Assembly (NCBI GenBank): GCA_017642935.1
Contig: JAEPOK010000001.1
Location: 1,471,192-1,535,191 of the forward strand
Direction: 5' to 3'
Source of the DNA: Hyphomicrobiales bacterium
Lineage (GTDB): Bacteria; Pseudomonadota; Alphaproteobacteria; Rhizobiales; MH13
DNA length: 64,000 nt
Shown: piece after piece, positions 1-64,000 of the stretch
How the letters are laid out: every line of letters starts with the position of its first letter
Numbering within the stretch: the stretch's first letter is position 1
Position numbers and translations under genes: made by a program
Notes under the pieces: model-generated
What the model was told of the DNA's origin: nothing
Database searches by the model: none
Seen by the model: the letters and a program-made list of their open reading frames with translations, nothing else

Positions 1-295
1 CAAACATGCGGCCCATGTCCGCGCCCTTGGCAAGCGTGTGCCCGTGCCCACGATGATGGGTGAGCAGGAAGTCCTCCGGTTCCAGAACAGCACATGCACC
101 GGCAGCAATAGCTTCTTGACCAACGCTGGAGTGCGCTGTGCCCTTGATGACGCCGTCAAGAAACAGCTCCTTGGCACGCACCTCAAACTGGCGGATGCGC
201 AGCATCAGGCGCAGAGCCACATACTGCTCTTCGAACGTCATGCGGTTGCTTGTCGTGTTGCCGGCAAGATCGGCGAGGATGGACACGTCAGCCAT
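1..295 (-). CDS. Thiamine-diphosphate-dependent dehydrogenase E1 alpha subunit (partial, 5' end of gene)
   Basis: Translating the minus strand from an ATG at 295 gives about 98 residues that run off the left edge. They contain the run RLMLRIRQFEVRAKELF, then GTAHSSVGQEAIAAGACAVL, then HHRGHGHTLAKG. This succession (R-x-F-E, H-x-S-x-GQEA, HRGHG) is typical of the alpha subunit of pyruvate, branched-chain and acetoin dehydrogenases, which decarboxylate a 2-oxo acid on thiamine diphosphate. The start codon overlaps the stop of the TRAP permease gene (ATGA), so the gene is the next cistron of the BKACE-TRAP operon. The E1 beta and E2 genes would be expected just outside the window. The substrate cannot be told from this fragment. 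Confidence 0.85.
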   Translation of the reverse strand, partial: MADVSILADLAGNTTSNRMTFEEQYVALRLMLRIRQFEVRAKELFLDGVIKGTAHSSVGQEAIAAGACAVLEPEDFLLTHHRGHGHTLAKGADMGRMF

Positions 296-1617
296 CAGCC
301 ACCCCCATAGACAAGACGTGGCAGCCAGAGCGAAAGGTCCGGCCAAACAAGCACGATGAGCAGCGCCAAAACCTGCAATCCGATAAAGGGCCACTGCGCA
401 GCAAAAATATCCTGCAAGGTAACGCCCTCGGGTGCTGCGCCCTTAAGGTAGAAGCAGGCTGGTCCAAAGGGCGGTGTGAGGTAGGCGATCTGCATGGAGA
501 GGTTGAAGACGATTCCAAACCAGAGCGGATCGTAGCCAAGCGTGCTCAGCACCGGCAGGAAGATCGGCATTGTGAGGAACAGGATGCCGATCCAGTCGAT
601 GAAAAACCCAAGCAGGACGAAGACCCCCACCATGACCGCCAGGATAATCGTGGGGTTCTCTGAAATGCCTGAGAGCATCTCGCTTGCGAAATCGATCCCG
701 CCCATCAGGTTGTAGACGCCGATGAGGGCATTGGTGCCAAAGACCAGCCAGAAGACCATGCCGCAAGTGCGCATCGCTTGGATGAAGACCTCTCGGATCA
801 TGTCCAGCGTCAGCGTCCCGCGTACCCATGCAGCTAAACCGGAACCAAACGCACCAAGCGCCGCGCTCTCGGTGATGGACGCAAGGCCAGCATAGATAGA
901 GACCAACACACCACCGGCCACCGCGACCGGCAGCGCAACACCCTTGAACAGGGCCAACTTCTCGCGGAGCGGCATGGCCTGTTCTTCAACGCTTAAAGCC
1001 GGGCCCATGGCCGGGTTTAGTCCACAGCGGATGAGCACATAGATCACATAGAAGCTGGCGAGCATCAGGCCGGGAAGCAGCGTTGCCAGAAACAACTGCG
1101 AGATGTTCACTTCAGCGGTGAGGCCGTAAAAGATCAGAATGATTGAAGGCGGGATCATCGTGCCGAGCGAGCCACCCGCCGTGACGATCCCAATGGCCAG
1201 CTTCTTGTCATAGCCAAGGCGCAGCATCTGGGGCAACGCGATAAGACCAAGCAGCACGATCTCGCCGCCAATGATGCCGGTCGTCGCGCCGAGGATGACG
1301 GCGACAAAGATTGTAACCACGCCGATACCACCACGCAGCGAACCCGCCCAGACGTGCAGCGCACGGTAGAGATCCCGCGCAACGCCGGACTTCTCCATGA
1401 AGCTCGCCATGATGACGAACATCGGCACGGCAATCAGAGCGAAGCTGTCGATGAAATCAACCGTACGGCTGCCCACAATGAACAACGAGTTGAGGCCGAA
1501 CTGCGTAACCGCCAGCACCACAGCGATGGAGCCGGAAACAAAGGCCAGAGGCACGCCCAGCATGAGCAGCGTCGCCATACTGGCCAAAATGAGAAGGGTG
1601 AGCGTCCCGATATCCAT
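295..1617 (-). CDS. dctM: TRAP transporter large permease (DctM family)
   Basis: The 440-residue protein is hydrophobic throughout, with about 12 predicted membrane segments. It has the family hallmarks near residues 20-35 (LGVPLAFVSGSIAV) and residues 150-165 (GSLGTMIPPSIILIFYG). DctM carries the translocation path of TRAP transporters, which use a sodium gradient to import organic acids delivered by a periplasmic binding protein. The start ATG overlaps the stop of the small-permease gene upstream, and the stop overlaps the E1 alpha start. Translational coupling across dctQ-dctM-E1alpha is therefore likely. The length is normal for the family. Confidence 0.93.
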   Translation of the reverse strand: MDIGTLTLLILASMATLLMLGVPLAFVSGSIAVVLAVTQFGLNSLFIVGSRTVDFIDSFALIAVPMFVIMASFMEKSGVARDLYRALHVWAGSLRGGIGVVTIFVAVILGATTGIIGGEIVLLGLIALPQMLRLGYDKKLAIGIVTAGGSLGTMIPPSIILIFYGLTAEVNISQLFLATLLPGLMLASFYVIYVLIRCGLNPAMGPALSVEEQAMPLREKLALFKGVALPVAVAGGVLVSIYAGLASITESAALGAFGSGLAAWVRGTLTLDMIREVFIQAMRTCGMVFWLVFGTNALIGVYNLMGGIDFASEMLSGISENPTIILAVMVGVFVLLGFFIDWIGILFLTMPIFLPVLSTLGYDPLWFGIVFNLSMQIAYLTPPFGPACFYLKGAAPEGVTLQDIFAAQWPFIGLQVLALLIVLVWPDLSLWLPRLVYGGG

Positions 1618-2114
1618 CAGGGGGCGCTCGAGCGGCGTTTCAGCGCCTCATTGACCAGAACAACGAGGAAGAGAACCGCGCCCACGAACAACATGCCCTT
1701 GAGAAACGCTGGGACAGGCGCGTTGAAGCTGCTGCCCGTGCGTTCCGGCGTCCATGTGCCATCCAACGCGAAGCGCCAGATGGCGCGGTCGGCCATGCGC
1801 CAGGAGGCGTAGGCAAGCCCGCTGAGATAGGAGAGCCCGGCAGCCACGCTGAGCCAGTGCGAGAGACGTTCGAGCGTTGGACGGTTTTCGACCAAGACCG
1901 AGATACGCATGTGCGTTCCCTCGGCCATGCAGTAGGCACCGCCGAAGATGAACGCAAAGCCGGCCAGCATAACGGAGACCTCGTGCGCCCACGCTGTGGG
2001 GGCGCCAAAGCCGTAGCGTGCGACGACTTCGTAAACCATCACCAGGATGATGGCTCCAAAGCACCACGACGCTGTGCGGCCAAGCCACTTGGCAAACTGG
2101 CTAAGAAACACCAT
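1617..2114 (-). CDS. dctQ: TRAP transporter small permease (DctQ family)
   Basis: A 165-residue protein with four predicted membrane helices (roughly residues 12-32, 45-65, 85-105 and 135-155). The motif YEVVARYGFGAPTAWAHEVSV after helix 1 fits DctQ proteins. It forms the membrane complex with the large permease encoded immediately downstream, whose start overlaps its stop by four bases. The gene follows the binding-protein gene with a 63-base gap that contains a hairpin (2133-2168). The substrate is probably the acid handled by the BKACE enzyme of the same operon, which is inference from position. Confidence 0.92.
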   Translation of the reverse strand: MVFLSQFAKWLGRTASWCFGAIILVMVYEVVARYGFGAPTAWAHEVSVMLAGFAFIFGGAYCMAEGTHMRISVLVENRPTLERLSHWLSVAAGLSYLSGLAYASWRMADRAIWRFALDGTWTPERTGSSFNAPVPAFLKGMLFVGAVLFLVVLVNEALKRRSSAP

Positions 2115-2132
2115 GAGGCGCTTTCCAATGAC

Positions 2133-2168
2133 GCGCCGGGTCGCCCGGGAGGCGAAGCGACCCCGCGC
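2133..2168 (-). other. Hairpin between binding-protein and permease genes
   Basis: Inverted repeat GGGTCGC (2138-2144) and GCGACCC (2157-2163), extended by GCGC on both outer sides across one C/C mismatch, with a 12-base loop. There is no T-tract. The position just after dctP and before dctQ fits a transcript-stabilising or attenuating stem-loop that keeps binding-protein mRNA more abundant than permease mRNA. Confidence 0.55.
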
Positions 2169-2177
2169 ACAGCACCA

Positions 2178-3182
2178 TCAGTTGAGGCCGAGCTCGCTCA
2201 AAAACGCTTGATGGCTGTAAACGATAGCCTGGGCGTTCGGGCTGCGGCTGCCCCAATCGGCCCACACTTCCTGTGTCAGCGCGCGGAAGATCGCCGCTTC
2301 TTCTTCGCCAAACTCAAGGAACGTTACATCAAGCTCGTTGGCTGCCTGTTCCTGCGCGGCTGCATCAGCGTCAGGCAACTCACTGCTCAGTCGCGCCGAC
2401 ATACTGTTGCAGGCATCTTCAAAGGCTTGCTGACTATCGGCAGAAAGACCGTTCCACTTCTGCAGCGACACGCTCATCTCGGTCACAGCCATAGAATGGC
2501 GTGCCAGAACAGAATATTTTGCCTGATTATGCATGCCCAGCGCCACGTTGAGCGCGACATTGGCAAGGTCCGTTGCATCAAGCACACCGGTTTCCATAGC
2601 CGTTACGCTTTCGCCAACGCCCATGGTGACCAGTGATGCACCAGCGCGGCTAAGAAGATCAGAGGCAAGACCGCCCGGCGCACGCATGGAAAGGCCCTCA
2701 AAGTCGGCCACCGTGTTGATGGGAACGGTGGAAGGAATTTGCTCGGAAGGCCAATAGATCGGGCAGATGAAGTAGAGGTCGTACTGCTCATATAGCGCGC
2801 GTGCCAGCTCCAGCCCGCCACCCTCAGTGAACCAGCGGTCTCGCGTTGCGCTATCAGGATAGGCACCAATCGTATCACCCAAAACACCCATCGCTGGGTC
2901 GCTCCCTGCGAAATAGCTGGGTGCGGTGTATTGGCCATCAAGAATGCCGTTCTGAATGGCTTCAATCGTTTCGGCAGCACCAACAACAGCTCCGCCCGGC
3001 AGGACCGTTATGTTGATCTCGCCGTCCGTCGTTTCGGCCAGTTCGGCGGCCATTTCTTCAAAGGCAACGGTCGTGGCCGCGGTTGCGCTCAAGAATGTTT
3101 GCATTTGGAAGTCTTCGGCAGCCACTGGCGCCCAGGCAATGGAAGCCAGCGCAGTGCCGGCGAGCATGGATTTCAAAGTCAT
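2178..3182 (-). CDS. dctP: TRAP transporter solute-binding protein (DctP family)
   Basis: A 334-residue periplasmic protein with a clear signal peptide (MTLKSMLAGTALASIAWAPVAA, cleavage near residue 22). The body has DctP features: an early segment TVLPGGAVVGAAETIEAIQNGILDG that ends the first domain, and FEGLSMRAPGGLASDLLSRAGAS, in which the RAPGG arginine is expected to bind the carboxylate of the ligand. It is the substrate receptor for the DctQM permease encoded next. It lies 37 bases downstream of the BKACE gene and is probably co-transcribed. The ligand is a carboxylate but is otherwise unknown; a beta-keto acid or its precursor is a reasonable guess. Confidence 0.92.
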   Translation of the reverse strand: MTLKSMLAGTALASIAWAPVAAEDFQMQTFLSATAATTVAFEEMAAELAETTDGEINITVLPGGAVVGAAETIEAIQNGILDGQYTAPSYFAGSDPAMGVLGDTIGAYPDSATRDRWFTEGGGLELARALYEQYDLYFICPIYWPSEQIPSTVPINTVADFEGLSMRAPGGLASDLLSRAGASLVTMGVGESVTAMETGVLDATDLANVALNVALGMHNQAKYSVLARHSMAVTEMSVSLQKWNGLSADSQQAFEDACNSMSARLSSELPDADAAAQEQAANELDVTFLEFGEEEAAIFRALTQEVWADWGSRSPNAQAIVYSHQAFLSELGLN

Positions 3183-3219
3183 GTGGTCGTCCTCCCTGAC
3201 GATGGTTGAGTGCTCACGG

Positions 3220-4119
3220 TTACGCCGCGATGCGTGGTGTTTTCATGTTGAGGATTTGTCGGGTCTCTTCGACGGTGGCCGGTTCGCGACCCAGTGCGCG
3301 CGCCTGGGCAACCACCTTGGCGATGACCTCGGCATTGGTCAGGTGTCGCTCACCATCCATGTAGTGATAGTCACCAAGCCCGATGGAGATATGGCCACCC
3401 TCGCGGATAACCTTGTCAGTCAGCGTGAACAAGTTGCCCTTGTAGGAAACCGCCGTCCAAACGCAGTCGAAGCCTTTCGGCAGGAATGCGGTGTGGGCGT
3501 CGAGGCCAGCCTCCGTGCCTGGATGCCCGGCAAAGATGATCTCATCGGTCATGCAAAAGCACACATAGGCTGGCGCTTCGAGCACACCCATTTTCAGGAA
3601 CTGTTCGATCTGCCGGGTGAAGCCCACATTCCAGCTGACAAGGTATGGTGTCAGGTTGTAGTGCCGAATTCGCTCGGCAAAATACATCAGCGTACTGGTT
3701 GAATTCTTATAGATGAGTTCGGTGGTGTCATATTTGCCTTCTTCGGGATTCCACCAGTCCACATTGACGCTGCCGACATCCATTGGCGCGAAGTCCGGCG
3801 CGGTGTCGGCCGACTTCATCATCTGCTCGATGGCAGCAAAACGCCCTTTGGCATCGGTGTCGTTGGCCACATAGCCAAGCGTGGGATGGATCAGGATGCC
3901 GGACTGGGCGCGGATACCGGCATTGGTCTCCAAATAGAAGTTAGGATCATGGTCGGGTGCTCCATCCGCCTTGCGACCGTGAAAGTGCACAATGGCCGCG
4001 CCCTCACCATAGCAAGCCTTTGCATCGGCAATGATTTCTTTGGGCAGGAAAGGCACATGCGGGTTTCCGCGACGTGTCGCAAGCTCGTTCACCCGCGCCT
4101 CAATGATGATCTTGCTCAC
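3220..4119 (-). CDS. Beta-keto acid cleavage enzyme (BKACE, Kce/DUF849 family)
   Basis: The 299-residue protein matches the BKACE family, whose founder is 3-keto-5-aminohexanoate cleavage enzyme. These metal enzymes convert a beta-keto acid plus acetyl-CoA into acetoacetate plus a new CoA thioester. Visible markers are the N-terminal EARVNELATRRGNPHVPFLP, the metal-binding HFHGRKADGAPDHDP near residues 45-60, and the C-terminal GGHISIGLGDYHY with TNAEVIAKVVAQARALGREPAT. The start codon is GTG, because CAC occupies 4117-4119 on the plus strand. It is the first gene of the leftward operon with TRAP genes and a 2-oxo acid dehydrogenase subunit. BKACE subfamilies differ in substrate and I cannot assign this one. 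Confidence 0.9.
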   Translation of the reverse strand: MSKIIIEARVNELATRRGNPHVPFLPKEIIADAKACYGEGAAIVHFHGRKADGAPDHDPNFYLETNAGIRAQSGILIHPTLGYVANDTDAKGRFAAIEQMMKSADTAPDFAPMDVGSVNVDWWNPEEGKYDTTELIYKNSTSTLMYFAERIRHYNLTPYLVSWNVGFTRQIEQFLKMGVLEAPAYVCFCMTDEIIFAGHPGTEAGLDAHTAFLPKGFDCVWTAVSYKGNLFTLTDKVIREGGHISIGLGDYHYMDGERHLTNAEVIAKVVAQARALGREPATVEETRQILNMKTPRIAA

Positions 4120-4198
4120 CGCCAGCTCCCATTCGTACGTGCCGCCTCTTTCGGGCTGCCTCGCCTAACGATGGCGCAACAGATCGCATAAATCTAGC

Positions 4199-4252
4199 CT
4201 TAGGATATATCTTTCTTGCAAAATGCGCGAGAACATATATCTTAGGATATAT
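4199..4252. promoter_or_regulatory. Repeated palindromic operator between the BKACE operon and the luxR-type gene
   Basis: The 12-mer CTTAGGATATAT occurs twice, at 4199-4210 and 4241-4252, with starts exactly 42 bases apart (four helical turns). The second copy is part of a perfect 18-base palindrome, ATATATC-TTAG-GATATAT, at 4235-4252, which overlaps the ATG of the regulator gene at 4251. This looks like a cooperative binding site for the PAS-LuxR protein itself, controlling both divergent transcripts. That reading is inference; an AT-rich core promoter is the alternative. Confidence 0.6.
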
Positions 4253-5126
4253 GAATTCGACGACAGAGTCCCTTGTCCAACCTAACATTGCCGATCTTCT
4301 CAGCGCTGCCGTCGCAGGTCACACCATGCAGCGTGTGCGAACGCCCGACGGCAAATACCGCTACAGTTATGTAAGCGATGGCATACGAGAGGGCCTTGGC
4401 CTGGACCCAGACATGCTGATGAACGCCCAGGCAGTGGATCACAGTTGGCTGCATCCCGAAGACCGCATGATCTTCATTGATGCGCTTGAAGCATCCGCTG
4501 CAGAACTGAGCCAGCTTGATGAGGAAGTTCGCGTGAAGGCGCCGGGCGGAGGCTACCGCTGGGTGCGCTCCATTGGCAGCCCTCGCAGGCTTGATGACGG
4601 GACAGTCATATGGGACGGCGTTGCGCTGGATGTCACAGATCGCCGCCAAGCTGTGGACGCCCTACAAAAGGCCTTATCGCAGGTGCGTGCGAGCGAGACG
4701 TCGGAAACGCGCTTTTCGCAAATAGCGGCACTCGATGTGTCGGAGAGGCTTCATGACCTTGAACGCGCGATAAAAGCGCTGCCCTCATCTTTGAGTGCAG
4801 CGGTTGAACTAAACGCCCGTTTTGACGATTTCAAACGTTCCCTGTCGGCCGCACGAGACCTCGTTGAAAAAGAAGAGCCTGCGGCACGACATGTGCCCGC
4901 CGGCGACCAGCCTGGTCACAATGAAAGGTTTAGGCTGAAACAACTAACGGCCAAACAACGGCAGGTCTTGGCCGTCATGAGCGAAGGATACTCCAACCAA
5001 CAGATCGCCGGGGAGCTGGGGATTACGATCGGAACTGTAAAGCTTCACATTTCAGCGATACTGAAGCGATTGGCAGCACGAAATCGCACGCATGCAGCCC
5101 AGATGTGGAACGGATCTCTGCGGTGA
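4251..5126 (+). CDS. PAS-domain LuxR-family transcriptional regulator
   Basis: A 291-residue protein. Residues 25-130 form a PAS fold (GKYRYSYVSDGIREGLGLDPDML, then GGYRWVRSIGSPRRLDDGTVIWDGVALDVTDR, a PAC-like end), followed by a helical linker. A LuxR helix-turn-helix lies at about 230-285 (LTAKQRQVLAVMSEGYSNQQIAGELGITIGTVKLHISAIL). The PAS domain probably senses a small metabolite. It is divergent from the BKACE/TRAP operon and so is the obvious candidate regulator. The ATG at 4251 sits inside the palindromic repeat with only TAGGA as a ribosome site. An internal ATG at 4326 is possible but would start almost at the PAS domain. Confidence 0.85.
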   Translation: MNSTTESLVQPNIADLLSAAVAGHTMQRVRTPDGKYRYSYVSDGIREGLGLDPDMLMNAQAVDHSWLHPEDRMIFIDALEASAAELSQLDEEVRVKAPGGGYRWVRSIGSPRRLDDGTVIWDGVALDVTDRRQAVDALQKALSQVRASETSETRFSQIAALDVSERLHDLERAIKALPSSLSAAVELNARFDDFKRSLSAARDLVEKEEPAARHVPAGDQPGHNERFRLKQLTAKQRQVLAVMSEGYSNQQIAGELGITIGTVKLHISAILKRLAARNRTHAAQMWNGSLR

Positions 5127-5664
5127 GAAAGTGTTGTTCGCCGTCACGGTGGAAGAGTTCAATTAGCTCGGTTAGTCGATTGAGGTCTGAAACTTCGATC
5201 ACTAGCCCAAGTGGCAAGCCATTGCCCCCAATGAGCGGTCGTGTGTGAATCCCGATTTCGCAAGGACTTAAGCGAGCAGTTGGCTTGTGACCGCCTCATC
5301 GCTAGGAGCGGACATTCGCATTGATCGCAAAAGAAAGCCGACGTTGCCTCGGAAAGCGATGGACCGACGGGGCTGATGGAACAGACAACAATTTTCAACA
5401 TTGCCTGATAGGTGGTTGTGATCAGACGACGGCGGAGTTAGCGCGAGCAGGCAACACAGACTGTAGCGTTTTGCCGCTACCAATGAAGTTTCACCATTTG
5501 GATGTTTTGTCTGTTGAGCATCCGGGCGTCCTGGTTCGCCAGCCTTTTGGCGAGCGGAAAACCGCCCCAGGCAGCTAGAAAACAATCGCCCCGCCAATCG
5601 CTATGCTAAGCGTGCTTTTTTCCGCGTGTTTCTTGCGGATGATTCCAGCAAGGACACAGGCCCT
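5127..5664. other. Gene-poor 538-base spacer with degenerate repeat-like sequence
   Basis: No open frame here has convincing protein features. The stretch around 5225-5345 contains GAGCGGACATTCGC and several related CGCTxxT/AGCGGxC segments on both strands. These resemble the short GCGGACATT-type intergenic repeats common in alphaproteobacterial genomes, in decayed form. No terminator or RNA gene is recognisable. The resemblance comes from memory of such repeats and was not aligned. Confidence 0.3.
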
Positions 5665-6588
5665 ATGAAAATCGTGACGCGGGAAACGGTTGCCGACAAA
5701 CTGCGCTGGGCGGACATTATCGACGCGCTCTTCGAAGGCCACCAAAAGCGACAGGCGGAAATCGGTGATCAGCTTCTGTCGCGTGGCCCGGACGCTTTGC
5801 TTAGCCGTGCCGCTTGGATCGACGGTCTTGGGTTCGGCGTCAAATCCGTATCAGTGATGGCCAACAACGTGGCGGCTGGCTTGCCGACCGTGCAAGGTGG
5901 CATGTTGGTCTTTGATGATACCACTGGCGCGCTTGAGGCCATTCTCGACAGCGACTTGGTGACCGAATGGAAGACAGCAGGCGACTCGGCGCTCGGCGCC
6001 AAGCTTCTCGCGCGGCGCGACAGCGCGTCTTACCTCATTCTAGGCGCGGGTGTCGTTGCCGAGAGTCTGGCTCACGCTTTTTCACAGACTTTCCCAAGCC
6101 TTCGCCGCATCGAAATCTGGAACCGAACGCCGGGAAAAGCCAAAAGTCTCGCAGAGAAACTGGCCAAGGACGGATTGCCCGTGTCCGCCGTTACGGACCT
6201 ACCGGCCGCATGCACGCGCGCCAACATCATCTCGACCGCCACCATGGCAAAGGAACCGATTTTGCTGGGCGAGTGGGTCGGCGATGGCACGCATGTCGAT
6301 CTTATCGGCGCGTTCAAAAAGGACATGCGCGAGGCCGACAATGAGTTGCTGCAAAAGGGTCGCCTCTTCGTCGATAGTTTTGAGACCACGCTCGATCATA
6401 TCGGTGAATTGATGATCCCGCTGGCTGAGGGTGCCATCGCGCGAGACGCCGTCTTGGCGGACCTATATGGACTGGTTGCTGGTAGCTTTGGGCGAGACAC
6501 GGAAGACGAAATCACGGTCTTCAAAAATGGTGGCGGAGCCCATCTGGACTTGATGACCGCCAAGCGGATCTTGCAGTCCGCCGATTAA
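5665..6588 (+). CDS. Ornithine cyclodeaminase / mu-crystallin family protein
   Basis: About 307 residues from the ATG at 5665, which has AAGGA ten bases upstream; an in-frame upstream start at 5626 would add 13 unconvincing residues. The Rossmann motif LGAGVVAESLAHAF lies near residues 130-145. The early segment FGVKSVSVMANNVAAGLPTVQGGMLVFDDTTG matches the substrate/NAD(P) domain of the family, as does the C-terminal GDGTHVDLIGAFKKDMREAD. Members reduce imines or deaminate amino acids (ornithine to proline, alanine dehydrogenase, ketimine reductase). The exact substrate is not predictable. It converges with the DAO-family oxidase gene, suggesting shared amino acid metabolism. Confidence 0.88.
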   Translation: MKIVTRETVADKLRWADIIDALFEGHQKRQAEIGDQLLSRGPDALLSRAAWIDGLGFGVKSVSVMANNVAAGLPTVQGGMLVFDDTTGALEAILDSDLVTEWKTAGDSALGAKLLARRDSASYLILGAGVVAESLAHAFSQTFPSLRRIEIWNRTPGKAKSLAEKLAKDGLPVSAVTDLPAACTRANIISTATMAKEPILLGEWVGDGTHVDLIGAFKKDMREADNELLQKGRLFVDSFETTLDHIGELMIPLAEGAIARDAVLADLYGLVAGSFGRDTEDEITVFKNGGGAHLDLMTAKRILQSAD

Positions 6589-6672
6589 ACGGCCTTCGGC
6601 AATGTGTATGAGCAGCTGTATCGGCGAGGAAGGGCAACAGAAGCTTGCCCACAGATGCAGGCTAGCCGCTGT

Positions 6673-7797
6673 TCAGGTAAGCCGCTTGGGGGAGAGGTCA
6701 TTGGCATTGAGGCCAGAGATCGATCGGCCAGGCGACGACTGCCCTGATATACATAGCTGAGCGGTAAGTTGCGCGAGGGCTGGTGCCATCATGATGCCGT
6801 AGCCGCCCTGTCCGGCGAGCCAGAAGAAGCCGTCTAATTTCTGGTCGAAACCAACCACTGGCGCCTCATCGGCAACGAAATTGCGCAAGCCAGCCCAACT
6901 GTGGGGAATACGTTTCACTGGGATCAGCGTTTCGCGCTGCAACCAGTCAGCCAGAATAGCAATGTCCATTTCATCGGGCTGCACATCTTGCGGTTCGGTC
7001 GGCGTCGCATCCCCTGGTGAGGCCATCAGCTTGCCAGCGTCGGGCTTCAGGTAGATGTCCGAGCCGGCAAAATCGACCGCAGGTAATGCGGGAATATCGG
7101 TGCCATCGGGCGCGTCGATGATGATCGCCGTGCGTCGCTTGGCAACCAATCCTATCGGGATGGCGCCGGCCAACCGGCCGATCTGGTCCGCCCAAGCTCC
7201 AGCGGCGTTGATAACGGACTTGGCCTGAAAACTCTCCGTCGCTGTTATGACGGTCCAACTGTCGGCAGTGCGATCAGAAGCGCCGACACGCTGCCCTGTC
7301 ATGACCACACCACCGCGCGCTCTTAGCCCTTTCAGATAGCCTTGATGCAGTCCGGCGACATCAATGTCTGTCACATTGGCCTCAAATACCGCATCAGCAA
7401 CTCGCTCCGGTCGCAGGAAGGGGACACGTTCAAGAACGTCTTGGACGCTCACACGCACCACCTCTTCGCCAGGCTCGGAGGCTGCCAGCAGGGGCTGCAA
7501 GGCTTGCTCATCGCCGGGCGCAGCAACCGTCAGAGAGCCTCGGGGCGTCAGCAGAGGCGCGTCACAGAAGCCATCTGGCGGGTCCTTGAAGAACGGTGCG
7601 CTGGCTGCATTGATTCGGCGCACCACCGGTCCACCATAGTTGCGCGTGAACAACGCCGCCGATCGTCCCGTGCTGTGATAACCGGCGCTCTTCTCGGCCT
7701 CCAGCAGCAACACACTGCCATGCGACGCCAGTTCGTAGGCGGCTGATGCACCGGAAATGCCGCCCCCGATCACGAGGAAATCATAGATCACTGGCAC
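6673..7797 (-). CDS. FAD-dependent oxidoreductase, DAO (glycine/D-amino acid oxidase) family
   Basis: 374 residues beginning with a GTG codon. The N-terminal dinucleotide site FLVIGGGISGASAAYELASHG (residues 6-26) is followed by LLLEAEKSAGYHSTGRSAALF, typical of DAO-fold enzymes. SVINAAGAWADQIGRLAG near residue 195 and the C-terminal GFFWLAGQGGYGIMMAPALAQL are the conserved FAD-binding ends. It should oxidise the carbon-nitrogen bond of an amino acid or secondary amine, giving an imine or keto acid plus ammonia. No membrane anchor is visible. It diverges from the rpiR-type gene across a palindromic site, which suggests control by that regulator. Confidence 0.88.
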   Translation of the reverse strand: MPVIYDFLVIGGGISGASAAYELASHGSVLLLEAEKSAGYHSTGRSAALFTRNYGGPVVRRINAASAPFFKDPPDGFCDAPLLTPRGSLTVAAPGDEQALQPLLAASEPGEEVVRVSVQDVLERVPFLRPERVADAVFEANVTDIDVAGLHQGYLKGLRARGGVVMTGQRVGASDRTADSWTVITATESFQAKSVINAAGAWADQIGRLAGAIPIGLVAKRRTAIIIDAPDGTDIPALPAVDFAGSDIYLKPDAGKLMASPGDATPTEPQDVQPDEMDIAILADWLQRETLIPVKRIPHSWAGLRNFVADEAPVVGFDQKLDGFFWLAGQGGYGIMMAPALAQLTAQLCISGQSSPGRSISGLNANDLSPKRLT

Positions 7798-7879
7798 GGC
7801 CTTTTTGGTAGGCGCGACCCCGGCATGGAGCAGGCCGGTTCAGTGAAGCGCCTAAAATTCCATCAATGCAAGAAAAATA

Positions 7880-7904
7880 AAAACTTTGACATGTTGAAAG
7901 TTTT
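7880..7904. promoter_or_regulatory. Palindromic operator for the RpiR-family regulator
   Basis: Inverted repeat AAAACTTT (7880-7887) and AAAGTTTT (7897-7904) around a 9-base spacer, in an AT-rich island between the divergent oxidase and rpiR-type genes. Short AT-rich palindromes of this layout are usual for RpiR/MurR proteins. It lies 36 bases before the regulator start and about 80 before the oxidase start, so it could control both. Confidence 0.6.
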
Positions 7905-7939
7905 ATTTCACCGTAAGGGCAACTGACGAGGTTCCTCTC

Positions 7940-8848
7940 ATGGCCAAGCCCTTGCACGATCGCCTATCCGAGGCGCTGTCATCTGCCTCCAAGGCAGATC
8001 GTGCGATCGCAAACTTCATGCTGGCTGAACCGCGCACATTGCCTTTTGAAACCGCTGCAAGCCTGGCTGAAAAAGTGGGCGTGAGCGAACCGACAGTCGG
8101 CCGTTTTTGCCGCGCCATTGGCTATGACGGTTTCAAGGATCTGAAGAACACGTTGAAGAACGATATGGGCGATCAGCCGTGGCTGATCGGCGATCGCCTG
8201 CGCGATTTGCGTGCCCGCGCCCAGGCCGGTGAAGACCAGCTTTCGCGGGGCCTGGAACTTGAGATGGCCGCTTTGGTTGCGGTCTACGAGATCGCTCACA
8301 GCGCGGCGTTCGATGCAGTCGTTCAACGCCTTGCCAAAGCAGACGCGGTTTATGCCGTGGGGTTCCAGACCGAACGCGGCATGGCGCAGATTTTCGTCAA
8401 TCAGCTGCAATATCTGCGCGACCGGGTGCAACTTCTGGATATGGCCAGCGGCAATTTCGCCGAAGTCTTGGCGATGGACGGTCAGGATGCTGCGCTGGTG
8501 ATCTTCGAAGCGCGCCGTTACTCCCGCCATGCCCGCCTGTTGGCAGAAGAAGCCAATGCCGCCGGCATCCACGTCACCCTGATCACCGACCCCTACTGCG
8601 ACTGGGCCCATGATGTGGCCGACGAAATTTTCGTCGTCCCGACCTCCTTCAACCTCTTCTGGGATTCAACCGCTCAGATGGCGAGCCTCGCCAACCTGTT
8701 GGTCAACGGCGTTTTCATGGCGCTTGGCCCCGACGTCGAGGCGCGGATGGACAAGATTGCCGGCCTTTATGGCCGGTTCACCGGCCATGTTGGGAGCCCT
8801 GCCTCTAAAGCTGGTTCAACGCGACCGGAGAGCCCACCCAAGATCTGA
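7940..8848 (+). CDS. MurR/RpiR family transcriptional regulator
   Basis: 302 residues. The N-terminal helix-turn-helix (residues 5-80) contains KADRAIANFMLAEP, TAASLAEKVGVSEPTVGRFCRAIGYDGFKDLK, the RpiR signature. The C-terminal SIS domain (about 125-260) normally binds a phosphosugar or other small ligand; here it reads DAVYAVGFQTERGMAQIFVNQLQYLRDRV and ALVIFEARRYSRHA. The next gene, a peptide-type solute-binding protein, starts 31 bases downstream on the same strand, so the regulator probably heads or controls that transport operon. The ATG at 7940 gives a complete domain. Confidence 0.9.
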   Translation: MAKPLHDRLSEALSSASKADRAIANFMLAEPRTLPFETAASLAEKVGVSEPTVGRFCRAIGYDGFKDLKNTLKNDMGDQPWLIGDRLRDLRARAQAGEDQLSRGLELEMAALVAVYEIAHSAAFDAVVQRLAKADAVYAVGFQTERGMAQIFVNQLQYLRDRVQLLDMASGNFAEVLAMDGQDAALVIFEARRYSRHARLLAEEANAAGIHVTLITDPYCDWAHDVADEIFVVPTSFNLFWDSTAQMASLANLLVNGVFMALGPDVEARMDKIAGLYGRFTGHVGSPASKAGSTRPESPPKI

Positions 8849-8879
8849 CCTGCCTGTTTTCACAACAAGGATGTTTCCT

Positions 8880-10460
8880 ATGCGATATTCGACCAAGACT
8901 CAGCTTCTAACAGGATCGGCTATCGTAGCGGCCGGTCTCCTCTTTACAGCGCCTGCCCTTGCCCAAGACGTCACCATTGCCTTTGCCGCTGGTGAGCTTG
9001 GCGCCACATCCTACAATCCGATCACCGCCAACAATCTGAACTCGGCGACCTCGCTCATTTACGACCGTCTGGTCGAGCAGGACGCCGATCAGTCGTTCCA
9101 CCCGCATTTGGCAACCTCCTGGGATGAGTCGGCTGACGGCATGACCTGGACCTTCAAGCTGCATGCGGGCGTCACCTTCCATGATGGCAGCCCCTTCAAT
9201 GCGCAGACGGTTGCCGACTGGATTCCTGATTTTGCTGGCACCGAGAACGCGTTTCTAGTGGAGGCCATCGAGTCGGTGGAGGTTGTCGATGACCTGACCG
9301 TCCGCTTTGTGATGGCGCGACCGGAACCCAACCTTCTCTACAATCTGGCAAGCTCTTTCATGGGCATTCCAGGCCAGGCTGCCTACGATGAGATGGGCGA
9401 AGATTTCGGTGTCACTGGCGCCGTCGGCACCGGCCCGTTCCGCCTGGACAGTTTTCAGATAGGCCTGGAAACGGTGCTCGTGCGCCATGACGACTATCAG
9501 TGGGGCTCGGACCTTTCCGAGAACACTGGGCCGGCCCACCTTGCCCAGGTGACATTCCGCGAAATCCCCGATCAATCCACCGCTTTTCTTGAGCTACGCA
9601 CCGGCGGCATCGACATCCTGCTCGGCGTACCCACCGATTTTCTACAGATCCTTGAAGCCGAAGCCAGTGTCGAAGTGATCCAGATGCCCGGCACCGGCAT
9701 CAGCTACATGCCGATCAACGTCACAGCGCCGCCATTCGATGATATCCGGGTGCGCGAGGCGACAACCCTTGCCATCGACCAACCGGCCATCGTCGCGGCG
9801 GTCTACAATGGCGTCGGCGCACCGGCGCACAACTTCTTGATCTCTTCGCTTCCCGAGGCGGAGGTCAATGACGATCTCAACGTCTATCCTGACCTTGATC
9901 GAGCGGCGGCGCTGCTTGACGACGCTGGCTGGGCGCTTGGCGATGATGGGGTGCGGGAAAAAGACGGCGAGCGGCTATCGGTGGATCTGTTCACTGCCAA
10001 CAGCACCGAGTTCACGCGGCTGACCCAAGTCGTGCAAGCGCAACTGGCGCAGATCGGCATGGAAGCAGAGATCACGGTTTTTGATGGCTCCACCATTCGC
10101 GATGAATATCGCCGCAACGCACACCAATTGGCTGTGCGGGCCTACGACTGGAACAATTCAGACATTCTGGACTGGTTCTTCAGCGGCACGCGCCTTGGCT
10201 ATCCCAACGTTTCCATGTGGGAAGACGAAGAAGGCCAAAGGCTCAACGATGTGGCGATGACGGAAAGCGCCACGTTCGATGAGCGGATCGCGAACTTCCG
10301 CGCCTACCATGAGTACGTGCTCAGCCAGCACCTGTTCGTGCCGATCTACCAACCTACGCAGAACATCGCGTTCAACGCGACGACCGTCAGCGTCCCTACG
10401 CCGATCCGCGGCACCCGCTTCCGCTCGCAGACGGTGCAGGACATTCGCGTCGTCGAATAG
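8880..10460 (+). CDS. Dipeptide/oligopeptide-type ABC transporter substrate-binding protein
   Basis: 526 residues from the ATG at 8880, preceded by AAGGA at eight bases. A longer frame open from 8610 overlaps the regulator gene and lacks protein-like sequence. The signal peptide (RYSTKTQLLTGSAIVAAG, cleavage after ALAQ near residue 24) is followed by a class C binding-protein fold: NSATSLIYDRLVEQDADQSF, HPHLATSWDESADGMTWTFKL and GVTFHDGSPFNAQTVADWI. This is the SBP_bac_5 pattern shared by peptide and nickel binders. Followed by two permeases, two ATPases and an M81 peptidase, it most likely delivers small or modified peptides. A nickel ligand is not excluded. Confidence 0.9.
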   Translation: MRYSTKTQLLTGSAIVAAGLLFTAPALAQDVTIAFAAGELGATSYNPITANNLNSATSLIYDRLVEQDADQSFHPHLATSWDESADGMTWTFKLHAGVTFHDGSPFNAQTVADWIPDFAGTENAFLVEAIESVEVVDDLTVRFVMARPEPNLLYNLASSFMGIPGQAAYDEMGEDFGVTGAVGTGPFRLDSFQIGLETVLVRHDDYQWGSDLSENTGPAHLAQVTFREIPDQSTAFLELRTGGIDILLGVPTDFLQILEAEASVEVIQMPGTGISYMPINVTAPPFDDIRVREATTLAIDQPAIVAAVYNGVGAPAHNFLISSLPEAEVNDDLNVYPDLDRAAALLDDAGWALGDDGVREKDGERLSVDLFTANSTEFTRLTQVVQAQLAQIGMEAEITVFDGSTIRDEYRRNAHQLAVRAYDWNNSDILDWFFSGTRLGYPNVSMWEDEEGQRLNDVAMTESATFDERIANFRAYHEYVLSQHLFVPIYQPTQNIAFNATTVSVPTPIRGTRFRSQTVQDIRVVE

Positions 10461-10477
10461 TCCGGCACACGCCGACT

Positions 10478-10506
10478 GGGTCTCCGGGGTCTACCTCCGG
10501 AGACCC
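10478..10506 (+). other. Hairpin between binding-protein and permease genes
   Basis: Perfect 10-base stem GGGTCTCCGG (10478-10487) with CCGGAGACCC (10497-10506) and a 9-base loop, in the 72-base gap after the binding-protein gene. No T-tract follows, so partial attenuation or 3' protection of binding-protein mRNA is more likely than full termination. Confidence 0.65.
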
Positions 10507-10532
10507 CACACCACCAAGCGAGAGGCCGGTGA

Positions 10533-11462
10533 ATGCTGCTGCGATACACGTTTCAACGTCTGCTCATGCTCATTCCGGTCTCCATCGCGATCTCCATCGT
10601 GATCTTCATGATCGTCCATCTGTTGCCCGGCGATCCGATCGACAATCTGTTGCGCATCGGCTCCTCGGAGGAAGATCGGGCGGCTCTGGTGGCGCTCTAC
10701 GGCCTCGATCGGAACCTCTTCATCCAGTACATCACCTGGATCGGAAACATGTTTCAGGGCGACTTCGGCCAGGCGATCGTGCTGCGCCGCCCGGTTGCCG
10801 ATCTGATCGGTCAGAACCTGCCCTACAGCCTTGTGCTTGGCGGGCTAGCCTTCGCTTTTTCCACCATTGTCGGCATGACGTTGGGCACGATCTCAGCGGT
10901 TGTCCGTAACCCCATTCTCGAACGCTTCGTGCGCGGCTTCATTCTTCTCGGCTCAACCGTTCCGGGCTTTTGGCTGGCGCTGCTGCTGATCCTGTTTTTC
11001 GCCGTCAATTTGCGCTGGTTTCCAGTGTCCGGAGCTGGCGGATGGCAAGCTCTGGTCTTGCCCGTCTTGACCATCGGCTTTGGTGGTGTGGCGCTGGTGG
11101 CCCGCATCACCCGCGTCGCCCTGATGGATGCGCGCCGCGAAGACTTCGTGATGCTGCTGCACGCCAAAGGTCTATCGGCCAAGACCATTCTTTTCGGCCA
11201 TCTGATGCCGCATGCGCTATTGCCGGTCGTGACCATTCTGGCGCTGCGCATCGGTTGGATATTGGGAGGTGCCGTTACGGTTGAATTCGTCTTCGCGCGC
11301 CCCGGCCTCGGCTCCCTGCTCATTCGCGCCCTTGGCCAGCGCGACTATCCGGTTGTCCAGGGCTGCCTGCTGATGCTTGCCCTTGCGGTCATGATCGGAA
11401 CACTCATCGGCGACGTGGCGCAGGCTGCCATGGACCCCCGCGTACGAGAGGCAAAATCATGA
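10533..11462 (+). CDS. ABC transporter permease, DppB type
   Basis: 309 residues with six predicted membrane segments. The N-terminal LLRYTFQRLLMLIPVSIAIS leads into the DppB/NikB fold. The EAA-type loop RITRVALMDARREDFVMLLHAKGLS, then HLMPHALLPVVTILALRIG, contacts the ATPase (about residues 190-250). The C-terminal VEFVFARPGLGSLLIRALGQRDYPVVQG is a family signature. The start ATG at 10533 has GAGAGG upstream. Its stop overlaps the next permease gene by four bases. Confidence 0.93.
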   Translation: MLLRYTFQRLLMLIPVSIAISIVIFMIVHLLPGDPIDNLLRIGSSEEDRAALVALYGLDRNLFIQYITWIGNMFQGDFGQAIVLRRPVADLIGQNLPYSLVLGGLAFAFSTIVGMTLGTISAVVRNPILERFVRGFILLGSTVPGFWLALLLILFFAVNLRWFPVSGAGGWQALVLPVLTIGFGGVALVARITRVALMDARREDFVMLLHAKGLSAKTILFGHLMPHALLPVVTILALRIGWILGGAVTVEFVFARPGLGSLLIRALGQRDYPVVQGCLLMLALAVMIGTLIGDVAQAAMDPRVREAKS

Positions 11463-12364
11463 CCCCCACCACTGCGCCGCGAAGCGCTTTCGCGACGATG
11501 GCCATGCGCTCTTATGAAGCCTTTGCGCGGATGAGCATCGGCCGGGCGTTCTCGTCCTGGATCGGCAAGATTTCCGGCGGCTTTATCATCCTGCTCGTTC
11601 TGACGGCGGTCTTCGCGCCTTGGATCGCGCCCTTTGATTTCGCCGCACAGAACCTGATGAACGCCAACCAGCCGCCGGCATGGCCGCACTTGCTGGGCAC
11701 TGACGAATTTGGACGCGATGTGCTCAGCCGCGTGATCTACGGCGCGCGTACCTCACTGTCGGTCAGCGCCACCGCCATCGGCATCTCGATCACCGCCGGC
11801 ATGATTTTGGGCGCGGCAGCAGGCTATTCTGGTGGCCTGTTTGAACGCGTGGTGATGACGGTTGTCGACCTCACCTGGTCCTTCCCCGATATTCTGATCG
11901 CGCTGATCTTTGTCGCCATCATCGGCCCTGGCCTGACGTCCACAACCTTCGCCATCGCGATTGCCTATCTGGCGCAGTTCACCCGGCTGACGCGGGCCCA
12001 GATCGTTCGGCTGAAACGCGAGACCTTCATCGAGGCAACCATCAATCTGGGCGCCAAGCCGCATCATGTTCTGCTGCGCCATCTGATGCCCAACGCCATC
12101 GCGCCGGTCATTGTGGTGGGTATGCTCGCCATCGGCGACGGCATCGTTTTGGAAGCAACCCTCGGCTTCTTCGGTCTCGGTGCCCAACCACCCACGCCAA
12201 GCTGGGGCGGCATGATGTCGTCGGGCACCGCGCAGCTGTTCTTGAGCTCTTGGGTGATCATATTTCCTGGCGTGGTCGTGGCAGTTACAGTGATCGCGGT
12301 GAACTTGTTCGGCGATGAACTCATCCGTGCGCTCGATATTCGCGACCGGTTGAGAGGGGCCTGA
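11459..12364 (+). CDS. ABC transporter permease, DppC type
   Basis: 301 residues. It has an N-terminal OppC-like segment with one membrane helix (about 40-60), the conserved HLLGTDEFGRDVLSRVIYGARTSL near residues 78-100, and four to five further helices. The ATPase-contact loop is LGAKPHHVLLRHLMPNAIAPVIV. It pairs with the DppB-type subunit to form the channel. It is translationally coupled at both ends, with an ATGA overlap with the permease gene before it and a two-base gap before the ATPase gene after it. Confidence 0.93.
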   Translation: MTPTTAPRSAFATMAMRSYEAFARMSIGRAFSSWIGKISGGFIILLVLTAVFAPWIAPFDFAAQNLMNANQPPAWPHLLGTDEFGRDVLSRVIYGARTSLSVSATAIGISITAGMILGAAAGYSGGLFERVVMTVVDLTWSFPDILIALIFVAIIGPGLTSTTFAIAIAYLAQFTRLTRAQIVRLKRETFIEATINLGAKPHHVLLRHLMPNAIAPVIVVGMLAIGDGIVLEATLGFFGLGAQPPTPSWGGMMSSGTAQLFLSSWVIIFPGVVVAVTVIAVNLFGDELIRALDIRDRLRGA

Positions 12365-12366
12365 GC

Positions 12367-13314
12367 ATGTTGCAGGTGCGCGATCTCAGCGTTGCCTTCG
12401 GACCGATACAGCCGCTCTCCGGGGTGAGCTTTTCCATCGAACGCGGCGAGACGCTCGGGATCGTTGGCGAAAGTGGTTCGGGCAAGAGTCTGACGGCCAT
12501 GTCGGTCATGGGTCTTCTGCCGCTGCAAGGCGGGCGAATCACCGCAGGCAGCATTGCCTTTGATGGCCAGGAGCTGACCGAGCTGCCTGAGAAAGCCTAC
12601 CGAAAGCTGCGTGGCGGGCGGATCGGGCTTATCACCCAGAACCCTATGACATCGCTGGACCCGCTGAAAAAAATCGGCCCGCAGGTCGATGCGGTTGCGA
12701 TCCTGCACCTGGCGATGAGCCCGCAAAAGGCACGCGAGCGCACGGTCGACATCCTTGGCACGCTGCGTATTCCCGAGCCGGCGCTCATTTGCGAGCGCTA
12801 TCCGCATCAAATGTCCGGCGGCATGAAACAGCGCATTGTGATTGCCATGGCGCTGGCGGCTGATCCCGACGTGCTGATCGCCGATGAGCCAACAACGGCG
12901 CTCGATGTCACGGTGCAAGCGCAGATCATCCGACTGCTTGATGATCTGGTCAAAGACCGCGATCTGGCACTGGTTCTGATCACCCACGATATGAGCGTGG
13001 TCGCCCAGACCTGCGACAAGGTGGTGGTGATGTATGCCGGTCGTGCCATCGAGCATGGTCCCGTGGAAGCCATCTTCGATGCGCCTCGGCACCCTTACAC
13101 CCAGGCGCTCATCGGCTGCATTCCCCGTGGACTGGACGAAAACACCAAGCTTGAAGGTATTCCTGGCACCGTGCCAACAGTCCAGAATTATCCGGATGGC
13201 TGCCCGTTCCATCCGCGCTGCCCCCGCGCGCAGGACATTTGCTCAACGACGCTGCCTGCCTTCGTAGGCCATGACCAGAGTGCAGCGGCCTGCCATTTCG
13301 CAGGAACTGCCTGA
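12367..13314 (+). CDS. ABC transporter ATP-binding protein, DppD type
   Basis: 315 residues. The Walker A GESGSGKS lies near residue 37, the signature MSGGMKQR near 155 and Walker B VLIADEPTTALD near 175. The C-terminal oligopeptide/dipeptide extension carries the cysteine-containing GCPFHPRCPRAQDIC around residues 278-293, which in relatives can bind an iron-sulfur cluster. It energises the DppB/DppC-type channel together with the second ATPase. Its stop shares a base with the start of that gene. Confidence 0.93.
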   Translation: MLQVRDLSVAFGPIQPLSGVSFSIERGETLGIVGESGSGKSLTAMSVMGLLPLQGGRITAGSIAFDGQELTELPEKAYRKLRGGRIGLITQNPMTSLDPLKKIGPQVDAVAILHLAMSPQKARERTVDILGTLRIPEPALICERYPHQMSGGMKQRIVIAMALAADPDVLIADEPTTALDVTVQAQIIRLLDDLVKDRDLALVLITHDMSVVAQTCDKVVVMYAGRAIEHGPVEAIFDAPRHPYTQALIGCIPRGLDENTKLEGIPGTVPTVQNYPDGCPFHPRCPRAQDICSTTLPAFVGHDQSAAACHFAGTA

Positions 13315-14267
13315 TGGCCAATCTCTTGGAAGTGCGCGATCTCTCCAAACGGTTTACCAGCCCAGGTGGGCCGTTCAAAAAGGCGCGCTCCATGCACGCG
13401 GTCAACGGCGTGTCGTTTGATTTGCCCAAGGGTCGGGTCGTCGGCGTGGTGGGCGAAAGTGGCTGCGGCAAGTCGACCTTGGCACGCCTGATCTTGCGGT
13501 TGATCGAGCCAAGCAGCGGGGCGGTCTTGTATGAAGGCGCCGACCTGTTGGCCAAACCGGCGGCGGACATGCGCGCGCTGCGTGCCGACATGCAGATGGT
13601 GTTTCAGGACCCCTATTCAGCGATCGATCCGCGTTACACCGTCGCGCGGGCCGTGATCGAGCCGTTCGAGGTGCAAGGACGCAAACCCGAAGCTACAGTT
13701 GAAGAGGAAGTCGCAACCTTGCTCGACATGGTCGGGCTAAATCCTGGTCTTGCCAGCAGCTTTCCGCACCAGATTTCCGGCGGCCAGAAGCAACGCGTCG
13801 GGATCGCGCGGGCGCTCGCGCTGCGGCCATCCCTACTGGTACTCGATGAACCCACCGCTTCGCTGGACGTGTCGGTCCAGGCGCAAATCATCGGCCTGCT
13901 TGAAAAACTGCGCGACGAATTCGGCCTCACCTATCTGTTCATCAGCCATGATTTGAGCTTGGTGAAATATTTCTGCGACGAGATCATGGTCATGTATCTC
14001 GGCCGTGTCGTTGAAGCCTTGCCCGACACCGATGCGCCGGCGCGCCATCCCTACACAAAGACGCTGATGGATTCGACGTTCGAGCCCGATCCGAAAAAGC
14101 GACGTCTGATTGCGCCGCTGGAAGGCGAAGTGCCCAGCCCCTTCGATCTGCCGCCTGGCTGCGCCTTCGCTGACCGTTGCCCCCACGCCACCGACATCTG
14201 CCGGTCTGAAACCCCTGCACTGGCGGCCAACGGTGGCCACGCGGTCGCCTGCCACCATCCGATTTGA
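13314..14267 (+). CDS. ABC transporter ATP-binding protein, DppF type
   Basis: 317 residues. Walker A GESGCGKS is near residue 47, the signature ISGGQKQR near 155, Walker B LLVLDEPTASLD near 175, and the C-terminal GCAFADRCPHATDIC cysteine motif near 285-300. It is the second, non-identical ATPase of the peptide transporter. The binding protein, two permeases, two ATPases and peptidase follow one another with gaps of at most 13 bases after the first permease. Confidence 0.93.
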   Translation: MANLLEVRDLSKRFTSPGGPFKKARSMHAVNGVSFDLPKGRVVGVVGESGCGKSTLARLILRLIEPSSGAVLYEGADLLAKPAADMRALRADMQMVFQDPYSAIDPRYTVARAVIEPFEVQGRKPEATVEEEVATLLDMVGLNPGLASSFPHQISGGQKQRVGIARALALRPSLLVLDEPTASLDVSVQAQIIGLLEKLRDEFGLTYLFISHDLSLVKYFCDEIMVMYLGRVVEALPDTDAPARHPYTKTLMDSTFEPDPKKRRLIAPLEGEVPSPFDLPPGCAFADRCPHATDICRSETPALAANGGHAVACHHPI

Positions 14268-14279
14268 AGGAAACGGTCT

Positions 14280-15746
14280 TTGAGCTTCAAGGTTCTCAGC
14301 GCTGAAATTTCTCACGAAACCAACACCTTCAACATCCGCCCAACCACCTTGCAAAGCTTCCGCGACCATTGTCTGCTCGATGGCAAGGCGGCCATTGCAG
14401 CGCGAGGTGCCAAGAACACCGTGCTCGCAGGCATGCTCGATGCCGCCGGGGATCATGGTTGGGATGTTACCCACACCATCAGCGCTGCGGCCGGACCTGG
14501 CGGACGGGTCACACGCGACGCTTTTGACGCCTTGGTAACGCCGTTAACCGATGCCGCTCAAGGGACGTGGGACGGTGTTTTTCTCATGTTGCACGGCGCC
14601 ATGGTCACCGACTTCTGCGAGGATGGAGAGGGCGAAATCCTGCATCGCTTGCGTGCCCTTGTTGGGGCCGATTTGCCCATCGCCGTCACACTGGACCCTC
14701 ATGCGAACGTCACTGCAGCGATGTGTGCGCTGGCTCAAATCTTGGTGTCCTACACGACCTATCCGCATGTTGATCTTCGTTCCACAGGACGACGCGCGGC
14801 GGAACTTCTCCAACGCACCATGCTTGGCGACATAAAACCAAAAACGCTGCGCGCCCACCGGCCCATGCTTGAGGAGGCCAATGGTGGGCGCACCGATATT
14901 GGACCGATGATCGACCGCCAGGCGCTCGCCCGGGCCTACGAGATGCGCAAAGGCGTTTACGCCATCAGCATCAATGGCGCGTTTCCCTGCGCCGATATCG
15001 CTGAAGTCGGGCCGACGGTCCTTATCACCTGCGAGGGCGAAGCAACGCCGCATCAAGCGATCATCGAAGAGATCGCCGATGACATCTGGGAGAAGCGCCA
15101 CGAGGCCTTGAACAGCTATCTCAGCGTCGAAGACGCTGCTGCTATCGCGCGCGGATGGGACGGTGCGGCCGGACCATTGGTGATCGCTGACTATGCCGAC
15201 AATCCAGGTTCTGGCGCCTATGGCGATGGCACATCATTGCTGGCCGCGCTTCTGGACGCCAGTGTATCCGACACATGCTACGGCCCGATGACCGACGCCG
15301 AGGCAGCAGAGATGCTCCAGGCCGTTCCGGTGGGCGAGACATCAACGCTGTCGGTTGGCGGCAAGACGGCACCAGGTTTCGGCGGCGGTCCGCTAGAACT
15401 CACCGGCACGGTGATGTGGTCGGGCAACGGGCGTGTGATCGGTAACGGCCCGATGCTCGGCGGCCTAGAGCGCAGTTTCGGCACCAGCGCGGTGTTGCGC
15501 GTTCAAGGTATCGATATCCTGATCGTTAGCATCGCCCACCAAATCTTGGATCTTGCCCAATTCCAGACCTTCGGCATCGATCCGGTCAAGGCCCGTGTTG
15601 TTGCGCTGAAATCAATGCAGCATTTCCGCGCCGCATTCGCGCCGATCGCCGGACGGATCATCGTCTGCGACAGCGGCGCCTTGTGCACGACCAATTATGC
15701 TGCCCTTCCATATAAGAACGTGCCCCGGCCAACTTTTCCGCTTTAG
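14280..15746 (+). CDS. M81 family metallopeptidase (MlrC-like)
   Basis: 488 residues. The start is a TTG at 14280 with a strong AAGGAAA site upstream. Family hallmarks are AEISHETNTFNIRPT at the N-terminus, LDPHANVTAAM near residue 140 and SYTTYPHVDLRSTGRRAAELL near 160. The Asp/His residues of LDPHAN and YPHVD are the likely zinc ligands. The C-terminal MlrC domain contains DNPGSGAYGDGT. MlrC in sphingomonads hydrolyses linear microcystin fragments, but most homologues have unknown peptide substrates. Position directly after a peptide ABC transporter suggests it opens an imported unusual peptide or amide. Confidence 0.9.
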   Translation: MSFKVLSAEISHETNTFNIRPTTLQSFRDHCLLDGKAAIAARGAKNTVLAGMLDAAGDHGWDVTHTISAAAGPGGRVTRDAFDALVTPLTDAAQGTWDGVFLMLHGAMVTDFCEDGEGEILHRLRALVGADLPIAVTLDPHANVTAAMCALAQILVSYTTYPHVDLRSTGRRAAELLQRTMLGDIKPKTLRAHRPMLEEANGGRTDIGPMIDRQALARAYEMRKGVYAISINGAFPCADIAEVGPTVLITCEGEATPHQAIIEEIADDIWEKRHEALNSYLSVEDAAAIARGWDGAAGPLVIADYADNPGSGAYGDGTSLLAALLDASVSDTCYGPMTDAEAAEMLQAVPVGETSTLSVGGKTAPGFGGGPLELTGTVMWSGNGRVIGNGPMLGGLERSFGTSAVLRVQGIDILIVSIAHQILDLAQFQTFGIDPVKARVVALKSMQHFRAAFAPIAGRIIVCDSGALCTTNYAALPYKNVPRPTFPL

Positions 15747-16394
15747 CCGGGCCTGACGGCGCACGTTGCTCGGAACAGGACCTCACATGGGTCGACCGGT
15801 TTGCATCCAGCCCTGATAACAAACAAACGACGCGTCTTAGAAGCAGATTGTCGCTATGTCTTTCTTGGATAGTTTTTTCCACTTTGCGGTCAACGTGGAG
15901 AGCTGCCTGACATCTTCTTCAATGCGTGTGATGAAAGTCGTCTCTGAGCAAACCCGCCCGTCGCGAATAATGGCGGCCTGGTGGGGTTCAAAGACCACTT
16001 TGCCGCCATTTTCGAACCTCGCAAGTTTAATCAACGTAGATCGCCACGACACACTACGCCCCGACAAATTGCGGCCAAAGCCGTCACGATCAGACAAACA
16101 CCAATCCAGCTGAGCAGCACCGCGAACACTCTTGCCTTTGAAAAAACCGTCGCGTGGTTGGCTAGGTCTTTATTGTCTGTTCTGGAAACTTAGATCCGAT
16201 TGGGCAAACCAGAGTGGGCTTGGACGGGCCGGATCTCCCCTAACCCTAACTCCAGGCTTGTTGTCGAATGTGTGAGCCATTCGGCATACAAATGGACGAT
16301 CTTTAGATGACACAAGAGACGTTGATGATCGCATCATCGTGTGCTTTTTTGGAAACTCTAATTAAATCACGGCATTAAATTAGGAACGCCGACC
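15747..16394. other. Spacer of 648 bases between the peptidase gene and guaA
   Basis: It holds one doubtful small frame (15837-16097, minus) and a short GATGAT-CGC-ATCATC palindrome at 16324-16338, followed by GTGTGC and a run of six T. The T-run would fit a weak rightward terminator. The last 100 bases before the end of guaA are AT-rich. No RNA gene is recognisable. Confidence 0.4.
15837..16097 (-). CDS. Small hypothetical protein, doubtful
   Basis: An 86-codon frame with a TTG start. Its central part reads like real protein (IKLARFENGGKVVFEPHQAA, IIRDGRVCSETTFITRIEED, ending KKLSKKDIATICF). I recognise no family and see no clear ribosome site. It could be a genuine small basic protein, a decayed gene fragment or chance. 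It is isolated between two operons and points the same way as guaA. Confidence 0.25.
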   Translation of the reverse strand: MSDRDGFGRNLSGRSVSWRSTLIKLARFENGGKVVFEPHQAAIIRDGRVCSETTFITRIEEDVRQLSTLTAKWKKLSKKDIATICF

Positions 16395-17981
16395 CTATTC
16401 CCATTCGATGGTGCCGGGCGGTTTGCTGGTTACATCATAGACCACGCGGTTGACGCCCTTTACCTCGTTGATGATGCGGGTGGCGGTGTTGGCCAGAAAC
16501 TGCATGTCGTAGTGATAAAAGTCCGCCGTCATGCCATCGACGGAGGTTACGGCGCGCAGGGCAAGTACGAAATCATAGGTCCGGCCATCGCCCATCACGC
16601 CGACGGTTTGCACCGGTAAGAGCACCGCAAAGGCTTGCCAGATGGCGTCGTAAAGTCCGGCGTTGCGGATTTCTTCCAGATAAATCGCATCGGCTTTGCG
16701 CAGGATATCCAGCTTCTCAGGGGTGATGCCGCCTGGGCAGCGAATGGCGAGGCCCGGCCCCGGAAAAGGGTGCCGGCCAACGAAGCTTTCCGGCAAGCCA
16801 AGTTCGCGGCCAAGCTTGCGGACCTCATCCTTGAACAATTCACGCAAGGGCTCGACGAGGCCCATGTTCATGCGCTCGGGCAACCCGCCGACGTTATGGT
16901 GGCTCTTGATGGTGACCGATGGGCCGCCGGTGAAGGACACGCTTTCAATCACATCCGGATAGAGCGTGCCTTGGGCGAGGAAGTCTGCGCCGCCCAGTTT
17001 CTTGGCTTCGGCCTCAAACGTCTCGATGAAGAGGCGGCCAATGATTTTGCGTTTCTCCTCGGGGTCGGAAACGCCTTCCAGCTCACCGATGAAAAGATCG
17101 CTGGCATCCACATGCACCAGAGGAATGTTGTACTGGCCGCGGAACATGCCGACCACTTCGTCTGCCTCATTGAGGCGCATCAGGCCGTGATCGACGAAAA
17201 TGCAGGTGAGCTGCTCGCCGATCGCCTCGTGAATCAGAACGGCTGCCACGGAAGAATCCACACCGCCCGACAGGCCGCAGATCACGCGTTTGTCGCCTAC
17301 CTGCTCGCGGATACGGCGGATCGCTTCGTCACGAAACGCCCCCATTGACCAATCGCCCTCAACGCCAGTGATCTTATGCACAAAGTTGGCAAGCAGCTTC
17401 GCGCCATCGGGCGTGTGCACCACTTCGGGATGAAACATCACGCCGTAGAATTGGCGCTCTTCATCGGAATAGGCGGCGAACGGGGCGCCGGGCGACGTCG
17501 CCAACACGTCGAATCCGTCGGGCAAGTCGATCACACGATCGCCATGGCTCATCCACACCTCGTGCCGGGTGCCGACGTCCCAAACGCCGTCGAATAGCGG
17601 CGAGGCCTTGTGCACTTCAACAAAGGCCCTGCCGAACTCGCGGTGGTCGGACCCTTCGGCTTTGCCGCCATTTTGAATGCACATCGCCATCTGGCCATAG
17701 CAAATGCCAAGCACCGGCACGCCAAGATCAAACACACGTTGCGGCGCCCTCGGGCTGCCGATATCGCTTGTCGATGCCGGGCCTCCCGACAGGATCACCG
17801 CAACAGGATTGAGACGGTCAATGGCAGCATCGGCAGATTGGAAGGGAACGATTTCAGAATAGACACCCGCTTCGCGGATGCGGCGGGCGATCAGCTGGGT
17901 CACCTGACTGCCGAAATCGACGATAAGAACCGTCGCGTGGTCCTGCGCCTGGGGCACATCGTTTTGGGGGGTGTTTTGCAT
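16395..17981 (-). CDS. guaA: GMP synthase (glutamine-hydrolysing)
   Basis: About 528 residues from the ATG at 17981; a TTG two codons upstream is possible. The amidotransferase domain has [20 protein letters not shown] and the nucleophile cysteine in LGICYGQM (about residue 94). The ATP-pyrophosphatase P-loop [12 protein letters not shown] is near residue 240. The C-terminal dimerisation domain ends in [11 protein letters not shown], the invariant GuaA terminus. It converts XMP to GMP. It is not adjacent to guaB, which lies 5 kb away on the same strand. Confidence 0.98.
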
Positions 17982-18086
17982 CGCCAAGCTTTAGAGCCGC
18001 GTTGCGACACGATCAATCCTCGCGCGGAATTAGCGGTGGAGGAGTTGAGACCCATGCAAACGCCCGGCAAGCACTCAAGACTCCGG

Positions 18087-18545
18087 CTACGCTTTGCTCT
18101 TCAGGGCAAGCCGCGCTGCCTTATCCAGAGCTTGCAGGAACCGTGAGCGATCGGCCTTGGAGAACGGCCTCCCGCCGCCTTGCTGAAAAGGGTTGGCAGC
18201 GCGAATGTCCTGCATCAGGTCGCGCGTCGCCAAGCGTTCGCCAATATTGGCTGTGTTCAGCTCTTGCCCGTCATGCTGCAGAACCTGGGCGCCGGCCTTG
18301 ACGCACCGGTCCGCCAGCGGGACGTCGCCGGTGATCACGACATCGCCCGAACCACACTCGGCAGCGATCCATTGATCGGCCACATCGGGTCCTTCGGCGA
18401 CGATTTGAAGCGAGACAAGCGGATTCCGTGGTGGCCGTATGCCGCCATTGCAGACAAGGACCACCGGTATGCCTAGTCGCGTTGCTACGCGCTCCACCTC
18501 ATCTTTGACGGGGCAGGCATCGGCGTCGACGTAAAAGGTGGTCAA
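18087..18545 (-). CDS. YaiI/YqxD family protein (DUF188)
   Basis: 152 residues if translation begins at the TTG at 18545, giving the canonical N-terminus [21 protein letters not shown] longer frame to 18611 adds unlikely residues. Conserved segments are [34 protein letters not shown] and the C-terminal [34 protein letters not shown]. The fold is PIN-like and no function is firmly established for the family. The length matches other members. Confidence 0.88.
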
Positions 18546-18734
18546 TGTGCAGTATCCAAGTATTGAGGGCGCACGCCGTGTCCAAAACACCGCAAACCCC
18601 GGATTTTGCACCGTGCGAGGCGCAAAAGCTGCCGAAATGGTGTATTTTCGTTAAGCCTATTGGCGCAAAAGCAATGTTTAGCGATGACACACGGATTCTC
18701 AAAGCGCCATCAGCCAAGATCAGCAGGATAGACC

Positions 18735-19883
18735 ATGACTTTGACACGTCGCACCGTAGGCCTTGGACTGCTAACCACCGCTCTTGCCGGCTGCGCCAGC
18801 GGCGGTCTTATTGACGCCTACAGCTATGCCAGCACCGAGTTGGCCAACGACCTACGGCCAACGCCCAACGCAGCCTACGATGCCTGGGTAACCGCCTTCC
18901 GGGCACGCGCGCGAAGCCAAGGCATCAGCGAGGCAACGTTGGAGGCAGGTTTCGCCAATGCCGGCTTTCTGCCTGGCGTCGTCAGTCGAGATCGTAACCA
19001 GACCGAGTTCACCCGCACCCTTGAGGATTATCTGGCGATTGCCGCCTCCGACGAGCGCGTGCGCAATGGACGCGCCGCTTTCCAAACCCACCGCAGCAAG
19101 CTGCAACGCTTGGAAGCGACCTACGGAGTGGATGCGGAAATCATCACTGCCATCTGGGGCCTTGAGAGCTCCTATGGCGATCGGCGCGGCAACATCCCCG
19201 TGATCTCGTCCACCTCGACATTGGCCTTTGATGGCCGTCGCGGACGGTTTTTTGAGCGACAGCTTATGGCCGCGCTGCGGATCATCGAGAATGGCGACAT
19301 TCCAGCACCGTTGTTGACCGGCAGTTGGGCGGGCGCCATGGGGCACACCCAATTCATTCCAACGTCCTATGAGGCCTATGCCGTTGATTTCACTGGCGAC
19401 GGCCGCCGCGACATCTGGTCCGACGACCCCAGCGATGCGCTGGCATCTGCCGCCGCCTATCTGCAACAGAATGGCTGGACGCCTGGCACCCCCTGGGGTC
19501 GTGAGGTGACGGGAAGCGGCGGCGGTGGGGATATCATCCAGCCACAGGCCGGCGGCCCGCGCTTTGCTGTCACGAGCAATTTCAACGTCATCAAACGCTA
19601 CAACAACTCCAACTCCTATGCGATTGGGGTCGGGCACCTCGCCGACCGGATTGCTGGTGGCGGGCCGCTGCAAACGCCGTTTCCACCGGATGCCAACGGG
19701 CTGACGAAAGACGACCGCAAAGAACTGCAAGAACGGTTGACCGCTTTAGGCTTTGATACCGACGGCGTTGATGGCGTGATCGGCACCAATTCTAGGGCGG
19801 CCATCAGCGCCTATCAGCGCAGCCAGGGCCTCCCCGTTACCGGCGACCCGTCACTGGACCTGCTGCGCCGCCTGCGTTCCTGA
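18735..19883 (+). CDS. Lytic murein transglycosylase, MltB family, with peptidoglycan-binding domain
   Basis: 382 residues and a probable lipoprotein: the N-terminus RRTVGLGLLTTALAGCASGG has the lipobox LAGC at about residues 18-21. The SLT_2/MltB catalytic domain spans about 45-300, with the catalytic glutamate in AIWGLESSYGDRRGN (about residue 141) and GSWAGAMGHTQFIPTSYEAYAVDFTGDGRRD. A PG_binding_1 domain follows at about 320-380 (LQERLTALGFDTDGVDGVIGTNSRAAISAYQRS). It cleaves the glycan strand to form 1,6-anhydro-muropeptides at the outer membrane inner face. Confidence 0.93.
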   Translation: MTLTRRTVGLGLLTTALAGCASGGLIDAYSYASTELANDLRPTPNAAYDAWVTAFRARARSQGISEATLEAGFANAGFLPGVVSRDRNQTEFTRTLEDYLAIAASDERVRNGRAAFQTHRSKLQRLEATYGVDAEIITAIWGLESSYGDRRGNIPVISSTSTLAFDGRRGRFFERQLMAALRIIENGDIPAPLLTGSWAGAMGHTQFIPTSYEAYAVDFTGDGRRDIWSDDPSDALASAAAYLQQNGWTPGTPWGREVTGSGGGGDIIQPQAGGPRFAVTSNFNVIKRYNNSNSYAIGVGHLADRIAGGGPLQTPFPPDANGLTKDDRKELQERLTALGFDTDGVDGVIGTNSRAAISAYQRSQGLPVTGDPSLDLLRRLRS

Positions 19884-19938
19884 CGAGTTTTTGCACGACC
19901 ATCTGACGACGTTCAGGCCATGATAGGATTGCGCGCTG

Positions 19939-20376
19939 TCAGAGCTCGACCATGGCATCGAGCAAGGCCTCTAGCTCTGCCAATCTGTCTTTGCCCAAAC
20001 GCTGCTCGAAGGCCGACGTCAGCTCGCCTTTGATCCGGTCGGCGTCTGCCAACGCGCTGTGGCCTTTATCGGTCAGTTCGACCAACCGACCACGCTTGTC
20101 CTGCGGATCGACGCTGCGCTGCAAAACCCCTTGCCGTTCCAGGCCATCGAGCATCTGCTGCAGCGCCTGCTTGGTCCATCCGGTTGTGTTGAGCAGGTCC
20201 GATTGACGGCAGCCCTGACGGGGAATGTGGCCGATCAAGGTGGCCCGCGCCTGCGTGAACCAGTCATGGCCAGCGGCATTCATCTCCCCCACGAACATTT
20301 GCAGCCAAGCGTCGTAGGCCCGGTGTAACCGGATGCCGAGATGCCCGGGCAGCGTTGTGGGTTCTTTTTTAGTCAA
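19939..20376 (-). CDS. MarR family transcriptional regulator
   Basis: 145 residues with a TTG start at 20376. The winged helix lies at about residues 50-110 (QSDLLNTTGWTKQALQQMLDGLERQGVLQRSVDPQDKRGRLVELTDKG). It includes the DKRGR wing typical of MarR proteins, which bind palindromes and respond to small aromatic or oxidising ligands. The start codon lies inside one of two matching palindromes (20371-20387), so self-repression is likely. It is divergent from a small unknown gene, its probable target. Confidence 0.9.
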   Translation of the reverse strand: MTKKEPTTLPGHLGIRLHRAYDAWLQMFVGEMNAAGHDWFTQARATLIGHIPRQGCRQSDLLNTTGWTKQALQQMLDGLERQGVLQRSVDPQDKRGRLVELTDKGHSALADADRIKGELTSAFEQRLGKDRLAELEALLDAMVEL

Positions 20377-20387
20377 CTAACTTGACT
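20371..20387. promoter_or_regulatory. MarR operator 1, overlapping the regulator start codon
   Basis: Palindrome AGTCAACTAACTTGACT: arms AGTCAA and TTGACT with a 5-base centre. It covers the TTG start codon of the marR-type gene (20374-20376). The right arm, TTGACT at 20382-20387, could also be the -35 box of the rightward promoter, with TACGAT at 20404-20409 as -10 (16-base spacing). Confidence 0.7.
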
Positions 20388-20415
20388 TTCTTGGCGATCT
20401 CCATACGATCCATAT

Positions 20416-20432
20416 AGTCAATATTATTGACT
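20416..20432. promoter_or_regulatory. MarR operator 2
   Basis: Perfect palindrome AGTCAATATTATTGACT, sharing the AGTCAA/TTGACT outer arms with the site at 20371-20387. The two centres are 45 bases apart. It lies between the proposed -10 box and the start of the small gene at 20457, in the right place for repression. Confidence 0.75.
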
Positions 20433-20456
20433 AACTCAATGGAACGGAGAAATGCG

Positions 20457-20780
20457 ATGGATTTCCTGACACAAACGACGATGGCCGTGATCATGGTCGG
20501 ATCAACCCACTATGTCGATATCGGCGCCCCCCAAGAGGCTGTGATTTACTATGAGAATGCATCGGCTGCGCATATGGTGTTGCCCGATGGCGCCTCGTTT
20601 TCCGGCACCTGGCGCCTTACCGACAGCGGCTATCATGTCGATTGGGTTGATGGCCCATCCGGCGACTGGCGATTGAGTTACACGCCGGGCCGCATTGGCT
20701 ATGTCGACGGCGAAGGCAAAGACCTTGGCCCGATCACACGCATCGTTTTCGGCAATGCAGAAAGCCTGCCCACCGGCTAA
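20457..20780 (+). CDS. Small protein of unknown function, probable MarR target
   Basis: 107 residues from the ATG at 20457, which has GGAG upstream. A TTG at 20427 would lie in the operator and is rejected. There is no signal peptide or membrane helix. The sequence is acidic and beta-rich with several aromatic turns (VLPDGASFSGTWRLTDSGYHVDWVDGPSGDWRL). I do not recognise the family. The divergent MarR gene and the two flanking palindromes suggest it is induced when the regulator is released. Its end overlaps the convergent nucleosidase gene by four bases. Confidence 0.75.
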   Translation: MDFLTQTTMAVIMVGSTHYVDIGAPQEAVIYYENASAAHMVLPDGASFSGTWRLTDSGYHVDWVDGPSGDWRLSYTPGRIGYVDGEGKDLGPITRIVFGNAESLPTG

Positions 20781-21418
20781 TGGACCTTGTTGGCCCCGGC
20801 TTCGAGCTGGTCTTTCAAGAGGTCGAGCGCATGGGCGAGCTTCTCGTCAACGATGTGCAGATAGTCGGCCCAATCGCCAAAATGGCGCAGTTCCTCGGCT
20901 CCGTCCGACACGCCGCGCAGACCACAAAACTCCACGCCAAAGGTCTGGCAGGCGCGCACGATCGCGAAGCTTTCCATGTCCACCAAATCGGCATCGATTG
21001 TGTCATAGACGGCGCCTGACACGATGTTCGCGCCGGTGGACAGCGTGGCGTTTGGCACCCCGTCAATGATGGGTTGCACTGGGATCGTTGCCGGCTGATC
21101 GAGGAAGGGCGTCACGCCTTTCTCAAACCCCAACGGGCTTGCGTCCATGTCGCGGTAGCTGACTGCGCTGATCTCATGGACGCTGCCCTGTTCCAGCTTG
21201 GCCGATCCGGCTGAGCCAAGCGAAACCACGAGATCGGGCAGAGGATTGACGGTCGCGAGTGCCGCGCCGATGCCGAGCGCAGCCTCCACTGGACCGACGC
21301 CGACAATGAGTGGCGGCAGGCGTTTTTGCAGCTCCACCCCATACTCCTGGTCGGTCGCCATGGCGAAGAGGATACGGGTGTTACCCCAAGTCAGTATCGG
21401 TGTTGGCGTGGCGGTCAT
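20777..21418 (-). CDS. 5'-methylthioadenosine/S-adenosylhomocysteine nucleosidase-like protein
   Basis: About 213 residues from the ATG at 21418, which overlaps the rsmB-type stop in an ATGA. It has the PNP_UDP_1 fold: IVGVGPVEAALGIGAAL near residue 37, VVSLGSAGSAKLEQGSVHEI near 65, the substrate-ribose segment ADLVDMESFAIVRACQTFGVEF and the catalytic-acid region LRGVSDGAEELRH. It probably cleaves the N-glycosidic bond of MTA, SAH or a related nucleoside to release adenine. The link with methyltransferase genes (rsmB-like, rlmE) fits SAH recycling. Specificity is inferred. Confidence 0.85.
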   Translation of the reverse strand: MTATPTPILTWGNTRILFAMATDQEYGVELQKRLPPLIVGVGPVEAALGIGAALATVNPLPDLVVSLGSAGSAKLEQGSVHEISAVSYRDMDASPLGFEKGVTPFLDQPATIPVQPIIDGVPNATLSTGANIVSGAVYDTIDADLVDMESFAIVRACQTFGVEFCGLRGVSDGAEELRHFGDWADYLHIVDEKLAHALDLLKDQLEAGANKVH

Positions 21419-22794
21419 GCGGGACCTCGTGTCAGGCAAGCGATGAAAAACCCGTCGGTTTGAGATGTTGCGGGTGTCAAGCGTAGTCCAAGAGCGCCTG
21501 TCGCAAAACCATCGGTCGCGATGGACGGCAGAGTGGCTGGCACATCATCCCGGCCCAGCGACGCGATCATCGTCTCAGCATTTTCCGCTTTGAAATCAGG
21601 ATGATCGCTCAAGAACGCGACCAGCTGATCCTCATTTTCTTCGGCGAGCAACGAACAGGTGATGTAGGCAAGCCGTCCACCAGGTTTGACGAAGGATGCA
21701 GCCTGGTTGAGCACGGTGTTCTGCTCTTCTATGCGTGTGGCGAGCGCCGTTTCCGACAGCCTCCATTTGGTGTCGGGATGGCGGCGCCAGGTGCCCGTGC
21801 CGGTGCAGGGCGCATCCACGACAACGCAATCAACGCCTTGGGAGGCGATTTCGTGCGTTGCCAGCGCATCGGGGTCAACCACTTGAATATTATGGGCTTT
21901 GGCCCGTTTGATCCGTGGCCAGATATCTTTCATCCGGCGGCGATCAATGTCGTGGGCGAAGACTTGTCCTTTGCCTCCCATGAACACCGATAGCGCCAGC
22001 GCCTTACCCCCTGCTCCGGCGCAAAGATCAAGCATGGTGCGCGGTTTGATGCCTGCGACGGCCAACTCGGCAGCAAGCTGGGACCCGGCATCCTGCACCT
22101 CGATCCAGCCCTTCTGAAAGGCTTCATCGGAGGTGATGTGCGGCGCGCGCTGAAAGCCATTCGTGGCTGGGATGCGCCGTAACAGTGGGAACTTTGGGTC
22201 GCGCTCCGTCTTGTGGCGGGCGAGCGCTTTTTCGGCCCGTTCCGGTTTGGAGGTGAACGGGTTGAGCCGCAGATCGATTGGCGCGCGGGCCGCCATCGCA
22301 CCCACTTGGCGCACCCAATCATCGCCGAAAACGCGCTCGAAAGAGGGTGTCAGCCAATCGGGACTGTTAGCCGGCGTATCGTCGCGACGAACGGCAGAAT
22401 AGTCCGGACTAAGACCAGATATCCCCGGTGTTTCGTCTGGAACAATCGGGCTTAGTCGCGATGTTTGGAGCGCCGTGCGCTCTTTGTCAGACAGAGGCGC
22501 GGGTGCGTGTGGATCACCCTCAAAATCGGGCAGGTCACCGTCGAGATAGCCAGGCAAGATCACTACCGCGGCCAAAATGGCCGCACGGGGCGAGTCGTCA
22601 TCCATTGTCGCCGCCAAAGACCGTCGATGACGCAATGCGTCATGCACCAAATTGCCGATCGCGGCGCGATCTCCGGACCCCGCAAAACGATGGGCGTTGC
22701 CCCAGTCTTTGAGCACCTGCGCGACGGGGCGACGCTGGGCCTCCAGCGTCTCCAGCACCTCCATGGCGGCAGCCAATCGGCCGGGCAGCCGCAT
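21415..22794 (-). CDS. RsmB/NOP family 16S rRNA (cytosine) methyltransferase
   Basis: 459 residues. An N-terminal helical NusB-like region (about 1-130) precedes the Rossmann methyltransferase domain. That domain has the SAM site MLDLCAGAGGKALALS, motif IV VVDAPCTGTGTWRRHPD and the catalytic cysteine in YITCSLLAEENEDQ. It transfers a methyl group from SAM to C5 of a cytosine in 16S rRNA, in E. coli RsmB C967. The gene begins two bases after guaB ends and overlaps the nucleosidase gene, so the three are probably one transcript. Confidence 0.9.
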   Translation of the reverse strand: MRLPGRLAAAMEVLETLEAQRRPVAQVLKDWGNAHRFAGSGDRAAIGNLVHDALRHRRSLAATMDDDSPRAAILAAVVILPGYLDGDLPDFEGDPHAPAPLSDKERTALQTSRLSPIVPDETPGISGLSPDYSAVRRDDTPANSPDWLTPSFERVFGDDWVRQVGAMAARAPIDLRLNPFTSKPERAEKALARHKTERDPKFPLLRRIPATNGFQRAPHITSDEAFQKGWIEVQDAGSQLAAELAVAGIKPRTMLDLCAGAGGKALALSVFMGGKGQVFAHDIDRRRMKDIWPRIKRAKAHNIQVVDPDALATHEIASQGVDCVVVDAPCTGTGTWRRHPDTKWRLSETALATRIEEQNTVLNQAASFVKPGGRLAYITCSLLAEENEDQLVAFLSDHPDFKAENAETMIASLGRDDVPATLPSIATDGFATGALGLRLTPATSQTDGFFIACLTRGPA

Positions 22795-22796
22795 CG

Positions 22797-24320
<1,524 letters not shown>

Positions 24321-24430
24321 CTATAGCAAAACCGGCAAAACGAGCCGAGTCGCGCGCCGGTGACGACCCTTACCACGCGATGGTGGAGGGTCAAGCGGGG
24401 GCGAGGCCTGCTCAACTTCCTCGGAATGGA

Positions 24431-24451
24431 TTCCTGTGACGAGCACAGGAA
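24431..24451 (-). other. Hairpin between rlmE and guaB
   Basis: Stem TTCCTGTG (24431-24438) with CACAGGAA (24444-24451) and a 5-base loop, 15 bases after the rlmE stop on the minus strand. There is no T-run, so termination would be inefficient. It may separate expression of rlmE and guaB. Confidence 0.4.
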
Positions 24452-24465
24452 GGAAGCCTCAAAAA

Positions 24466-25158
24466 TCAATACGGGCTTTGCTTAAACCCTTTGGCGAGAA
24501 CGTAAAGCTCGGGGCTTTCTTTGCGACTGGCGGGTGGTTTGACGTGCTGCACGCTCTCAAACGCGGCTTTCAGGTCGCGCAGGGCATCGCCCTCAGTACC
24601 CCCACGAAACACCTTGGACAGAAACGCCCCGCCTGGTGCGAGGTTGCGATAGGCGAAGTCTGCCGCCAGCTCGAACAAATAGGTGGTGCGCAGATGGTCG
24701 GTCTTGCGGTGACCGGTGGTTTCGGCGGCCATATCCGACAGAACCAGATTGACCGGGCGGCCCTTCATCGCCGCCATCACCTTGTCGGGCGCATCATCGT
24801 CGGTGAAATCGTCCTCCAGCAAAATCACGCCGGGGATCGGGTCCATGGGCAGCTTGTCGATACCGACAATGATCGGATCCTCTTCCATGGAGCCGACCCG
24901 TTTGGCCGCCACTTGCGCCCAGCCGCCGGGCGCGGCGCCCAGATCGATCACGGTCGTGCCGCGCTTCAGCAATTTGTGCTTGTCGTCGATTTCGATGAGC
25001 TTGAAGGCAGCGCGCGAGCGCCAGCCCTGGCGTTTGGCTTCGGCCACATAAGGATCGTTCAGCTGCCGCTCCAGCCAGCGGGCCGACGCGTTGGTACGTT
25101 TCTTCGCGGTCTTGACCTTTACGTGAAGGTCACCACGGGGATTGGTGGACTTGACCAT
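24466..25158 (-). CDS. rlmE: 23S rRNA (uridine-2'-O-)-methyltransferase
   Basis: 230 residues from the ATG at 25158; the frame stays open further upstream but overlaps the ppx gene. The FtsJ fold shows [21 protein letters not shown] motif [38 protein letters not shown] and [15 protein letters not shown]. The K-D-K-E tetrad of FtsJ enzymes is consistent with these positions. It 2'-O-methylates U2552 (E. coli numbering) in the 50S A loop. It starts nine bases after ppx, in one operon. Confidence 0.95.
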
Positions 25159-25166
25159 GTGACGAC

Positions 25167-26453
25167 TTAGCCTTGGGCGGGAGCGCGCTGGCCATGTGGC
25201 CGCTTGCCGCGATACCGACCACGCCGACCATTGGCGCCTCTGGGGTTGTTGCGATCGCGGCGCCAGACGCCGTCCTGCGCCATCAGCTCGACCAGCATAC
25301 CCTCGCGCAAACCGCGGTCGGCAACACGCAACCGGCCGCATGGCCATTCTCGGCGGATCGCCTCGAAAATAGCACAGCCGGCGAGCACCAAATCGGCCCG
25401 GTCGGCCCCGATGCAGGGGTTAGCGACGCGCTCATCAAACGTCATGTCGATCAATCGGTCGGTCATGGCCGTCACTTCATCGGCGCCCATCCAGGTGCCA
25501 TCGACGCGTCGGCGATCATAGCGCTCAAGGCCTAGATGTACGCCGGCTAGCGTCGTCACGGTGCCAGAGGTGCCGAGGAGGTGCACTTTGCCGCCCTGCA
25601 CGCATTGCGACATCATTTCTCGCGCAGCAAAACGCGAAATCATCTGGCGCACTTCGGCGACCATCAGCTCAAAGATCGGCCGGTCGACATATACGCCGCC
25701 AAAGCTTTCGGCCAAGGTCACCACGCCCACGGGCAGTGAGGTCCAAGCGCGTATAAAACGGTGCATATGGGCGTGGAAGCGCGGTTTGCCGCTGCGAAAA
25801 TCAAGGAAGGCCAGTTCGGTGGAACCGCCACCGATATCGAAGAGAATCACGCCATCGGCTTCACGCTCCACCAGCGTGGCGCAGCCCGACACAGCCAAAC
25901 GCGCTTCGGTTCGGCGGTCGGCGATTTCCAACGTTAGGCCGGTTTCCTTCTCCACCCGATCAATGAAGGCCTCGCCATTGGCGGCCTGACGGCAGGCTTC
26001 GGTGGCGATCAGGCGGCGACGCACGACATTGCGCGCATCCATCTTGGTGCGGCAGATGCGCAGGCCCTCGACCGCCTTGTCCATGGCTTCCAGGCTCAGT
26101 GCGCCATTGCGCGTTAGGCCTGCGCCGAGGCGCACGATACGGGAGAAACTATCGACGACGCGAAAGCCGGAGCGTGTCGGCTCAGCGATCAGCAAGCGGC
26201 AATTGTTGGTGCCCAGATCCAGCGCGGCATAGGCCGGTCGATCCGATGCAGATCTTTCGTGGGGTGGGCGTTCGTGTCGTGCGTGAGGCCGTTTGGCATG
26301 GTCGCCACGCGGCTCGGCAGCCTGCGTGTGCGCCACTGATGGCAGCAAAGGGCGATGAGATGAAGCATCGGTCGCCGGTTTGACGTCTGAATTGCCATCC
26401 ATGCGGGTGCCTGCTTCTGCAGGCGGCCCGCTTTTCGGTCCACTCTCGTCCAC
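25167..26453 (-). CDS. Ppx/GppA phosphatase family protein with disordered ends
   Basis: 428 residues. The ASKHA-fold core spans about 72-395, with [17 protein letters not shown] (phosphate 1 loop), [11 protein letters not shown] and [17 protein letters not shown] (phosphate 2 loop). Members hydrolyse polyphosphate or pppGpp. The first 70 residues are Pro/His/Arg-rich and low complexity. The last 35 are an Arg/Gly tail ([19 protein letters not shown]) that may bind nucleic acid or polyphosphate. It is followed directly by rlmE, a common alphaproteobacterial arrangement. Whether it acts as Ppx or GppA cannot be told. Confidence 0.9.
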
Positions 26454-26691
26454 GTTACACCTGCCCGGCGGGTGATACGGCTTTTCGGTTGGCCGCAGGC
26501 CCGCTTGCTTGCTTTCTTCGGGGTCACACTACCGGCCAAGCCTGGCCGGATGCCCCGTGTCACTTGCTCGTCACATTAGGGATGGATGGCGATTGTGGCA
26601 ACCGAGGCGGGTGTGCGACTGGCGTGCCTCTTGTTTGGCCTGCTGGTCGTGCTACCTCATCGGCTCCCCCCTCTCTGCCAAGGCCCCCACC

Positions 26692-27945
26692 ATGTCTGAC
26701 ACTGCCCCCTCTACGCGCGCGCCGGAGCAACCGACCGGGATTGCCGATGTCGTGATCATCGGTTCCGGTCAAGCGGGCTTCCAGGTGGCGTCCAGCCTGC
26801 GCCAGAAGCGGTTTGACGGGTCGATTGTGCTGGTGGGCGATGAGCCCTATCCGCCCTATCACCGTCCGCCGCTTTCCAAGGCGGCGCTGAAAGAGGGGCT
26901 CAATGAGGCAACGCTCTGGTACCGACCGGAGGCCTTTTACGCGGCACAAAAGATTGAAGAACGGCGGGGCGTACGGGCGGTTTCAATCGATCGCGCCGCC
27001 AAACAGGTGACCTTGGATGATGGGTCGGTGATCGGCTACGGCCATTTGGTGCTGGCGACCGGCGCCCGCGCGCGAACCCTGCCGCCGGTAATGGGCGTGC
27101 CGGAGGATGCGATCTTCACGCTGCGCACGCTGGACGATGCCCATGCTTTGCAACCCAAGCTAAGGCCTGGTGTGCATGTCGCCGTGATTGGGGCCGGCTA
27201 CATCGGCCTGGAGGTCGCGGCAAGCGCACGGCAGTTGGGCGCCGAAGTTGCCGTGGTCGATCAAGCCGCGCGGGCGATGCAGCGCACCGCCTCGCCGACC
27301 ATCTCGGTGCATTTCCAAAACCTGCACGTTGCGCACGGCGTGCGCTTTCAACTGGCCGACACGGTGGCCGGGCTCGGCGAAGATCCGAGTTTCCGCGCGC
27401 TAGCCTGCGAATCCGGGGCGGAGTTGCCCTTTGACATCGTTGTGGCCGGCATTGGCGTGATCCCGAACGATGATCTGGCGCGTGACGCGGGTTTGGATGT
27501 CGAGGACGGCATCCTCGCCGATGCCCGGGGCCGGACCAACGATCCGGATGTGTTCGCCGCCGGCGATTGCGCGCAGCATGTGCATTCGGGGTTCGCCGAA
27601 CGGGTGCGGTTCGAAAGCGTGCAGAGCGCCATCGATCAGGGCAAAGTGGTGGCGGCAGCGATCCTCGGCGAGGACGATCAGCACAGCGCCGTGCCCTGGT
27701 TCTGGTCGGACCAGTATGACGCCAAGCTGCAGGTGGTCGGCGTACCGACCAGCGATTGCGCAAGCTTCATCAAGGGCGATCCGGCATCGGGGTCGTTCGC
27801 CGTCTATCACATGCGCGGCGAAGATCCGGTGGCGGTCGAGGCCATCAACGCACCGCACGATTTTGTCGTGGCGCGCAAGACGGTTGGGACGGATCGCCCG
27901 CTCGACGAAGACACTTTGGCGGCCCTGGTGCCGATCTCGATCTAA
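26692..27945 (+). CDS. NAD(P)/FAD-dependent oxidoreductase, ferredoxin-reductase type
   Basis: 417 residues from the ATG at 26692; the frame is open further upstream but without protein-like sequence. It has two dinucleotide sites, VVIIGSGQAGFQVASSLRQK (about 20-40) and VAVIGAGYIGLEVAASARQLG (about 165-185). The FAD signature DVFAAGDCAQH is near 290, and the PYPPYHRPPLSKAAL segment is typical of rhodocoxin/putidaredoxin reductases. It should pass electrons from NAD(P)H to a small iron-sulfur partner, but no ferredoxin gene is adjacent. Its stop overlaps the convergent oxyR stop by three bases. Confidence 0.9.
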   Translation: MSDTAPSTRAPEQPTGIADVVIIGSGQAGFQVASSLRQKRFDGSIVLVGDEPYPPYHRPPLSKAALKEGLNEATLWYRPEAFYAAQKIEERRGVRAVSIDRAAKQVTLDDGSVIGYGHLVLATGARARTLPPVMGVPEDAIFTLRTLDDAHALQPKLRPGVHVAVIGAGYIGLEVAASARQLGAEVAVVDQAARAMQRTASPTISVHFQNLHVAHGVRFQLADTVAGLGEDPSFRALACESGAELPFDIVVAGIGVIPNDDLARDAGLDVEDGILADARGRTNDPDVFAAGDCAQHVHSGFAERVRFESVQSAIDQGKVVAAAILGEDDQHSAVPWFWSDQYDAKLQVVGVPTSDCASFIKGDPASGSFAVYHMRGEDPVAVEAINAPHDFVVARKTVGTDRPLDEDTLAALVPISI

Positions 27946-28847
27946 GCGGCGGCTTTTCGGTCCTCGGCAGAGCGTTGCACAACGTCGGCCACCTGGCGCA
28001 GCCGTTCGGCCAGCGGGCTGGTCTTGCGCCAGATCATGCCGATGGTGCGGGTCGGCTGCGGGTCGGGGAAGTGTGCGACGCAGACCGGAGCAGACCGAGT
28101 TTCGACGGAAACCGCCATAGCCGGGATCAACGTCACGCCGATGCCCGCGCCGACCATCTGCACCAGCGTGGCGAGCGAAGAACCATCGAGACCGTCGCGC
28201 GGCAGCATGGATTGGATGTTGCAGAAAGAAAGCGCCTGATCACGAAAGCAGTGCCCCTCTTCCAAGAGGAGAAGCCGCTGATGGCGCAGCGCCTCGGCAC
28301 TTGGCACCGGCGCATCCGCCTGGTCGCGCGGGCGGACGAGCAGAAAGTCCTCTTCGAACAGCGCGACTTCGGTGAAGGAACTCTCCGAGACCGGCAGCGC
28401 GACGATGGCGGTGTCGATGCGCCCCTCCCCAAGCTCCTGAATGAGGCGCGGCGTCATCGTCTCGCGGACATGAATGTCGAGACCGGCATGGCTTGTGGCG
28501 AGATTGCCGATGAGCGTCGGCAGCAGGTAAGGCGCAATGGTCGGAATGACGCCGATGCGCAACCGGCCCGACAGCTCATCGCGCGAGGCACGGGCGAGAT
28601 CGCCCAACTCGTCGACGGCGCGCAAAATGGACCGGGCGCGGACCACAAACGCCTCGCCAAAGCCGGTGAGCCGCACCTCCCGGGCGCTGCGCTCGAACAG
28701 CTTTTCGCCGAGGCCTTCCTCCAACTCCTTGATCTGCATGGACAAGGCCGGCTGAGAGATCGCGCTCGCCTCCGCCGCCCGACCAAAATGGCCGTGACGG
28801 GCGAGCGCCTCGACATAGCGCAGCTGCTTTAGCGTCAGGCTGTTCAT
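27942..28847 (-). CDS. oxyR: Hydrogen-peroxide sensing LysR regulator OxyR
   Basis: 301 residues with an N-terminal LysR helix-turn-helix (KQLRYVEALARHGHFGRAAEASAISQPALSMQIKELE). The two redox cysteines are present at 200 and 209 in EGHCFRDQALSFC, almost exactly the E. coli positions 199 and 208. Peroxide forms a disulfide between them and turns the protein into an activator. It is divergent from katG with a 215-base intergenic region, the classical alphaproteobacterial arrangement, so katG activation is very likely. Identification is firm because both cysteines and their spacing are intact. Confidence 0.95.
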   Translation of the reverse strand: MNSLTLKQLRYVEALARHGHFGRAAEASAISQPALSMQIKELEEGLGEKLFERSAREVRLTGFGEAFVVRARSILRAVDELGDLARASRDELSGRLRIGVIPTIAPYLLPTLIGNLATSHAGLDIHVRETMTPRLIQELGEGRIDTAIVALPVSESSFTEVALFEEDFLLVRPRDQADAPVPSAEALRHQRLLLLEEGHCFRDQALSFCNIQSMLPRDGLDGSSLATLVQMVGAGIGVTLIPAMAVSVETRSAPVCVAHFPDPQPTRTIGMIWRKTSPLAERLRQVADVVQRSAEDRKAAA

Positions 28848-31240
<2,393 letters not shown>

Positions 31241-31270
31241 TCGGTTGGATTAGTTAAGTGAATAGAAGAG

Positions 31271-31297
31271 CGCCGCGGGAAACCGCGGCGTTTTTTT
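31271..31297 (+). terminator. Intrinsic terminator of katG
   Basis: Perfect 8-base stem CGCCGCGG (31271-31278) with CCGCGGCG (31283-31290), a GAAA tetraloop and seven T. It starts 30 bases after the katG stop. Confidence 0.95.
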
Positions 31298-31449
31298 GTT
31301 GGGCGTCAACCGCACCGTGTTCAGGGTCAAAAAGCGTTACTGTTTACTTCCATACTTTTCAAAACATTTCGGGTATGTATTGTTCGCAATAGATCGTTGA
31401 ACTGAACAACGCCAAGAATGTTCGTAGGCCTTTCTCCTAGGAGAATTTG

Positions 31450-32361
31450 ATGGCGATACAACAGCCCGTGATGGATCGACGCTTTTTCTGGACCAAGGTA
31501 TGGGGCGCACCCGATGTTCCCGCCCATGATGCCCTCGCCTTCAATCATGAGAGCACCCGCGATAGTGTTTTGGCTGATATTCTACCAGGCGACATAGTTG
31601 TCTATCTGACGAGCGATGCGACCGAGGCCGACTCAATGATACGCGGTCGAGTAGCTGGAGCCGTTGAAATTGCCGATCCTCCAGAGCCAGTGCTTGTTCA
31701 ACCGCTGCGCGTCAATAGAACTCGGCCCGAGCATTTCCGAAAAGACGGACGTTTCCGTTGGCCGTTTGGAATTACTGTGTCTCGCACTTGGACAGTTATA
31801 GATCAGGAAGCAAACGATGCTCTGGTTCCAGATCATGCTTCGATCGGGATCCAGGGAGCCGCCACAATCCATCCGATGCGATCCGATGAGATACGGCGCT
31901 TTCTTCGTCTACGTGTGAACCAGCAAGTCGAAGGCGAGGATTCTAACCCACAACCCTTTTTGACTTCATTGCGCCGACCATGGCGTCAGAAAGAAGGACC
32001 TCGGGCGGGCTCGCATATTCAACCCGGGAACCAGCTTTATGTTGCTGTCATTGCCGATGACAAGGGCATGACCTTCAAGGTGGGATCCGGGAAATCCGAT
32101 GATCGATTGGCCGACCTAAATAGATACAGAAGGCCTTCGCAGGGAGAGATGCTGTGGTCGATGCATCAGGTATGGGATTTCGATACCACCGTCGCAGCTC
32201 GAGCGGCAGAAGACTACTTATTGATCCAAGCAAAAAGTATGGGCTTTGGATCGAATGATCATAGTGAGTTCATAATGAACATCGGTCTATCCCAGTTATC
32301 TGAACTATTCTCAGAAGCCGTCGAGCAGGGTTGCGCACGAGATGCGTCTATAATCAGTTAA
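31450..32361 (+). CDS. Putative modified-DNA reader and nuclease: PUA/EVE-like domain plus GIY-YIG-like (T5orf172/MUG113) domain
   Basis: 303 residues from the ATG at 31450, with AGGAG seven bases upstream. Residues 10-155 look like a PUA/EVE-type fold: FFWTKVWG, HESTRDSVLADILPGDIVVYLTS, RGRVAGAVEI and FRWPFGITVSRTW. In related proteins this fold reads 5-methyl- or hydroxymethyl-cytosine. Residues 196-265 resemble T5orf172/MUG113 GIY-YIG domains: LYVAVI, FKVGSG (Lys210), RLADLN (Arg219) and AAEDYLLIQA (Glu254). Such fusions suggest a modification-dependent endonuclease. The gene is visibly AT-richer than its neighbours, stands alone after the katG terminator and fits horizontal gain. Domain calls are by eye and need profile searches. 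Confidence 0.6.
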   Translation: MAIQQPVMDRRFFWTKVWGAPDVPAHDALAFNHESTRDSVLADILPGDIVVYLTSDATEADSMIRGRVAGAVEIADPPEPVLVQPLRVNRTRPEHFRKDGRFRWPFGITVSRTWTVIDQEANDALVPDHASIGIQGAATIHPMRSDEIRRFLRLRVNQQVEGEDSNPQPFLTSLRRPWRQKEGPRAGSHIQPGNQLYVAVIADDKGMTFKVGSGKSDDRLADLNRYRRPSQGEMLWSMHQVWDFDTTVAARAAEDYLLIQAKSMGFGSNDHSEFIMNIGLSQLSELFSEAVEQGCARDASIIS

Positions 32362-32537
32362 GTTGTAGAGTAAGACTATTTTCAACACCCTCTATGGCGA
32401 ATTTTTGAAAACGAACCTCTGTTCATGTACATTACGATGAACTTTCTAAATGGTAGAAATGAGGTTTTTTGCTGACAGAACTTCTTCTAAATAAGACAAC
32501 GTATTGGCCAGACAACTATGCTCCGATATACCACTGT

Positions 32538-33233
32538 CTAAACACTAACCGCGTCTCTCAACTGGCTCTCGGCAAGCTCCGCCTTATTCCCCGCCGCGAT
32601 GACGGACCCGCGCTGCAAAACCGTGAACCGATCCGCGCGGGCGTAGGCGAAGTCGAAATACTGTTCCACCAGCACAATCGCCATGGTGCCCTGGTCGCGC
32701 AGATAGTCGATCACGCGTCCGATCTGCTGAATGATGTTGGGTTGGATGCCCTCGGTCGGCTCGTCGAGCAGCAGCACTTTGGGCTTGAGGATCATCGCAC
32801 GGGCGATGGCCAATTGCTGCTGCTGGCCGCCAGAGAGATCGCCGCCGCGCCTACCGCGCATCTCCTGCAGCACCGGGAAGAGCTCATAGATTTCGTCCGG
32901 CACCATGTGCTCGGATTTGGGCAGGCAGGCATAGCCGGTTTCAAGGTTTTCGCGCACAGTGAGCAGCGGAAAGATCATCCGCCCCTGCGGCACATAGCCA
33001 ATGCCATGCTGCGCGCGCCCATGCGCGCTCATTTTACCGAGCACCTTGCCGTCGAGTGTGATCGTGCCACCGGAGGCCGGATGCACCCCCGCCATGGCTT
33101 TGAGCAGGCTCGTTTTACCGACGCCGTTGGTGCCCATGACGCAGGTGACCTGACCGGCCTGCGCTTCAAGATCGACACCGTAGAGGATCTGCGAACCGCC
33201 ATAATGCAAGGTTAGACCTTCAACCTTCAGCAT
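32538..33233 (-). CDS. urtE: Urea ABC transporter ATP-binding protein UrtE
   Basis: 231 residues from the ATG at 33233; the open frame continues upstream across urtD and is discarded. It has Walker A MGTNGVGKTSLLKAMAGVHPASGG, signature LSGGQQQQLAIARAM and Walker B VLLLDEPTEGIQPNIIQQIG. The last motif is characteristic of UrtE rather than LivF. It is the final gene of urtABCDE, which imports urea at low concentration as a nitrogen source. The gap to urtD is five bases. Confidence 0.95.
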   Translation of the reverse strand: MLKVEGLTLHYGGSQILYGVDLEAQAGQVTCVMGTNGVGKTSLLKAMAGVHPASGGTITLDGKVLGKMSAHGRAQHGIGYVPQGRMIFPLLTVRENLETGYACLPKSEHMVPDEIYELFPVLQEMRGRRGGDLSGGQQQQLAIARAMILKPKVLLLDEPTEGIQPNIIQQIGRVIDYLRDQGTMAIVLVEQYFDFAYARADRFTVLQRGSVIAAGNKAELAESQLRDAVSV

Positions 33234-33238
33234 AGCGT

Positions 33239-33979
33239 TTATCTCCCCAGATAGACGTCGATGACGTCTTGGTTTTGGGTGACGTGATCGAGTGAGCCTT
33301 CGGCGAGCACCGAGCCTTCGTGCAGTACCGTCACCTTGCAATTCAAGCGCCGGACAAACTCCATATCGTGCTCGACGACCACCACAGCGCGCGTCTCAGC
33401 AGCCTTCTTCAGGATATCGGTGGTGTGCTCGCGCTCAGCCAGTGTCATGCCGGCGGCCGGTTCATCGACCAAGAGCAGTTGTGGGTCTTGCGCCAGCAGC
33501 ATGCCGATTTCCAGCCACTGCTTCTGCCCGTGCGACAGTTCCCCAGCCTTGCGGGTGAGCTGGTCACCCAGGCCGATTTCCTCGGCCAGTTTTGTAATGG
33601 CATCTGCATCCTCAGCGCTTTTCTTGAAAGCCAGAACGCCAAAGGGCGAGCGGTTTTTCTTCAGCGCCAGCAGCAAATTGTCTTCCACCGATTGGTCTTC
33701 AAACACCGTGGGGCGTTGAAACTTCCTGCCGACACCGGCACGGGCGATCTGGCTTTCCGATAAGCGCAGAAGCGAGGTGCTGGTCTCGCCCCAAAGCACC
33801 TGGCCCTCATCGGGCCGCGTCTTGCCGGTGACGATGTCCATAAAGGTGGTCTTGCCCGCGCCGTTCGGCCCGATGATCGCGCGTAGCTCTGCCGCCCCAA
33901 TGTTGAACGACAGATTGTTGATGGCCTTGAAACCATCAAAGGAAACGGAGACGCCCGAAACCTCCAGCAAAGTGCTCAA
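33239..33979 (-). CDS. urtD: Urea ABC transporter ATP-binding protein UrtD
   Basis: 246 residues. Walker A is IGPNGAGKTTFMDIVTG, the signature is LSHGQKQWLEIGMLL (the LSHGQ form is diagnostic of UrtD), and Walker B is LLLVDEPAAGMTLAE. The C-terminus TQNQDVIDVYLGR is typical. It pairs with UrtE to power the UrtBC channel. Its start overlaps the end of urtC by four bases. Confidence 0.95.
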   Translation of the reverse strand: MSTLLEVSGVSVSFDGFKAINNLSFNIGAAELRAIIGPNGAGKTTFMDIVTGKTRPDEGQVLWGETSTSLLRLSESQIARAGVGRKFQRPTVFEDQSVEDNLLLALKKNRSPFGVLAFKKSAEDADAITKLAEEIGLGDQLTRKAGELSHGQKQWLEIGMLLAQDPQLLLVDEPAAGMTLAEREHTTDILKKAAETRAVVVVEHDMEFVRRLNCKVTVLHEGSVLAEGSLDHVTQNQDVIDVYLGR

Positions 33980-35208
33980 ACCTCCGCCTCCTTCTCGCGC
34001 AGCGAGCCGGTATCCGGGCCAAGGTCCGCGCCATGGCGGTCGGGTGTTTTGCGGTTGATGAAGAGGTCAAACAGCCCGCCAACGCCTTTGGGCGCAAAGA
34101 GCGTCACCAGCACGAAGGAGAGGCCGAGCGCCACCTGCCACCAGCTCACCCACTCAATGGTGTAGAAGCCGAGATCGACATTCGGCACGCGCCCACCGGT
34201 GAACCAGGTGCTCAAAAGCGAAACAAAGGCCGCGCCGATGACCGCGCCATAGAGCCGGCCGCGTCCGCCAATCGCCACCCAAACCGCCAGATAAATCGAC
34301 GCGATCGGCGCGACTTCCGCCGGGTTGATGATGCCAGCTTGCGGATAATAAAGCGCGCCGGCAATGCCCGCCATCACGGCGGTCACGGTGAACACGAAGA
34401 GCTTGTAAGCCTCCACCGGATAACCCAGGAACCGCACCCGCGCCTCATCATCGCGGATGCCGCGAATGACCGAGCCGAATTTGCCCGACACCACCCAAGC
34501 GGCGAACATGTAGGCGAGCCCAAGCGCCACGGCCGACGCCCAGAGGAACCAGACAGATAGGATCGATTGCGGCGTGTCGGCCATGCCCGGAATGTTTTGC
34601 AGGCCTGACAGACCGTTGTTGCCGCGCAGACCGGAATCGTTCTGGAAGAGGTAGAGCGCCAGCGCCAGCGTCATCGCCTGGGTGAGGATGGAGAGGTAGA
34701 CGCCGGTCACGCGGGAGCGAAAGGCCAGCCAACCGAACACCAGCGCCAACAGTCCGGGCACGGCGACCACCAGGATCAGCTGGATGAGCAGGCTGTCGGC
34801 AAACGCCCAGACCCAGGGAAACTCGGAGCTACCCACCACCCCGAAAATCTGTGTGCCGATGGCGTCGACAATCTCCTGGTCTGTGGGCGGAAGCTCGGCA
34901 CCAGCAAGCGAGGCGATCACGATATCCTCGGTGCGGGCGTACATCAGCCACATGCCGATCATGTAGCCGCCAAGGCCGAAGAAGGCGAAGTGGCCGAGCG
35001 AGAGGATGCCACAATAGCCCCAGACCAGATCCATGGCGATGGCGATCAGGCAGAAGCAAAGCGTCATGCCGAGCGTCTTCACCATCGCGGTGGAAACGAA
35101 ACCCGTGCCGAGACCTTCAGAAAGCAGAGTCACGGCAATGGTGAAGAGCGCCAACAGGGCGATGAAGATCATCACCGATGGGTTTTTGACGAGGAAGGTG
35201 CGTTGCAT
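33976..35208 (-). CDS. urtC: Urea ABC transporter permease UrtC
   Basis: About 410 residues from the ATG at 35208 (QRTFLVKNPSVMIFIALLAL); an earlier start in the open frame would cross the intergenic region. The LivM-like fold has about ten membrane helices and contains LVWGYCGILSLGHFAFFGLGGYMIGMW near residue 65 and VWVAIGGRGRLYGAVIGA near 330. It forms the membrane channel with UrtB. Confidence 0.93.
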   Translation of the reverse strand: MQRTFLVKNPSVMIFIALLALFTIAVTLLSEGLGTGFVSTAMVKTLGMTLCFCLIAIAMDLVWGYCGILSLGHFAFFGLGGYMIGMWLMYARTEDIVIASLAGAELPPTDQEIVDAIGTQIFGVVGSSEFPWVWAFADSLLIQLILVVAVPGLLALVFGWLAFRSRVTGVYLSILTQAMTLALALYLFQNDSGLRGNNGLSGLQNIPGMADTPQSILSVWFLWASAVALGLAYMFAAWVVSGKFGSVIRGIRDDEARVRFLGYPVEAYKLFVFTVTAVMAGIAGALYYPQAGIINPAEVAPIASIYLAVWVAIGGRGRLYGAVIGAAFVSLLSTWFTGGRVPNVDLGFYTIEWVSWWQVALGLSFVLVTLFAPKGVGGLFDLFINRKTPDRHGADLGPDTGSLREKEAEV

Positions 35209-35284
35209 TTTCACTTGGCTCCGTTCCTGCGGAACGACCGCATGCATTCTCTCCCCGCTCTGTTCGTCCCGAACAACCGCATGA

Positions 35285-37285
35285 TCACATCTCCGCCGCG
35301 CGGCCTTTGAGCGCGACGATGCCGCGGGGCCGGAACTGGATGAACAGGATGATGAAGAGGATCATGTAGGTCTGCGCGGCAAGCGTGTTGGAGGGGTTGA
35401 GGAACTCGATGAACTTCTGCAAGCCACCGATCATGCCCGCTCCCGCCAGCGTGCCCCAGACACTGCCGACACCGCCGACCACCACGGTCATGAAGCTCTG
35501 CACGATGTATTGCTGGCCCATCTCGGTGGTGACCTGGCCGAACAGTCCGATGGCGACACCGGCAATGCCGGCGATGCCCGAGCCAAAGCCGAAGGTCAGC
35601 ATGTTGATCTTGTCGGGGTTGATGCCCATGGAGGCTGCCATTTTCGGGTTCTGGGTGACCGCGCGCACCTCCAGGCCCAGACGGGTCTTGTTCATGACGA
35701 AGAGGAAGATGGCGAGAAAGACCAGCGCCAGCACGAAGATCGCGATGCGGATGTAGCTGATCGCCACCACATCGTTGATGACCAGCGCGCCATCCAACCA
35801 GTCCGGCGCGGTGAACGGGCGGGCCTGGGTGCCGAAGATGTTCTTTGCGAGCTGCTGAAGCGCGATCGATATGCCGAACGTGGCCAGCAGCGTTTCCAGC
35901 GGACGGTGGTAGAGCCAACGGATAATCAGCCGTTCCATCGCCACCCCTGCCCCGAACGTGACGGCGAAGGCCAAAGGCAGCGCGATGAGGATAGAGAGCG
36001 TCAGGTCCGGCACGAAAAGCTGCACCACATAGCCGGTGTAGGCGCCCATCATGATGAACTCACCATGGGCCATGTTGATGACGCCCATAACGCCGAAGGT
36101 GATGGCAAGGCCGATGGCGGCCAAAAAGTAGATCGAGCCGAGCGACAGCGCATCGAGCGAGAAATCAAGCGCCTGGTTCGCCATCAGATTGATCTCGATG
36201 GATTGCAGCGTGGCGTTGGCCGCATCAGTGACGGCAGACGAGCGCTCGGCGTAGCTTTCAAAGAAGGTGTGGGCATCGAGCGCCGCGTCGATTTCAGCCT
36301 CTGTCGGTGTGGTGGGCACCGTGCCCGCAGCAGCCAGCGTCAGGTAGGCGGCAAGCCGTGCCTCCTGCGTATCCAAGGTTTCGACTGGGACGCCCGCGAC
36401 CTCGCCATCCGTGATGTTGTCGATTAGCGCCGCGCGTATGTCGTCTTGGGAAACCATGGCTGGGGCCAGACGCGCGGCAACAAGCTGGGCATAGGCGTGT
36501 TCGCGCGACAGGTCCTCTGAACCTGGCTCCAACACGCGCGCCACATTGCGCGTGGCGGGTGGCTCATGCGCAGCGGTGACTTCAGTGCGCGTGGAAATCA
36601 GCGGGTTCAAGGCGGCGCGCACATCAAGGCCGATATCACCGGCAAAGCTTTCAATGGCGGCAATGCGCAGCGCTTCGCTCTCTTCGTAAGCGATGGCGAG
36701 GATGCGCTCCAACCGCTGCTTAGCGGCCAGGATGTCCGCATCCTCTTCGCCATCAAGCGACGCACGAAGTGCACCCAAATGGGATTCCTCGGCGTCGCGC
36801 GCGATGGCGGCCAGTGCTTCGCGACGGGTTGCTGGATTGGGGTCGGACAGCTGGAACTGCACCAAAGCCGCGCCGATCATGGAGCGCACGCCGCCATTGG
36901 GGCGCAGTTGGGAAAAGGTGTCGCGCGTGATCTCTTCGACAGTCTCGCCAGTATCAGGGTCGACAGCCTGGTCGGTGCCGTCGATCTCTTGGCCAATGAA
37001 AAACAGGCCATCGGCGTCCCGCTGATAGACCGAGCGTGCTTGCCAAGCGGAAAGAAAATCGGGCGCGCGATCCAATCCGCTGCCGCCAAGCGCATCAATC
37101 GCGGGACCGATGGTGCGGCGGGAGCTTTCCTCGATCAGTTCGCGGTTGTCTTGCAGGATCGTTTGGACCGGCCCCAGGTCCGGAGCGCGCGTGTCCTGCG
37201 AAAGGACCGGGCTTGCGATCAGAAGGGTCGCGGAGATCAGTGTGGCGATGATCAACAACGCGCGGAAGCGGGCAGAATGGAGCAT
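35285..37285 (-). CDS. urtB: Urea ABC transporter permease UrtB with long periplasmic N-terminal domain
   Basis: 666 residues from the ATG at 37285. A cleavable signal (ARFRALLIIATLISATLLIA) is followed by about 330 mostly helical residues with HEAT-like repeats (PATRREALAAIARDAEESHL, QRLERILAIAYEESEALRIAAIESF). The LivH-like permease (about 375-666) then begins at LDALSLGSIYFLAAIGLAITFGVMGVINMAHGEFIMMGAYTGYV. UrtB proteins with an N-terminal extension are known, but this one is at the long end. The extension may contact the UrtA binding protein. Confidence 0.92.
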   Translation of the reverse strand: MLHSARFRALLIIATLISATLLIASPVLSQDTRAPDLGPVQTILQDNRELIEESSRRTIGPAIDALGGSGLDRAPDFLSAWQARSVYQRDADGLFFIGQEIDGTDQAVDPDTGETVEEITRDTFSQLRPNGGVRSMIGAALVQFQLSDPNPATRREALAAIARDAEESHLGALRASLDGEEDADILAAKQRLERILAIAYEESEALRIAAIESFAGDIGLDVRAALNPLISTRTEVTAAHEPPATRNVARVLEPGSEDLSREHAYAQLVAARLAPAMVSQDDIRAALIDNITDGEVAGVPVETLDTQEARLAAYLTLAAAGTVPTTPTEAEIDAALDAHTFFESYAERSSAVTDAANATLQSIEINLMANQALDFSLDALSLGSIYFLAAIGLAITFGVMGVINMAHGEFIMMGAYTGYVVQLFVPDLTLSILIALPLAFAVTFGAGVAMERLIIRWLYHRPLETLLATFGISIALQQLAKNIFGTQARPFTAPDWLDGALVINDVVAISYIRIAIFVLALVFLAIFLFVMNKTRLGLEVRAVTQNPKMAASMGINPDKINMLTFGFGSGIAGIAGVAIGLFGQVTTEMGQQYIVQSFMTVVVGGVGSVWGTLAGAGMIGGLQKFIEFLNPSNTLAAQTYMILFIILFIQFRPRGIVALKGRAAEM

Positions 37286-37310
37286 TGAAATGGGGTGCCT
37301 CACGCGATGA

Positions 37311-37335
37311 GCGGGGAGAGCTGTGCCCTCCCCGC
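37311..37335 (-). other. Hairpin between urtA and urtB
   Basis: Perfect 8-base stem GCGGGGAG (37311-37318) and CTCCCCGC (37328-37335) with a 9-base loop, in the 77-base gap after the urtA stop. No T-run follows on the minus strand. This fits differential expression of the binding protein over the rest of the operon. Confidence 0.6.
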
Positions 37336-37362
37336 CCACAGGATTAGAAGAGAACCAAGTGG

Positions 37363-38667
37363 TTAGTAGTTCGATTCAATCTGCACGCAGGTGGCGGTCT
37401 CAGTATTGTACATGCCGCAGCCGAGACCCGGCCAATCAGCGGTTAGCACAGCTGATTCCGGAAGGAAGTCGGTCCAGGCATCGCCGGGCACTTCTTCGGT
37501 CTGCGAGATGATGTCGAACTGACCATCGTCACGAATTTCTCCGATCAGCACCGGCTTGGTGAGGTGATGGTTGGGCAGCATTTCTGCGGTCCCGCCGGTG
37601 AGGTTCGGCACCGTCTGGCCATACATGGCATCGCGCACGGCATCGACGTCGGTGGTACCGGCCTGCTCAACCGCCTGCACCCACATGTTGAAGCCGATGT
37701 AATGGGCTTCCATCGGATCGTTGGTCACGCGGTCTTCGCCAGCAAAGGCCTTCCAGGCGGCAACGAACTCTTCATTGATCGGTGCATCGGCAGACTGGAA
37801 ATAGTTCCAAGCGGCCAGGTGGCCAACAAGGTTGGAGGTGTCGAGACCGGAAAGCTCTTCCTCACCCACCGAGAAGGCAACGACCGGAATGTCGTCGGCG
37901 GAAATGCCGGCGGCGGCCAGCTCGCGGTAGAAGCCGATATTGGCATCGCCATTAATGGTGGAGATGACGCCAACCTTCTGACCGTCAGCGCCGAGCGCCA
38001 CAACGTCTGCAACGATCGACGACCAGTCGGAGTGACCAAACGGCGTGTAGTTGACGAAGATGTCTTCGGCCGCGATGCCCTTCGACTGCAAGTAGGATTC
38101 AAGGATGTTGTTGGTCGTGCGCGGATAAACATAGTCCGTGCCGAGCAGCGCAAACTTCTCAACGCCCAACTCTTCCAGGAAGTAGTCGGTCGCGGGGATC
38201 GCCTGCTGGTTCGGCGCGGCGCCGGTGTAGAAGACGTTTTTGGAGCTTTCCTCGCCCTCATATTGCACCGGATAAAAGAGAAGGCCGTTCAGCTCTTCGA
38301 TCACTGGCAGCACCGATTTACGGCTAACCGAGGTCCAGCAGCCGAACATCACATCGCAGCCTTCGACAGAGATCAGCTCGCGGGCTTTTTCAGCGAAGAG
38401 CGGCCAATCGGACGCCGGATCGACGACCACCGCTTCCAGCGGACGGCCAAGCACGCCACCAGCGGCATTCTGCTGCTCGATGAGCATCAACATGGTGTCT
38501 TTCAGTGTTGTTTCGGAGATCGCCATCGTGCCGGATAGCGAGTGCAGAATGCCGATCTTGATCGGCTCGCCCTGCGCCAAGGCACGCAAGGGCGTGAAGG
38601 GCAGCGCCGTTGTGGCCATCAGGCCAAGCGCGCCACGGCGCGTCATCATGAAAGATTTCTTAGACAT
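37363..38667 (-). CDS. urtA: Urea ABC transporter substrate-binding protein UrtA
   Basis: 434 residues. The signal contains an arginine pair (MTRRGALGLMATTALPF), possibly Tat-dependent. The mature protein has the UrtA/FmdD pattern IKIGILHSLSGTMAISETTLKDTMLMLIEQQNAAGGVLGRP, then VDPASDWPLFAEKARELI, MFGCWTSVSRKSVLPVIEE and the YPVQYEGEESSKNVFYTGAAPNQQ segment. It captures urea in the periplasm. It is first in the operon, with AGGAG ten bases before the start. Urease genes are not in the window. Confidence 0.96.
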   Translation of the reverse strand: MSKKSFMMTRRGALGLMATTALPFTPLRALAQGEPIKIGILHSLSGTMAISETTLKDTMLMLIEQQNAAGGVLGRPLEAVVVDPASDWPLFAEKARELISVEGCDVMFGCWTSVSRKSVLPVIEELNGLLFYPVQYEGEESSKNVFYTGAAPNQQAIPATDYFLEELGVEKFALLGTDYVYPRTTNNILESYLQSKGIAAEDIFVNYTPFGHSDWSSIVADVVALGADGQKVGVISTINGDANIGFYRELAAAGISADDIPVVAFSVGEEELSGLDTSNLVGHLAAWNYFQSADAPINEEFVAAWKAFAGEDRVTNDPMEAHYIGFNMWVQAVEQAGTTDVDAVRDAMYGQTVPNLTGGTAEMLPNHHLTKPVLIGEIRDDGQFDIISQTEEVPGDAWTDFLPESAVLTADWPGLGCGMYNTETATCVQIESNY

Positions 38668-38980
38668 CGAGGGGAGACTCCTAAAGCTCTTGCGACTGCC
38701 TGCTGCACCGCCAAAAAGAGGCGCCAGACGAGCGAACGCGTGGAGCTAAGCAAAGGGGTCCCTCTGGTTGCAAATACGTAGTTTGGCTAGGTTTTGACCA
38801 GTGATGAATTTTTCATCATTTTGACGCGCGTCCAGTTTGCGGCGCTGCACAATAAACAGGCCGAACGCCATCCATCACGCGCCCGATGGCACGAAAAGAT
38901 GCAAACGAGGAAATTGTGTGCAGCGGTTGAAAAACGTCTGGAATGCGCCGTAACGGCAGTTCGGCGGCCTAACCCGGACG
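38668..38980. promoter_or_regulatory. urtA upstream region with a 17-base palindrome
   Basis: This 313-base region between the end of tamB and urtA holds the perfect palindrome TGATGAATTTTTCATCA at 38802-38818, about 135 bases before urtA. It could be an operator for nitrogen control or, given the flanking TTTT, part of a weak terminator. I found no correctly spaced sigma-54 promoter facing urtA and no other gene. Confidence 0.45.
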
Positions 38981-41900
38981 CTAGTAGTCGCGCTCGAAGA
39001 AGATACCGAGCGAGGATTCTCCGTCCGAGCCGACCGAGCCACGGGCCGTCAGATCCTCGGTGATGTCCAGATTGATGGTCGTGCGGGCCTGACCTGCCGT
39101 GCTCGCCTCAACGCCGACATAGACGTTTTCCTGGACATATTGGGTGGCCCGGACCGCTGGATTGCCCTCATCGTCGGTGACCACGTCGAGGTCGGACAGA
39201 CCCAGTCCGTCGCGCAAGCTGCCGAGCACTGACCCTTGCGCGTTGCCGGCCAGCTCGTTGGCCGCCAGAGCCAGCTGCGCGATTTGCAGCGGGGACAGCT
39301 CGTTGAGGCCGCGGTCAAAGATCAAGCGCGCCAACACCTCATCCTGCGGTAGTTCCGGTTCGGAGGACAGCGTCAGCGTCGGGTCGGAGATGCGCCCGCG
39401 CACGGCGATAACCACGGAGATGGCATCGCCAGTGGTGCGCGCAACAATGTTGAGGAAAGCGTCCATATCACCCACCAGGGTGATCGAGCCTTCGCCCAGC
39501 GCGATGCGCTGGCCGAGAATGTCGAACCGTCCGCGCAAAAGCTCAAAGGCTCCGACTGGCTGGACGTTGTTGGTGGTGCCGGTGAGGCGCACCTGGCCGC
39601 CCAGCTCGGCGTTGACGCCGCGCCCGCGAACATAGATCTGGTTGGGGGCGCTGACCAAAACATTGAGGCCAAGAGCGACGCTGCTTTGGCGATTGGCGCC
39701 GCCACTATCGGCCCCTCTGGCACGCTCGAAGGTGGCGCGCACGCGATCGGATGGTGCGATGTGCTCCACGTCGATCAGGCCAGCCGTTGAATCGAAGCTG
39801 CTCGGAATCTGGATCTCGGTTTCTCGCACATTGATGGTGCCCGCCAGCTGCGGTGCACGCGCCAAGGGCCCAGAGATGGTGAGGTCGCCATCGAAGGTGG
39901 TGACGATCAGCGTGCCATCGGCATAACGCACGCCGTTGAGGCCAATGCGCAGATCGGCGGGCAGACCGTCGCCCAAGCCAACGGTGCCTGACGCGTTGAT
40001 CGCGCCGCCGCCCCGCACCTGCGCTGAGGCGCGTTCAATCACCGCTCGCTGGCCATCGAGGCGCGCGGCAAGGGTGACGTCTGTCAGGCGGATGCCCGTC
40101 GATGGGTCCACCACCTGACCGCCGGACACGGCGATGGAGCCGGTGATCTGCGGATCGGCGAGCGATCCGCGCGCGGTGGCGTTGACCGTGCCGACACCGG
40201 AAAGCTGCGTACCTCGGTCGGTGGCAAAGCGTTCGGCAAAGCCCAGCGGAAGGGAGCCACGGACATCGACATTGAGCCCGCTGCCCGATAGCGGGATGCG
40301 CCCGCTGGCGGTGGCTTCGATGCCTTGGCCTGCGTTCAAGGTTGCGCTGGCAAGCTCGATGACATTGCTGGCGTAGCGTCCGTTGGCGCGAAGCTGGGCT
40401 GACGACAGGCCAGCAGCGCGCAGTTGCGGCGCGGAGATACCGTCAGCCGCTACCGTGAAGGCGCCGGACGCCTGACTGGTGGCTTGCAAACTGGCGACAG
40501 CAATCTCTCCTGCGCGCAAGCGTTGCCCATTCAGTGTGCCGGTGATCTCGGGCGTTCCGAACGCATCGCGCACAGCAACGTCAAAGCGGGCAGCGCCAAG
40601 GCGCGCGTCGCCAAACGCGGCGTCGCTGGCAGAACCGGTCAGCGCGACGGCTTGCCCGTCGGCGGCCGGTTGCAATGTGACATCGGCGTTCACCGCGCCA
40701 CTGGCATCCTGCAGGGCCAGCAACGCAAGCGTGCGGATGTTGGTGGCGTTGAGCGCCAGCGCGCCGTTGAGCAAGCCGGTTTCGACCGTCTGGCGCACGT
40801 CTCCCGTGAGCGTTGCGCCCTGGGTATCGAGGCGCAGGCCGGTGACCTGGCGCTCCTCCGGCCCAGCGACAAGCTCGGCACTCAGATCGATAGGGGCGCT
40901 GCCGAACTGGCCGGTGCCCGTGAGCGATCCTGAGAAAATTTCCTCGTCCAGCAGACCGGACAGCGTGATGGTGGCTTCCCGCAGGGCCTGCTCATAGACA
41001 CGGCCAGCTGGTACAGCGAGCGTAGCGCTAAGCGCATAGGGACCGCTCTCGCCTTCCACCGTGGCATTCAAATTGGCAGCACCGGATGCGCCAGGATTGA
41101 TTTGGCGCAGATCATCCAGCTCTGCCTGAAGAACCAGATCAGCGGCGGTCGAAGAAAGCATGCCGTCGAGGCGCAATGCGAGCTGGTTGTTACGGATGCG
41201 AAGCTCGCGGGCCTCGGTACCGTCGGCATCGCGTTTCAGCCCGCCTGTGATCCGTGTTTGCCCAGCCAGCAGGCGGTCAGCCACATCATCGCCGACCTGC
41301 AACGCGTTGCCGGTGCCATCCAGATCAAGATCGAAGCCGCCGGTCAGGGCATTCAGCGTGCCTTGTGCGACCAATTGCATCGCGCCGCCGAGATCGCGCG
41401 CCGCCAACCCACTGAACGGCGCAAGCGTGCGGGCATCCAAAACTATCTGTCCGTCAAAGACGCCCGTATCGATTGCACCATTGGCGGCCAGAGTGAACGC
41501 ATCGCCATCGACGCGCAGCCCATCAAGCGCGACAGGGTTGCCCGCCTGCCAATCACCAGCAAGGCGGAGGGCGATCTGGCGGCCCAATGCCTCAACCAGC
41601 GCCGTGTCAGCGGCCGAAAAGCCAGTGGCCTCGCCGGAGCCTTGGAACGAGAGCGCACGACGCGCGGCATCGGCGAGGTTGGCGCTCTGGCCGTTGAGAT
41701 CAAACCGCACCGTTTCGATGCCCAACGCGTCGGTGCTTAGGTCATCAAGCCCGAACGCCGCCTGCCAGTCGCCATTGTTTCCGCCATAAGCCACCTCCAG
41801 CGCACCGGCGCGGGCGCGGGTCGCTTCGCCGGGCACAGGCAACAGAACGCTGGCGCCAGTTTCAGCGGCGAAGCTGGCATTCAGGTCGAGGGCCGTCAGA

Positions 41901-42904
41901 AACCCATCCGGTGCGGTTGCCGCCGACGCTTGGAGGCTGAGTGTGCCGCTTTCCAGGTCCAACCGATCCAGCTGGAAGCCGCCCTCGCTTGGCAGTGTGC
42001 CGCTTGCCACAAGGGTAGAATCAGCCCCGAAGAAGCCGCGATAAGCAGGCGCAATGAGTGCCGAAATCGGGCCACTCAGATCGGCGTTGAACGACCGGCC
42101 ACCGTCAACCTCTTGCAACCGCAGCCCACCGCCAAGCACGCGACCGGCATCTGTGTTGAGTGCCAGATCAACGGTGAGATCATCCAGCGGACCATTGCCG
42201 GTCAGCGACAGGTCCACCGGTGGGCGGCCTTCCAGATTGAGCAGGTTGGCAACAACCCCATCGGCCGGCTCTTGCAGTTGAAAATCAAGCGTCAGTTCGG
42301 TCGATCGCTCCTCATACGCCGCCGCCAGGGTGAGCGAACCGCCCGGGCCATCCAGGCGGGTGACATCAAAGCTGGTGTCGAGCGATCCATCGGCCAGCGC
42401 GATGCTACCCTCGCCTGTCAGGGTCGCGGCCAGGCCAAACAGGGGTTCGCCGAGCGATGCTTCACCGATGGCCAAGCGATCAATGTTCACCGCAACCGGC
42501 AGGTCGGGCAGTTCAAGGGCCGTGGCTTCCGGCGATGGCGGGCGATCCTGCGGAAGCGGCATGCGCGGCCAGTCGATGGTTTCCGCCGACAGGCTTTCAA
42601 TATCGAGGCGGGCGCGGAAAAGCGCCGAGCGATCCCAAACGATTTGCGCATCGGTGAGCCGCAGCCAAACGCCCTCCTCGTCGGCGATGGTGATCTCAGC
42701 AATAGAGGCATTGGAGGACAGCGCGCCATCGATGCCGGTGATGCGGATCTCGCGACCGGGCGCAGAGAGTTGCTCCTCGACAAAGGTCAGAAAGCGCGAG
42801 CGCTCCTGCGCCTCATCGTTCTGCCCGCGCACCGGCAAAGCGAGGAAAGCAGCGCTGAGCGCCAGCACCGCAAGAACCGCGAAAAGGGAGAGGCGGCGGG
42901 CCAT
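38981..42904 (-). CDS. tamB: Translocation and assembly module protein TamB
   Basis: 1307 residues with an N-terminal signal anchor (ARRLSLFAVLAVLALSAAFL) and a long repetitive beta-rich body (AsmA/TamB taco fold). The C-terminal DUF490 region is clear: GPLARAPQLAGTINVRETEIQIPSSFD, FELLRGRFDILGQRIALGEGSITL, LILs-like VLARLIFDRGLNELSPLQIAQLA and the terminal LTARGSVGSDGESSLGIFFERDY. It bridges inner and outer membrane, working with TamA in outer membrane protein assembly and possibly phospholipid transport. Its start overlaps the tamA stop. Confidence 0.95.
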   Translation of the reverse strand: MARRLSLFAVLAVLALSAAFLALPVRGQNDEAQERSRFLTFVEEQLSAPGREIRITGIDGALSSNASIAEITIADEEGVWLRLTDAQIVWDRSALFRARLDIESLSAETIDWPRMPLPQDRPPSPEATALELPDLPVAVNIDRLAIGEASLGEPLFGLAATLTGEGSIALADGSLDTSFDVTRLDGPGGSLTLAAAYEERSTELTLDFQLQEPADGVVANLLNLEGRPPVDLSLTGNGPLDDLTVDLALNTDAGRVLGGGLRLQEVDGGRSFNADLSGPISALIAPAYRGFFGADSTLVASGTLPSEGGFQLDRLDLESGTLSLQASAATAPDGFLTALDLNASFAAETGASVLLPVPGEATRARAGALEVAYGGNNGDWQAAFGLDDLSTDALGIETVRFDLNGQSANLADAARRALSFQGSGEATGFSAADTALVEALGRQIALRLAGDWQAGNPVALDGLRVDGDAFTLAANGAIDTGVFDGQIVLDARTLAPFSGLAARDLGGAMQLVAQGTLNALTGGFDLDLDGTGNALQVGDDVADRLLAGQTRITGGLKRDADGTEARELRIRNNQLALRLDGMLSSTAADLVLQAELDDLRQINPGASGAANLNATVEGESGPYALSATLAVPAGRVYEQALREATITLSGLLDEEIFSGSLTGTGQFGSAPIDLSAELVAGPEERQVTGLRLDTQGATLTGDVRQTVETGLLNGALALNATNIRTLALLALQDASGAVNADVTLQPAADGQAVALTGSASDAAFGDARLGAARFDVAVRDAFGTPEITGTLNGQRLRAGEIAVASLQATSQASGAFTVAADGISAPQLRAAGLSSAQLRANGRYASNVIELASATLNAGQGIEATASGRIPLSGSGLNVDVRGSLPLGFAERFATDRGTQLSGVGTVNATARGSLADPQITGSIAVSGGQVVDPSTGIRLTDVTLAARLDGQRAVIERASAQVRGGGAINASGTVGLGDGLPADLRIGLNGVRYADGTLIVTTFDGDLTISGPLARAPQLAGTINVRETEIQIPSSFDSTAGLIDVEHIAPSDRVRATFERARGADSGGANRQSSVALGLNVLVSAPNQIYVRGRGVNAELGGQVRLTGTTNNVQPVGAFELLRGRFDILGQRIALGEGSITLVGDMDAFLNIVARTTGDAISVVIAVRGRISDPTLTLSSEPELPQDEVLARLIFDRGLNELSPLQIAQLALAANELAGNAQGSVLGSLRDGLGLSDLDVVTDDEGNPAVRATQYVQENVYVGVEASTAGQARTTINLDITEDLTARGSVGSDGESSLGIFFERDY

Positions 42905-44868
42905 CAGAACGCCTGCCCTATGCCGAGATAGACGGCGACATCCGGATCACCGGCGCGAGGATCGAGCGGGGTTGCGACGTCGAGGCGGATGGGGCCAAGC
43001 GGCGTCAGATAGCGGATGCCGCCGCCAACGCCGACGCGAATGTCTTCATCGAAGTCCGACAGGCTGTCGTCGGCAACGTGACCGAAATCAGCAAAGGCCA
43101 CCACGCCAAGTGTGTCGGTGACCCGGGCGCGCAACTCGGCCGATCCTTCCATCAGGAACCGCCCGGCGGTGATCTGCCCGCCTGGCTGGGTGACGCCGAT
43201 ATTGCGGTACTCATAGCCACGCACCGATCCACCACCGCCCGCCAGGAACAGCCGATCCGGTGCCGTATCGGCAATCGACGGGCCGACAAGCGAAGCAACT
43301 TTCAATCGGCCCGCCAAGACCAAACGGTCATCGAAGCCCAAGGATTGATAGGCGCGACCTTCGGCCGACACCACCACGCCAGGATTGCCGCGCGAAAACT
43401 CGTAGAACGGCTCAACCGCCCCTTCCATGAAGAAGCCGGACGTGGCGTCCGTCGGCATGTCGCGACTGTCATAGGTCAAGCGCGCTTCGAAGCCCGCACT
43501 GGTGAACTCGCGCTGGCCAAAAACCGCATCGTCGAAGTGGGCGTGGCGGCCTTCGATGGCGAAACGTCCGGTGAGTTCTGGCGTGAATGGGTGTTCCAGC
43601 CCCAGTTCGCCAGAGATCGACGTTCGGTCGTAGGCTTCCAGAACTTCGCGCTCGGCCTCCAAGGCGGCGATCAGGCGCGTATCGGGCGTGATGACGCCAG
43701 GCTTGGTGAAAGCCGCGCCCAAGCGATAGGTGAAGTCTTCCGGGTCGGCGCTGTTGATGCCCGAGATGCGCCCATCGAGCCGCAATCTTTCGGCCCGGCC
43801 AAACAGGTTGCGATGCAGCCAATAGGCTTCCAGGCCGAGGCCATCGACGGAGGAAACGCTGCCGCCGGCACCGATGCGGCGCAGCGGCATTTCCTGCACG
43901 AAGATGGTCTGCGGCAGGCTGCCATCGGTCGCTAAAGCTGCGGCCTGCTCGATGCGCACAGAGCGGAATACTTCAAGCGCCGTGAGCCGGGCATTGGCTT
44001 CGTCGATGTCATCGGGGTCATACTCTTGGCCTGGCGGCAGATCGGCCATGTAAGCGATGAACTCAGGGTCCATCCGCTCCGCGCCTTCTACCGTCAGCGC
44101 GCCATAGGTCGCGCGGCCATCGGGCGCCAAGGTGAGCACGACATCGACGGTGCGCGTGCGGTGATCGGCTTCAACGGAGCGATCGCCGCGTTCGGCCAGA
44201 GCATGTCCCTGCTCACGCCAGGCTTGAATCGCGGCTTGCTCGGCCTGGCGGATCACGCCGGATCGGGCGGGCGCGCCCGGAACGAACCCGATTTCCAAGA
44301 GAGTCGGCACTTCATCGCGCGGATCGGAGGTCGCCGGTGCAGCGTTGACGATCTGCAGATTGCCAAATCGGTAGAGCGGACCGGGATCGACACGGATCGC
44401 CACCATGGCCGGGGCGCTCAAATCAGCATCGGGCTCGATGGTCGCCGCTTCCTGGCCGTTCACACGGATCGAGATGGTGCCGCCATAATGGCCTTGCGCG
44501 TAGAGCGCACCCAAAATGCGGCGATAATCGCCACGGGCGTCGGCGAGCAGACCTGAAGACCCGAGGGCTGGGTCGTCGCGGCCACGCCAAAGGGCTGAGG
44601 CCGAGCGCAATGCATTCTCATCGAGGTCAGCCTCGCCGGATACATCAGCAGCGATTGTGACTTCGACCTCATAGGGCAGCGGCACACCAATGCTGAACTC
44701 GGCGGCATCCTCGTCATCGGCAGCACCGAACAGCTGCACGCCAAACAGCTCAAACGCCTGGGCCTGCCCGGCCGAGACCAGCGGGATCGCGCCTAGGAGC
44801 ATTGCAAGCGACCAGACGAGGCCGATCTTAGAGAAAGGGGTGCGAACAAGCCGCCTATACGCGTTCAC
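42904..44868 (-). CDS. tamA: Outer membrane assembly protein TamA (Omp85/BamA family)
   Basis: About 654 residues if translation begins at the GTG at 44868. This places a signal peptide (FSKIGLVWSLAMLLGAIPLV, ending AGQAQA) at the N-terminus. The open frame continues to 44979 with residues that do not look translated, so the start is uncertain. POTRA domains occupy roughly 60-340 (TYGALTVEGAERMDPEFIAYM). The C-terminal 16-strand barrel includes LFLAGGGGSVRGYEYRNIG, the VRGY motif of the Omp85 lid-lock loop, and ends with an aromatic residue, VYLGIGQAF. Confidence 0.92.
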   Translation of the reverse strand: MNAYRRLVRTPFSKIGLVWSLAMLLGAIPLVSAGQAQAFELFGVQLFGAADDEDAAEFSIGVPLPYEVEVTIAADVSGEADLDENALRSASALWRGRDDPALGSSGLLADARGDYRRILGALYAQGHYGGTISIRVNGQEAATIEPDADLSAPAMVAIRVDPGPLYRFGNLQIVNAAPATSDPRDEVPTLLEIGFVPGAPARSGVIRQAEQAAIQAWREQGHALAERGDRSVEADHRTRTVDVVLTLAPDGRATYGALTVEGAERMDPEFIAYMADLPPGQEYDPDDIDEANARLTALEVFRSVRIEQAAALATDGSLPQTIFVQEMPLRRIGAGGSVSSVDGLGLEAYWLHRNLFGRAERLRLDGRISGINSADPEDFTYRLGAAFTKPGVITPDTRLIAALEAEREVLEAYDRTSISGELGLEHPFTPELTGRFAIEGRHAHFDDAVFGQREFTSAGFEARLTYDSRDMPTDATSGFFMEGAVEPFYEFSRGNPGVVVSAEGRAYQSLGFDDRLVLAGRLKVASLVGPSIADTAPDRLFLAGGGGSVRGYEYRNIGVTQPGGQITAGRFLMEGSAELRARVTDTLGVVAFADFGHVADDSLSDFDEDIRVGVGGGIRYLTPLGPIRLDVATPLDPRAGDPDVAVYLGIGQAF

Positions 44869-45182
44869 GATAAAGGTGTCTGACCCAACTGAATGACTTC
44901 TCGTCCCTAAACACGCCGATCTGGCGCCAATCCCTGCGCATATGCCCATCTGAATCAGCTTTTGCGCAGGTGAAAGCACAAGCCGAAAGCGCGCTCCTGG
45001 CTTTATCGCACCAGTATCAACTTACAACCTTTACGCATCGTTCCCAATCACTTGGCGTCACGAAACGGCAAGAAGAACGCCGCTGTGACCTTCCTGCCAT
45101 TCGGGCAGGCAGCAGAGGCTGTTCGATGCTTCGCGCTTTCTGTCCATTGACAGGAACCTACACCTCGAACATCCTCGCTAAT
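44869..45182. other. Spacer between tamA and the tripartite transporter operon
   Basis: This stretch of about 310 bases probably holds the leftward tamA promoter and the rightward promoter of the catabolic operon. I see no protein-like frame or RNA gene. Composition shifts towards AT near 45170-45200, where the operator palindrome begins. Confidence 0.4.
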
Positions 45183-45200
45183 TAACTAACCACTTAGTTA
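45183..45200. promoter_or_regulatory. TetR-type operator in front of the catabolic operon
   Basis: Perfect palindrome TAACTAACCACTTAGTTA (arms TAACTAA and TTAGTTA, 4-base centre), 16 bases before the start codon of the TctC-type gene and next to its AAGGGGA ribosome site. The length and ACTAAC/GTTAGT flavour are typical of TetR-family operators. The TetR gene at 52806 inside the same operon is the natural partner. Confidence 0.7.
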
Positions 45201-45216
45201 GAAAAAGGGGAACGTC

Positions 45217-46227
45217 ATGAACACAACATACCGTTTTTTAGGTGCCGTCGCGGCCGTGTCCGCCATGGTTGTCAGCGCGCCTGTCGCCCAAGCTGAATGG
45301 CAACCGGATGGACCTGTTTCCATCGTCGTGCCCTGGTCGGCTGGCGGTTCCACCGACACGGTGACCCGCGTGCTGGCCGGTGAACTCACCGAAGCGCTTG
45401 GGCAAAACGTGGTGATCATCAACCAGCCTGGTGCGTCCGGTTCCGTCGGTACGCGTTCGGTTTGGGATGCGCCCCATGACGGTATGATGTGGGCCGCTGG
45501 CGCGGCGGCAGACCTTGGCGCCTATCCGGTTCTTGGCATGCTCGACGCAACGCTGCCCGACTGGCGGCTTTACCTGCATGTGGCCAACCCTGGCTTGATC
45601 TCGGTCCCAGCTGACAGCGACATCGAAGACTTTGGCCAGTTGCTGGAAGCGCTGCAAACCTCTGACGAGCCACTCACGGTTGCCACCGCCGGCCTGACGT
45701 CGGCCGGTGCCATCGCCATGGGCGCGATCGAAGGAGCCGCTGAGATCAACTACCGCCAGATTGTCTATGAAGGCGGCAATCCAGCGGTGATCGCGACGGT
45801 GGCAGGCGAGACCGACTTCACCTCGCAAACCGCCACAGAACAGGTGGACATGATCCGCGCCGAACGACTGCGCCCACTGGCGGTGATCGCGTCCTCGCCG
45901 CTGGAACTTGATGGCTACGGCACCGTGCCGCCAGTCACTGAATGGCTTCCCGATGTTCAAAGCGCCAACAATTATTTTGGCATTTGGATCCCCGCCGACG
46001 CTCCGCAGGATGTGCTCGATACGATGGATGCCGTTTGGGAAAACACCATCATGAGTTCTGAGGCGATGCAGGCATTCGCGGCAGAACGCGGCGCGCTGTT
46101 TGACCCGTCCTACGGTGACGCAGCCCAGGAAGCGGCGATGCCGATGCTCAGCATCAATGCCTGGCAGCAATATGATGGCGGCACCGCTGAAAACAGCCCG
46201 GAAGACTTCGGCATTCCGCGCCCCTAA
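45217..46227 (+). CDS. tctC: Tripartite tricarboxylate transporter substrate-binding protein (TctC/Bug family)
   Basis: 336 residues with a clear signal peptide (TYRFLGAVAAVSAMVVSAPV, cleavage after AQA near residue 26). Bug-family features are VSIVVPWSAGGSTDTVTRVLAGELTEALGQNVVIINQPGASG at residues 34-75, the loops that grip a carboxylate, and ADFTSQ-like ETDFTSQTATEQV. It delivers a carboxylated ligand to the TctAB permease encoded downstream. It is first in the operon, behind a TetR-type operator. Confidence 0.93.
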   Translation: MNTTYRFLGAVAAVSAMVVSAPVAQAEWQPDGPVSIVVPWSAGGSTDTVTRVLAGELTEALGQNVVIINQPGASGSVGTRSVWDAPHDGMMWAAGAAADLGAYPVLGMLDATLPDWRLYLHVANPGLISVPADSDIEDFGQLLEALQTSDEPLTVATAGLTSAGAIAMGAIEGAAEINYRQIVYEGGNPAVIATVAGETDFTSQTATEQVDMIRAERLRPLAVIASSPLELDGYGTVPPVTEWLPDVQSANNYFGIWIPADAPQDVLDTMDAVWENTIMSSEAMQAFAAERGALFDPSYGDAAQEAAMPMLSINAWQQYDGGTAENSPEDFGIPRP

Positions 46228-46243
46228 TCCCTGACCAAACTTG

Positions 46244-46277
46244 GCGGCCCGGCTCGTTTCGCGCGATGCCGGGCCGC
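46244..46277 (+). other. Hairpin between tctC and tctA
   Basis: Perfect 10-base stem GCGGCCCGGC (46244-46253) with GCCGGGCCGC (46268-46277) and a 14-base loop, 17 bases after the tctC stop. TCTTTCG follows, which is a weak T-tract at best. It fits attenuation between the binding-protein gene and the rest of the operon. Confidence 0.65.
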
Positions 46278-46350
46278 TCTTTCGAGCGGCGACGTGTTGC
46301 GTGGGCTCGACCAACCGCCCCTATTTTTTTGACGGAGTAATGCGCGCGCC

Positions 46351-47877
46351 ATGGACGGTGTCAGCCAGTTCTTGTCGGCTGCCCTGGCAATCGGGGCATC
46401 GCCCCAAATGCTTTACGTCTTCGGTGCAACGTTCCTGGGCATCGTAGTCGGCATGATCCCGGGGCTGACGGCGACGCTCGGCGTCGCGCTGGTGGCCACC
46501 CTCACCTTCACCATGGCGCAGGATGTGGCGATCCTGGTGCTCGTTTGCGTCTATATCGGCGCGATTTATGGCGGCAGCCGCTCGGCCATTCTGCTCAACA
46601 TTCCTGGAACACCCGCCAACGCAGCCACGGCACTCGACGGCCACCAATTGGCCGTTCAGGGCAAGGCGGGCGATGCAATGGTGATCGCCACCATCGGCTC
46701 GTTTCTGGGCACCGTGGTTGGCATGATTGGCTTGGCGATGATTGCGCCGCTGCTTGCTGAGTTCGCGCTGGAGTTCACCAGCTTTGAGTTCTTCTGGCTC
46801 GCCATTTTCGGCATCGTGATCTGCGGCCAGCTGACCGCCATGGGCGACCCGCTGAAAGGCTGGATCGCTGGGTTCTTTGGCCTGGCGGTCGCGATGGTTG
46901 GCCAGGAAAGCATCCACGCCTATTCGCGCTACACCTATGGCTGGCAGGATTTGGAAGGCGGGCTTGGCCTGCTGCCGGTGCTGGTCGGCGCGTTTGGTTG
47001 CGCTGAAGTGCTTTCGGTGATGCGCAACCGGGCCAGCGAGATGGTGGAGCATGTGGCGCGCACCTCGCGTGCGTCCTTCTTTGCGTTCACCAAATACACC
47101 AAGACCTGGATGCGCTCCGGCCTGATCGGCACGTTTATGGGAGTCGTTCCCGGTGTCGGCGAAGATATGGGCGCCTGGGTGTCATTGGCCGCCGCGCGGC
47201 GCGCCTCGAAGACCCCTGAAAAGATCGGCAAAGGCTCGGTGGAAGGGTTGCTGGCGGCCGAAACCGGCAACAATGCCGCCGTGCCAGGCGCGTTTGTGCC
47301 AGTTCTGACCTTGGCCATTCCGGGCTCAGCGCCCGCTGCCGTGCTGCTGGCCGCGATGGTGATCCATGGGCTTCGCCCAGGCCCGCTGATCATGATCACG
47401 CAACCCGATTTTTTCTACTCCATCGTCGCCATGGTTTTCTGGGCCAGCCTTGCAATGCTGGTTCTCGGTCTTTTGATGACGCGGCCTTTGCTGATGATCC
47501 TCAAAGTGCGGCGTGAATGGCTGATGGGCGTCATCTTCGTGCTCTGCGTGGTCGGCGCGTTTGCCATCGCCTCGCGTCCCTTTGATGTGGGCGTGATGAT
47601 CTGCTTCGGCATTCTGGGCTTCCTGATGCGCGAGACGGGCTTTCCTGTCGCGCCGATGATCCTGGGCGTCGTGCTCGGACCAATCCTGGATTCCAACCTG
47701 CGCCGCAGCCTTGCGCTCAGCCAAGGCGATCCGCTCGACTTCGTCACCCGGCCCATCAGCGCGGTGATCGCAGGGCTGGTCCTGCTCTCCATCCTGCTTG
47801 CTTTGCCCGGGGTTCGACGCGCGATCGCCAGCGCCCATCAACAGCTGTTCAACCGATCAAAGAGAGTGAGTGAATGA
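46351..47877 (+). CDS. tctA: Tripartite tricarboxylate transporter large permease (TctA)
   Basis: 508 residues, about 12 membrane helices. The two family repeats are evident: LGIVVGMIPGLTATLGVALV near residue 30 and FMGVVPGVGEDMGAWVSLAAA near 260. YIGAIYGGSRSAILLNIPGTPANAATALDGHQL near residue 70 is the signature. It carries substrate across the inner membrane using the proton gradient. The gene overlaps the following dehydrogenase gene by four bases, linking transport tightly to catabolism. Confidence 0.95.
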   Translation: MDGVSQFLSAALAIGASPQMLYVFGATFLGIVVGMIPGLTATLGVALVATLTFTMAQDVAILVLVCVYIGAIYGGSRSAILLNIPGTPANAATALDGHQLAVQGKAGDAMVIATIGSFLGTVVGMIGLAMIAPLLAEFALEFTSFEFFWLAIFGIVICGQLTAMGDPLKGWIAGFFGLAVAMVGQESIHAYSRYTYGWQDLEGGLGLLPVLVGAFGCAEVLSVMRNRASEMVEHVARTSRASFFAFTKYTKTWMRSGLIGTFMGVVPGVGEDMGAWVSLAAARRASKTPEKIGKGSVEGLLAAETGNNAAVPGAFVPVLTLAIPGSAPAAVLLAAMVIHGLRPGPLIMITQPDFFYSIVAMVFWASLAMLVLGLLMTRPLLMILKVRREWLMGVIFVLCVVGAFAIASRPFDVGVMICFGILGFLMRETGFPVAPMILGVVLGPILDSNLRRSLALSQGDPLDFVTRPISAVIAGLVLLSILLALPGVRRAIASAHQQLFNRSKRVSE

Positions 47878-48926
47878 GTGCGCCAGCGGCCATGACAACG
47901 GTTCTTCTGTGCGGGTATGGCGCCTTTGGGGCCCGCCACCACGCCGCCTGGTCGCGGCTCGGGGCCCGCGTGATTGTGTGCGACCCGAGTGAGGACGCGC
48001 GTGGACGGGCCAAGGAAGCCGGAGTCGACGCCGCCGATATTGCCGCCGGCATGGACGACCTGTTGGCGCGTGCCGATTGCGTCGCCATCGTCACACCGCC
48101 GGACACCCATCTTGCGCTCGCCGAACAGGCACTTGCCGCCGGCAAACCGGTCCTATTGGAAAAGCCTGCCGTTGCGACGCTTGAGGAAGCGCACGCTTTG
48201 GTCGAAGCGCGCTCGCGCAGCGGATGCGTGGTGCAAGTCAATCTGGTGCTGCGGGCCCACCCCATGACGATGCGAGCCCTTGAGGTGCTGGAGGCCGGAG
48301 AAATTGGCCATCTTGCGCTGATGGAAGGTCGGTTCTGCGGCTGGAAACGGCGGCATCTCGCCGTCGGCCTGGAAGAAAATGACGGCGTGCATTTTTTGGA
48401 TCTGATGCAGCTGTTCGCAGGCGCCAGCATCACGCGGGTGGGGGCCCATGCGGTCACACTGCCCTCGCCTCAATGCGCCGATGATATGATGCTTTGCACT
48501 CAGCACGCCAATGGCATTTGCGGACGGCTGTCGCTTGGCATGCTGATGCCCGGCGATGGCATCGACGCCTTCGTTCCCGGCGCCATGACCGACAAGGTGC
48601 TGAAACTGGTCGGCGATCGCGGGTGCCTGACGCTAGATTTCAACGCCAACCGGTTGACCTTCCAGGCCGTCCGGTTCGACCAAACTGAAACGACGATTGA
48701 GGTCGTGCCCTCGCGTTCTTGGAGCGAGGTGTTTCCCGGTGCGACGCCGGACCATCTGCTTGCCGCCAGTGCCCAACGCTTTCTCGCCGCCATTGATGGC
48801 AAAGAACCGCCTCTCGTGTCCCTGCATGACGGCGCCCTGGAGATCGCGCGGGTGCTCGCCGCGATCCCGACAGCCCGCGAGATTGCCGCCACCCGTTTCG
48901 TCCCGATTGATAGGATTGCGGTATGA
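47874..48926 (+). CDS. Gfo/Idh/MocA family oxidoreductase
   Basis: 350 residues. The N-terminal NAD(P)-binding fold has LLCGYGAFGARHHAAWSRLGA (residues 10-30). ADCVAIVTPPDTHLALAEQALAAGKPVLLEKPAVATLEEAHALVEA includes the EKP motif, whose lysine is catalytic. The C-terminal domain has ENDGVHFLDLMQLFAG, where the usual HxxxD (His acid/base) appears as HFLDL. It probably oxidises or reduces a hydroxyl of a sugar, inositol or sugar acid with NAD(P). It sits between tctA and tctB, overlapping both by four bases, which is unusual since tctA and tctB are generally adjacent. Confidence 0.9.
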   Translation: MSAPAAMTTVLLCGYGAFGARHHAAWSRLGARVIVCDPSEDARGRAKEAGVDAADIAAGMDDLLARADCVAIVTPPDTHLALAEQALAAGKPVLLEKPAVATLEEAHALVEARSRSGCVVQVNLVLRAHPMTMRALEVLEAGEIGHLALMEGRFCGWKRRHLAVGLEENDGVHFLDLMQLFAGASITRVGAHAVTLPSPQCADDMMLCTQHANGICGRLSLGMLMPGDGIDAFVPGAMTDKVLKLVGDRGCLTLDFNANRLTFQAVRFDQTETTIEVVPSRSWSEVFPGATPDHLLAASAQRFLAAIDGKEPPLVSLHDGALEIARVLAAIPTAREIAATRFVPIDRIAV

Positions 48927-49453
48927 GCGAGCCAAACCCGACTCCAACTGCAGACGCCCCGTCGCACCGCACCGACATGGTCCTCGGCCTGGTCGTGACA
49001 GCCCTTGGGTCAGCCATTCTGATCGGCGCGCTCGCCATGCCGCGTTTTGAACATCGCTCCGCTGATCCGTTGACGGTGCCGGGCATCGCGCCAGGCCTGC
49101 TCGGCGCGATCATTCTGGTCCTGGGGCTCATTCTGACGGTGCGCGGCGCCCGCCGCCAAAGCAGTGACGGACGGCTCTCGATCACCAGCTGGTCGCCACA
49201 GGCCATTCGGCGCACGCTGTTCACGCTGGGTGCGCTGCTCGTTTACGGCTTCGCGCTGTTTGGCAAACTGCCCTTTGTGCCGGCGACCGCCGCCTTCATT
49301 TTCGCCTTCACGGTTGGCGTTGAACTGATGCGCGAAGATCGCCGCTCATCGCTTGCCAAAACAATCATCGGCGCCGCCGTTCTCGCCTTGGTCGCGAGCC
49401 TGGTGATCTGGGCGGTGTTTTCCGAAATCTTCCTCATTCAACTGCCGGGATAG
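48923..49453 (+). CDS. tctB: Tripartite tricarboxylate transporter small permease (TctB)
   Basis: 176 residues with four membrane helices (about 14-36, 50-68, 95-115 and 142-170) and a short cytoplasmic loop after the second. The pattern DMVLGLVVTALGSAILIGAL, MPRFEHRSADPLTVPGIAPGLLGAIIL matches TctB. It completes the TctABC system even though its gene is separated from tctA by a dehydrogenase gene. Confidence 0.88.
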   Translation: MSEPNPTPTADAPSHRTDMVLGLVVTALGSAILIGALAMPRFEHRSADPLTVPGIAPGLLGAIILVLGLILTVRGARRQSSDGRLSITSWSPQAIRRTLFTLGALLVYGFALFGKLPFVPATAAFIFAFTVGVELMREDRRSSLAKTIIGAAVLALVASLVIWAVFSEIFLIQLPG

Positions 49454-49456
49454 CCC

Positions 49457-50299
49457 ATGCAACTGACGCTCTGTAACGAAGTGATCCGGGAGCTCGACTT
49501 CGCCGAGCAATGCCGGCTTGCGGCTGGTCTCGGTTATGTCGGTCTGGAGGTTGCACCGTTCACGCTGTCTGATGATCCCTGCAAGCTGCCAAAGAGCGAG
49601 CGGCAACGCCTGCGAGGCCACGCCGCCGATCACGGCATCATCATCACCGGACTGCACTGGCTCATGAACGTGCCCGATGGCATCTCTTTGACCAGCACAG
49701 ACAAAGCGGTTCAGTCGAAGACACGCGATCACATGCTCGGCCTTGTCGAGCTGTGTCACGATCTCGGTGGCAAAGTCCTGGTTCACGGATCGCCTGACCA
49801 ACGACCGATCCATCACGCCGGAAGCCTGGAAGCCGCTGAGGAGGTGGCCCTTGGTCATCTGACGGCAGCTGGCGATGCGGCGCACGCAGCAGGCATCACC
49901 TATTGTCTGGAACCGCTGGCACCTGCGCTGACCGATTTCGTCAACACGGTGGCGCAGGCAAAGGACCTGGTAACTCGATCCGGGTCCAAGGGCTTGGCGA
50001 CCATGCTCGATACGTCGGCGGCCTGGGGCGGAGAAAGCAAGTCACCGGCCAAAATCCTCGATCGAGAGCTGCCAAGCGGCATGATCCGGCATGTGCATTT
50101 CAATGAGTCCAATCGGCGTGGCCCCGGCCAAGGCGAGCATTGCTTCATGCCGATCGTTCGGGTGCTCGCCAACCATGGTTACGACGGCCTGATCGGTATC
50201 GAGCCCTTCGACTACCACCCCGATGGCCCCGCCGCTGCGGCGCTTGCCGCCGGCTATGTCGAAGGCCTCTGCGAAGCGCTGCACGAGTGCACGCCATGA
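49457..50299 (+). CDS. Sugar phosphate isomerase/epimerase family TIM-barrel protein
   Basis: 280 residues of the AP_endonuc_2/xylose isomerase-like fold. The start LTLCNEVIRELDFAEQCRLAAGLGYVGLEVAPF is typical. The expected metal ligands are Glu in TYCLEPLAP (about residue 154), Asp in TMLDTSAAWGG (about 180), His in RHVHFNESNRRGPGQG (about 212) and Glu in IGIEPFDYHP (about 256). Relatives include hydroxypyruvate isomerase, tagatose/psicose 3-epimerase and inosose dehydratase. In this operon it may isomerise an intermediate. The exact reaction is unknown. Confidence 0.88.
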   Translation: MQLTLCNEVIRELDFAEQCRLAAGLGYVGLEVAPFTLSDDPCKLPKSERQRLRGHAADHGIIITGLHWLMNVPDGISLTSTDKAVQSKTRDHMLGLVELCHDLGGKVLVHGSPDQRPIHHAGSLEAAEEVALGHLTAAGDAAHAAGITYCLEPLAPALTDFVNTVAQAKDLVTRSGSKGLATMLDTSAAWGGESKSPAKILDRELPSGMIRHVHFNESNRRGPGQGEHCFMPIVRVLANHGYDGLIGIEPFDYHPDGPAAAALAAGYVEGLCEALHECTP

Positions 50300-51765
50300 G
50301 CGGATCAGCGGCCAACGTCAAAGCGCTGAAAGGGCGCATCGGCATCACCAATGCCAAAGCGCGCATGCCGTTTCGCTTTGGCGCTGTGACCATCGAAGCG
50401 ATCGCCAGCTCGACGCTGGCGCTTGAGATGCTGGTGGATGGGCAAGTGGTCACCGGCTACGCCTCGGAGCTGCTCGCCTACAAATGGTTCGACAAGCGGC
50501 CGGAGAAAACGCCGCGCGACAACATCCATGACCTGCTCGATACGCTGAACGCCGCGGTGGATGCCGCCACGCAACTCGGTAACGGCACCATTTTCGATCA
50601 TTGGCGGGCCCTGGATAAGGCCGTGCACGCCCACGCCCTCAGCGTAGGCTTCAACGATCTCGGCGCCTCGTTCGGTGTGGCGATGGTTGAACGAGCGATG
50701 ATGGATGGGGTGGCGCGGGCGCACGGGCTAACCACATTCGACCTGCTGCGGGGATCGTCACTGGGGTTTCAGCCGGCCGCGATTTTTCCTGAACTGGGCA
50801 GCATGACCGTCGCTGATGCAATGCCGACGGCACCGCTTGACGAGGTAGCGCTACGACACACGGTCGGCATGGTCGATCCAATCACGGCAGCCGACCTTGA
50901 CCCGGACAATCGCCCCAGTGACGGTTTGCCGGAAACGCTGGAAGACTATCTGGCGCACGACCAGCTTTCTTATTTGAAGATCAAACTCGGCGGCGACGTG
51001 GACGCCGATTGCGCGCGCCTGGAACAGATCGGCGCCGTCATGGCCAACACGGGGCGGCGCATCGCCTTCACGCTCGATGGCAATGAGCAGTTTCAAAGCC
51101 TTGCTGACTTCGCCGACTTCACAAGCCGCCTGCGATCCTCATCTGTAGTCTCTAAGATGCTCGATGATGCGTTGTTCATCGAGCAGCCGCTCGACCGCCG
51201 CACGACCTTTGAAAACCCGCCTGATCAGGCAGCGTTCGATGCCATTGGGGTGCCGCTTTTGATCGATGAAGCCGATGGCAAGACGACGGCTTTCCACGAG
51301 GCCATCACGCTTGGTTATCGCGGCGTTAGCCACAAAAACTGCAAGGGCGTTTTCCGCTCGCTGCTCAATGCTATGCTCGCCGAACACCACAACCAAGCGG
51401 CAGGTCCCGGCACCTATTTCCAGTCCGCCGAAGATCTGACCTGCATGCCCGTTCTTTCCATCAATGCCGATCTTGCGCTGATTGCAGCCCTTGGCATCGC
51501 CCATGGTGAGCGCAACGCCCACCATTACTTCGCCGGCCTTAGCCATCTGACCGAGCGCGAAGCTGACACCGCTTTGGAGGCACACCCAGATCTTTATCAA
51601 CGCGACGGCGAAGCGGTGCGGCTGCGCACGCAATCGGGCGCGTTGTCGGCCCACACGGCGAACGGGCCAGGGTTTGGAACGATGTGTGTGCCAGACATCA
51701 ACGCCATGACGCCGGCCGATGCGTGGGACTTCAACAGTCTTGGCCTTTCGGAGGCCGGCTCATGA
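50296..51765 (+). CDS. Enolase-superfamily (mandelate racemase/muconate lactonising type) enzyme
   Basis: 489 residues from the ATG at 50296, which overlaps the previous stop. The active-site set is complete: KxK as YLKIKLGG (Lys228/230), Asp261 in TLDGNEQF, Glu296 in LFIEQPLD, Asp324/Glu325 in LLIDEADGK, and Lys347/Lys350 in SHKNCKG. This Lys-Asp-Glu-Asp/Glu-Lys layout belongs to the MLE subgroup (cycloisomerases, epimerases, synthases) rather than acid-sugar dehydratases with a His-Asp dyad. It is roughly 100 residues longer than usual, mostly in the N-terminal part and around 160-215. The substrate is unknown. Confidence 0.85.
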   Translation: MSGSAANVKALKGRIGITNAKARMPFRFGAVTIEAIASSTLALEMLVDGQVVTGYASELLAYKWFDKRPEKTPRDNIHDLLDTLNAAVDAATQLGNGTIFDHWRALDKAVHAHALSVGFNDLGASFGVAMVERAMMDGVARAHGLTTFDLLRGSSLGFQPAAIFPELGSMTVADAMPTAPLDEVALRHTVGMVDPITAADLDPDNRPSDGLPETLEDYLAHDQLSYLKIKLGGDVDADCARLEQIGAVMANTGRRIAFTLDGNEQFQSLADFADFTSRLRSSSVVSKMLDDALFIEQPLDRRTTFENPPDQAAFDAIGVPLLIDEADGKTTAFHEAITLGYRGVSHKNCKGVFRSLLNAMLAEHHNQAAGPGTYFQSAEDLTCMPVLSINADLALIAALGIAHGERNAHHYFAGLSHLTEREADTALEAHPDLYQRDGEAVRLRTQSGALSAHTANGPGFGTMCVPDINAMTPADAWDFNSLGLSEAGS

Positions 51766-51793
51766 GGCGCGATGCTCAATCAAGGAGACGATC

Positions 51794-52819
51794 ATGACTC
51801 CCCACCCAACCGCCATTGCCGATGAGGCCATGCTCGATAACATGCTGTCCACGCCGAGCGATGCGCTTGCCGAAACGCTGGCCGGGCTTGATGGCGACAT
51901 CACCATTTTGGGTGTTGGCGGCAAAATGGGGCCTACCTTGGCGCGGATGGCGAAGCGCGCCGCGCCGAGCAAACGGGTTATCGGCGTTGCACGGTTTTCC
52001 GACCCCAAAGTGCGATCGGAGCTTGAGTCTCAGGGCATTGAAACGGTGGCCTGCGACCTGCTCAACGAGACGGCTGTCAACGGGTTGGAAAAAACCACCA
52101 ATGTCGTCTTCATGGCCGGGCGCAAATTCGGATCTGAGGGCAACCAACCGCTGACCTGGGCGATGAATGTTCATGTTCCTGCAATCGTCGCGCAAGCTTT
52201 CAAAGACTCGCGAATTGCGGTCTTTTCAACAGCCTGCGTCTACGCATTCGCCGATGTGACCGACCCCGGCGCAAAAGAGGGCGATCCGCTAACGCCGCCT
52301 GGCGAATATGCCAATTCCTGCATCGGCCGCGAGCGCTTGTTTGAACACTTCGCCAATGTATACGGCACCAAGGTCTCGCTGCTGCGCCTCTCCTACGCCA
52401 TCGATCTGCGTTATGGCGTGCTGCACGATATCGGTCGCTCCGTGCTGGCAGGCGAGCCGGTTCAGGTCGATAGCGGACACTGCAACATCATCTGGCAGCG
52501 CGATGCCAATGATATCGCCTTGCGCACCTTGGCTTTGGCCGACAATCCGGCCGTTCCACTCAATCTTTCCGGGCCGAAAGTGGAAAGCGTGCGCGCGATG
52601 GCGCATGCGTTCGGCAAACATTTTGGCAAGGAACCGATCTTTGCCGGCGAGGAACAGTCGCAAGCCTGGATCGTCGACACGACCAAGCAGCAAGAGCTTT
52701 ACGGCGAACCCGGTGTTTCGACCGAAACCATGATCGGCTGGGTGGCCGACTGGCTGCAGCGCGGCGGCAAAACGCTTGGCAAACCAACCCATTTTGAGGT
52801 GCGCGATGGCGCTTACTGA
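51794..52819 (+). CDS. NAD-dependent epimerase/dehydratase-like (extended SDR) protein lacking the catalytic lysine
   Basis: 341 residues from the ATG at 51794 with AAGGAG upstream. Rossmann glycine motif ILGVGGKMGPTLARMAKR lies at residues 38-55. VVFMAGRKFG and VFSTACVYAF correspond to strands 4 and 5. The active-site tyrosine is Tyr172 in GEYANSCIGRERLFEHF, but the lysine expected four residues later (YxxxK) is Cys176. Substrate may instead be handled by other residues, or the protein may have a non-canonical mechanism. WIVDTTKQQELYGEP near the C-terminus is the usual SDR end. Confidence 0.85.
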   Translation: MTPHPTAIADEAMLDNMLSTPSDALAETLAGLDGDITILGVGGKMGPTLARMAKRAAPSKRVIGVARFSDPKVRSELESQGIETVACDLLNETAVNGLEKTTNVVFMAGRKFGSEGNQPLTWAMNVHVPAIVAQAFKDSRIAVFSTACVYAFADVTDPGAKEGDPLTPPGEYANSCIGRERLFEHFANVYGTKVSLLRLSYAIDLRYGVLHDIGRSVLAGEPVQVDSGHCNIIWQRDANDIALRTLALADNPAVPLNLSGPKVESVRAMAHAFGKHFGKEPIFAGEEQSQAWIVDTTKQQELYGEPGVSTETMIGWVADWLQRGGKTLGKPTHFEVRDGAY

Positions 52820-53459
52820 GGTTCGAGACGCTCCCGCAACGCGCAACGCGGCCAAGAGCCGCCAGCGCATCTTGGATGCCGCCGAGACGGTCTTCGCGAC
52901 CAGAGGGCTGGAGGGCACGCGGATGGCGGCAATCGCTGATCTGGCCGGCTGCAACCAGGCGCTGCTCTATCACTATTTTGCCAGCAAGGACGATCTGTTT
53001 ACCGCCGTCTTGGAACAGACCTACGCCAAGATCCGTGCTGCCGAACAGAAGCTTGAGCTTGATGATCTTCAACCTATGGCCGCAATGCAAAAGCTGGTTG
53101 AGTTTTCGTTCGATTATGTGCGCGACAATCCAAGCTTCATCAAACTGATCAATGACGAAAACATGCACGGCGCGGAACATCTGAAGGCGTCGGATGAAGC
53201 TCGGCAACTCAACACACCGCTGGTCGATACCATTGCAACCATCTTGCAGGCTGGAGTGGCGAGCGGCGATTTCCGCAATGGGGTCGATCCGGTACAGCTT
53301 TACATCACGATCGCAAGCTTGGCCTATTTCTTCACCTCCAACCGCGCCACGCTGTCGGTGATCTTCGACCTGCCTGACGCCAAGGCGTGTTTTGCCCTGC
53401 GGCGCGCGCACATCGTCGAGGTCGTGCTTGGCTATCTGCGCACTTCGCGTGTGACTTGA
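52806..53459 (+). CDS. TetR family transcriptional regulator
   Basis: 217 residues from the ATG at 52806, which lies inside the end of the preceding gene with GAGGTG as ribosome site. The DNA-binding domain is at 14-60 (KSRQRILDAAETVFATRGLEGTRMAAIADLAGCNQALLYHYFASKDDLFTAVLEQ). The rest is a helical ligand domain. Embedded in the operon it probably controls, it most likely binds the palindrome at 45183-45200 and is released by a pathway intermediate or the transported acid. Confidence 0.92.
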   Translation: MALTEVRDAPATRNAAKSRQRILDAAETVFATRGLEGTRMAAIADLAGCNQALLYHYFASKDDLFTAVLEQTYAKIRAAEQKLELDDLQPMAAMQKLVEFSFDYVRDNPSFIKLINDENMHGAEHLKASDEARQLNTPLVDTIATILQAGVASGDFRNGVDPVQLYITIASLAYFFTSNRATLSVIFDLPDAKACFALRRAHIVEVVLGYLRTSRVT

Positions 53460-53470
53460 CGGAGCCAGCC

Positions 53471-54511
53471 ATGATCAACAGCACAGCTTGGGACAAACTT
53501 CGACGTGGTGGCGTCATTCCGGCTCATCCACTGGCGCTGGACGCCAATCGGCAACTCAGCGAATGCCATCAACGCGCGTTGTCGCGCTATTATTTGGATG
53601 CCGGTTCTATAGGGCTTGCAGTGGGTGTGCACACGACCCAGTTCGAAATTCGCGACCATGGCCTGCTGCGCCCGGTGCTGGAACTGGCCGCCGAGGAGGC
53701 AAATGCCCATCCAAACGAGCCGTTTATGGTTGCCGGGGCCATCGGCAAAACGGACCAGGCGGTGGAGGAGGCAGAACTTGCGCGCGACCTCGGCTATCAT
53801 GCGGTGCTTTTGAGCCTCGCAGCACTGAAAGAGGCCAGCGAAGATGAACTCATCGCCCATTGCGAAGCGGTAGCTCGGGTGATGCCGCTGGTCGGGTTTT
53901 ATCTCCAACCCGCCGTCGGCGGCCAAACGCTGCGTTATGAGTTCTGGCGGCGGTTTGCCGAGATCGAAAATGTTGTCGCGATCAAGATTGCGCCGTTCAA
54001 CCGCTACAAGACGCTCGATGTGGTTCGGGCAGTGGTGGATGCGCGCGCCGAGGAGCGGATCACGCTTTACACCGGCAATGATGATCACATCGTCGCTGAT
54101 CTGCTGACCGAGTTCGCCATCCCTCGCGACGGGCAGGCGGTGAAAGTGCGCATCAAGGGCGGGCTGCTTGGCCACTGGGCGGTGTGGACCAAACGCGCCG
54201 TGGAACTGCTAGACGAAATCCACACCAATCAAGCGGGTCGCAGTACCAGCGAATGGCTTGGCCTCGATGCCCGTGTGACGGACTCCAACGGTGTGCTCTT
54301 CGACGTGCGCAACGATTTTGCCGGTTGCATCGCGGCCATCCACGAAGTGCTGCGTCGCCAAGGCCTGCTGCCTGGAATCTGGTGTCTCAACCCGGACGAA
54401 ACGCTCGGGCCGGGTCAGATGGACGAGATCGAGCGCATTTACCGGGACTACCCGGAGCTCAATGATGATGCATTCGTGACTGAAAATCTGGAGAAGTGGC
54501 TAACGCCTTGA
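53471..54511 (+). CDS. Dihydrodipicolinate synthase/N-acetylneuraminate lyase family aldolase
   Basis: 346 residues from the ATG at 53471. It is a TIM barrel with the Schiff-base lysine Lys172 in VVAIKIAPFNRYK and the catalytic tyrosine Tyr144 in LVGFYLQPAVGG. MVAGAIGKTDQAVEEAELARDLGYHAVLL is the conserved middle strand. Such class I aldolases cleave or form bonds to pyruvate, or dehydrate/decarboxylate sugar acids. It is about 45 residues longer than DapA. As the last gene of the operon it is a good candidate for the final cleavage to pyruvate or another keto acid and an aldehyde. The substrate is inferred only. Confidence 0.9.
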   Translation: MINSTAWDKLRRGGVIPAHPLALDANRQLSECHQRALSRYYLDAGSIGLAVGVHTTQFEIRDHGLLRPVLELAAEEANAHPNEPFMVAGAIGKTDQAVEEAELARDLGYHAVLLSLAALKEASEDELIAHCEAVARVMPLVGFYLQPAVGGQTLRYEFWRRFAEIENVVAIKIAPFNRYKTLDVVRAVVDARAEERITLYTGNDDHIVADLLTEFAIPRDGQAVKVRIKGGLLGHWAVWTKRAVELLDEIHTNQAGRSTSEWLGLDARVTDSNGVLFDVRNDFAGCIAAIHEVLRRQGLLPGIWCLNPDETLGPGQMDEIERIYRDYPELNDDAFVTENLEKWLTP

Positions 54512-54527
54512 TGGCAAAGGCACAAAA

Positions 54528-54555
54528 AAGGAGGGCTCGCGAGCGAACCCTCCTT
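54528..54555. terminator. Bidirectional terminator between the catabolic operon and the DUF1328 gene
   Basis: Stem AAGGAGGG (54528-54535) with CCCTCCTT (54548-54555); six A precede it. The minus-strand transcript therefore ends in a run of T, making this a good terminator for the leftward gene and a plausible weaker one for the rightward operon. Confidence 0.8.
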
Positions 54556-54586
54556 CGATATCTTCACGCGGTAAAGCTGTAAGCAG

Positions 54587-54757
54587 CTAGACGCTTCGCC
54601 CACGGACGAAGTGCATGATGGCCGAGACGGCCAGCAGAACCAGCGCGACGACAAAAATGATCTGCGCAATCGACGCTGCGGCGCCGGCGATGCCGCCAAA
54701 GCCAAGAACAGCAGCAATAATTGCGATAACCAGAAATGCGAGTGCCCAACCAAGCAT
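54587..54757 (-). CDS. DUF1328 small membrane protein
   Basis: A 56-residue protein with two hydrophobic helices: [20 protein letters not shown] then a [11 protein letters not shown] turn, then [19 protein letters not shown], ending RGRSV. This is the complete DUF1328/YtjA pattern, including the GGIAG turn. An AAGGAGAA ribosome site stands just before the ATG. These proteins are common in stress-induced sets next to CsbD and DUF883, and their function is unknown. It lies downstream of the PLD gene with a palindrome between. Confidence 0.9.
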
Positions 54758-54788
54758 GACGTTCTCCTTTTCATCCGTTTGGGTATCT

Positions 54789-54802
54789 GGAGAACGTTCT
54801 CC
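54789..54802. promoter_or_regulatory. 14-base perfect palindrome upstream of the DUF1328 gene
   Basis: GGAGAACGTTCTCC, 32 bases before the ATG of the small membrane protein. It may be an operator or part of the promoter. It is not a terminator, as no T-run follows in either direction. Confidence 0.4.
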
Positions 54803-54838
54803 GCAATAGATGGTTGCAGTCAGGATGCGAAAATTCGA

Positions 54839-56428
54839 TCAAACCATATTGTTCGGCACATAAAACTTCGAGGCGGCGAAGCGTTTCGCACGATGGTGCG
54901 GATACGCGATCAGAAACGTGTCGGCCTCGGGCGCGGCGGCAGCTTGAAAACGCCGAAAAACCTCATCAGCGACGTAATCGGCCTGGAAACGCGGCGGCTC
55001 CAGAGTTTTGAAATGGTCTTTCCAGAGCGCATCTTGAAAGGCGCAAACGGGTTCGGCGTCACGCCACACGACGCCGCTTTCGGTGTCCCAGCGCATGCTA
55101 CGACCGTTGAGATTGGCGGACGAAACGATCGCTGAATGGCCATCAACGATCATCACCTTTGCATGGACATAAATGATGGGTTGCCGTGCCACATGGGCAA
55201 AATCGGGTCCGCCATCCTCAGGCTTGTCCGGTGGGTCGGCGGGTGCCTTGGCGCCAACAAGGCTTAGAAACAGCGCGCGATCACCAAAGCCCTCCAGAAT
55301 CTTGTCCACGGCGCGTGCCTGAAGCCAGGTACCGTGTTTCGCATCCGGCCCGGTGTTGTTCTCAAACGCGACGTCATCGGGCGCCGCCGGCAAGAGCGCG
55401 ATCAAACGTAAATCAGGGTTCTCACGCGCCCTAGCGCGCAGCGCGTCGGCTATGATGAGCGAGCGCAGATATTGGGTTTCCAGATAGATCAGACTTTGCG
55501 CGTTAGCGATGAGCGCCAGATGAGCATCTTCGATCTCTTTGATTGTCTCTTCCGGGCTGATCGCAATCGGTCCGGCGCGCTTGGCGGACAGGGTGCGGAT
55601 GAAAGTTAGCTTTCCCTCCCCGGTATCGGAATGCGCCTCGCGATCGACTGGGTTCTCGACGGGGGTCAGGTCCTGGTCGTGATCCTGGGTGCCGAGCACA
55701 TCGTTCCACAGATTGGCAAAATGACGGGTCGCCTCATGCACCGTGTTGGGCTCGTCTTCGATCAAGACTGACACATCATGCCAGGTCTGGTCGGCCGGCT
55801 GGTCATGGTCCAAATCGTCAAACCGTCGTTCGTTGACGTCCAAACCGCCAAGGATCATGCGATCGCGATCGACGATCATAAGCTTTTCGTGGTGGACGAT
55901 CGGGTGCAGGCTGAAGGGGGGCCAACGGCGGATTTCTGGATCGCCCGGTCCTTTGTCCACCAACCGGTCGGTCAGACCAGGATAGCGCGCTGCGATCGCC
56001 TCACGGCTCATGCCGTCGGCCTTCATGGCGTGTATTTTGGAGGCCACGCGATGGCGCGCCGGCCACCAAAAGCCAAGTCGCGGCAGGCTTCCCAATTCAT
56101 GGGGATGCAGGGCGGCCACCGCCTGCAAGTTCTTCGGCGCGGCCTCACGGAACTCTTGGACTGAGCGGTGACTAAGTCCGTGCAGATCGGTCGCACCAAT
56201 GGCGTCAAAATCGGTGATCCGGATGCGCCACTCCACGCCTTGCGCGCACGACCACCTGGCCATGTCAGCCCAGCATTCCAGACCCAGAGAGCGCGCTTCC
56301 TCGCTGTGCAACCGGGTCTGTGGATCAAAGATGCGAAATGCCAGCCAGACGCAGTCTTTGGCGCCAAGCACCAGGCGTTCCATGGCGGGGTAAGCGCGCG
56401 CGGCTTCGATGAGCGGTTGAACTGTCAT
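54839..56428 (-). CDS. Phospholipase D-like domain protein
   Basis: 529 residues with two intact HKD motifs: HEKLMIVDRDRMILGGLDVN (about residues 175-195) and HAKVMIVDGHSAIVSSANLNGRSM (about 415-440). Each has the HxKxxxxD core. No signal peptide or N-terminal membrane helices are seen, which argues against cardiolipin synthase ClsA. It resembles cytosolic or peripheral PLD enzymes that hydrolyse or transfer phosphatidyl groups. It lies next to the general stress genes, so a role in membrane lipid remodelling under stress is plausible. Confidence 0.88.
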   Translation of the reverse strand: MTVQPLIEAARAYPAMERLVLGAKDCVWLAFRIFDPQTRLHSEEARSLGLECWADMARWSCAQGVEWRIRITDFDAIGATDLHGLSHRSVQEFREAAPKNLQAVAALHPHELGSLPRLGFWWPARHRVASKIHAMKADGMSREAIAARYPGLTDRLVDKGPGDPEIRRWPPFSLHPIVHHEKLMIVDRDRMILGGLDVNERRFDDLDHDQPADQTWHDVSVLIEDEPNTVHEATRHFANLWNDVLGTQDHDQDLTPVENPVDREAHSDTGEGKLTFIRTLSAKRAGPIAISPEETIKEIEDAHLALIANAQSLIYLETQYLRSLIIADALRARARENPDLRLIALLPAAPDDVAFENNTGPDAKHGTWLQARAVDKILEGFGDRALFLSLVGAKAPADPPDKPEDGGPDFAHVARQPIIYVHAKVMIVDGHSAIVSSANLNGRSMRWDTESGVVWRDAEPVCAFQDALWKDHFKTLEPPRFQADYVADEVFRRFQAAAAPEADTFLIAYPHHRAKRFAASKFYVPNNMV

Positions 56429-56478
56429 GACAGGCGTTGTGACACCTTTTTCGGCAGTCCGACCACTCCTATTGTTGC

Positions 56479-56781
56479 CTAGCGCTGCGACTGGATGTCT
56501 TCAGCCCAAGCGCGACCCTCATCGCCGCCCCACAACAGCCAGGCGATGTACCCCGCACTTGGGTTTTCATCATTGCCGAAATCGTCCGCCTGTTTGTCCA
56601 CCTCGTGGCGGGCAAAATAGCTGACCATTCGGTCGATGGTTTCATCCGAGCAGGGCCGCCGGTTTTTCAAATCGCGCGCCCGGGCCACACCCACATCGGT
56701 GCCGCCACGGTCGAACTTCGCACGCAACTCAAGACCTTTTTCAGCGGCCTCGGCAACTTTTTTCGGAGGTTTGGTGCTCAC
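56479..56781 (-). CDS. Conserved small protein of unknown function
   Basis: 100 residues, GTG start with AGGG upstream. The N-terminus is Lys-rich. A well-conserved-looking core reads LELRAKFDRGGTDVGVARARDL, then SDETIDRMVSYFARHEVDK, and the end is PSAGYIAWLLWGGDEGRAWAE. I have seen this RGGTxVGVARA...RMxSYFxRHE...AWLLWGG pattern in small alphaproteobacterial and phage-associated proteins with no assigned function. It is downstream of ecfG with a 14-base gap and may be co-transcribed. Confidence 0.75.
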   Translation of the reverse strand: MSTKPPKKVAEAAEKGLELRAKFDRGGTDVGVARARDLKNRRPCSDETIDRMVSYFARHEVDKQADDFGNDENPSAGYIAWLLWGGDEGRAWAEDIQSQR

Positions 56782-56795
56782 TGGCCCTCACCCTT

Positions 56796-57359
56796 TCAAG
56801 CAGCCGCTCCGCGATCGAAAGCGTCGGAGATTTCGCGCGCCGATTGGGCCTGGACGCTTGGTGAACCGGAGAGCTCGTGCGAGCCATTCATTAGCTCTTC
56901 AAGTTCAGCGCGCGCACGCGACACCCGGCTTTTCACAGTGCCGGGTTTGGTATCCATGATCTCGGCGGCCTCTTCATAGGAGTAACCGCTGGCGGTAACC
57001 AGGAGCAGCGCCTCGCGCTTTTCATCGGCGATCATTTGCAACGCGGACATGAGGTCTTTGACTTCCAGATTGTCCTGCTGGCGGCCAGGCGTGACAAGCG
57101 TGGCGGCAAAATGGCCATCGCCATCTTCAACCTCACGGCGACGCTTGCGGCCTTCAGAGAAATATTGGTTGCGCAGGATAGTGATCAGCCAAGCTTGCGC
57201 GTTGGACCCCTCTTGGAAGGAATCGATCTTGGTCAGCGCCTTGGCCAAGGCTTCCTGGACCAGATCGTCGGCGCGCACCGCATTGCCGCAAAGCGAGCGC
57301 GCGAACGCCCGCAAAGCCGGGATGGCATCGATGAATTGCTTTTTGACCGCAGCGCTCAT
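56796..57359 (-). CDS. ecfG: General stress ECF sigma factor EcfG
   Basis: 187 residues. Region 2 is at about 10-75 (RAFARSLCGNAVRADDLVQEALAKALTKIDSFQEGSNAQAWLITILRNQYFSEGRKR) and region 4 at about 110-165 (LMSALQMIADEKREALLLVTASGYSYEEAAEIMDTKPGTVKSRVSRARAELEEL). It directs RNA polymerase to GGAAC/CGTT promoters, several of which occur in this window. NepR holds it inactive; phosphorylated PhyR removes NepR. The gene overlaps nepR by four bases, the usual nepR-ecfG order. Confidence 0.95.
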   Translation of the reverse strand: MSAAVKKQFIDAIPALRAFARSLCGNAVRADDLVQEALAKALTKIDSFQEGSNAQAWLITILRNQYFSEGRKRRREVEDGDGHFAATLVTPGRQQDNLEVKDLMSALQMIADEKREALLLVTASGYSYEEAAEIMDTKPGTVKSRVSRARAELEELMNGSHELSGSPSVQAQSAREISDAFDRGAAA

Positions 57360-57613
57360 CGGGAAACCCCCTCGTCGGAAGCTTCGCCATCGCGTGGCCC
57401 ATCCTGGTCGGCATTGTCTTCCTCGTCGTCCAGCGCGTCGAGCAACGCCAGCATGTCGTCAGGAATGCCTTCTTCCACGGTCGACCGATACAGCTGCTTT
57501 AAGCTTGTCGCGACCCAATCGTCGTTTTGTCCATCAATTTTCACGTCGGCCTCATCATCGCTTTCGTGTGTTTCACTTGGTTTGGACTCAGGGCGCGGCT
57601 GGTCTCCAGACAT
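57356..57613 (-). CDS. nepR: Anti-sigma factor NepR
   Basis: About 85 residues from the ATG at 57613, with GGAAGGA upstream; a TTG two codons earlier is possible. Both ends are acidic and disordered, and the two-helix core is IDGQNDDWVATSLKQLYRSTVEEGIPDDMLALLDALD. That core contains the LKQLY and IPDDMLALLD helices which bind EcfG or the PhyR sigma-like domain. Position between phyR and ecfG confirms the call. Confidence 0.93.
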   Translation of the reverse strand: MSGDQPRPESKPSETHESDDEADVKIDGQNDDWVATSLKQLYRSTVEEGIPDDMLALLDALDDEEDNADQDGPRDGEASDEGVSR

Positions 57614-57642
57614 GCTCAATTATCCTTCCTTGGTGGACGCTC

Positions 57643-57667
57643 AACGCAGGTAAAAACAAAAAGTTCC
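57643..57667 (-). promoter_or_regulatory. EcfG-dependent promoter of nepR-ecfG
   Basis: On the minus strand GGAAC (57667-57663) and CGTT (57646-57643) are separated by 16 bases, matching the known EcfG consensus. Initiation would fall about 20-25 bases before the nepR start. The operon is therefore probably autoregulated. The -35 box is half of the palindrome TTCCAAA-AAAA-TTTGGAA (57664-57681), whose other half faces phyR. Confidence 0.8.
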
Positions 57668-57776
57668 AAAAAAATTTGGAAACAATGGAACCATATCCGT
57701 AACCAGGCATATTTGGGTACATAATGTCGCTTTCGCCGTCGCAGCGAAACGCCTTGCCTTAAGCCAGGAGCTCCCA

Positions 57777-58580
57777 ATGTCGAAGATCAGCGAAGCCATT
57801 CGCCCTCACCTGCCCTTTCTGCGCCGGTACGCCCGAGCATTGACTGGGTCGCAAAAGTCCGGCGATGCTTATGTGCGCGCTTGCTTGGAGGCCTTGATCG
57901 CCGACCGTTCTTTGTTTGACGGCGACCTGCCGCCCCGCGTTGCACTTTATCGCGTGTTCCATGCGCTCTGGTCGTCCTCGTCCACACCAACCGCAGAGGG
58001 TGATGATGCCTCGCTGTTTGAGCGTACCGCCCAGGAACGGCTGGAGCGGATGGCACCGGAAAACCGTCAGGCATTGCTTCTGAAATCCTTGGAGCAGTTT
58101 TCCGAAGACCATGTGGCTGTCATCATGGACCGCACGCCGATGGATGTGGCCTTGCTGGTCGAGCGGGCGATAAGCGAGATCACTGACAGCGTCAAAGCCG
58201 ATGTTTTGATCATCGAAGACGAGCCACTCATTTCCATGGACCTAGCCGAGATCGTCGAAGACCTTGGCCATGCGGTCAGCGGTCAGGCCACCACGGCAAG
58301 CCAGGCCATCGCGGCGGCAGGGGCCAACACGCCTGATCTGGTGCTTGCCGACATTCAACTTGCGGACGGGTCTTCGGGCATCGATGCGGTGAAATCGATC
58401 CTCGCCGATGTCGATGTGCCTGTAATTTTCATCACCTCTTTCCCCGAGCGCCTGCTGACCGGTGAGCGCCCGGAGCCGACCTTCCTGATCACCAAACCCT
58501 ATGATCCGGACATGGTCCGCGCGGCTGTGTCACAGGCGCTGTTCTTCCGCTCGACGGCGCCACTAGAGTTGGCGTTTTAA
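57777..58580 (+). CDS. phyR: General stress response regulator PhyR
   Basis: 267 residues. The N-terminal sigma-like domain (about 1-135: HLPFLRRYARALTGSQKSGDAYVRACLEALIAD and PENRQALLLKSLEQFSEDHVAVIM) mimics EcfG and captures NepR. The receiver domain (about 140-260) has acidic pair Glu147/Asp148 in VLIIEDEPL, the phospho-acceptor Asp192 in LVLADIQLADG and the conserved lysine in LITKPYD. AGGAG stands six bases before the ATG. It is divergent from nepR-ecfG, the standard arrangement. Confidence 0.96.
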   Translation: MSKISEAIRPHLPFLRRYARALTGSQKSGDAYVRACLEALIADRSLFDGDLPPRVALYRVFHALWSSSSTPTAEGDDASLFERTAQERLERMAPENRQALLLKSLEQFSEDHVAVIMDRTPMDVALLVERAISEITDSVKADVLIIEDEPLISMDLAEIVEDLGHAVSGQATTASQAIAAAGANTPDLVLADIQLADGSSGIDAVKSILADVDVPVIFITSFPERLLTGERPEPTFLITKPYDPDMVRAAVSQALFFRSTAPLELAF

Positions 58581-58620
58581 GGATTCGCTAAGCATGATCG
58601 AACCGGTTTCGACGCCGTTT

Positions 58621-58645
58621 GGAACGATCGGCGTGCGATCCCGTT
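58621..58645 (+). promoter_or_regulatory. EcfG-dependent promoter of the PNPOx-like stress gene
   Basis: GGAAC (58621-58625), 16-base spacer, CGTT (58642-58645), about 35 bases before the ATG at 58681. The spacing is identical to that of the nepR-ecfG promoter. Confidence 0.8.
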
Positions 58646-58680
58646 GTGACAGTTGGATAACCGTTAAAATGAGGTTCAAT

Positions 58681-59250
58681 ATGTCATTGTTCGATCGATG
58701 GTCGCCTCGGGAAAACGCGCAGGATCGTCTGTGGAACCTGCTCGGCGACCACAATACTTTTATGCTTGTGACCAAGATAGCGACTGAGCGGCCTACTCCG
58801 TTGCGGGCGCGCCCAATGGCCGGCTACCCGCGCCGCGACGAGCAACGCATTTGGTTTCTCGCCCACAAGAACGGGCTGAAGGATGATGAGATCAAGGCGA
58901 ACCCAAGGGTCTGCGTCACCTTTTCCGATCCGTCCAAGCAGCATTTTGTTTCGATCAGCGGCAAGGCAAGCGTCGAGCACGATCTGGCGCGCAAGCGCGA
59001 TCTCTGGTCGGTGGCGGCCCAAGCTTGGTTTCCCGACGGCCCGGAAGACCCCAGCATCATTCTTCTGTGCGTCGAGGTGAACGAGGCGGAGTTTTGGGAC
59101 GGCGATCCCAACCCCATCGTTGTCGGCTTCAAAATGGCCCGTGCCGCTGCTGAAGGCCGCAAGGTTAATGTTGGCGACAATGCGAAGGTTTCCTTCGCAC
59201 GTGACAGCCAGTCGAAGCCCGAACCGATGGCTTTCACTGGCGGCTACTAG
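58681..59250 (+). CDS. Pyridoxamine 5'-phosphate oxidase-fold general stress protein (GSP26 type)
   Basis: 189 residues from the ATG at 58681. A longer frame from 58594 would start upstream of the EcfG promoter and is rejected. The split-barrel flavin fold shows RLWNLLGDHNTFMLVTKIA, RPMAGYPRRDEQRIWFLAHKNGLKDDEIKANPRVCVTFSDPSKQHFVSISGKASVEHD and AQAWFPDGPEDPSIILLCVEVNEAEFWD, which match the stress protein 26 group. It probably binds FMN or F420-like flavin; the reaction is unknown. Induction by EcfG is supported by the promoter. Confidence 0.9.
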   Translation: MSLFDRWSPRENAQDRLWNLLGDHNTFMLVTKIATERPTPLRARPMAGYPRRDEQRIWFLAHKNGLKDDEIKANPRVCVTFSDPSKQHFVSISGKASVEHDLARKRDLWSVAAQAWFPDGPEDPSIILLCVEVNEAEFWDGDPNPIVVGFKMARAAAEGRKVNVGDNAKVSFARDSQSKPEPMAFTGGY

Positions 59251-59325
59251 GTCAAGACTGTGCGCTCCCTTGCTCCCCTTCGCCCGTCACAGGTTGCACC
59301 GTCTGGCCGTCAACGACCTGGCCTG

Positions 59326-60360
59326 ATGGGTTCTCGGACGCTGCTAGCGATCGTCGCTGGGTGCGCACTGCTTCCTGTTCTTTATTTTGGCGCCGGCTAT
59401 ATCGTGCCGGTTGTTGCCGCCCTGGTCGCAGCCCTAATCATGGGTCCGATTCAAGGTCGTTTGGTGGCCAAGGGATTGCCGGGTGGGGTCGCCGCGGGCA
59501 TGCAAGTCGTCAGCTTGATCGCTATCGTTGTCAGTCTTGTCGCGCTAACCGCTGGATCGTTCGCCAGTTGGGCTAACGATTTGCCGCGTATCGGAAATGC
59601 ATTGCAATCGCTGCTGGATGAGATCCGCGACTTAACCTGGCGCTTGCAATCGGCGGGCGAGGCGATGGAAGAAGCCATGGGCGTCGATCCCGTTGAGTCG
59701 AGCGGTCAGCTGAGCGCGATTTTCAGCAATGGCGTCGGTCTGGTAGCCATGCAAACGCCGGTTTTTTTCGGCCAATTGGTGGTCTTCGTCGCGCTCTTGT
59801 TCTTTTTCTTGGAAAGCCGGATGCGCCTGCGCGCAGGGATTTTGCGCCTTTGCATGGCGCGGGGAACGCGGTTGCGAGCGGCCCATGTCTTTCGTGACGC
59901 CGAGCAGCAGGTCAGCACCTATCTGATCACAGTGACGGCCATCAACGCGGTGCTTGGCATCGGGACGGCTCTGGCGATGTGGGCATTAGGCCTGCCCAAC
60001 CCGTTGCTCTGGGGCGTACTGGCGTTCGCACTCAACTATGCACCCTATCTCGGGCCAAGTGTGCTCATCATCCTGTTAATTGGGGCCGGTCTGGTAACCT
60101 TTGATGAACCGGGCCAGGCTTTGTTGCCTGCTCTCGCCTTCTTCAGCCTCAACGCGATGGAAGCGAACTTCCTCACGCCTGCCATCGTTGGTAGCCAGGT
60201 CAAACTGGAACCAGCGGTGCTGATCATAGCGCTGGTGTTGTTGTTCGGCCTTTGGGGCATCGCCGGCGCGGTGCTCGCTGTGCCTCTGCTTCTCATCGCG
60301 CAATCAGTTTTAAAGCACACCGTGCTGACAGAGCCGGCGCCCCGTCTGAGACCGGTCTAG
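59326..60360 (+). CDS. AI-2E family transporter (PerM/TqsA family)
   Basis: About 344 residues from the ATG at 59326; a GTG at 59260 in frame would add 22 residues that overlap the previous gene's spacer. Eight membrane helices: an N-terminal pair, a coiled region (LPRIGNALQSLLDEIRDLTW), then the C-terminal core with NPLLWGVLAFALNYAPYLGPSVLIILL and LNAMEANFLTPAIVGSQVKLEPAVLIIALVLLFGLWGIAGAVLAVPLL. Members are permeases of varied or unknown substrates, including autoinducer-2 export and Na+/H+ exchange. Likely co-transcribed with the preceding stress gene (75-base gap). Confidence 0.88.
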   Translation: MGSRTLLAIVAGCALLPVLYFGAGYIVPVVAALVAALIMGPIQGRLVAKGLPGGVAAGMQVVSLIAIVVSLVALTAGSFASWANDLPRIGNALQSLLDEIRDLTWRLQSAGEAMEEAMGVDPVESSGQLSAIFSNGVGLVAMQTPVFFGQLVVFVALLFFFLESRMRLRAGILRLCMARGTRLRAAHVFRDAEQQVSTYLITVTAINAVLGIGTALAMWALGLPNPLLWGVLAFALNYAPYLGPSVLIILLIGAGLVTFDEPGQALLPALAFFSLNAMEANFLTPAIVGSQVKLEPAVLIIALVLLFGLWGIAGAVLAVPLLLIAQSVLKHTVLTEPAPRLRPV

Positions 60361-60367
60361 AACAAAA

Positions 60368-60395
60368 AACCCCGGACGGTGCGCCGTCCGGGGTT
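60368..60395. terminator. Bidirectional intrinsic terminator
   Basis: Perfect 12-base stem AACCCCGGACGG (60368-60379) with CCGTCCGGGGTT (60384-60395) and a TGCG loop. It is preceded by A-rich and followed by T-rich sequence, so it can stop both the rightward permease transcript and the leftward mscS transcript, whose stop is at 60403. Confidence 0.93.
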
Positions 60396-60402
60396 TGTTT
60401 GA

Positions 60403-61278
60403 CTAGGCTCTTTCAAGCGGTAGCGGTTCGTCAAACTGCAGGGTGCGAATGGGAAACGGGATATCGATCCCCTTGGCGTCAAGTGCCTCTTTGACGTTTT
60501 TCATCACCGCGTAGTTGGTTGAATAGGACTTCATTGTATCGGTCCACCACCGTGCCCGAATATTGATCGACGAACCTGCCAGATCGACAAGGCCGGCGTC
60601 GGGCGCAGGGTCGGCAAGCACGTTTTCAGTACCCTTGACCGCATCGAGAATAGTTGAGATCGCCTCATCGATATCGGTGTCATAGCCGACGCCAAAATCA
60701 TACTCCCGGCGCAGATAGGGCTGGGCAGTCATGACCATCACCGCGTTTGTGAAGATCTCGCCGTTCGGGATGATGATCATGCGTTTGTCAAAGGTGCTGA
60801 TCTTGGTCGACCGGGTGGAAATCTCTTCCACGATCCCCTCAAAATCCTCGTAGCGGATCCAGTCGCCTTCGGTGAACGGTTGTCGGATGAGGATGAGAAT
60901 GCCGGCAAGAAAATTCTGCAAGATGTCGCGAAAGGCGAAGCCAATGGCAACGGAGCCGACGCCAAGCAATTGAAAAAGCTCCGCCGCGCCAATGCTCGGA
61001 GCGATGATCGAAATGGCGACAAGCCCGCCAGCGAAAACCATCGCGATAAAGGCCAGACGGCCAAGCGCCACGCCGAGTGAATGTTTGTTTGCTTTGCGGC
61101 CCACAACACGCTGCACGCCAAAGCGCACAAACCGCGCTACAACGTAAAAGACCGTCAACACCAGAAGGGCGATGACGATCAAAGGCAGCAGGCCGATCAG
61201 GCCGTTGAGCATATTCGTGACGGTTTCAACCGCCGTCGACACGTCTGCGTCAACGGCCTCAAGATCAAGGTCTTCCAT
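60403..61278 (-). CDS. Small-conductance mechanosensitive channel (MscS family)
   Basis: 291 residues. Three N-terminal helices are present; the pore helix TM3 contains GAAELFQLLGVGSVAIGFAFRDILQNFLAGILILIRQPF (about 95-135). The beta domain follows with GDWIRYEDFEGIVEEISTRSTKISTFDKRMIIIPNGEIFTNAVMVM. It releases solutes on hypo-osmotic shock. Genes around it (CsbD, AI-2E, PNPOx-like) suggest membership of the stress island, although I see no EcfG promoter directly before it. Confidence 0.93.
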   Translation of the reverse strand: MEDLDLEAVDADVSTAVETVTNMLNGLIGLLPLIVIALLVLTVFYVVARFVRFGVQRVVGRKANKHSLGVALGRLAFIAMVFAGGLVAISIIAPSIGAAELFQLLGVGSVAIGFAFRDILQNFLAGILILIRQPFTEGDWIRYEDFEGIVEEISTRSTKISTFDKRMIIIPNGEIFTNAVMVMTAQPYLRREYDFGVGYDTDIDEAISTILDAVKGTENVLADPAPDAGLVDLAGSSINIRARWWTDTMKSYSTNYAVMKNVKEALDAKGIDIPFPIRTLQFDEPLPLERA

Positions 61279-61380
61279 GGGTCAATCCTGTTGGGAAAAG
61301 TGGCGCCGAAGGTGGCCGAGAATGGGCCAGAGAGCGCTGAACTCGAAATGGCTAGAGGCGCCGGCGTCAGTGCTCGCGCT

Positions 61381-61482
61381 TCAAAAAGCGAAGGCGATAA
61401 AACTGACCACAACGCAAGCCAGCCCCGCTACGGACGCGCCGTAGCGGGGCTTTTCTGGTTTGGGCGTGTCCGATTGGAACAT
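61381..61482 (-). CDS. Possible 33-residue single-helix membrane protein
   Basis: A 33-codon frame downstream of csbD on the same strand: a charged N-terminus (FQSDTPKPEKPRYGA) followed by a hydrophobic helix (SVAGLACVVVSFIAFAF) to the stop. The composition is that of a small membrane protein and csbD would be the preceding cistron. The ribosome site is weak and a perfect 12-base hairpin lies within it, so it may be coincidental. Confidence 0.3.
   Translation of the reverse strand: MFQSDTPKPEKPRYGASVAGLACVVVSFIAFAF
61422..61450 (+). other. Strong hairpin between csbD and mscS
   Basis: Perfect 12-base stem GCCCCGCTACGG (61422-61433) with CCGTAGCGGGGC (61439-61450), followed on the plus strand by TTTTC. 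The T-tract points rightward, yet both flanking genes run leftward. It could insulate mscS from csbD transcripts by an unusual route or belong to an antisense transcript. Confidence 0.5.
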
Positions 61483-61512
61483 CAGCCGGTCGATCGGATC
61501 GTCGCGAACGCT

Positions 61513-61713
61513 TTAATTGAAGCGGTGCGCCATCTCATCGATTTCGCGCTCGGCCTGCTCTTTGGTCTTGCCGTATTTGGCTTGCAGCTTGCCTGCGAGT
61601 TTCTCGCGCTGGCCGTCGATCTCGGCCCAATCATCATCTGTCAGTTCGCCCCATTTTTCTTTGGCCGCGCCCTGAAACTCCGTCCACTTACCTTTGATCT
61701 GGTCCCAGTTCAT
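61513..61713 (-). CDS. CsbD family stress protein
   Basis: 66 residues: NWDQIKGKWTEFQGAAKEKW, then GELTDDDWAEIDGQREKLAG, KLQAKYGKTKEQAEREIDEM. It is highly charged and helical and is the complete CsbD pattern. It is a cytoplasmic general stress protein of unknown mechanism. An AGGAGG ribosome site lies just upstream of the ATG at 61713. A matching EcfG promoter lies 60-90 bases upstream. Confidence 0.95.
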   Translation of the reverse strand: MNWDQIKGKWTEFQGAAKEKWGELTDDDWAEIDGQREKLAGKLQAKYGKTKEQAEREIDEMAHRFN

Positions 61714-61775
61714 TTTCTGAACCTCCTCGACTCGTGTTGAACTTGCGATACGCAGAGTTGCGCATCTGGTGGACC

Positions 61776-61800
61776 AACGCGGGACGGCGCATTGCGTTCC
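61776..61800 (-). promoter_or_regulatory. EcfG-dependent promoter of csbD
   Basis: On the minus strand GGAAC (61800-61796) and CGTT (61779-61776) with a 16-base spacer, the same geometry as the nepR-ecfG and PNPOx-like promoters. Confidence 0.8.
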
Positions 61801-61842
61801 GCAAAGCCAGTCAAAGACGTCCTTTTGTTTTCTGAAGGATAT

Positions 61843-61867
61843 GGAACGAGGGCGCCGGTTCAGCGTA
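61843..61867 (+). promoter_or_regulatory. Near-consensus EcfG promoter of the HWE kinase gene
   Basis: GGAAC (61843-61847), 16-base spacer, CGTA (61864-61867), one mismatch in the -10 box, 32 bases before the kinase start. It diverges from the csbD promoter, the two -35 boxes being about 45 bases apart. Confidence 0.6.
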
Positions 61868-61898
61868 AGGGAATACCGATGCAATAGACTTAGGCGCG

Positions 61899-63302
61899 AT
61901 GATGGACAGCGATCCCTACGCAATGGAAAACGATACGCACGATCGCGTCCTGCTGCAGTCCCTGATCGACAGCGCGACATGCCTGCTGACATTCGATGAG
62001 GCCGGCACGATCTCAGAAGCGCGCAACATTGGCTTTGCAGCCGAACGTTTCGCGCTTTTGCCGGACATGCCCGATGCCGTTGTCAGCGATCGCGAAGCGA
62101 TCGGCCGATCGATCAAAGAGGTGTGGCCGGAAGGACTGTTGCCTATCACCCAGATCGTCACCCACCGGGCGCAGAGCAGTGAAGGCCGCGAGGCTAGCCT
62201 GGAACACACGCTGGCCGATACGAACCGCAATCCCATCCATCTGAAACTGCGCGCCGGCGTCTCGGGCGATGGCCCAGACAAGCGCTTTCATTTGTCGGTC
62301 GCTGACATCACCGCGAGCCGAATGCAGGCCATCCAAATCGAAGCCTATGGGCGCAATCTAACCGAAGCGAACACACGGCTTCGGCGGGCGCTTCACGGAT
62401 CAAAAGTGACGGTCTTCGAACAGGATCTCGACCTGCGCTACACCTTCATGGCCAATCCGCCGGATTTCTTCGAGGAAACGCCGCTTGGAAAAAGCGATCT
62501 GGAGCTGTTTGGCGAAACCGGCGGCGACCTGGTTGATCTCAAACGCAACACCGCACTTGCCGGCAATGAATGGTCAGGCCGTATCGATGTTCCGGACCAA
62601 AACGGTGGGACGGTGAGCTACGATGTGGAGCTGGAACCGCGCTATTCGGCGCGCGGCGAGGTTATCGGCCTTATCGGCACAGCGATCGATTTGTCGGATC
62701 TGAAAAAGCACGAGGATGCGATGCGGCTCGCCATGCGCGAGATCACCCATCGCACGAAGAACTTGCTCGCCGTCATTCAGGCAACGGCGCGGCGCACCGC
62801 TGCCAAGGCGCCGACCAAGGAAGCCTTCGTGAACAGCTTCGCCGCCCGTCTGTCGGCCATGTCGCAAAGCCACGATCTGCTTGTGCGCTCAAACTGGCGC
62901 GGCGCGGATATGGCCGAGCTCGTTGAGCGCAACGCACGCCAGGCGGGTTCGACGCGCGAAGGCTCGTTCCGGATCGAGGGACCACCACTGACGCTCACCA
63001 GCGATGCCGCGCAGCATTTCGGCATGGCGCTGCACGAGCTCGTCTCCAACGCGCTGAAATACGGCGCGCTCTCCGTCGATGGCGGAACGGTAGAGGCGGT
63101 GTGGGAGCAAGCGGGCGAGGACGTGGTGTTTCGGTGGACGGAAACCGGCGGGCCGGACGTTTCGCCGCCGGATGAGACTGGCTTTGGCACCAGCTATTTG
63201 CAGCGGGCCATCGCGATGGCACTGAACGCAAAAACCGACCTGGATTTCGACCCGGCCGGTTTGAAATGCTCCATAACAATGCCGGGCGAATGCTTCTATT
63301 GA
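61899..63302 (+). CDS. HWE-family sensor histidine kinase with PAS domains (possible PhyR kinase)
   Basis: 467 residues, no membrane helix. Two PAS-like domains are seen at about 15-140 and 165-270 (LRRALHGSKVTVFEQDLDLRYTFMANPP, ending GLIGTAIDLSDLKKHEDA). The H box MREITHRTKNLLAVIQATARRT carries phospho-acceptor His284. The ATPase domain has HELVSNALKYGALS (N box) and the W-x-E of HWE kinases in FRWTETGGP. HWE/HisKA2 kinases phosphorylate PhyR in other Alphaproteobacteria. The gene lies 3.3 kb from phyR behind an EcfG-like promoter, so it is a good PhyK candidate. The start could be 61902. Confidence 0.9.
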   Translation: MMDSDPYAMENDTHDRVLLQSLIDSATCLLTFDEAGTISEARNIGFAAERFALLPDMPDAVVSDREAIGRSIKEVWPEGLLPITQIVTHRAQSSEGREASLEHTLADTNRNPIHLKLRAGVSGDGPDKRFHLSVADITASRMQAIQIEAYGRNLTEANTRLRRALHGSKVTVFEQDLDLRYTFMANPPDFFEETPLGKSDLELFGETGGDLVDLKRNTALAGNEWSGRIDVPDQNGGTVSYDVELEPRYSARGEVIGLIGTAIDLSDLKKHEDAMRLAMREITHRTKNLLAVIQATARRTAAKAPTKEAFVNSFAARLSAMSQSHDLLVRSNWRGADMAELVERNARQAGSTREGSFRIEGPPLTLTSDAAQHFGMALHELVSNALKYGALSVDGGTVEAVWEQAGEDVVFRWTETGGPDVSPPDETGFGTSYLQRAIAMALNAKTDLDFDPAGLKCSITMPGECFY

Positions 63303-63326
63303 GAAGCAGCCGCCCGGCTCATGTGA

Positions 63327-63779
63327 TCAGTATTTGAGACCGTCGGAAAAGCCACGCGCAAACGCATAACTGCTGGAAACCGGATCGCGTGCGGTTGCAC
63401 CCGGGCCAGCGGCTCGCTCCTGGCGATGACGTTCATTCAGAAAGGCATGATGGCCTTCGCGCGCCAGCGTCTTTGGCGAGATGGCTTTCGCGATTGCCAC
63501 ACCGACAAGGGCCAAAACCGCCGCCACGACAATCAGTGCGCCCGATGACCATCCCAATACGATCTGCGCACTTGGCAGTAGATCGAGCGCCAGAGCGGTC
63601 AGAGCCACCGTGCCAACGCCAATGGCAGCAATGGCCAGAACGAGCGCGCCGAGCGTGAATCCAGCCGCCCAAAGCGCGCGACCGAATGCTTTTTTCGTCG
63701 GCTTGGTGACAGCCTCGGCGGCCGCGTAGGCAAAGGGCTTCGCCTCGCGGTCAATCAGCATTTGGATCAGCCCAAGCAT
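63327..63779 (-). CDS. YqjE/phage-holin-like membrane protein
   Basis: 150 residues with two strong membrane helices, about 38-70 (ALWAAGFTLGALVLAIAAIGVGTVALTALAL) and 75-97 (IVLGWSSGALIVVAAVLALVGVAIA). A charged C-terminal tail has ARDPVSSSYAFARGFSDGLKY. The pattern matches the phage holin family superfamily used for YqjE-like proteins, with no evidence of a lytic role here. The start overlaps the stop of the DUF883-like gene upstream, forming the common yqjD-yqjE type pair. Confidence 0.8.
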   Translation of the reverse strand: MLGLIQMLIDREAKPFAYAAAEAVTKPTKKAFGRALWAAGFTLGALVLAIAAIGVGTVALTALALDLLPSAQIVLGWSSGALIVVAAVLALVGVAIAKAISPKTLAREGHHAFLNERHRQERAAGPGATARDPVSSSYAFARGFSDGLKY

Positions 63780-64000
63780 CAGCGTTTCGCCAGTGCACCG
63801 GCCAGGAATCCGATGCCCGCGGCGATGGCCAGGGCGGCAAACGGATTCTGAGAAACGTTGGACTGCACTTGGGCCGCGGCAGCACGGCCGGCGGCATAGG
63901 CATCATCGCCAGCAATCTGCGCCTGTTCGCGCGCGGTTTCAGCGGTTTCGCGAAGCTTGTCGGCGCCATCCCTGGCAATCTCGGTTGCGCGGTCTTGCGC
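63779..64000 (-). CDS. DUF883/ElaB-YqjD-like protein (partial, 3' end of gene)
   Basis: The minus strand reads 73 residues to a TGA at 63779: an alanine-rich amphipathic helix (KLRETAETAREQAQIAGDDAY, AAGRAAAAQVQSNVS) followed by QNPFAALAIAAGIGFLAGAL and AKR. The NPFxALAIAAGIGFLxG membrane anchor ending in basic residues is the DUF883/YqjD signature; such proteins bind ribosomes at the membrane in stationary phase in E. coli. The N-terminus lies outside the window. Confidence 0.82.
   Translation of the reverse strand, partial: AQDRATEIARDGADKLRETAETAREQAQIAGDDAYAAGRAAAAQVQSNVSQNPFAALAIAAGIGFLAGALAKR

Follow-up and report, generated by a model that had tools for sequence, protein, structure and literature searches.

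A run of nine genes at positions 45217–54511 of the window (the whole 64,000-nucleotide stretch of Hyphomicrobiales bacterium DNA that was analysed) raises the question of whether these genes form one catabolic pathway and, if so, what substrate the pathway serves. The original prediction described nine head-to-tail genes of named families in this region, and this is borne out by the open reading frames and the Pfam matches: all nine frames are open and on the plus strand. Gene content and gene order are read directly from the sequence, as are the operator, the active-site residues and the co-occurrence described below.

The first gene (45217–46227) encodes a TctC-like periplasmic binding protein of 336 amino acids (Pfam TctC, 3.9e-16), which has TctC/Bug homologues in the PDB. 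It is followed by the TctA permease (46351–47877, 508 aa; Pfam TctA, 1.2e-132), an accessory Gfo/Idh/MocA oxidoreductase, termed GFO (47874–48926, 350 aa; Pfam GFO_IDH_MocA), and the small permease subunit TctB (48923–49453, 176 aa; Pfam TctB, 5.1e-14). TctC, TctA and TctB each exceed the Pfam cut-off, and thus a complete set of tripartite tricarboxylate transporter (TTT) subunits is present, in agreement with the proposed importer. The three subunits are those of known transporters of this type, but here the Gfo gene is interleaved among them. The remaining genes encode a TIM-barrel isomerase/epimerase (49457–50299; Pfam AP_endonuc_2), an enolase-superfamily protein termed ENO (50296–51765, 489 aa; Pfam MR_MLE_C), a lysine-less extended SDR (51794–52819, 341 aa; Pfam Epimerase), a RutR-like TetR-family regulator (52806–53459, 217 aa; Pfam TetR_N/TetR_C_29) and a DHDPS-like, putative Schiff-base enzyme (53471–54511, 346 aa; Pfam DHDPS).

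The overlaps of 4 bases that were said to join most of the genes are found at three of the eight junctions (TctA/GFO, GFO/TctB and TIM/ENO) but not at the other five. SDR and TetR overlap by 14 nt, and there are gaps of 123 nt (TctC/TctA), 3 nt (TctB/TIM), 28 nt (ENO/SDR) and 11 nt (TetR/DHDPS). A GGAGGG...CCCTCC hairpin read by eye at positions 54530–54553, with a T-run on the minus strand side, is a possible terminator; it is absent from the output of the terminator scan. The flanking genes are unrelated to the operon, i.e. TamA/TamB-like genes on the opposite strand upstream (38981–44979), and downstream a phospholipase D-like gene and genes of the alphaproteobacterial general stress response, which encode an EcfG-type sigma factor and a PhyR response regulator (56796–58580).

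A candidate TetR operator, TAACTAACCACTTAGTTAG, is located at positions 45183–45201, about 30 bp upstream of tctC. This palindrome is the sole match in the genome at up to two mismatches. Of 25 homologous loci, 19 have a related palindrome (pattern STAWCCnnnnGGTTAS, at most two mismatches) near tctC, where 0.008 sites per locus would be expected. Since the palindrome recurs and is unique in the genome, the nine genes very probably constitute one TetR-controlled unit. The unit has no regulator gene other than that of TetR, which is kept inside homologous operons, and TetR is thus the natural binder of the palindrome; we infer that TetR binds TAACTAACCACTTAGTTAG. A scan found no sigma-70 consensus promoter, a consensus that says little in alphaproteobacteria.

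A scan of genome contigs for ENO yielded 40 loci. All nine genes are present in identical order at 11 other alphaproteobacterial loci (Nitratireductor, Mesorhizobium, Aquamicrobium, Roseitalea, a Rhizobiaceae MAG, Oceaniglobus, Alterinioella, Roseicyclus and Tropicimonas), and eight more loci (Devosia, Sneathiella and a MAG) display an eight-gene version without GFO. Judged from these nine-gene and eight-gene loci, the arrangement is not due to chance, and the view of the genes as a single operon holds when gene neighbourhoods are compared. Many alphaproteobacteria of the sea and of soil have the operon, and an annotated Nitratireductor plasmid carries a copy of it. One MAG operon has no SDR between ENO and TetR. 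ENO, SDR and DHDPS were not found in three congeners; the operon is therefore patchy and has possibly spread horizontally. The DHDPS-like protein, the SDR and TctA (64%–78% identical across homologous operons) are among the best conserved of the operon proteins. GFO is among the least conserved, with 43%–50% identity. Because it is poorly conserved and is missing from homologous operons, including those of Devosia and Sneathiella, an obligatory first oxidation by GFO, with which the originally suggested sequence of redox, isomerisation, enolate chemistry and aldol cleavage would begin, is doubtful.

The ENO amino acid sequence scores 26.8 bits against Pfam MR_MLE_C, which is under the gathering cut-off of 29.4, and gave no sequence match in the PDB and no match in NCBIfam. 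Its predicted structure (pLDDT 89, pTM 0.91, from a 25-sequence alignment) displays a modified TIM barrel with a capping domain, with a Z score of 30.3 to 3dg6 over 354 residues. Residues K228/K230, D261, E296, D324 and K347 sit where barrel strands 2 to 6 of the model end and are invariant in the 25 aligned sequences. This is the pattern of the MLE subgroup, in which strand 2 carries KxK, strands 3–5 the D/E/D metal ligands and strand 6 a Lys. The best structural matches (VIA-align, Z 28–30) are muconate lactonizing enzymes, one of which is the top match, dipeptide epimerases and NSAR/OSBS. Thus the model, the residues and the fold neighbours place ENO in the MLE subgroup of the enolase superfamily, as had been proposed. 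ENO shares the fold (Z about 30) and the active-site pattern with this subgroup, but has only 14%–20% identity to its best structural matches, and the part N-terminal to barrel strand 2 is longer. The analysis found no relative of ENO that has been characterised. MLE-subgroup enzymes characterised to date mostly use muconates, OSB, N-acyl amino acids, dipeptides or betaines, not sugar acids. ENO homologues are also found on plasmids of the haloarchaea Natronococcus and Haladaptatus, which suggests that ENO has spread across domains.

The SDR has the sequence YANSC at positions 172–176 where YxxxK is expected, and so lacks the lysine, as the original prediction had stated. This is a feature of the whole family: in 24 of 24 aligned sequences, including those of Bacillota and Actinomycetota, the Tyr is kept and the Lys position is Cys or Val. 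The nearest fold is that of TerB (Z 28.1). The SDR shares with the extended SDR epimerases/reductases (TerB, GalE) the fold, the GxxGxxG motif and the catalytic Tyr; in contrast, the catalytic Lys, which TerB retains, is replaced in every aligned member.

The DHDPS-like enzyme has the Lys and Tyr of the DHDPS/N-acetylneuraminate lyase family of class I aldolases/dehydratases at the correct spacing. The Schiff-base residue K172 is present in all aligned sequences, and Y144 is replaced only in three distant homologues. The alignments therefore support the assignment to the DHDPS family, but several features differ. V149 aligns to the Arg of DapA that binds the carboxylate of aspartate semialdehyde (across 29 sequences this Val is conserved at 95% or more), the GTTGE-type motif is replaced by VHTTQF, and there is an additional C-terminal part. 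Because Val replaces the DapA Arg, the protein is not a DHDPS (DapA); it is likely a Schiff-base lyase or dehydratase.

The TIM-barrel sequence, when aligned to D-psicose 3-epimerase, retains the metal site residues E152, D185, H212 and E249, which are at least 95% conserved in 37 sequences and correspond to the E-D-H-E metal and catalytic site of ketose 3-epimerases (DTE/DPE). These residues and an ESNRR-PG-G motif are shared with D-psicose/D-tagatose 3-epimerases and with IolO (5-keto-L-gluconate epimerase). IolO is the best NCBIfam match, but the score of 65.8 bits is far under the equivalog cut-off of 300.

Genome distributions link these proteins to one another and to DUF993. Of 297 genomes of the order, in counts that ignore phylogenetic non-independence, 25 have a match to the SDR (E at most 1e-40), and these 25 are also the only ones with a match to the DHDPS-like protein at this threshold; ENO is present in 42, including 23 of these 25, and DUF993 in 88, including 41 of the 42 with ENO. 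In some genomes ENO and the SDR–DHDPS pair are at separate loci and still co-occur. Annotated records from other phyla have the DHDPS-like gene adjoining an SDR-type gene or one gene away from it; neighbour records of this pair come from Rhodococcus, Sulfitobacter, Paenibacillus, Tistrella, Glaciihabitans, Streptomyces, Mesobacillus, Aquisphaera and Prescottella.

In other genomes ENO is often followed by genes for Gfo, DUF993 and a second TIM barrel. A second cluster in the same genome (C1:880961-888126; L191:7962-15127) has the order TctC-TctB-TctA-TetR-Gfo-DUF993-TIM. Its TctA and TctC are 56% and 51% identical to those of the operon, and a TTACCTACTAGTCAGTAA-type palindrome is located directly before its tctC. 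This cluster probably belongs to the same system. The nested occurrence suggests that a peripheral module (SDR–DHDPS and ENO) feeds a more widespread trunk (Gfo-DUF993-TIM).

Several related clusters were also seen. Conserved genes for SDR, GNAT and DHDPS are found with SsuABC-like ABC importer genes and TetR at six loci; this set seems to be a variant in which TctABC is replaced. An L-serine ammonia-lyase gene adjoins the lysine-less SDR gene in two unrelated bacteria (Prescottella and a Comamonadaceae MAG). At four loci DUF993 belongs to a CUT1 sugar-ABC cluster that also holds a classical SDR and two GMC-like oxidoreductases; such clusters may represent another orphan sugar pathway.

What is the substrate? 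The usual substrates of TTT, enolase-superfamily and DHDPS-family proteins are carboxylates or 2-keto acids. An organic acid substrate is therefore very likely, and the analysis indicates that the operon probably imports and breaks down such an acid. A sugar acid (or polyol), the class originally suggested, is plausible. The ketose-epimerase site of the TIM barrel and the CUT1-type sugar ABC genes beside DUF993 elsewhere point to it, and an aldonate dehydratase gene beside ENO in Rhizobium favours it. A TTT that imports uronate (alginate) oligosaccharides is known (PMC13390454) and is counted on the same side. The PDB relatives of TctC do not fix a ligand. Quinate, rhizopine, mycosporine, Kdo and glucosylglycerate were considered as substrates and dropped, there being no supporting evidence. 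On balance, with slightly better than an even chance, we favour a single TetR-repressed unit that takes up and breaks down a small organic acid; a polyhydroxylated carboxylate resembling a sugar acid is the most likely candidate.

Against a sugar acid stand the known substrates of the MLE subgroup and the gene neighbours of the SDR–DHDPS pair in other genomes: a GNAT acetyltransferase gene (between the two in many genomes) or, in others, genes for an amidase or L-serine ammonia-lyase, neighbours that suggest an amino-acid or amino-sugar derivative. The MAG operon that has no SDR between ENO and TetR and the three distant homologues without the DHDPS Tyr also count against the favoured reading. 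If an N-acylated or amide-containing acid of this kind is broken down, ENO would catalyse a 1,1-proton transfer, as N-succinylamino acid racemase or dipeptide epimerase does, and the DHDPS-like enzyme would be a lyase or deaminase. This fits the MLE subgroup as nearest fold of ENO, which includes dipeptide epimerases and NSAR, and a PIG-L deacetylase gene is present near ENO. However, the operon has no amidase gene, a search of this genome (run without a positive control) found no GNAT homologue, and both the ketose-epimerase-like TIM barrel and the CUT1 neighbours of DUF993 speak for a sugar. We regard an amino derivative as possible but rather unlikely.

Degradation of an alicyclic or aromatic-derived acid appears less probable still. 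Gfo would then be a dihydrodiol-type dehydrogenase, the TIM barrel a dehydratase, ENO a lactone cycloisomerase and the DHDPS-like enzyme an acylpyruvate aldolase. Muconate lactonizing enzyme is the best fold match of ENO, related operons have SsuABC-type systems in place of TctABC, and the PDB relatives of the operon TctC include terephthalate-binding proteins of the TTT type, which are known (PMC8556258). Yet none of the nine genes encodes a ring-cleaving or hydroxylating oxygenase, and the TIM-barrel metal site matches that of ketose 3-epimerases. Finally, it is very improbable that paralogous catabolic genes came together here by chance and do not form one pathway: alphaproteobacterial genomes are rich in members of these families, but the kept order, the kept operator and the identical presence patterns contradict this reading.

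For the favoured sugar-acid-like carboxylate we infer the class of substrate, the order of reactions and each catalytic step as follows. TctC would capture the anion and TctAB would import it. The TIM barrel, with its active-site metal, may epimerise or isomerise a keto intermediate. ENO, by means of its KxK/K dyad and metal, would take the proton next to the carboxylate, leading to beta-elimination, cycloisomerisation or epimerisation. K172 of the DHDPS-like enzyme would form a Schiff base with the resulting 2-keto acid for cleavage or dehydration, and the lysine-less SDR may work together with this enzyme. GFO would be an optional oxidoreductase. The Gfo-DUF993-TIM genes of the second TctABC-TetR operon would probably complete part of the route.

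None of the nine operon proteins reaches an NCBIfam equivalog cut-off. The glycoside 3-oxidation and levoglucosan pathways have in common with the operon the joint presence of Gfo and sugar-isomerase-type (AP_endonuc_2) TIM barrels; to our knowledge, they are without a TTT importer, an MLE-type enolase, a DHDPS-like enzyme or a lysine-less SDR. Open-licence literature on this combination of genes, on DUF993 and on pathways through 3-keto-sugars gave no matching pathway (a subscription paper could exist), and that on N-succinylamino acid racemase gave nothing relevant. In Price et al. 2022 (PMC9007349), the passages covered by a term search make no mention of enolase, DHDPS or TTT families. The original prediction that the genes match no characterised pathway thus stands for NCBIfam, the PDB and the open literature. 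This is a real, conserved and undescribed catabolic operon; every part of it comes from a known superfamily, and two orphan enzyme families are found within it.

The operon may represent part of a widespread undescribed system, a proposal we make tentatively and put at somewhat under an even chance. This system would combine a peripheral operon (TctABC, ENO, TIM, SDR–DHDPS) with a Gfo-DUF993-TIM trunk operon. It would be based on an enolase family of the MLE subgroup that is uncharacterised and on a lysine-less SDR that is paired, apparently obligately, with a DHDPS-like Schiff-base enzyme in several phyla, and the substrate would be an environmentally common, unrecognised organic acid. The operator, TctC and the identical presence patterns make this system directly testable. 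If true, it would at once give a function to orphan families, i.e. the long MLE-subgroup enolase family, the lysine-less SDR family and DUF993, and would reveal a nutrient of many marine and rhizosphere alphaproteobacteria.
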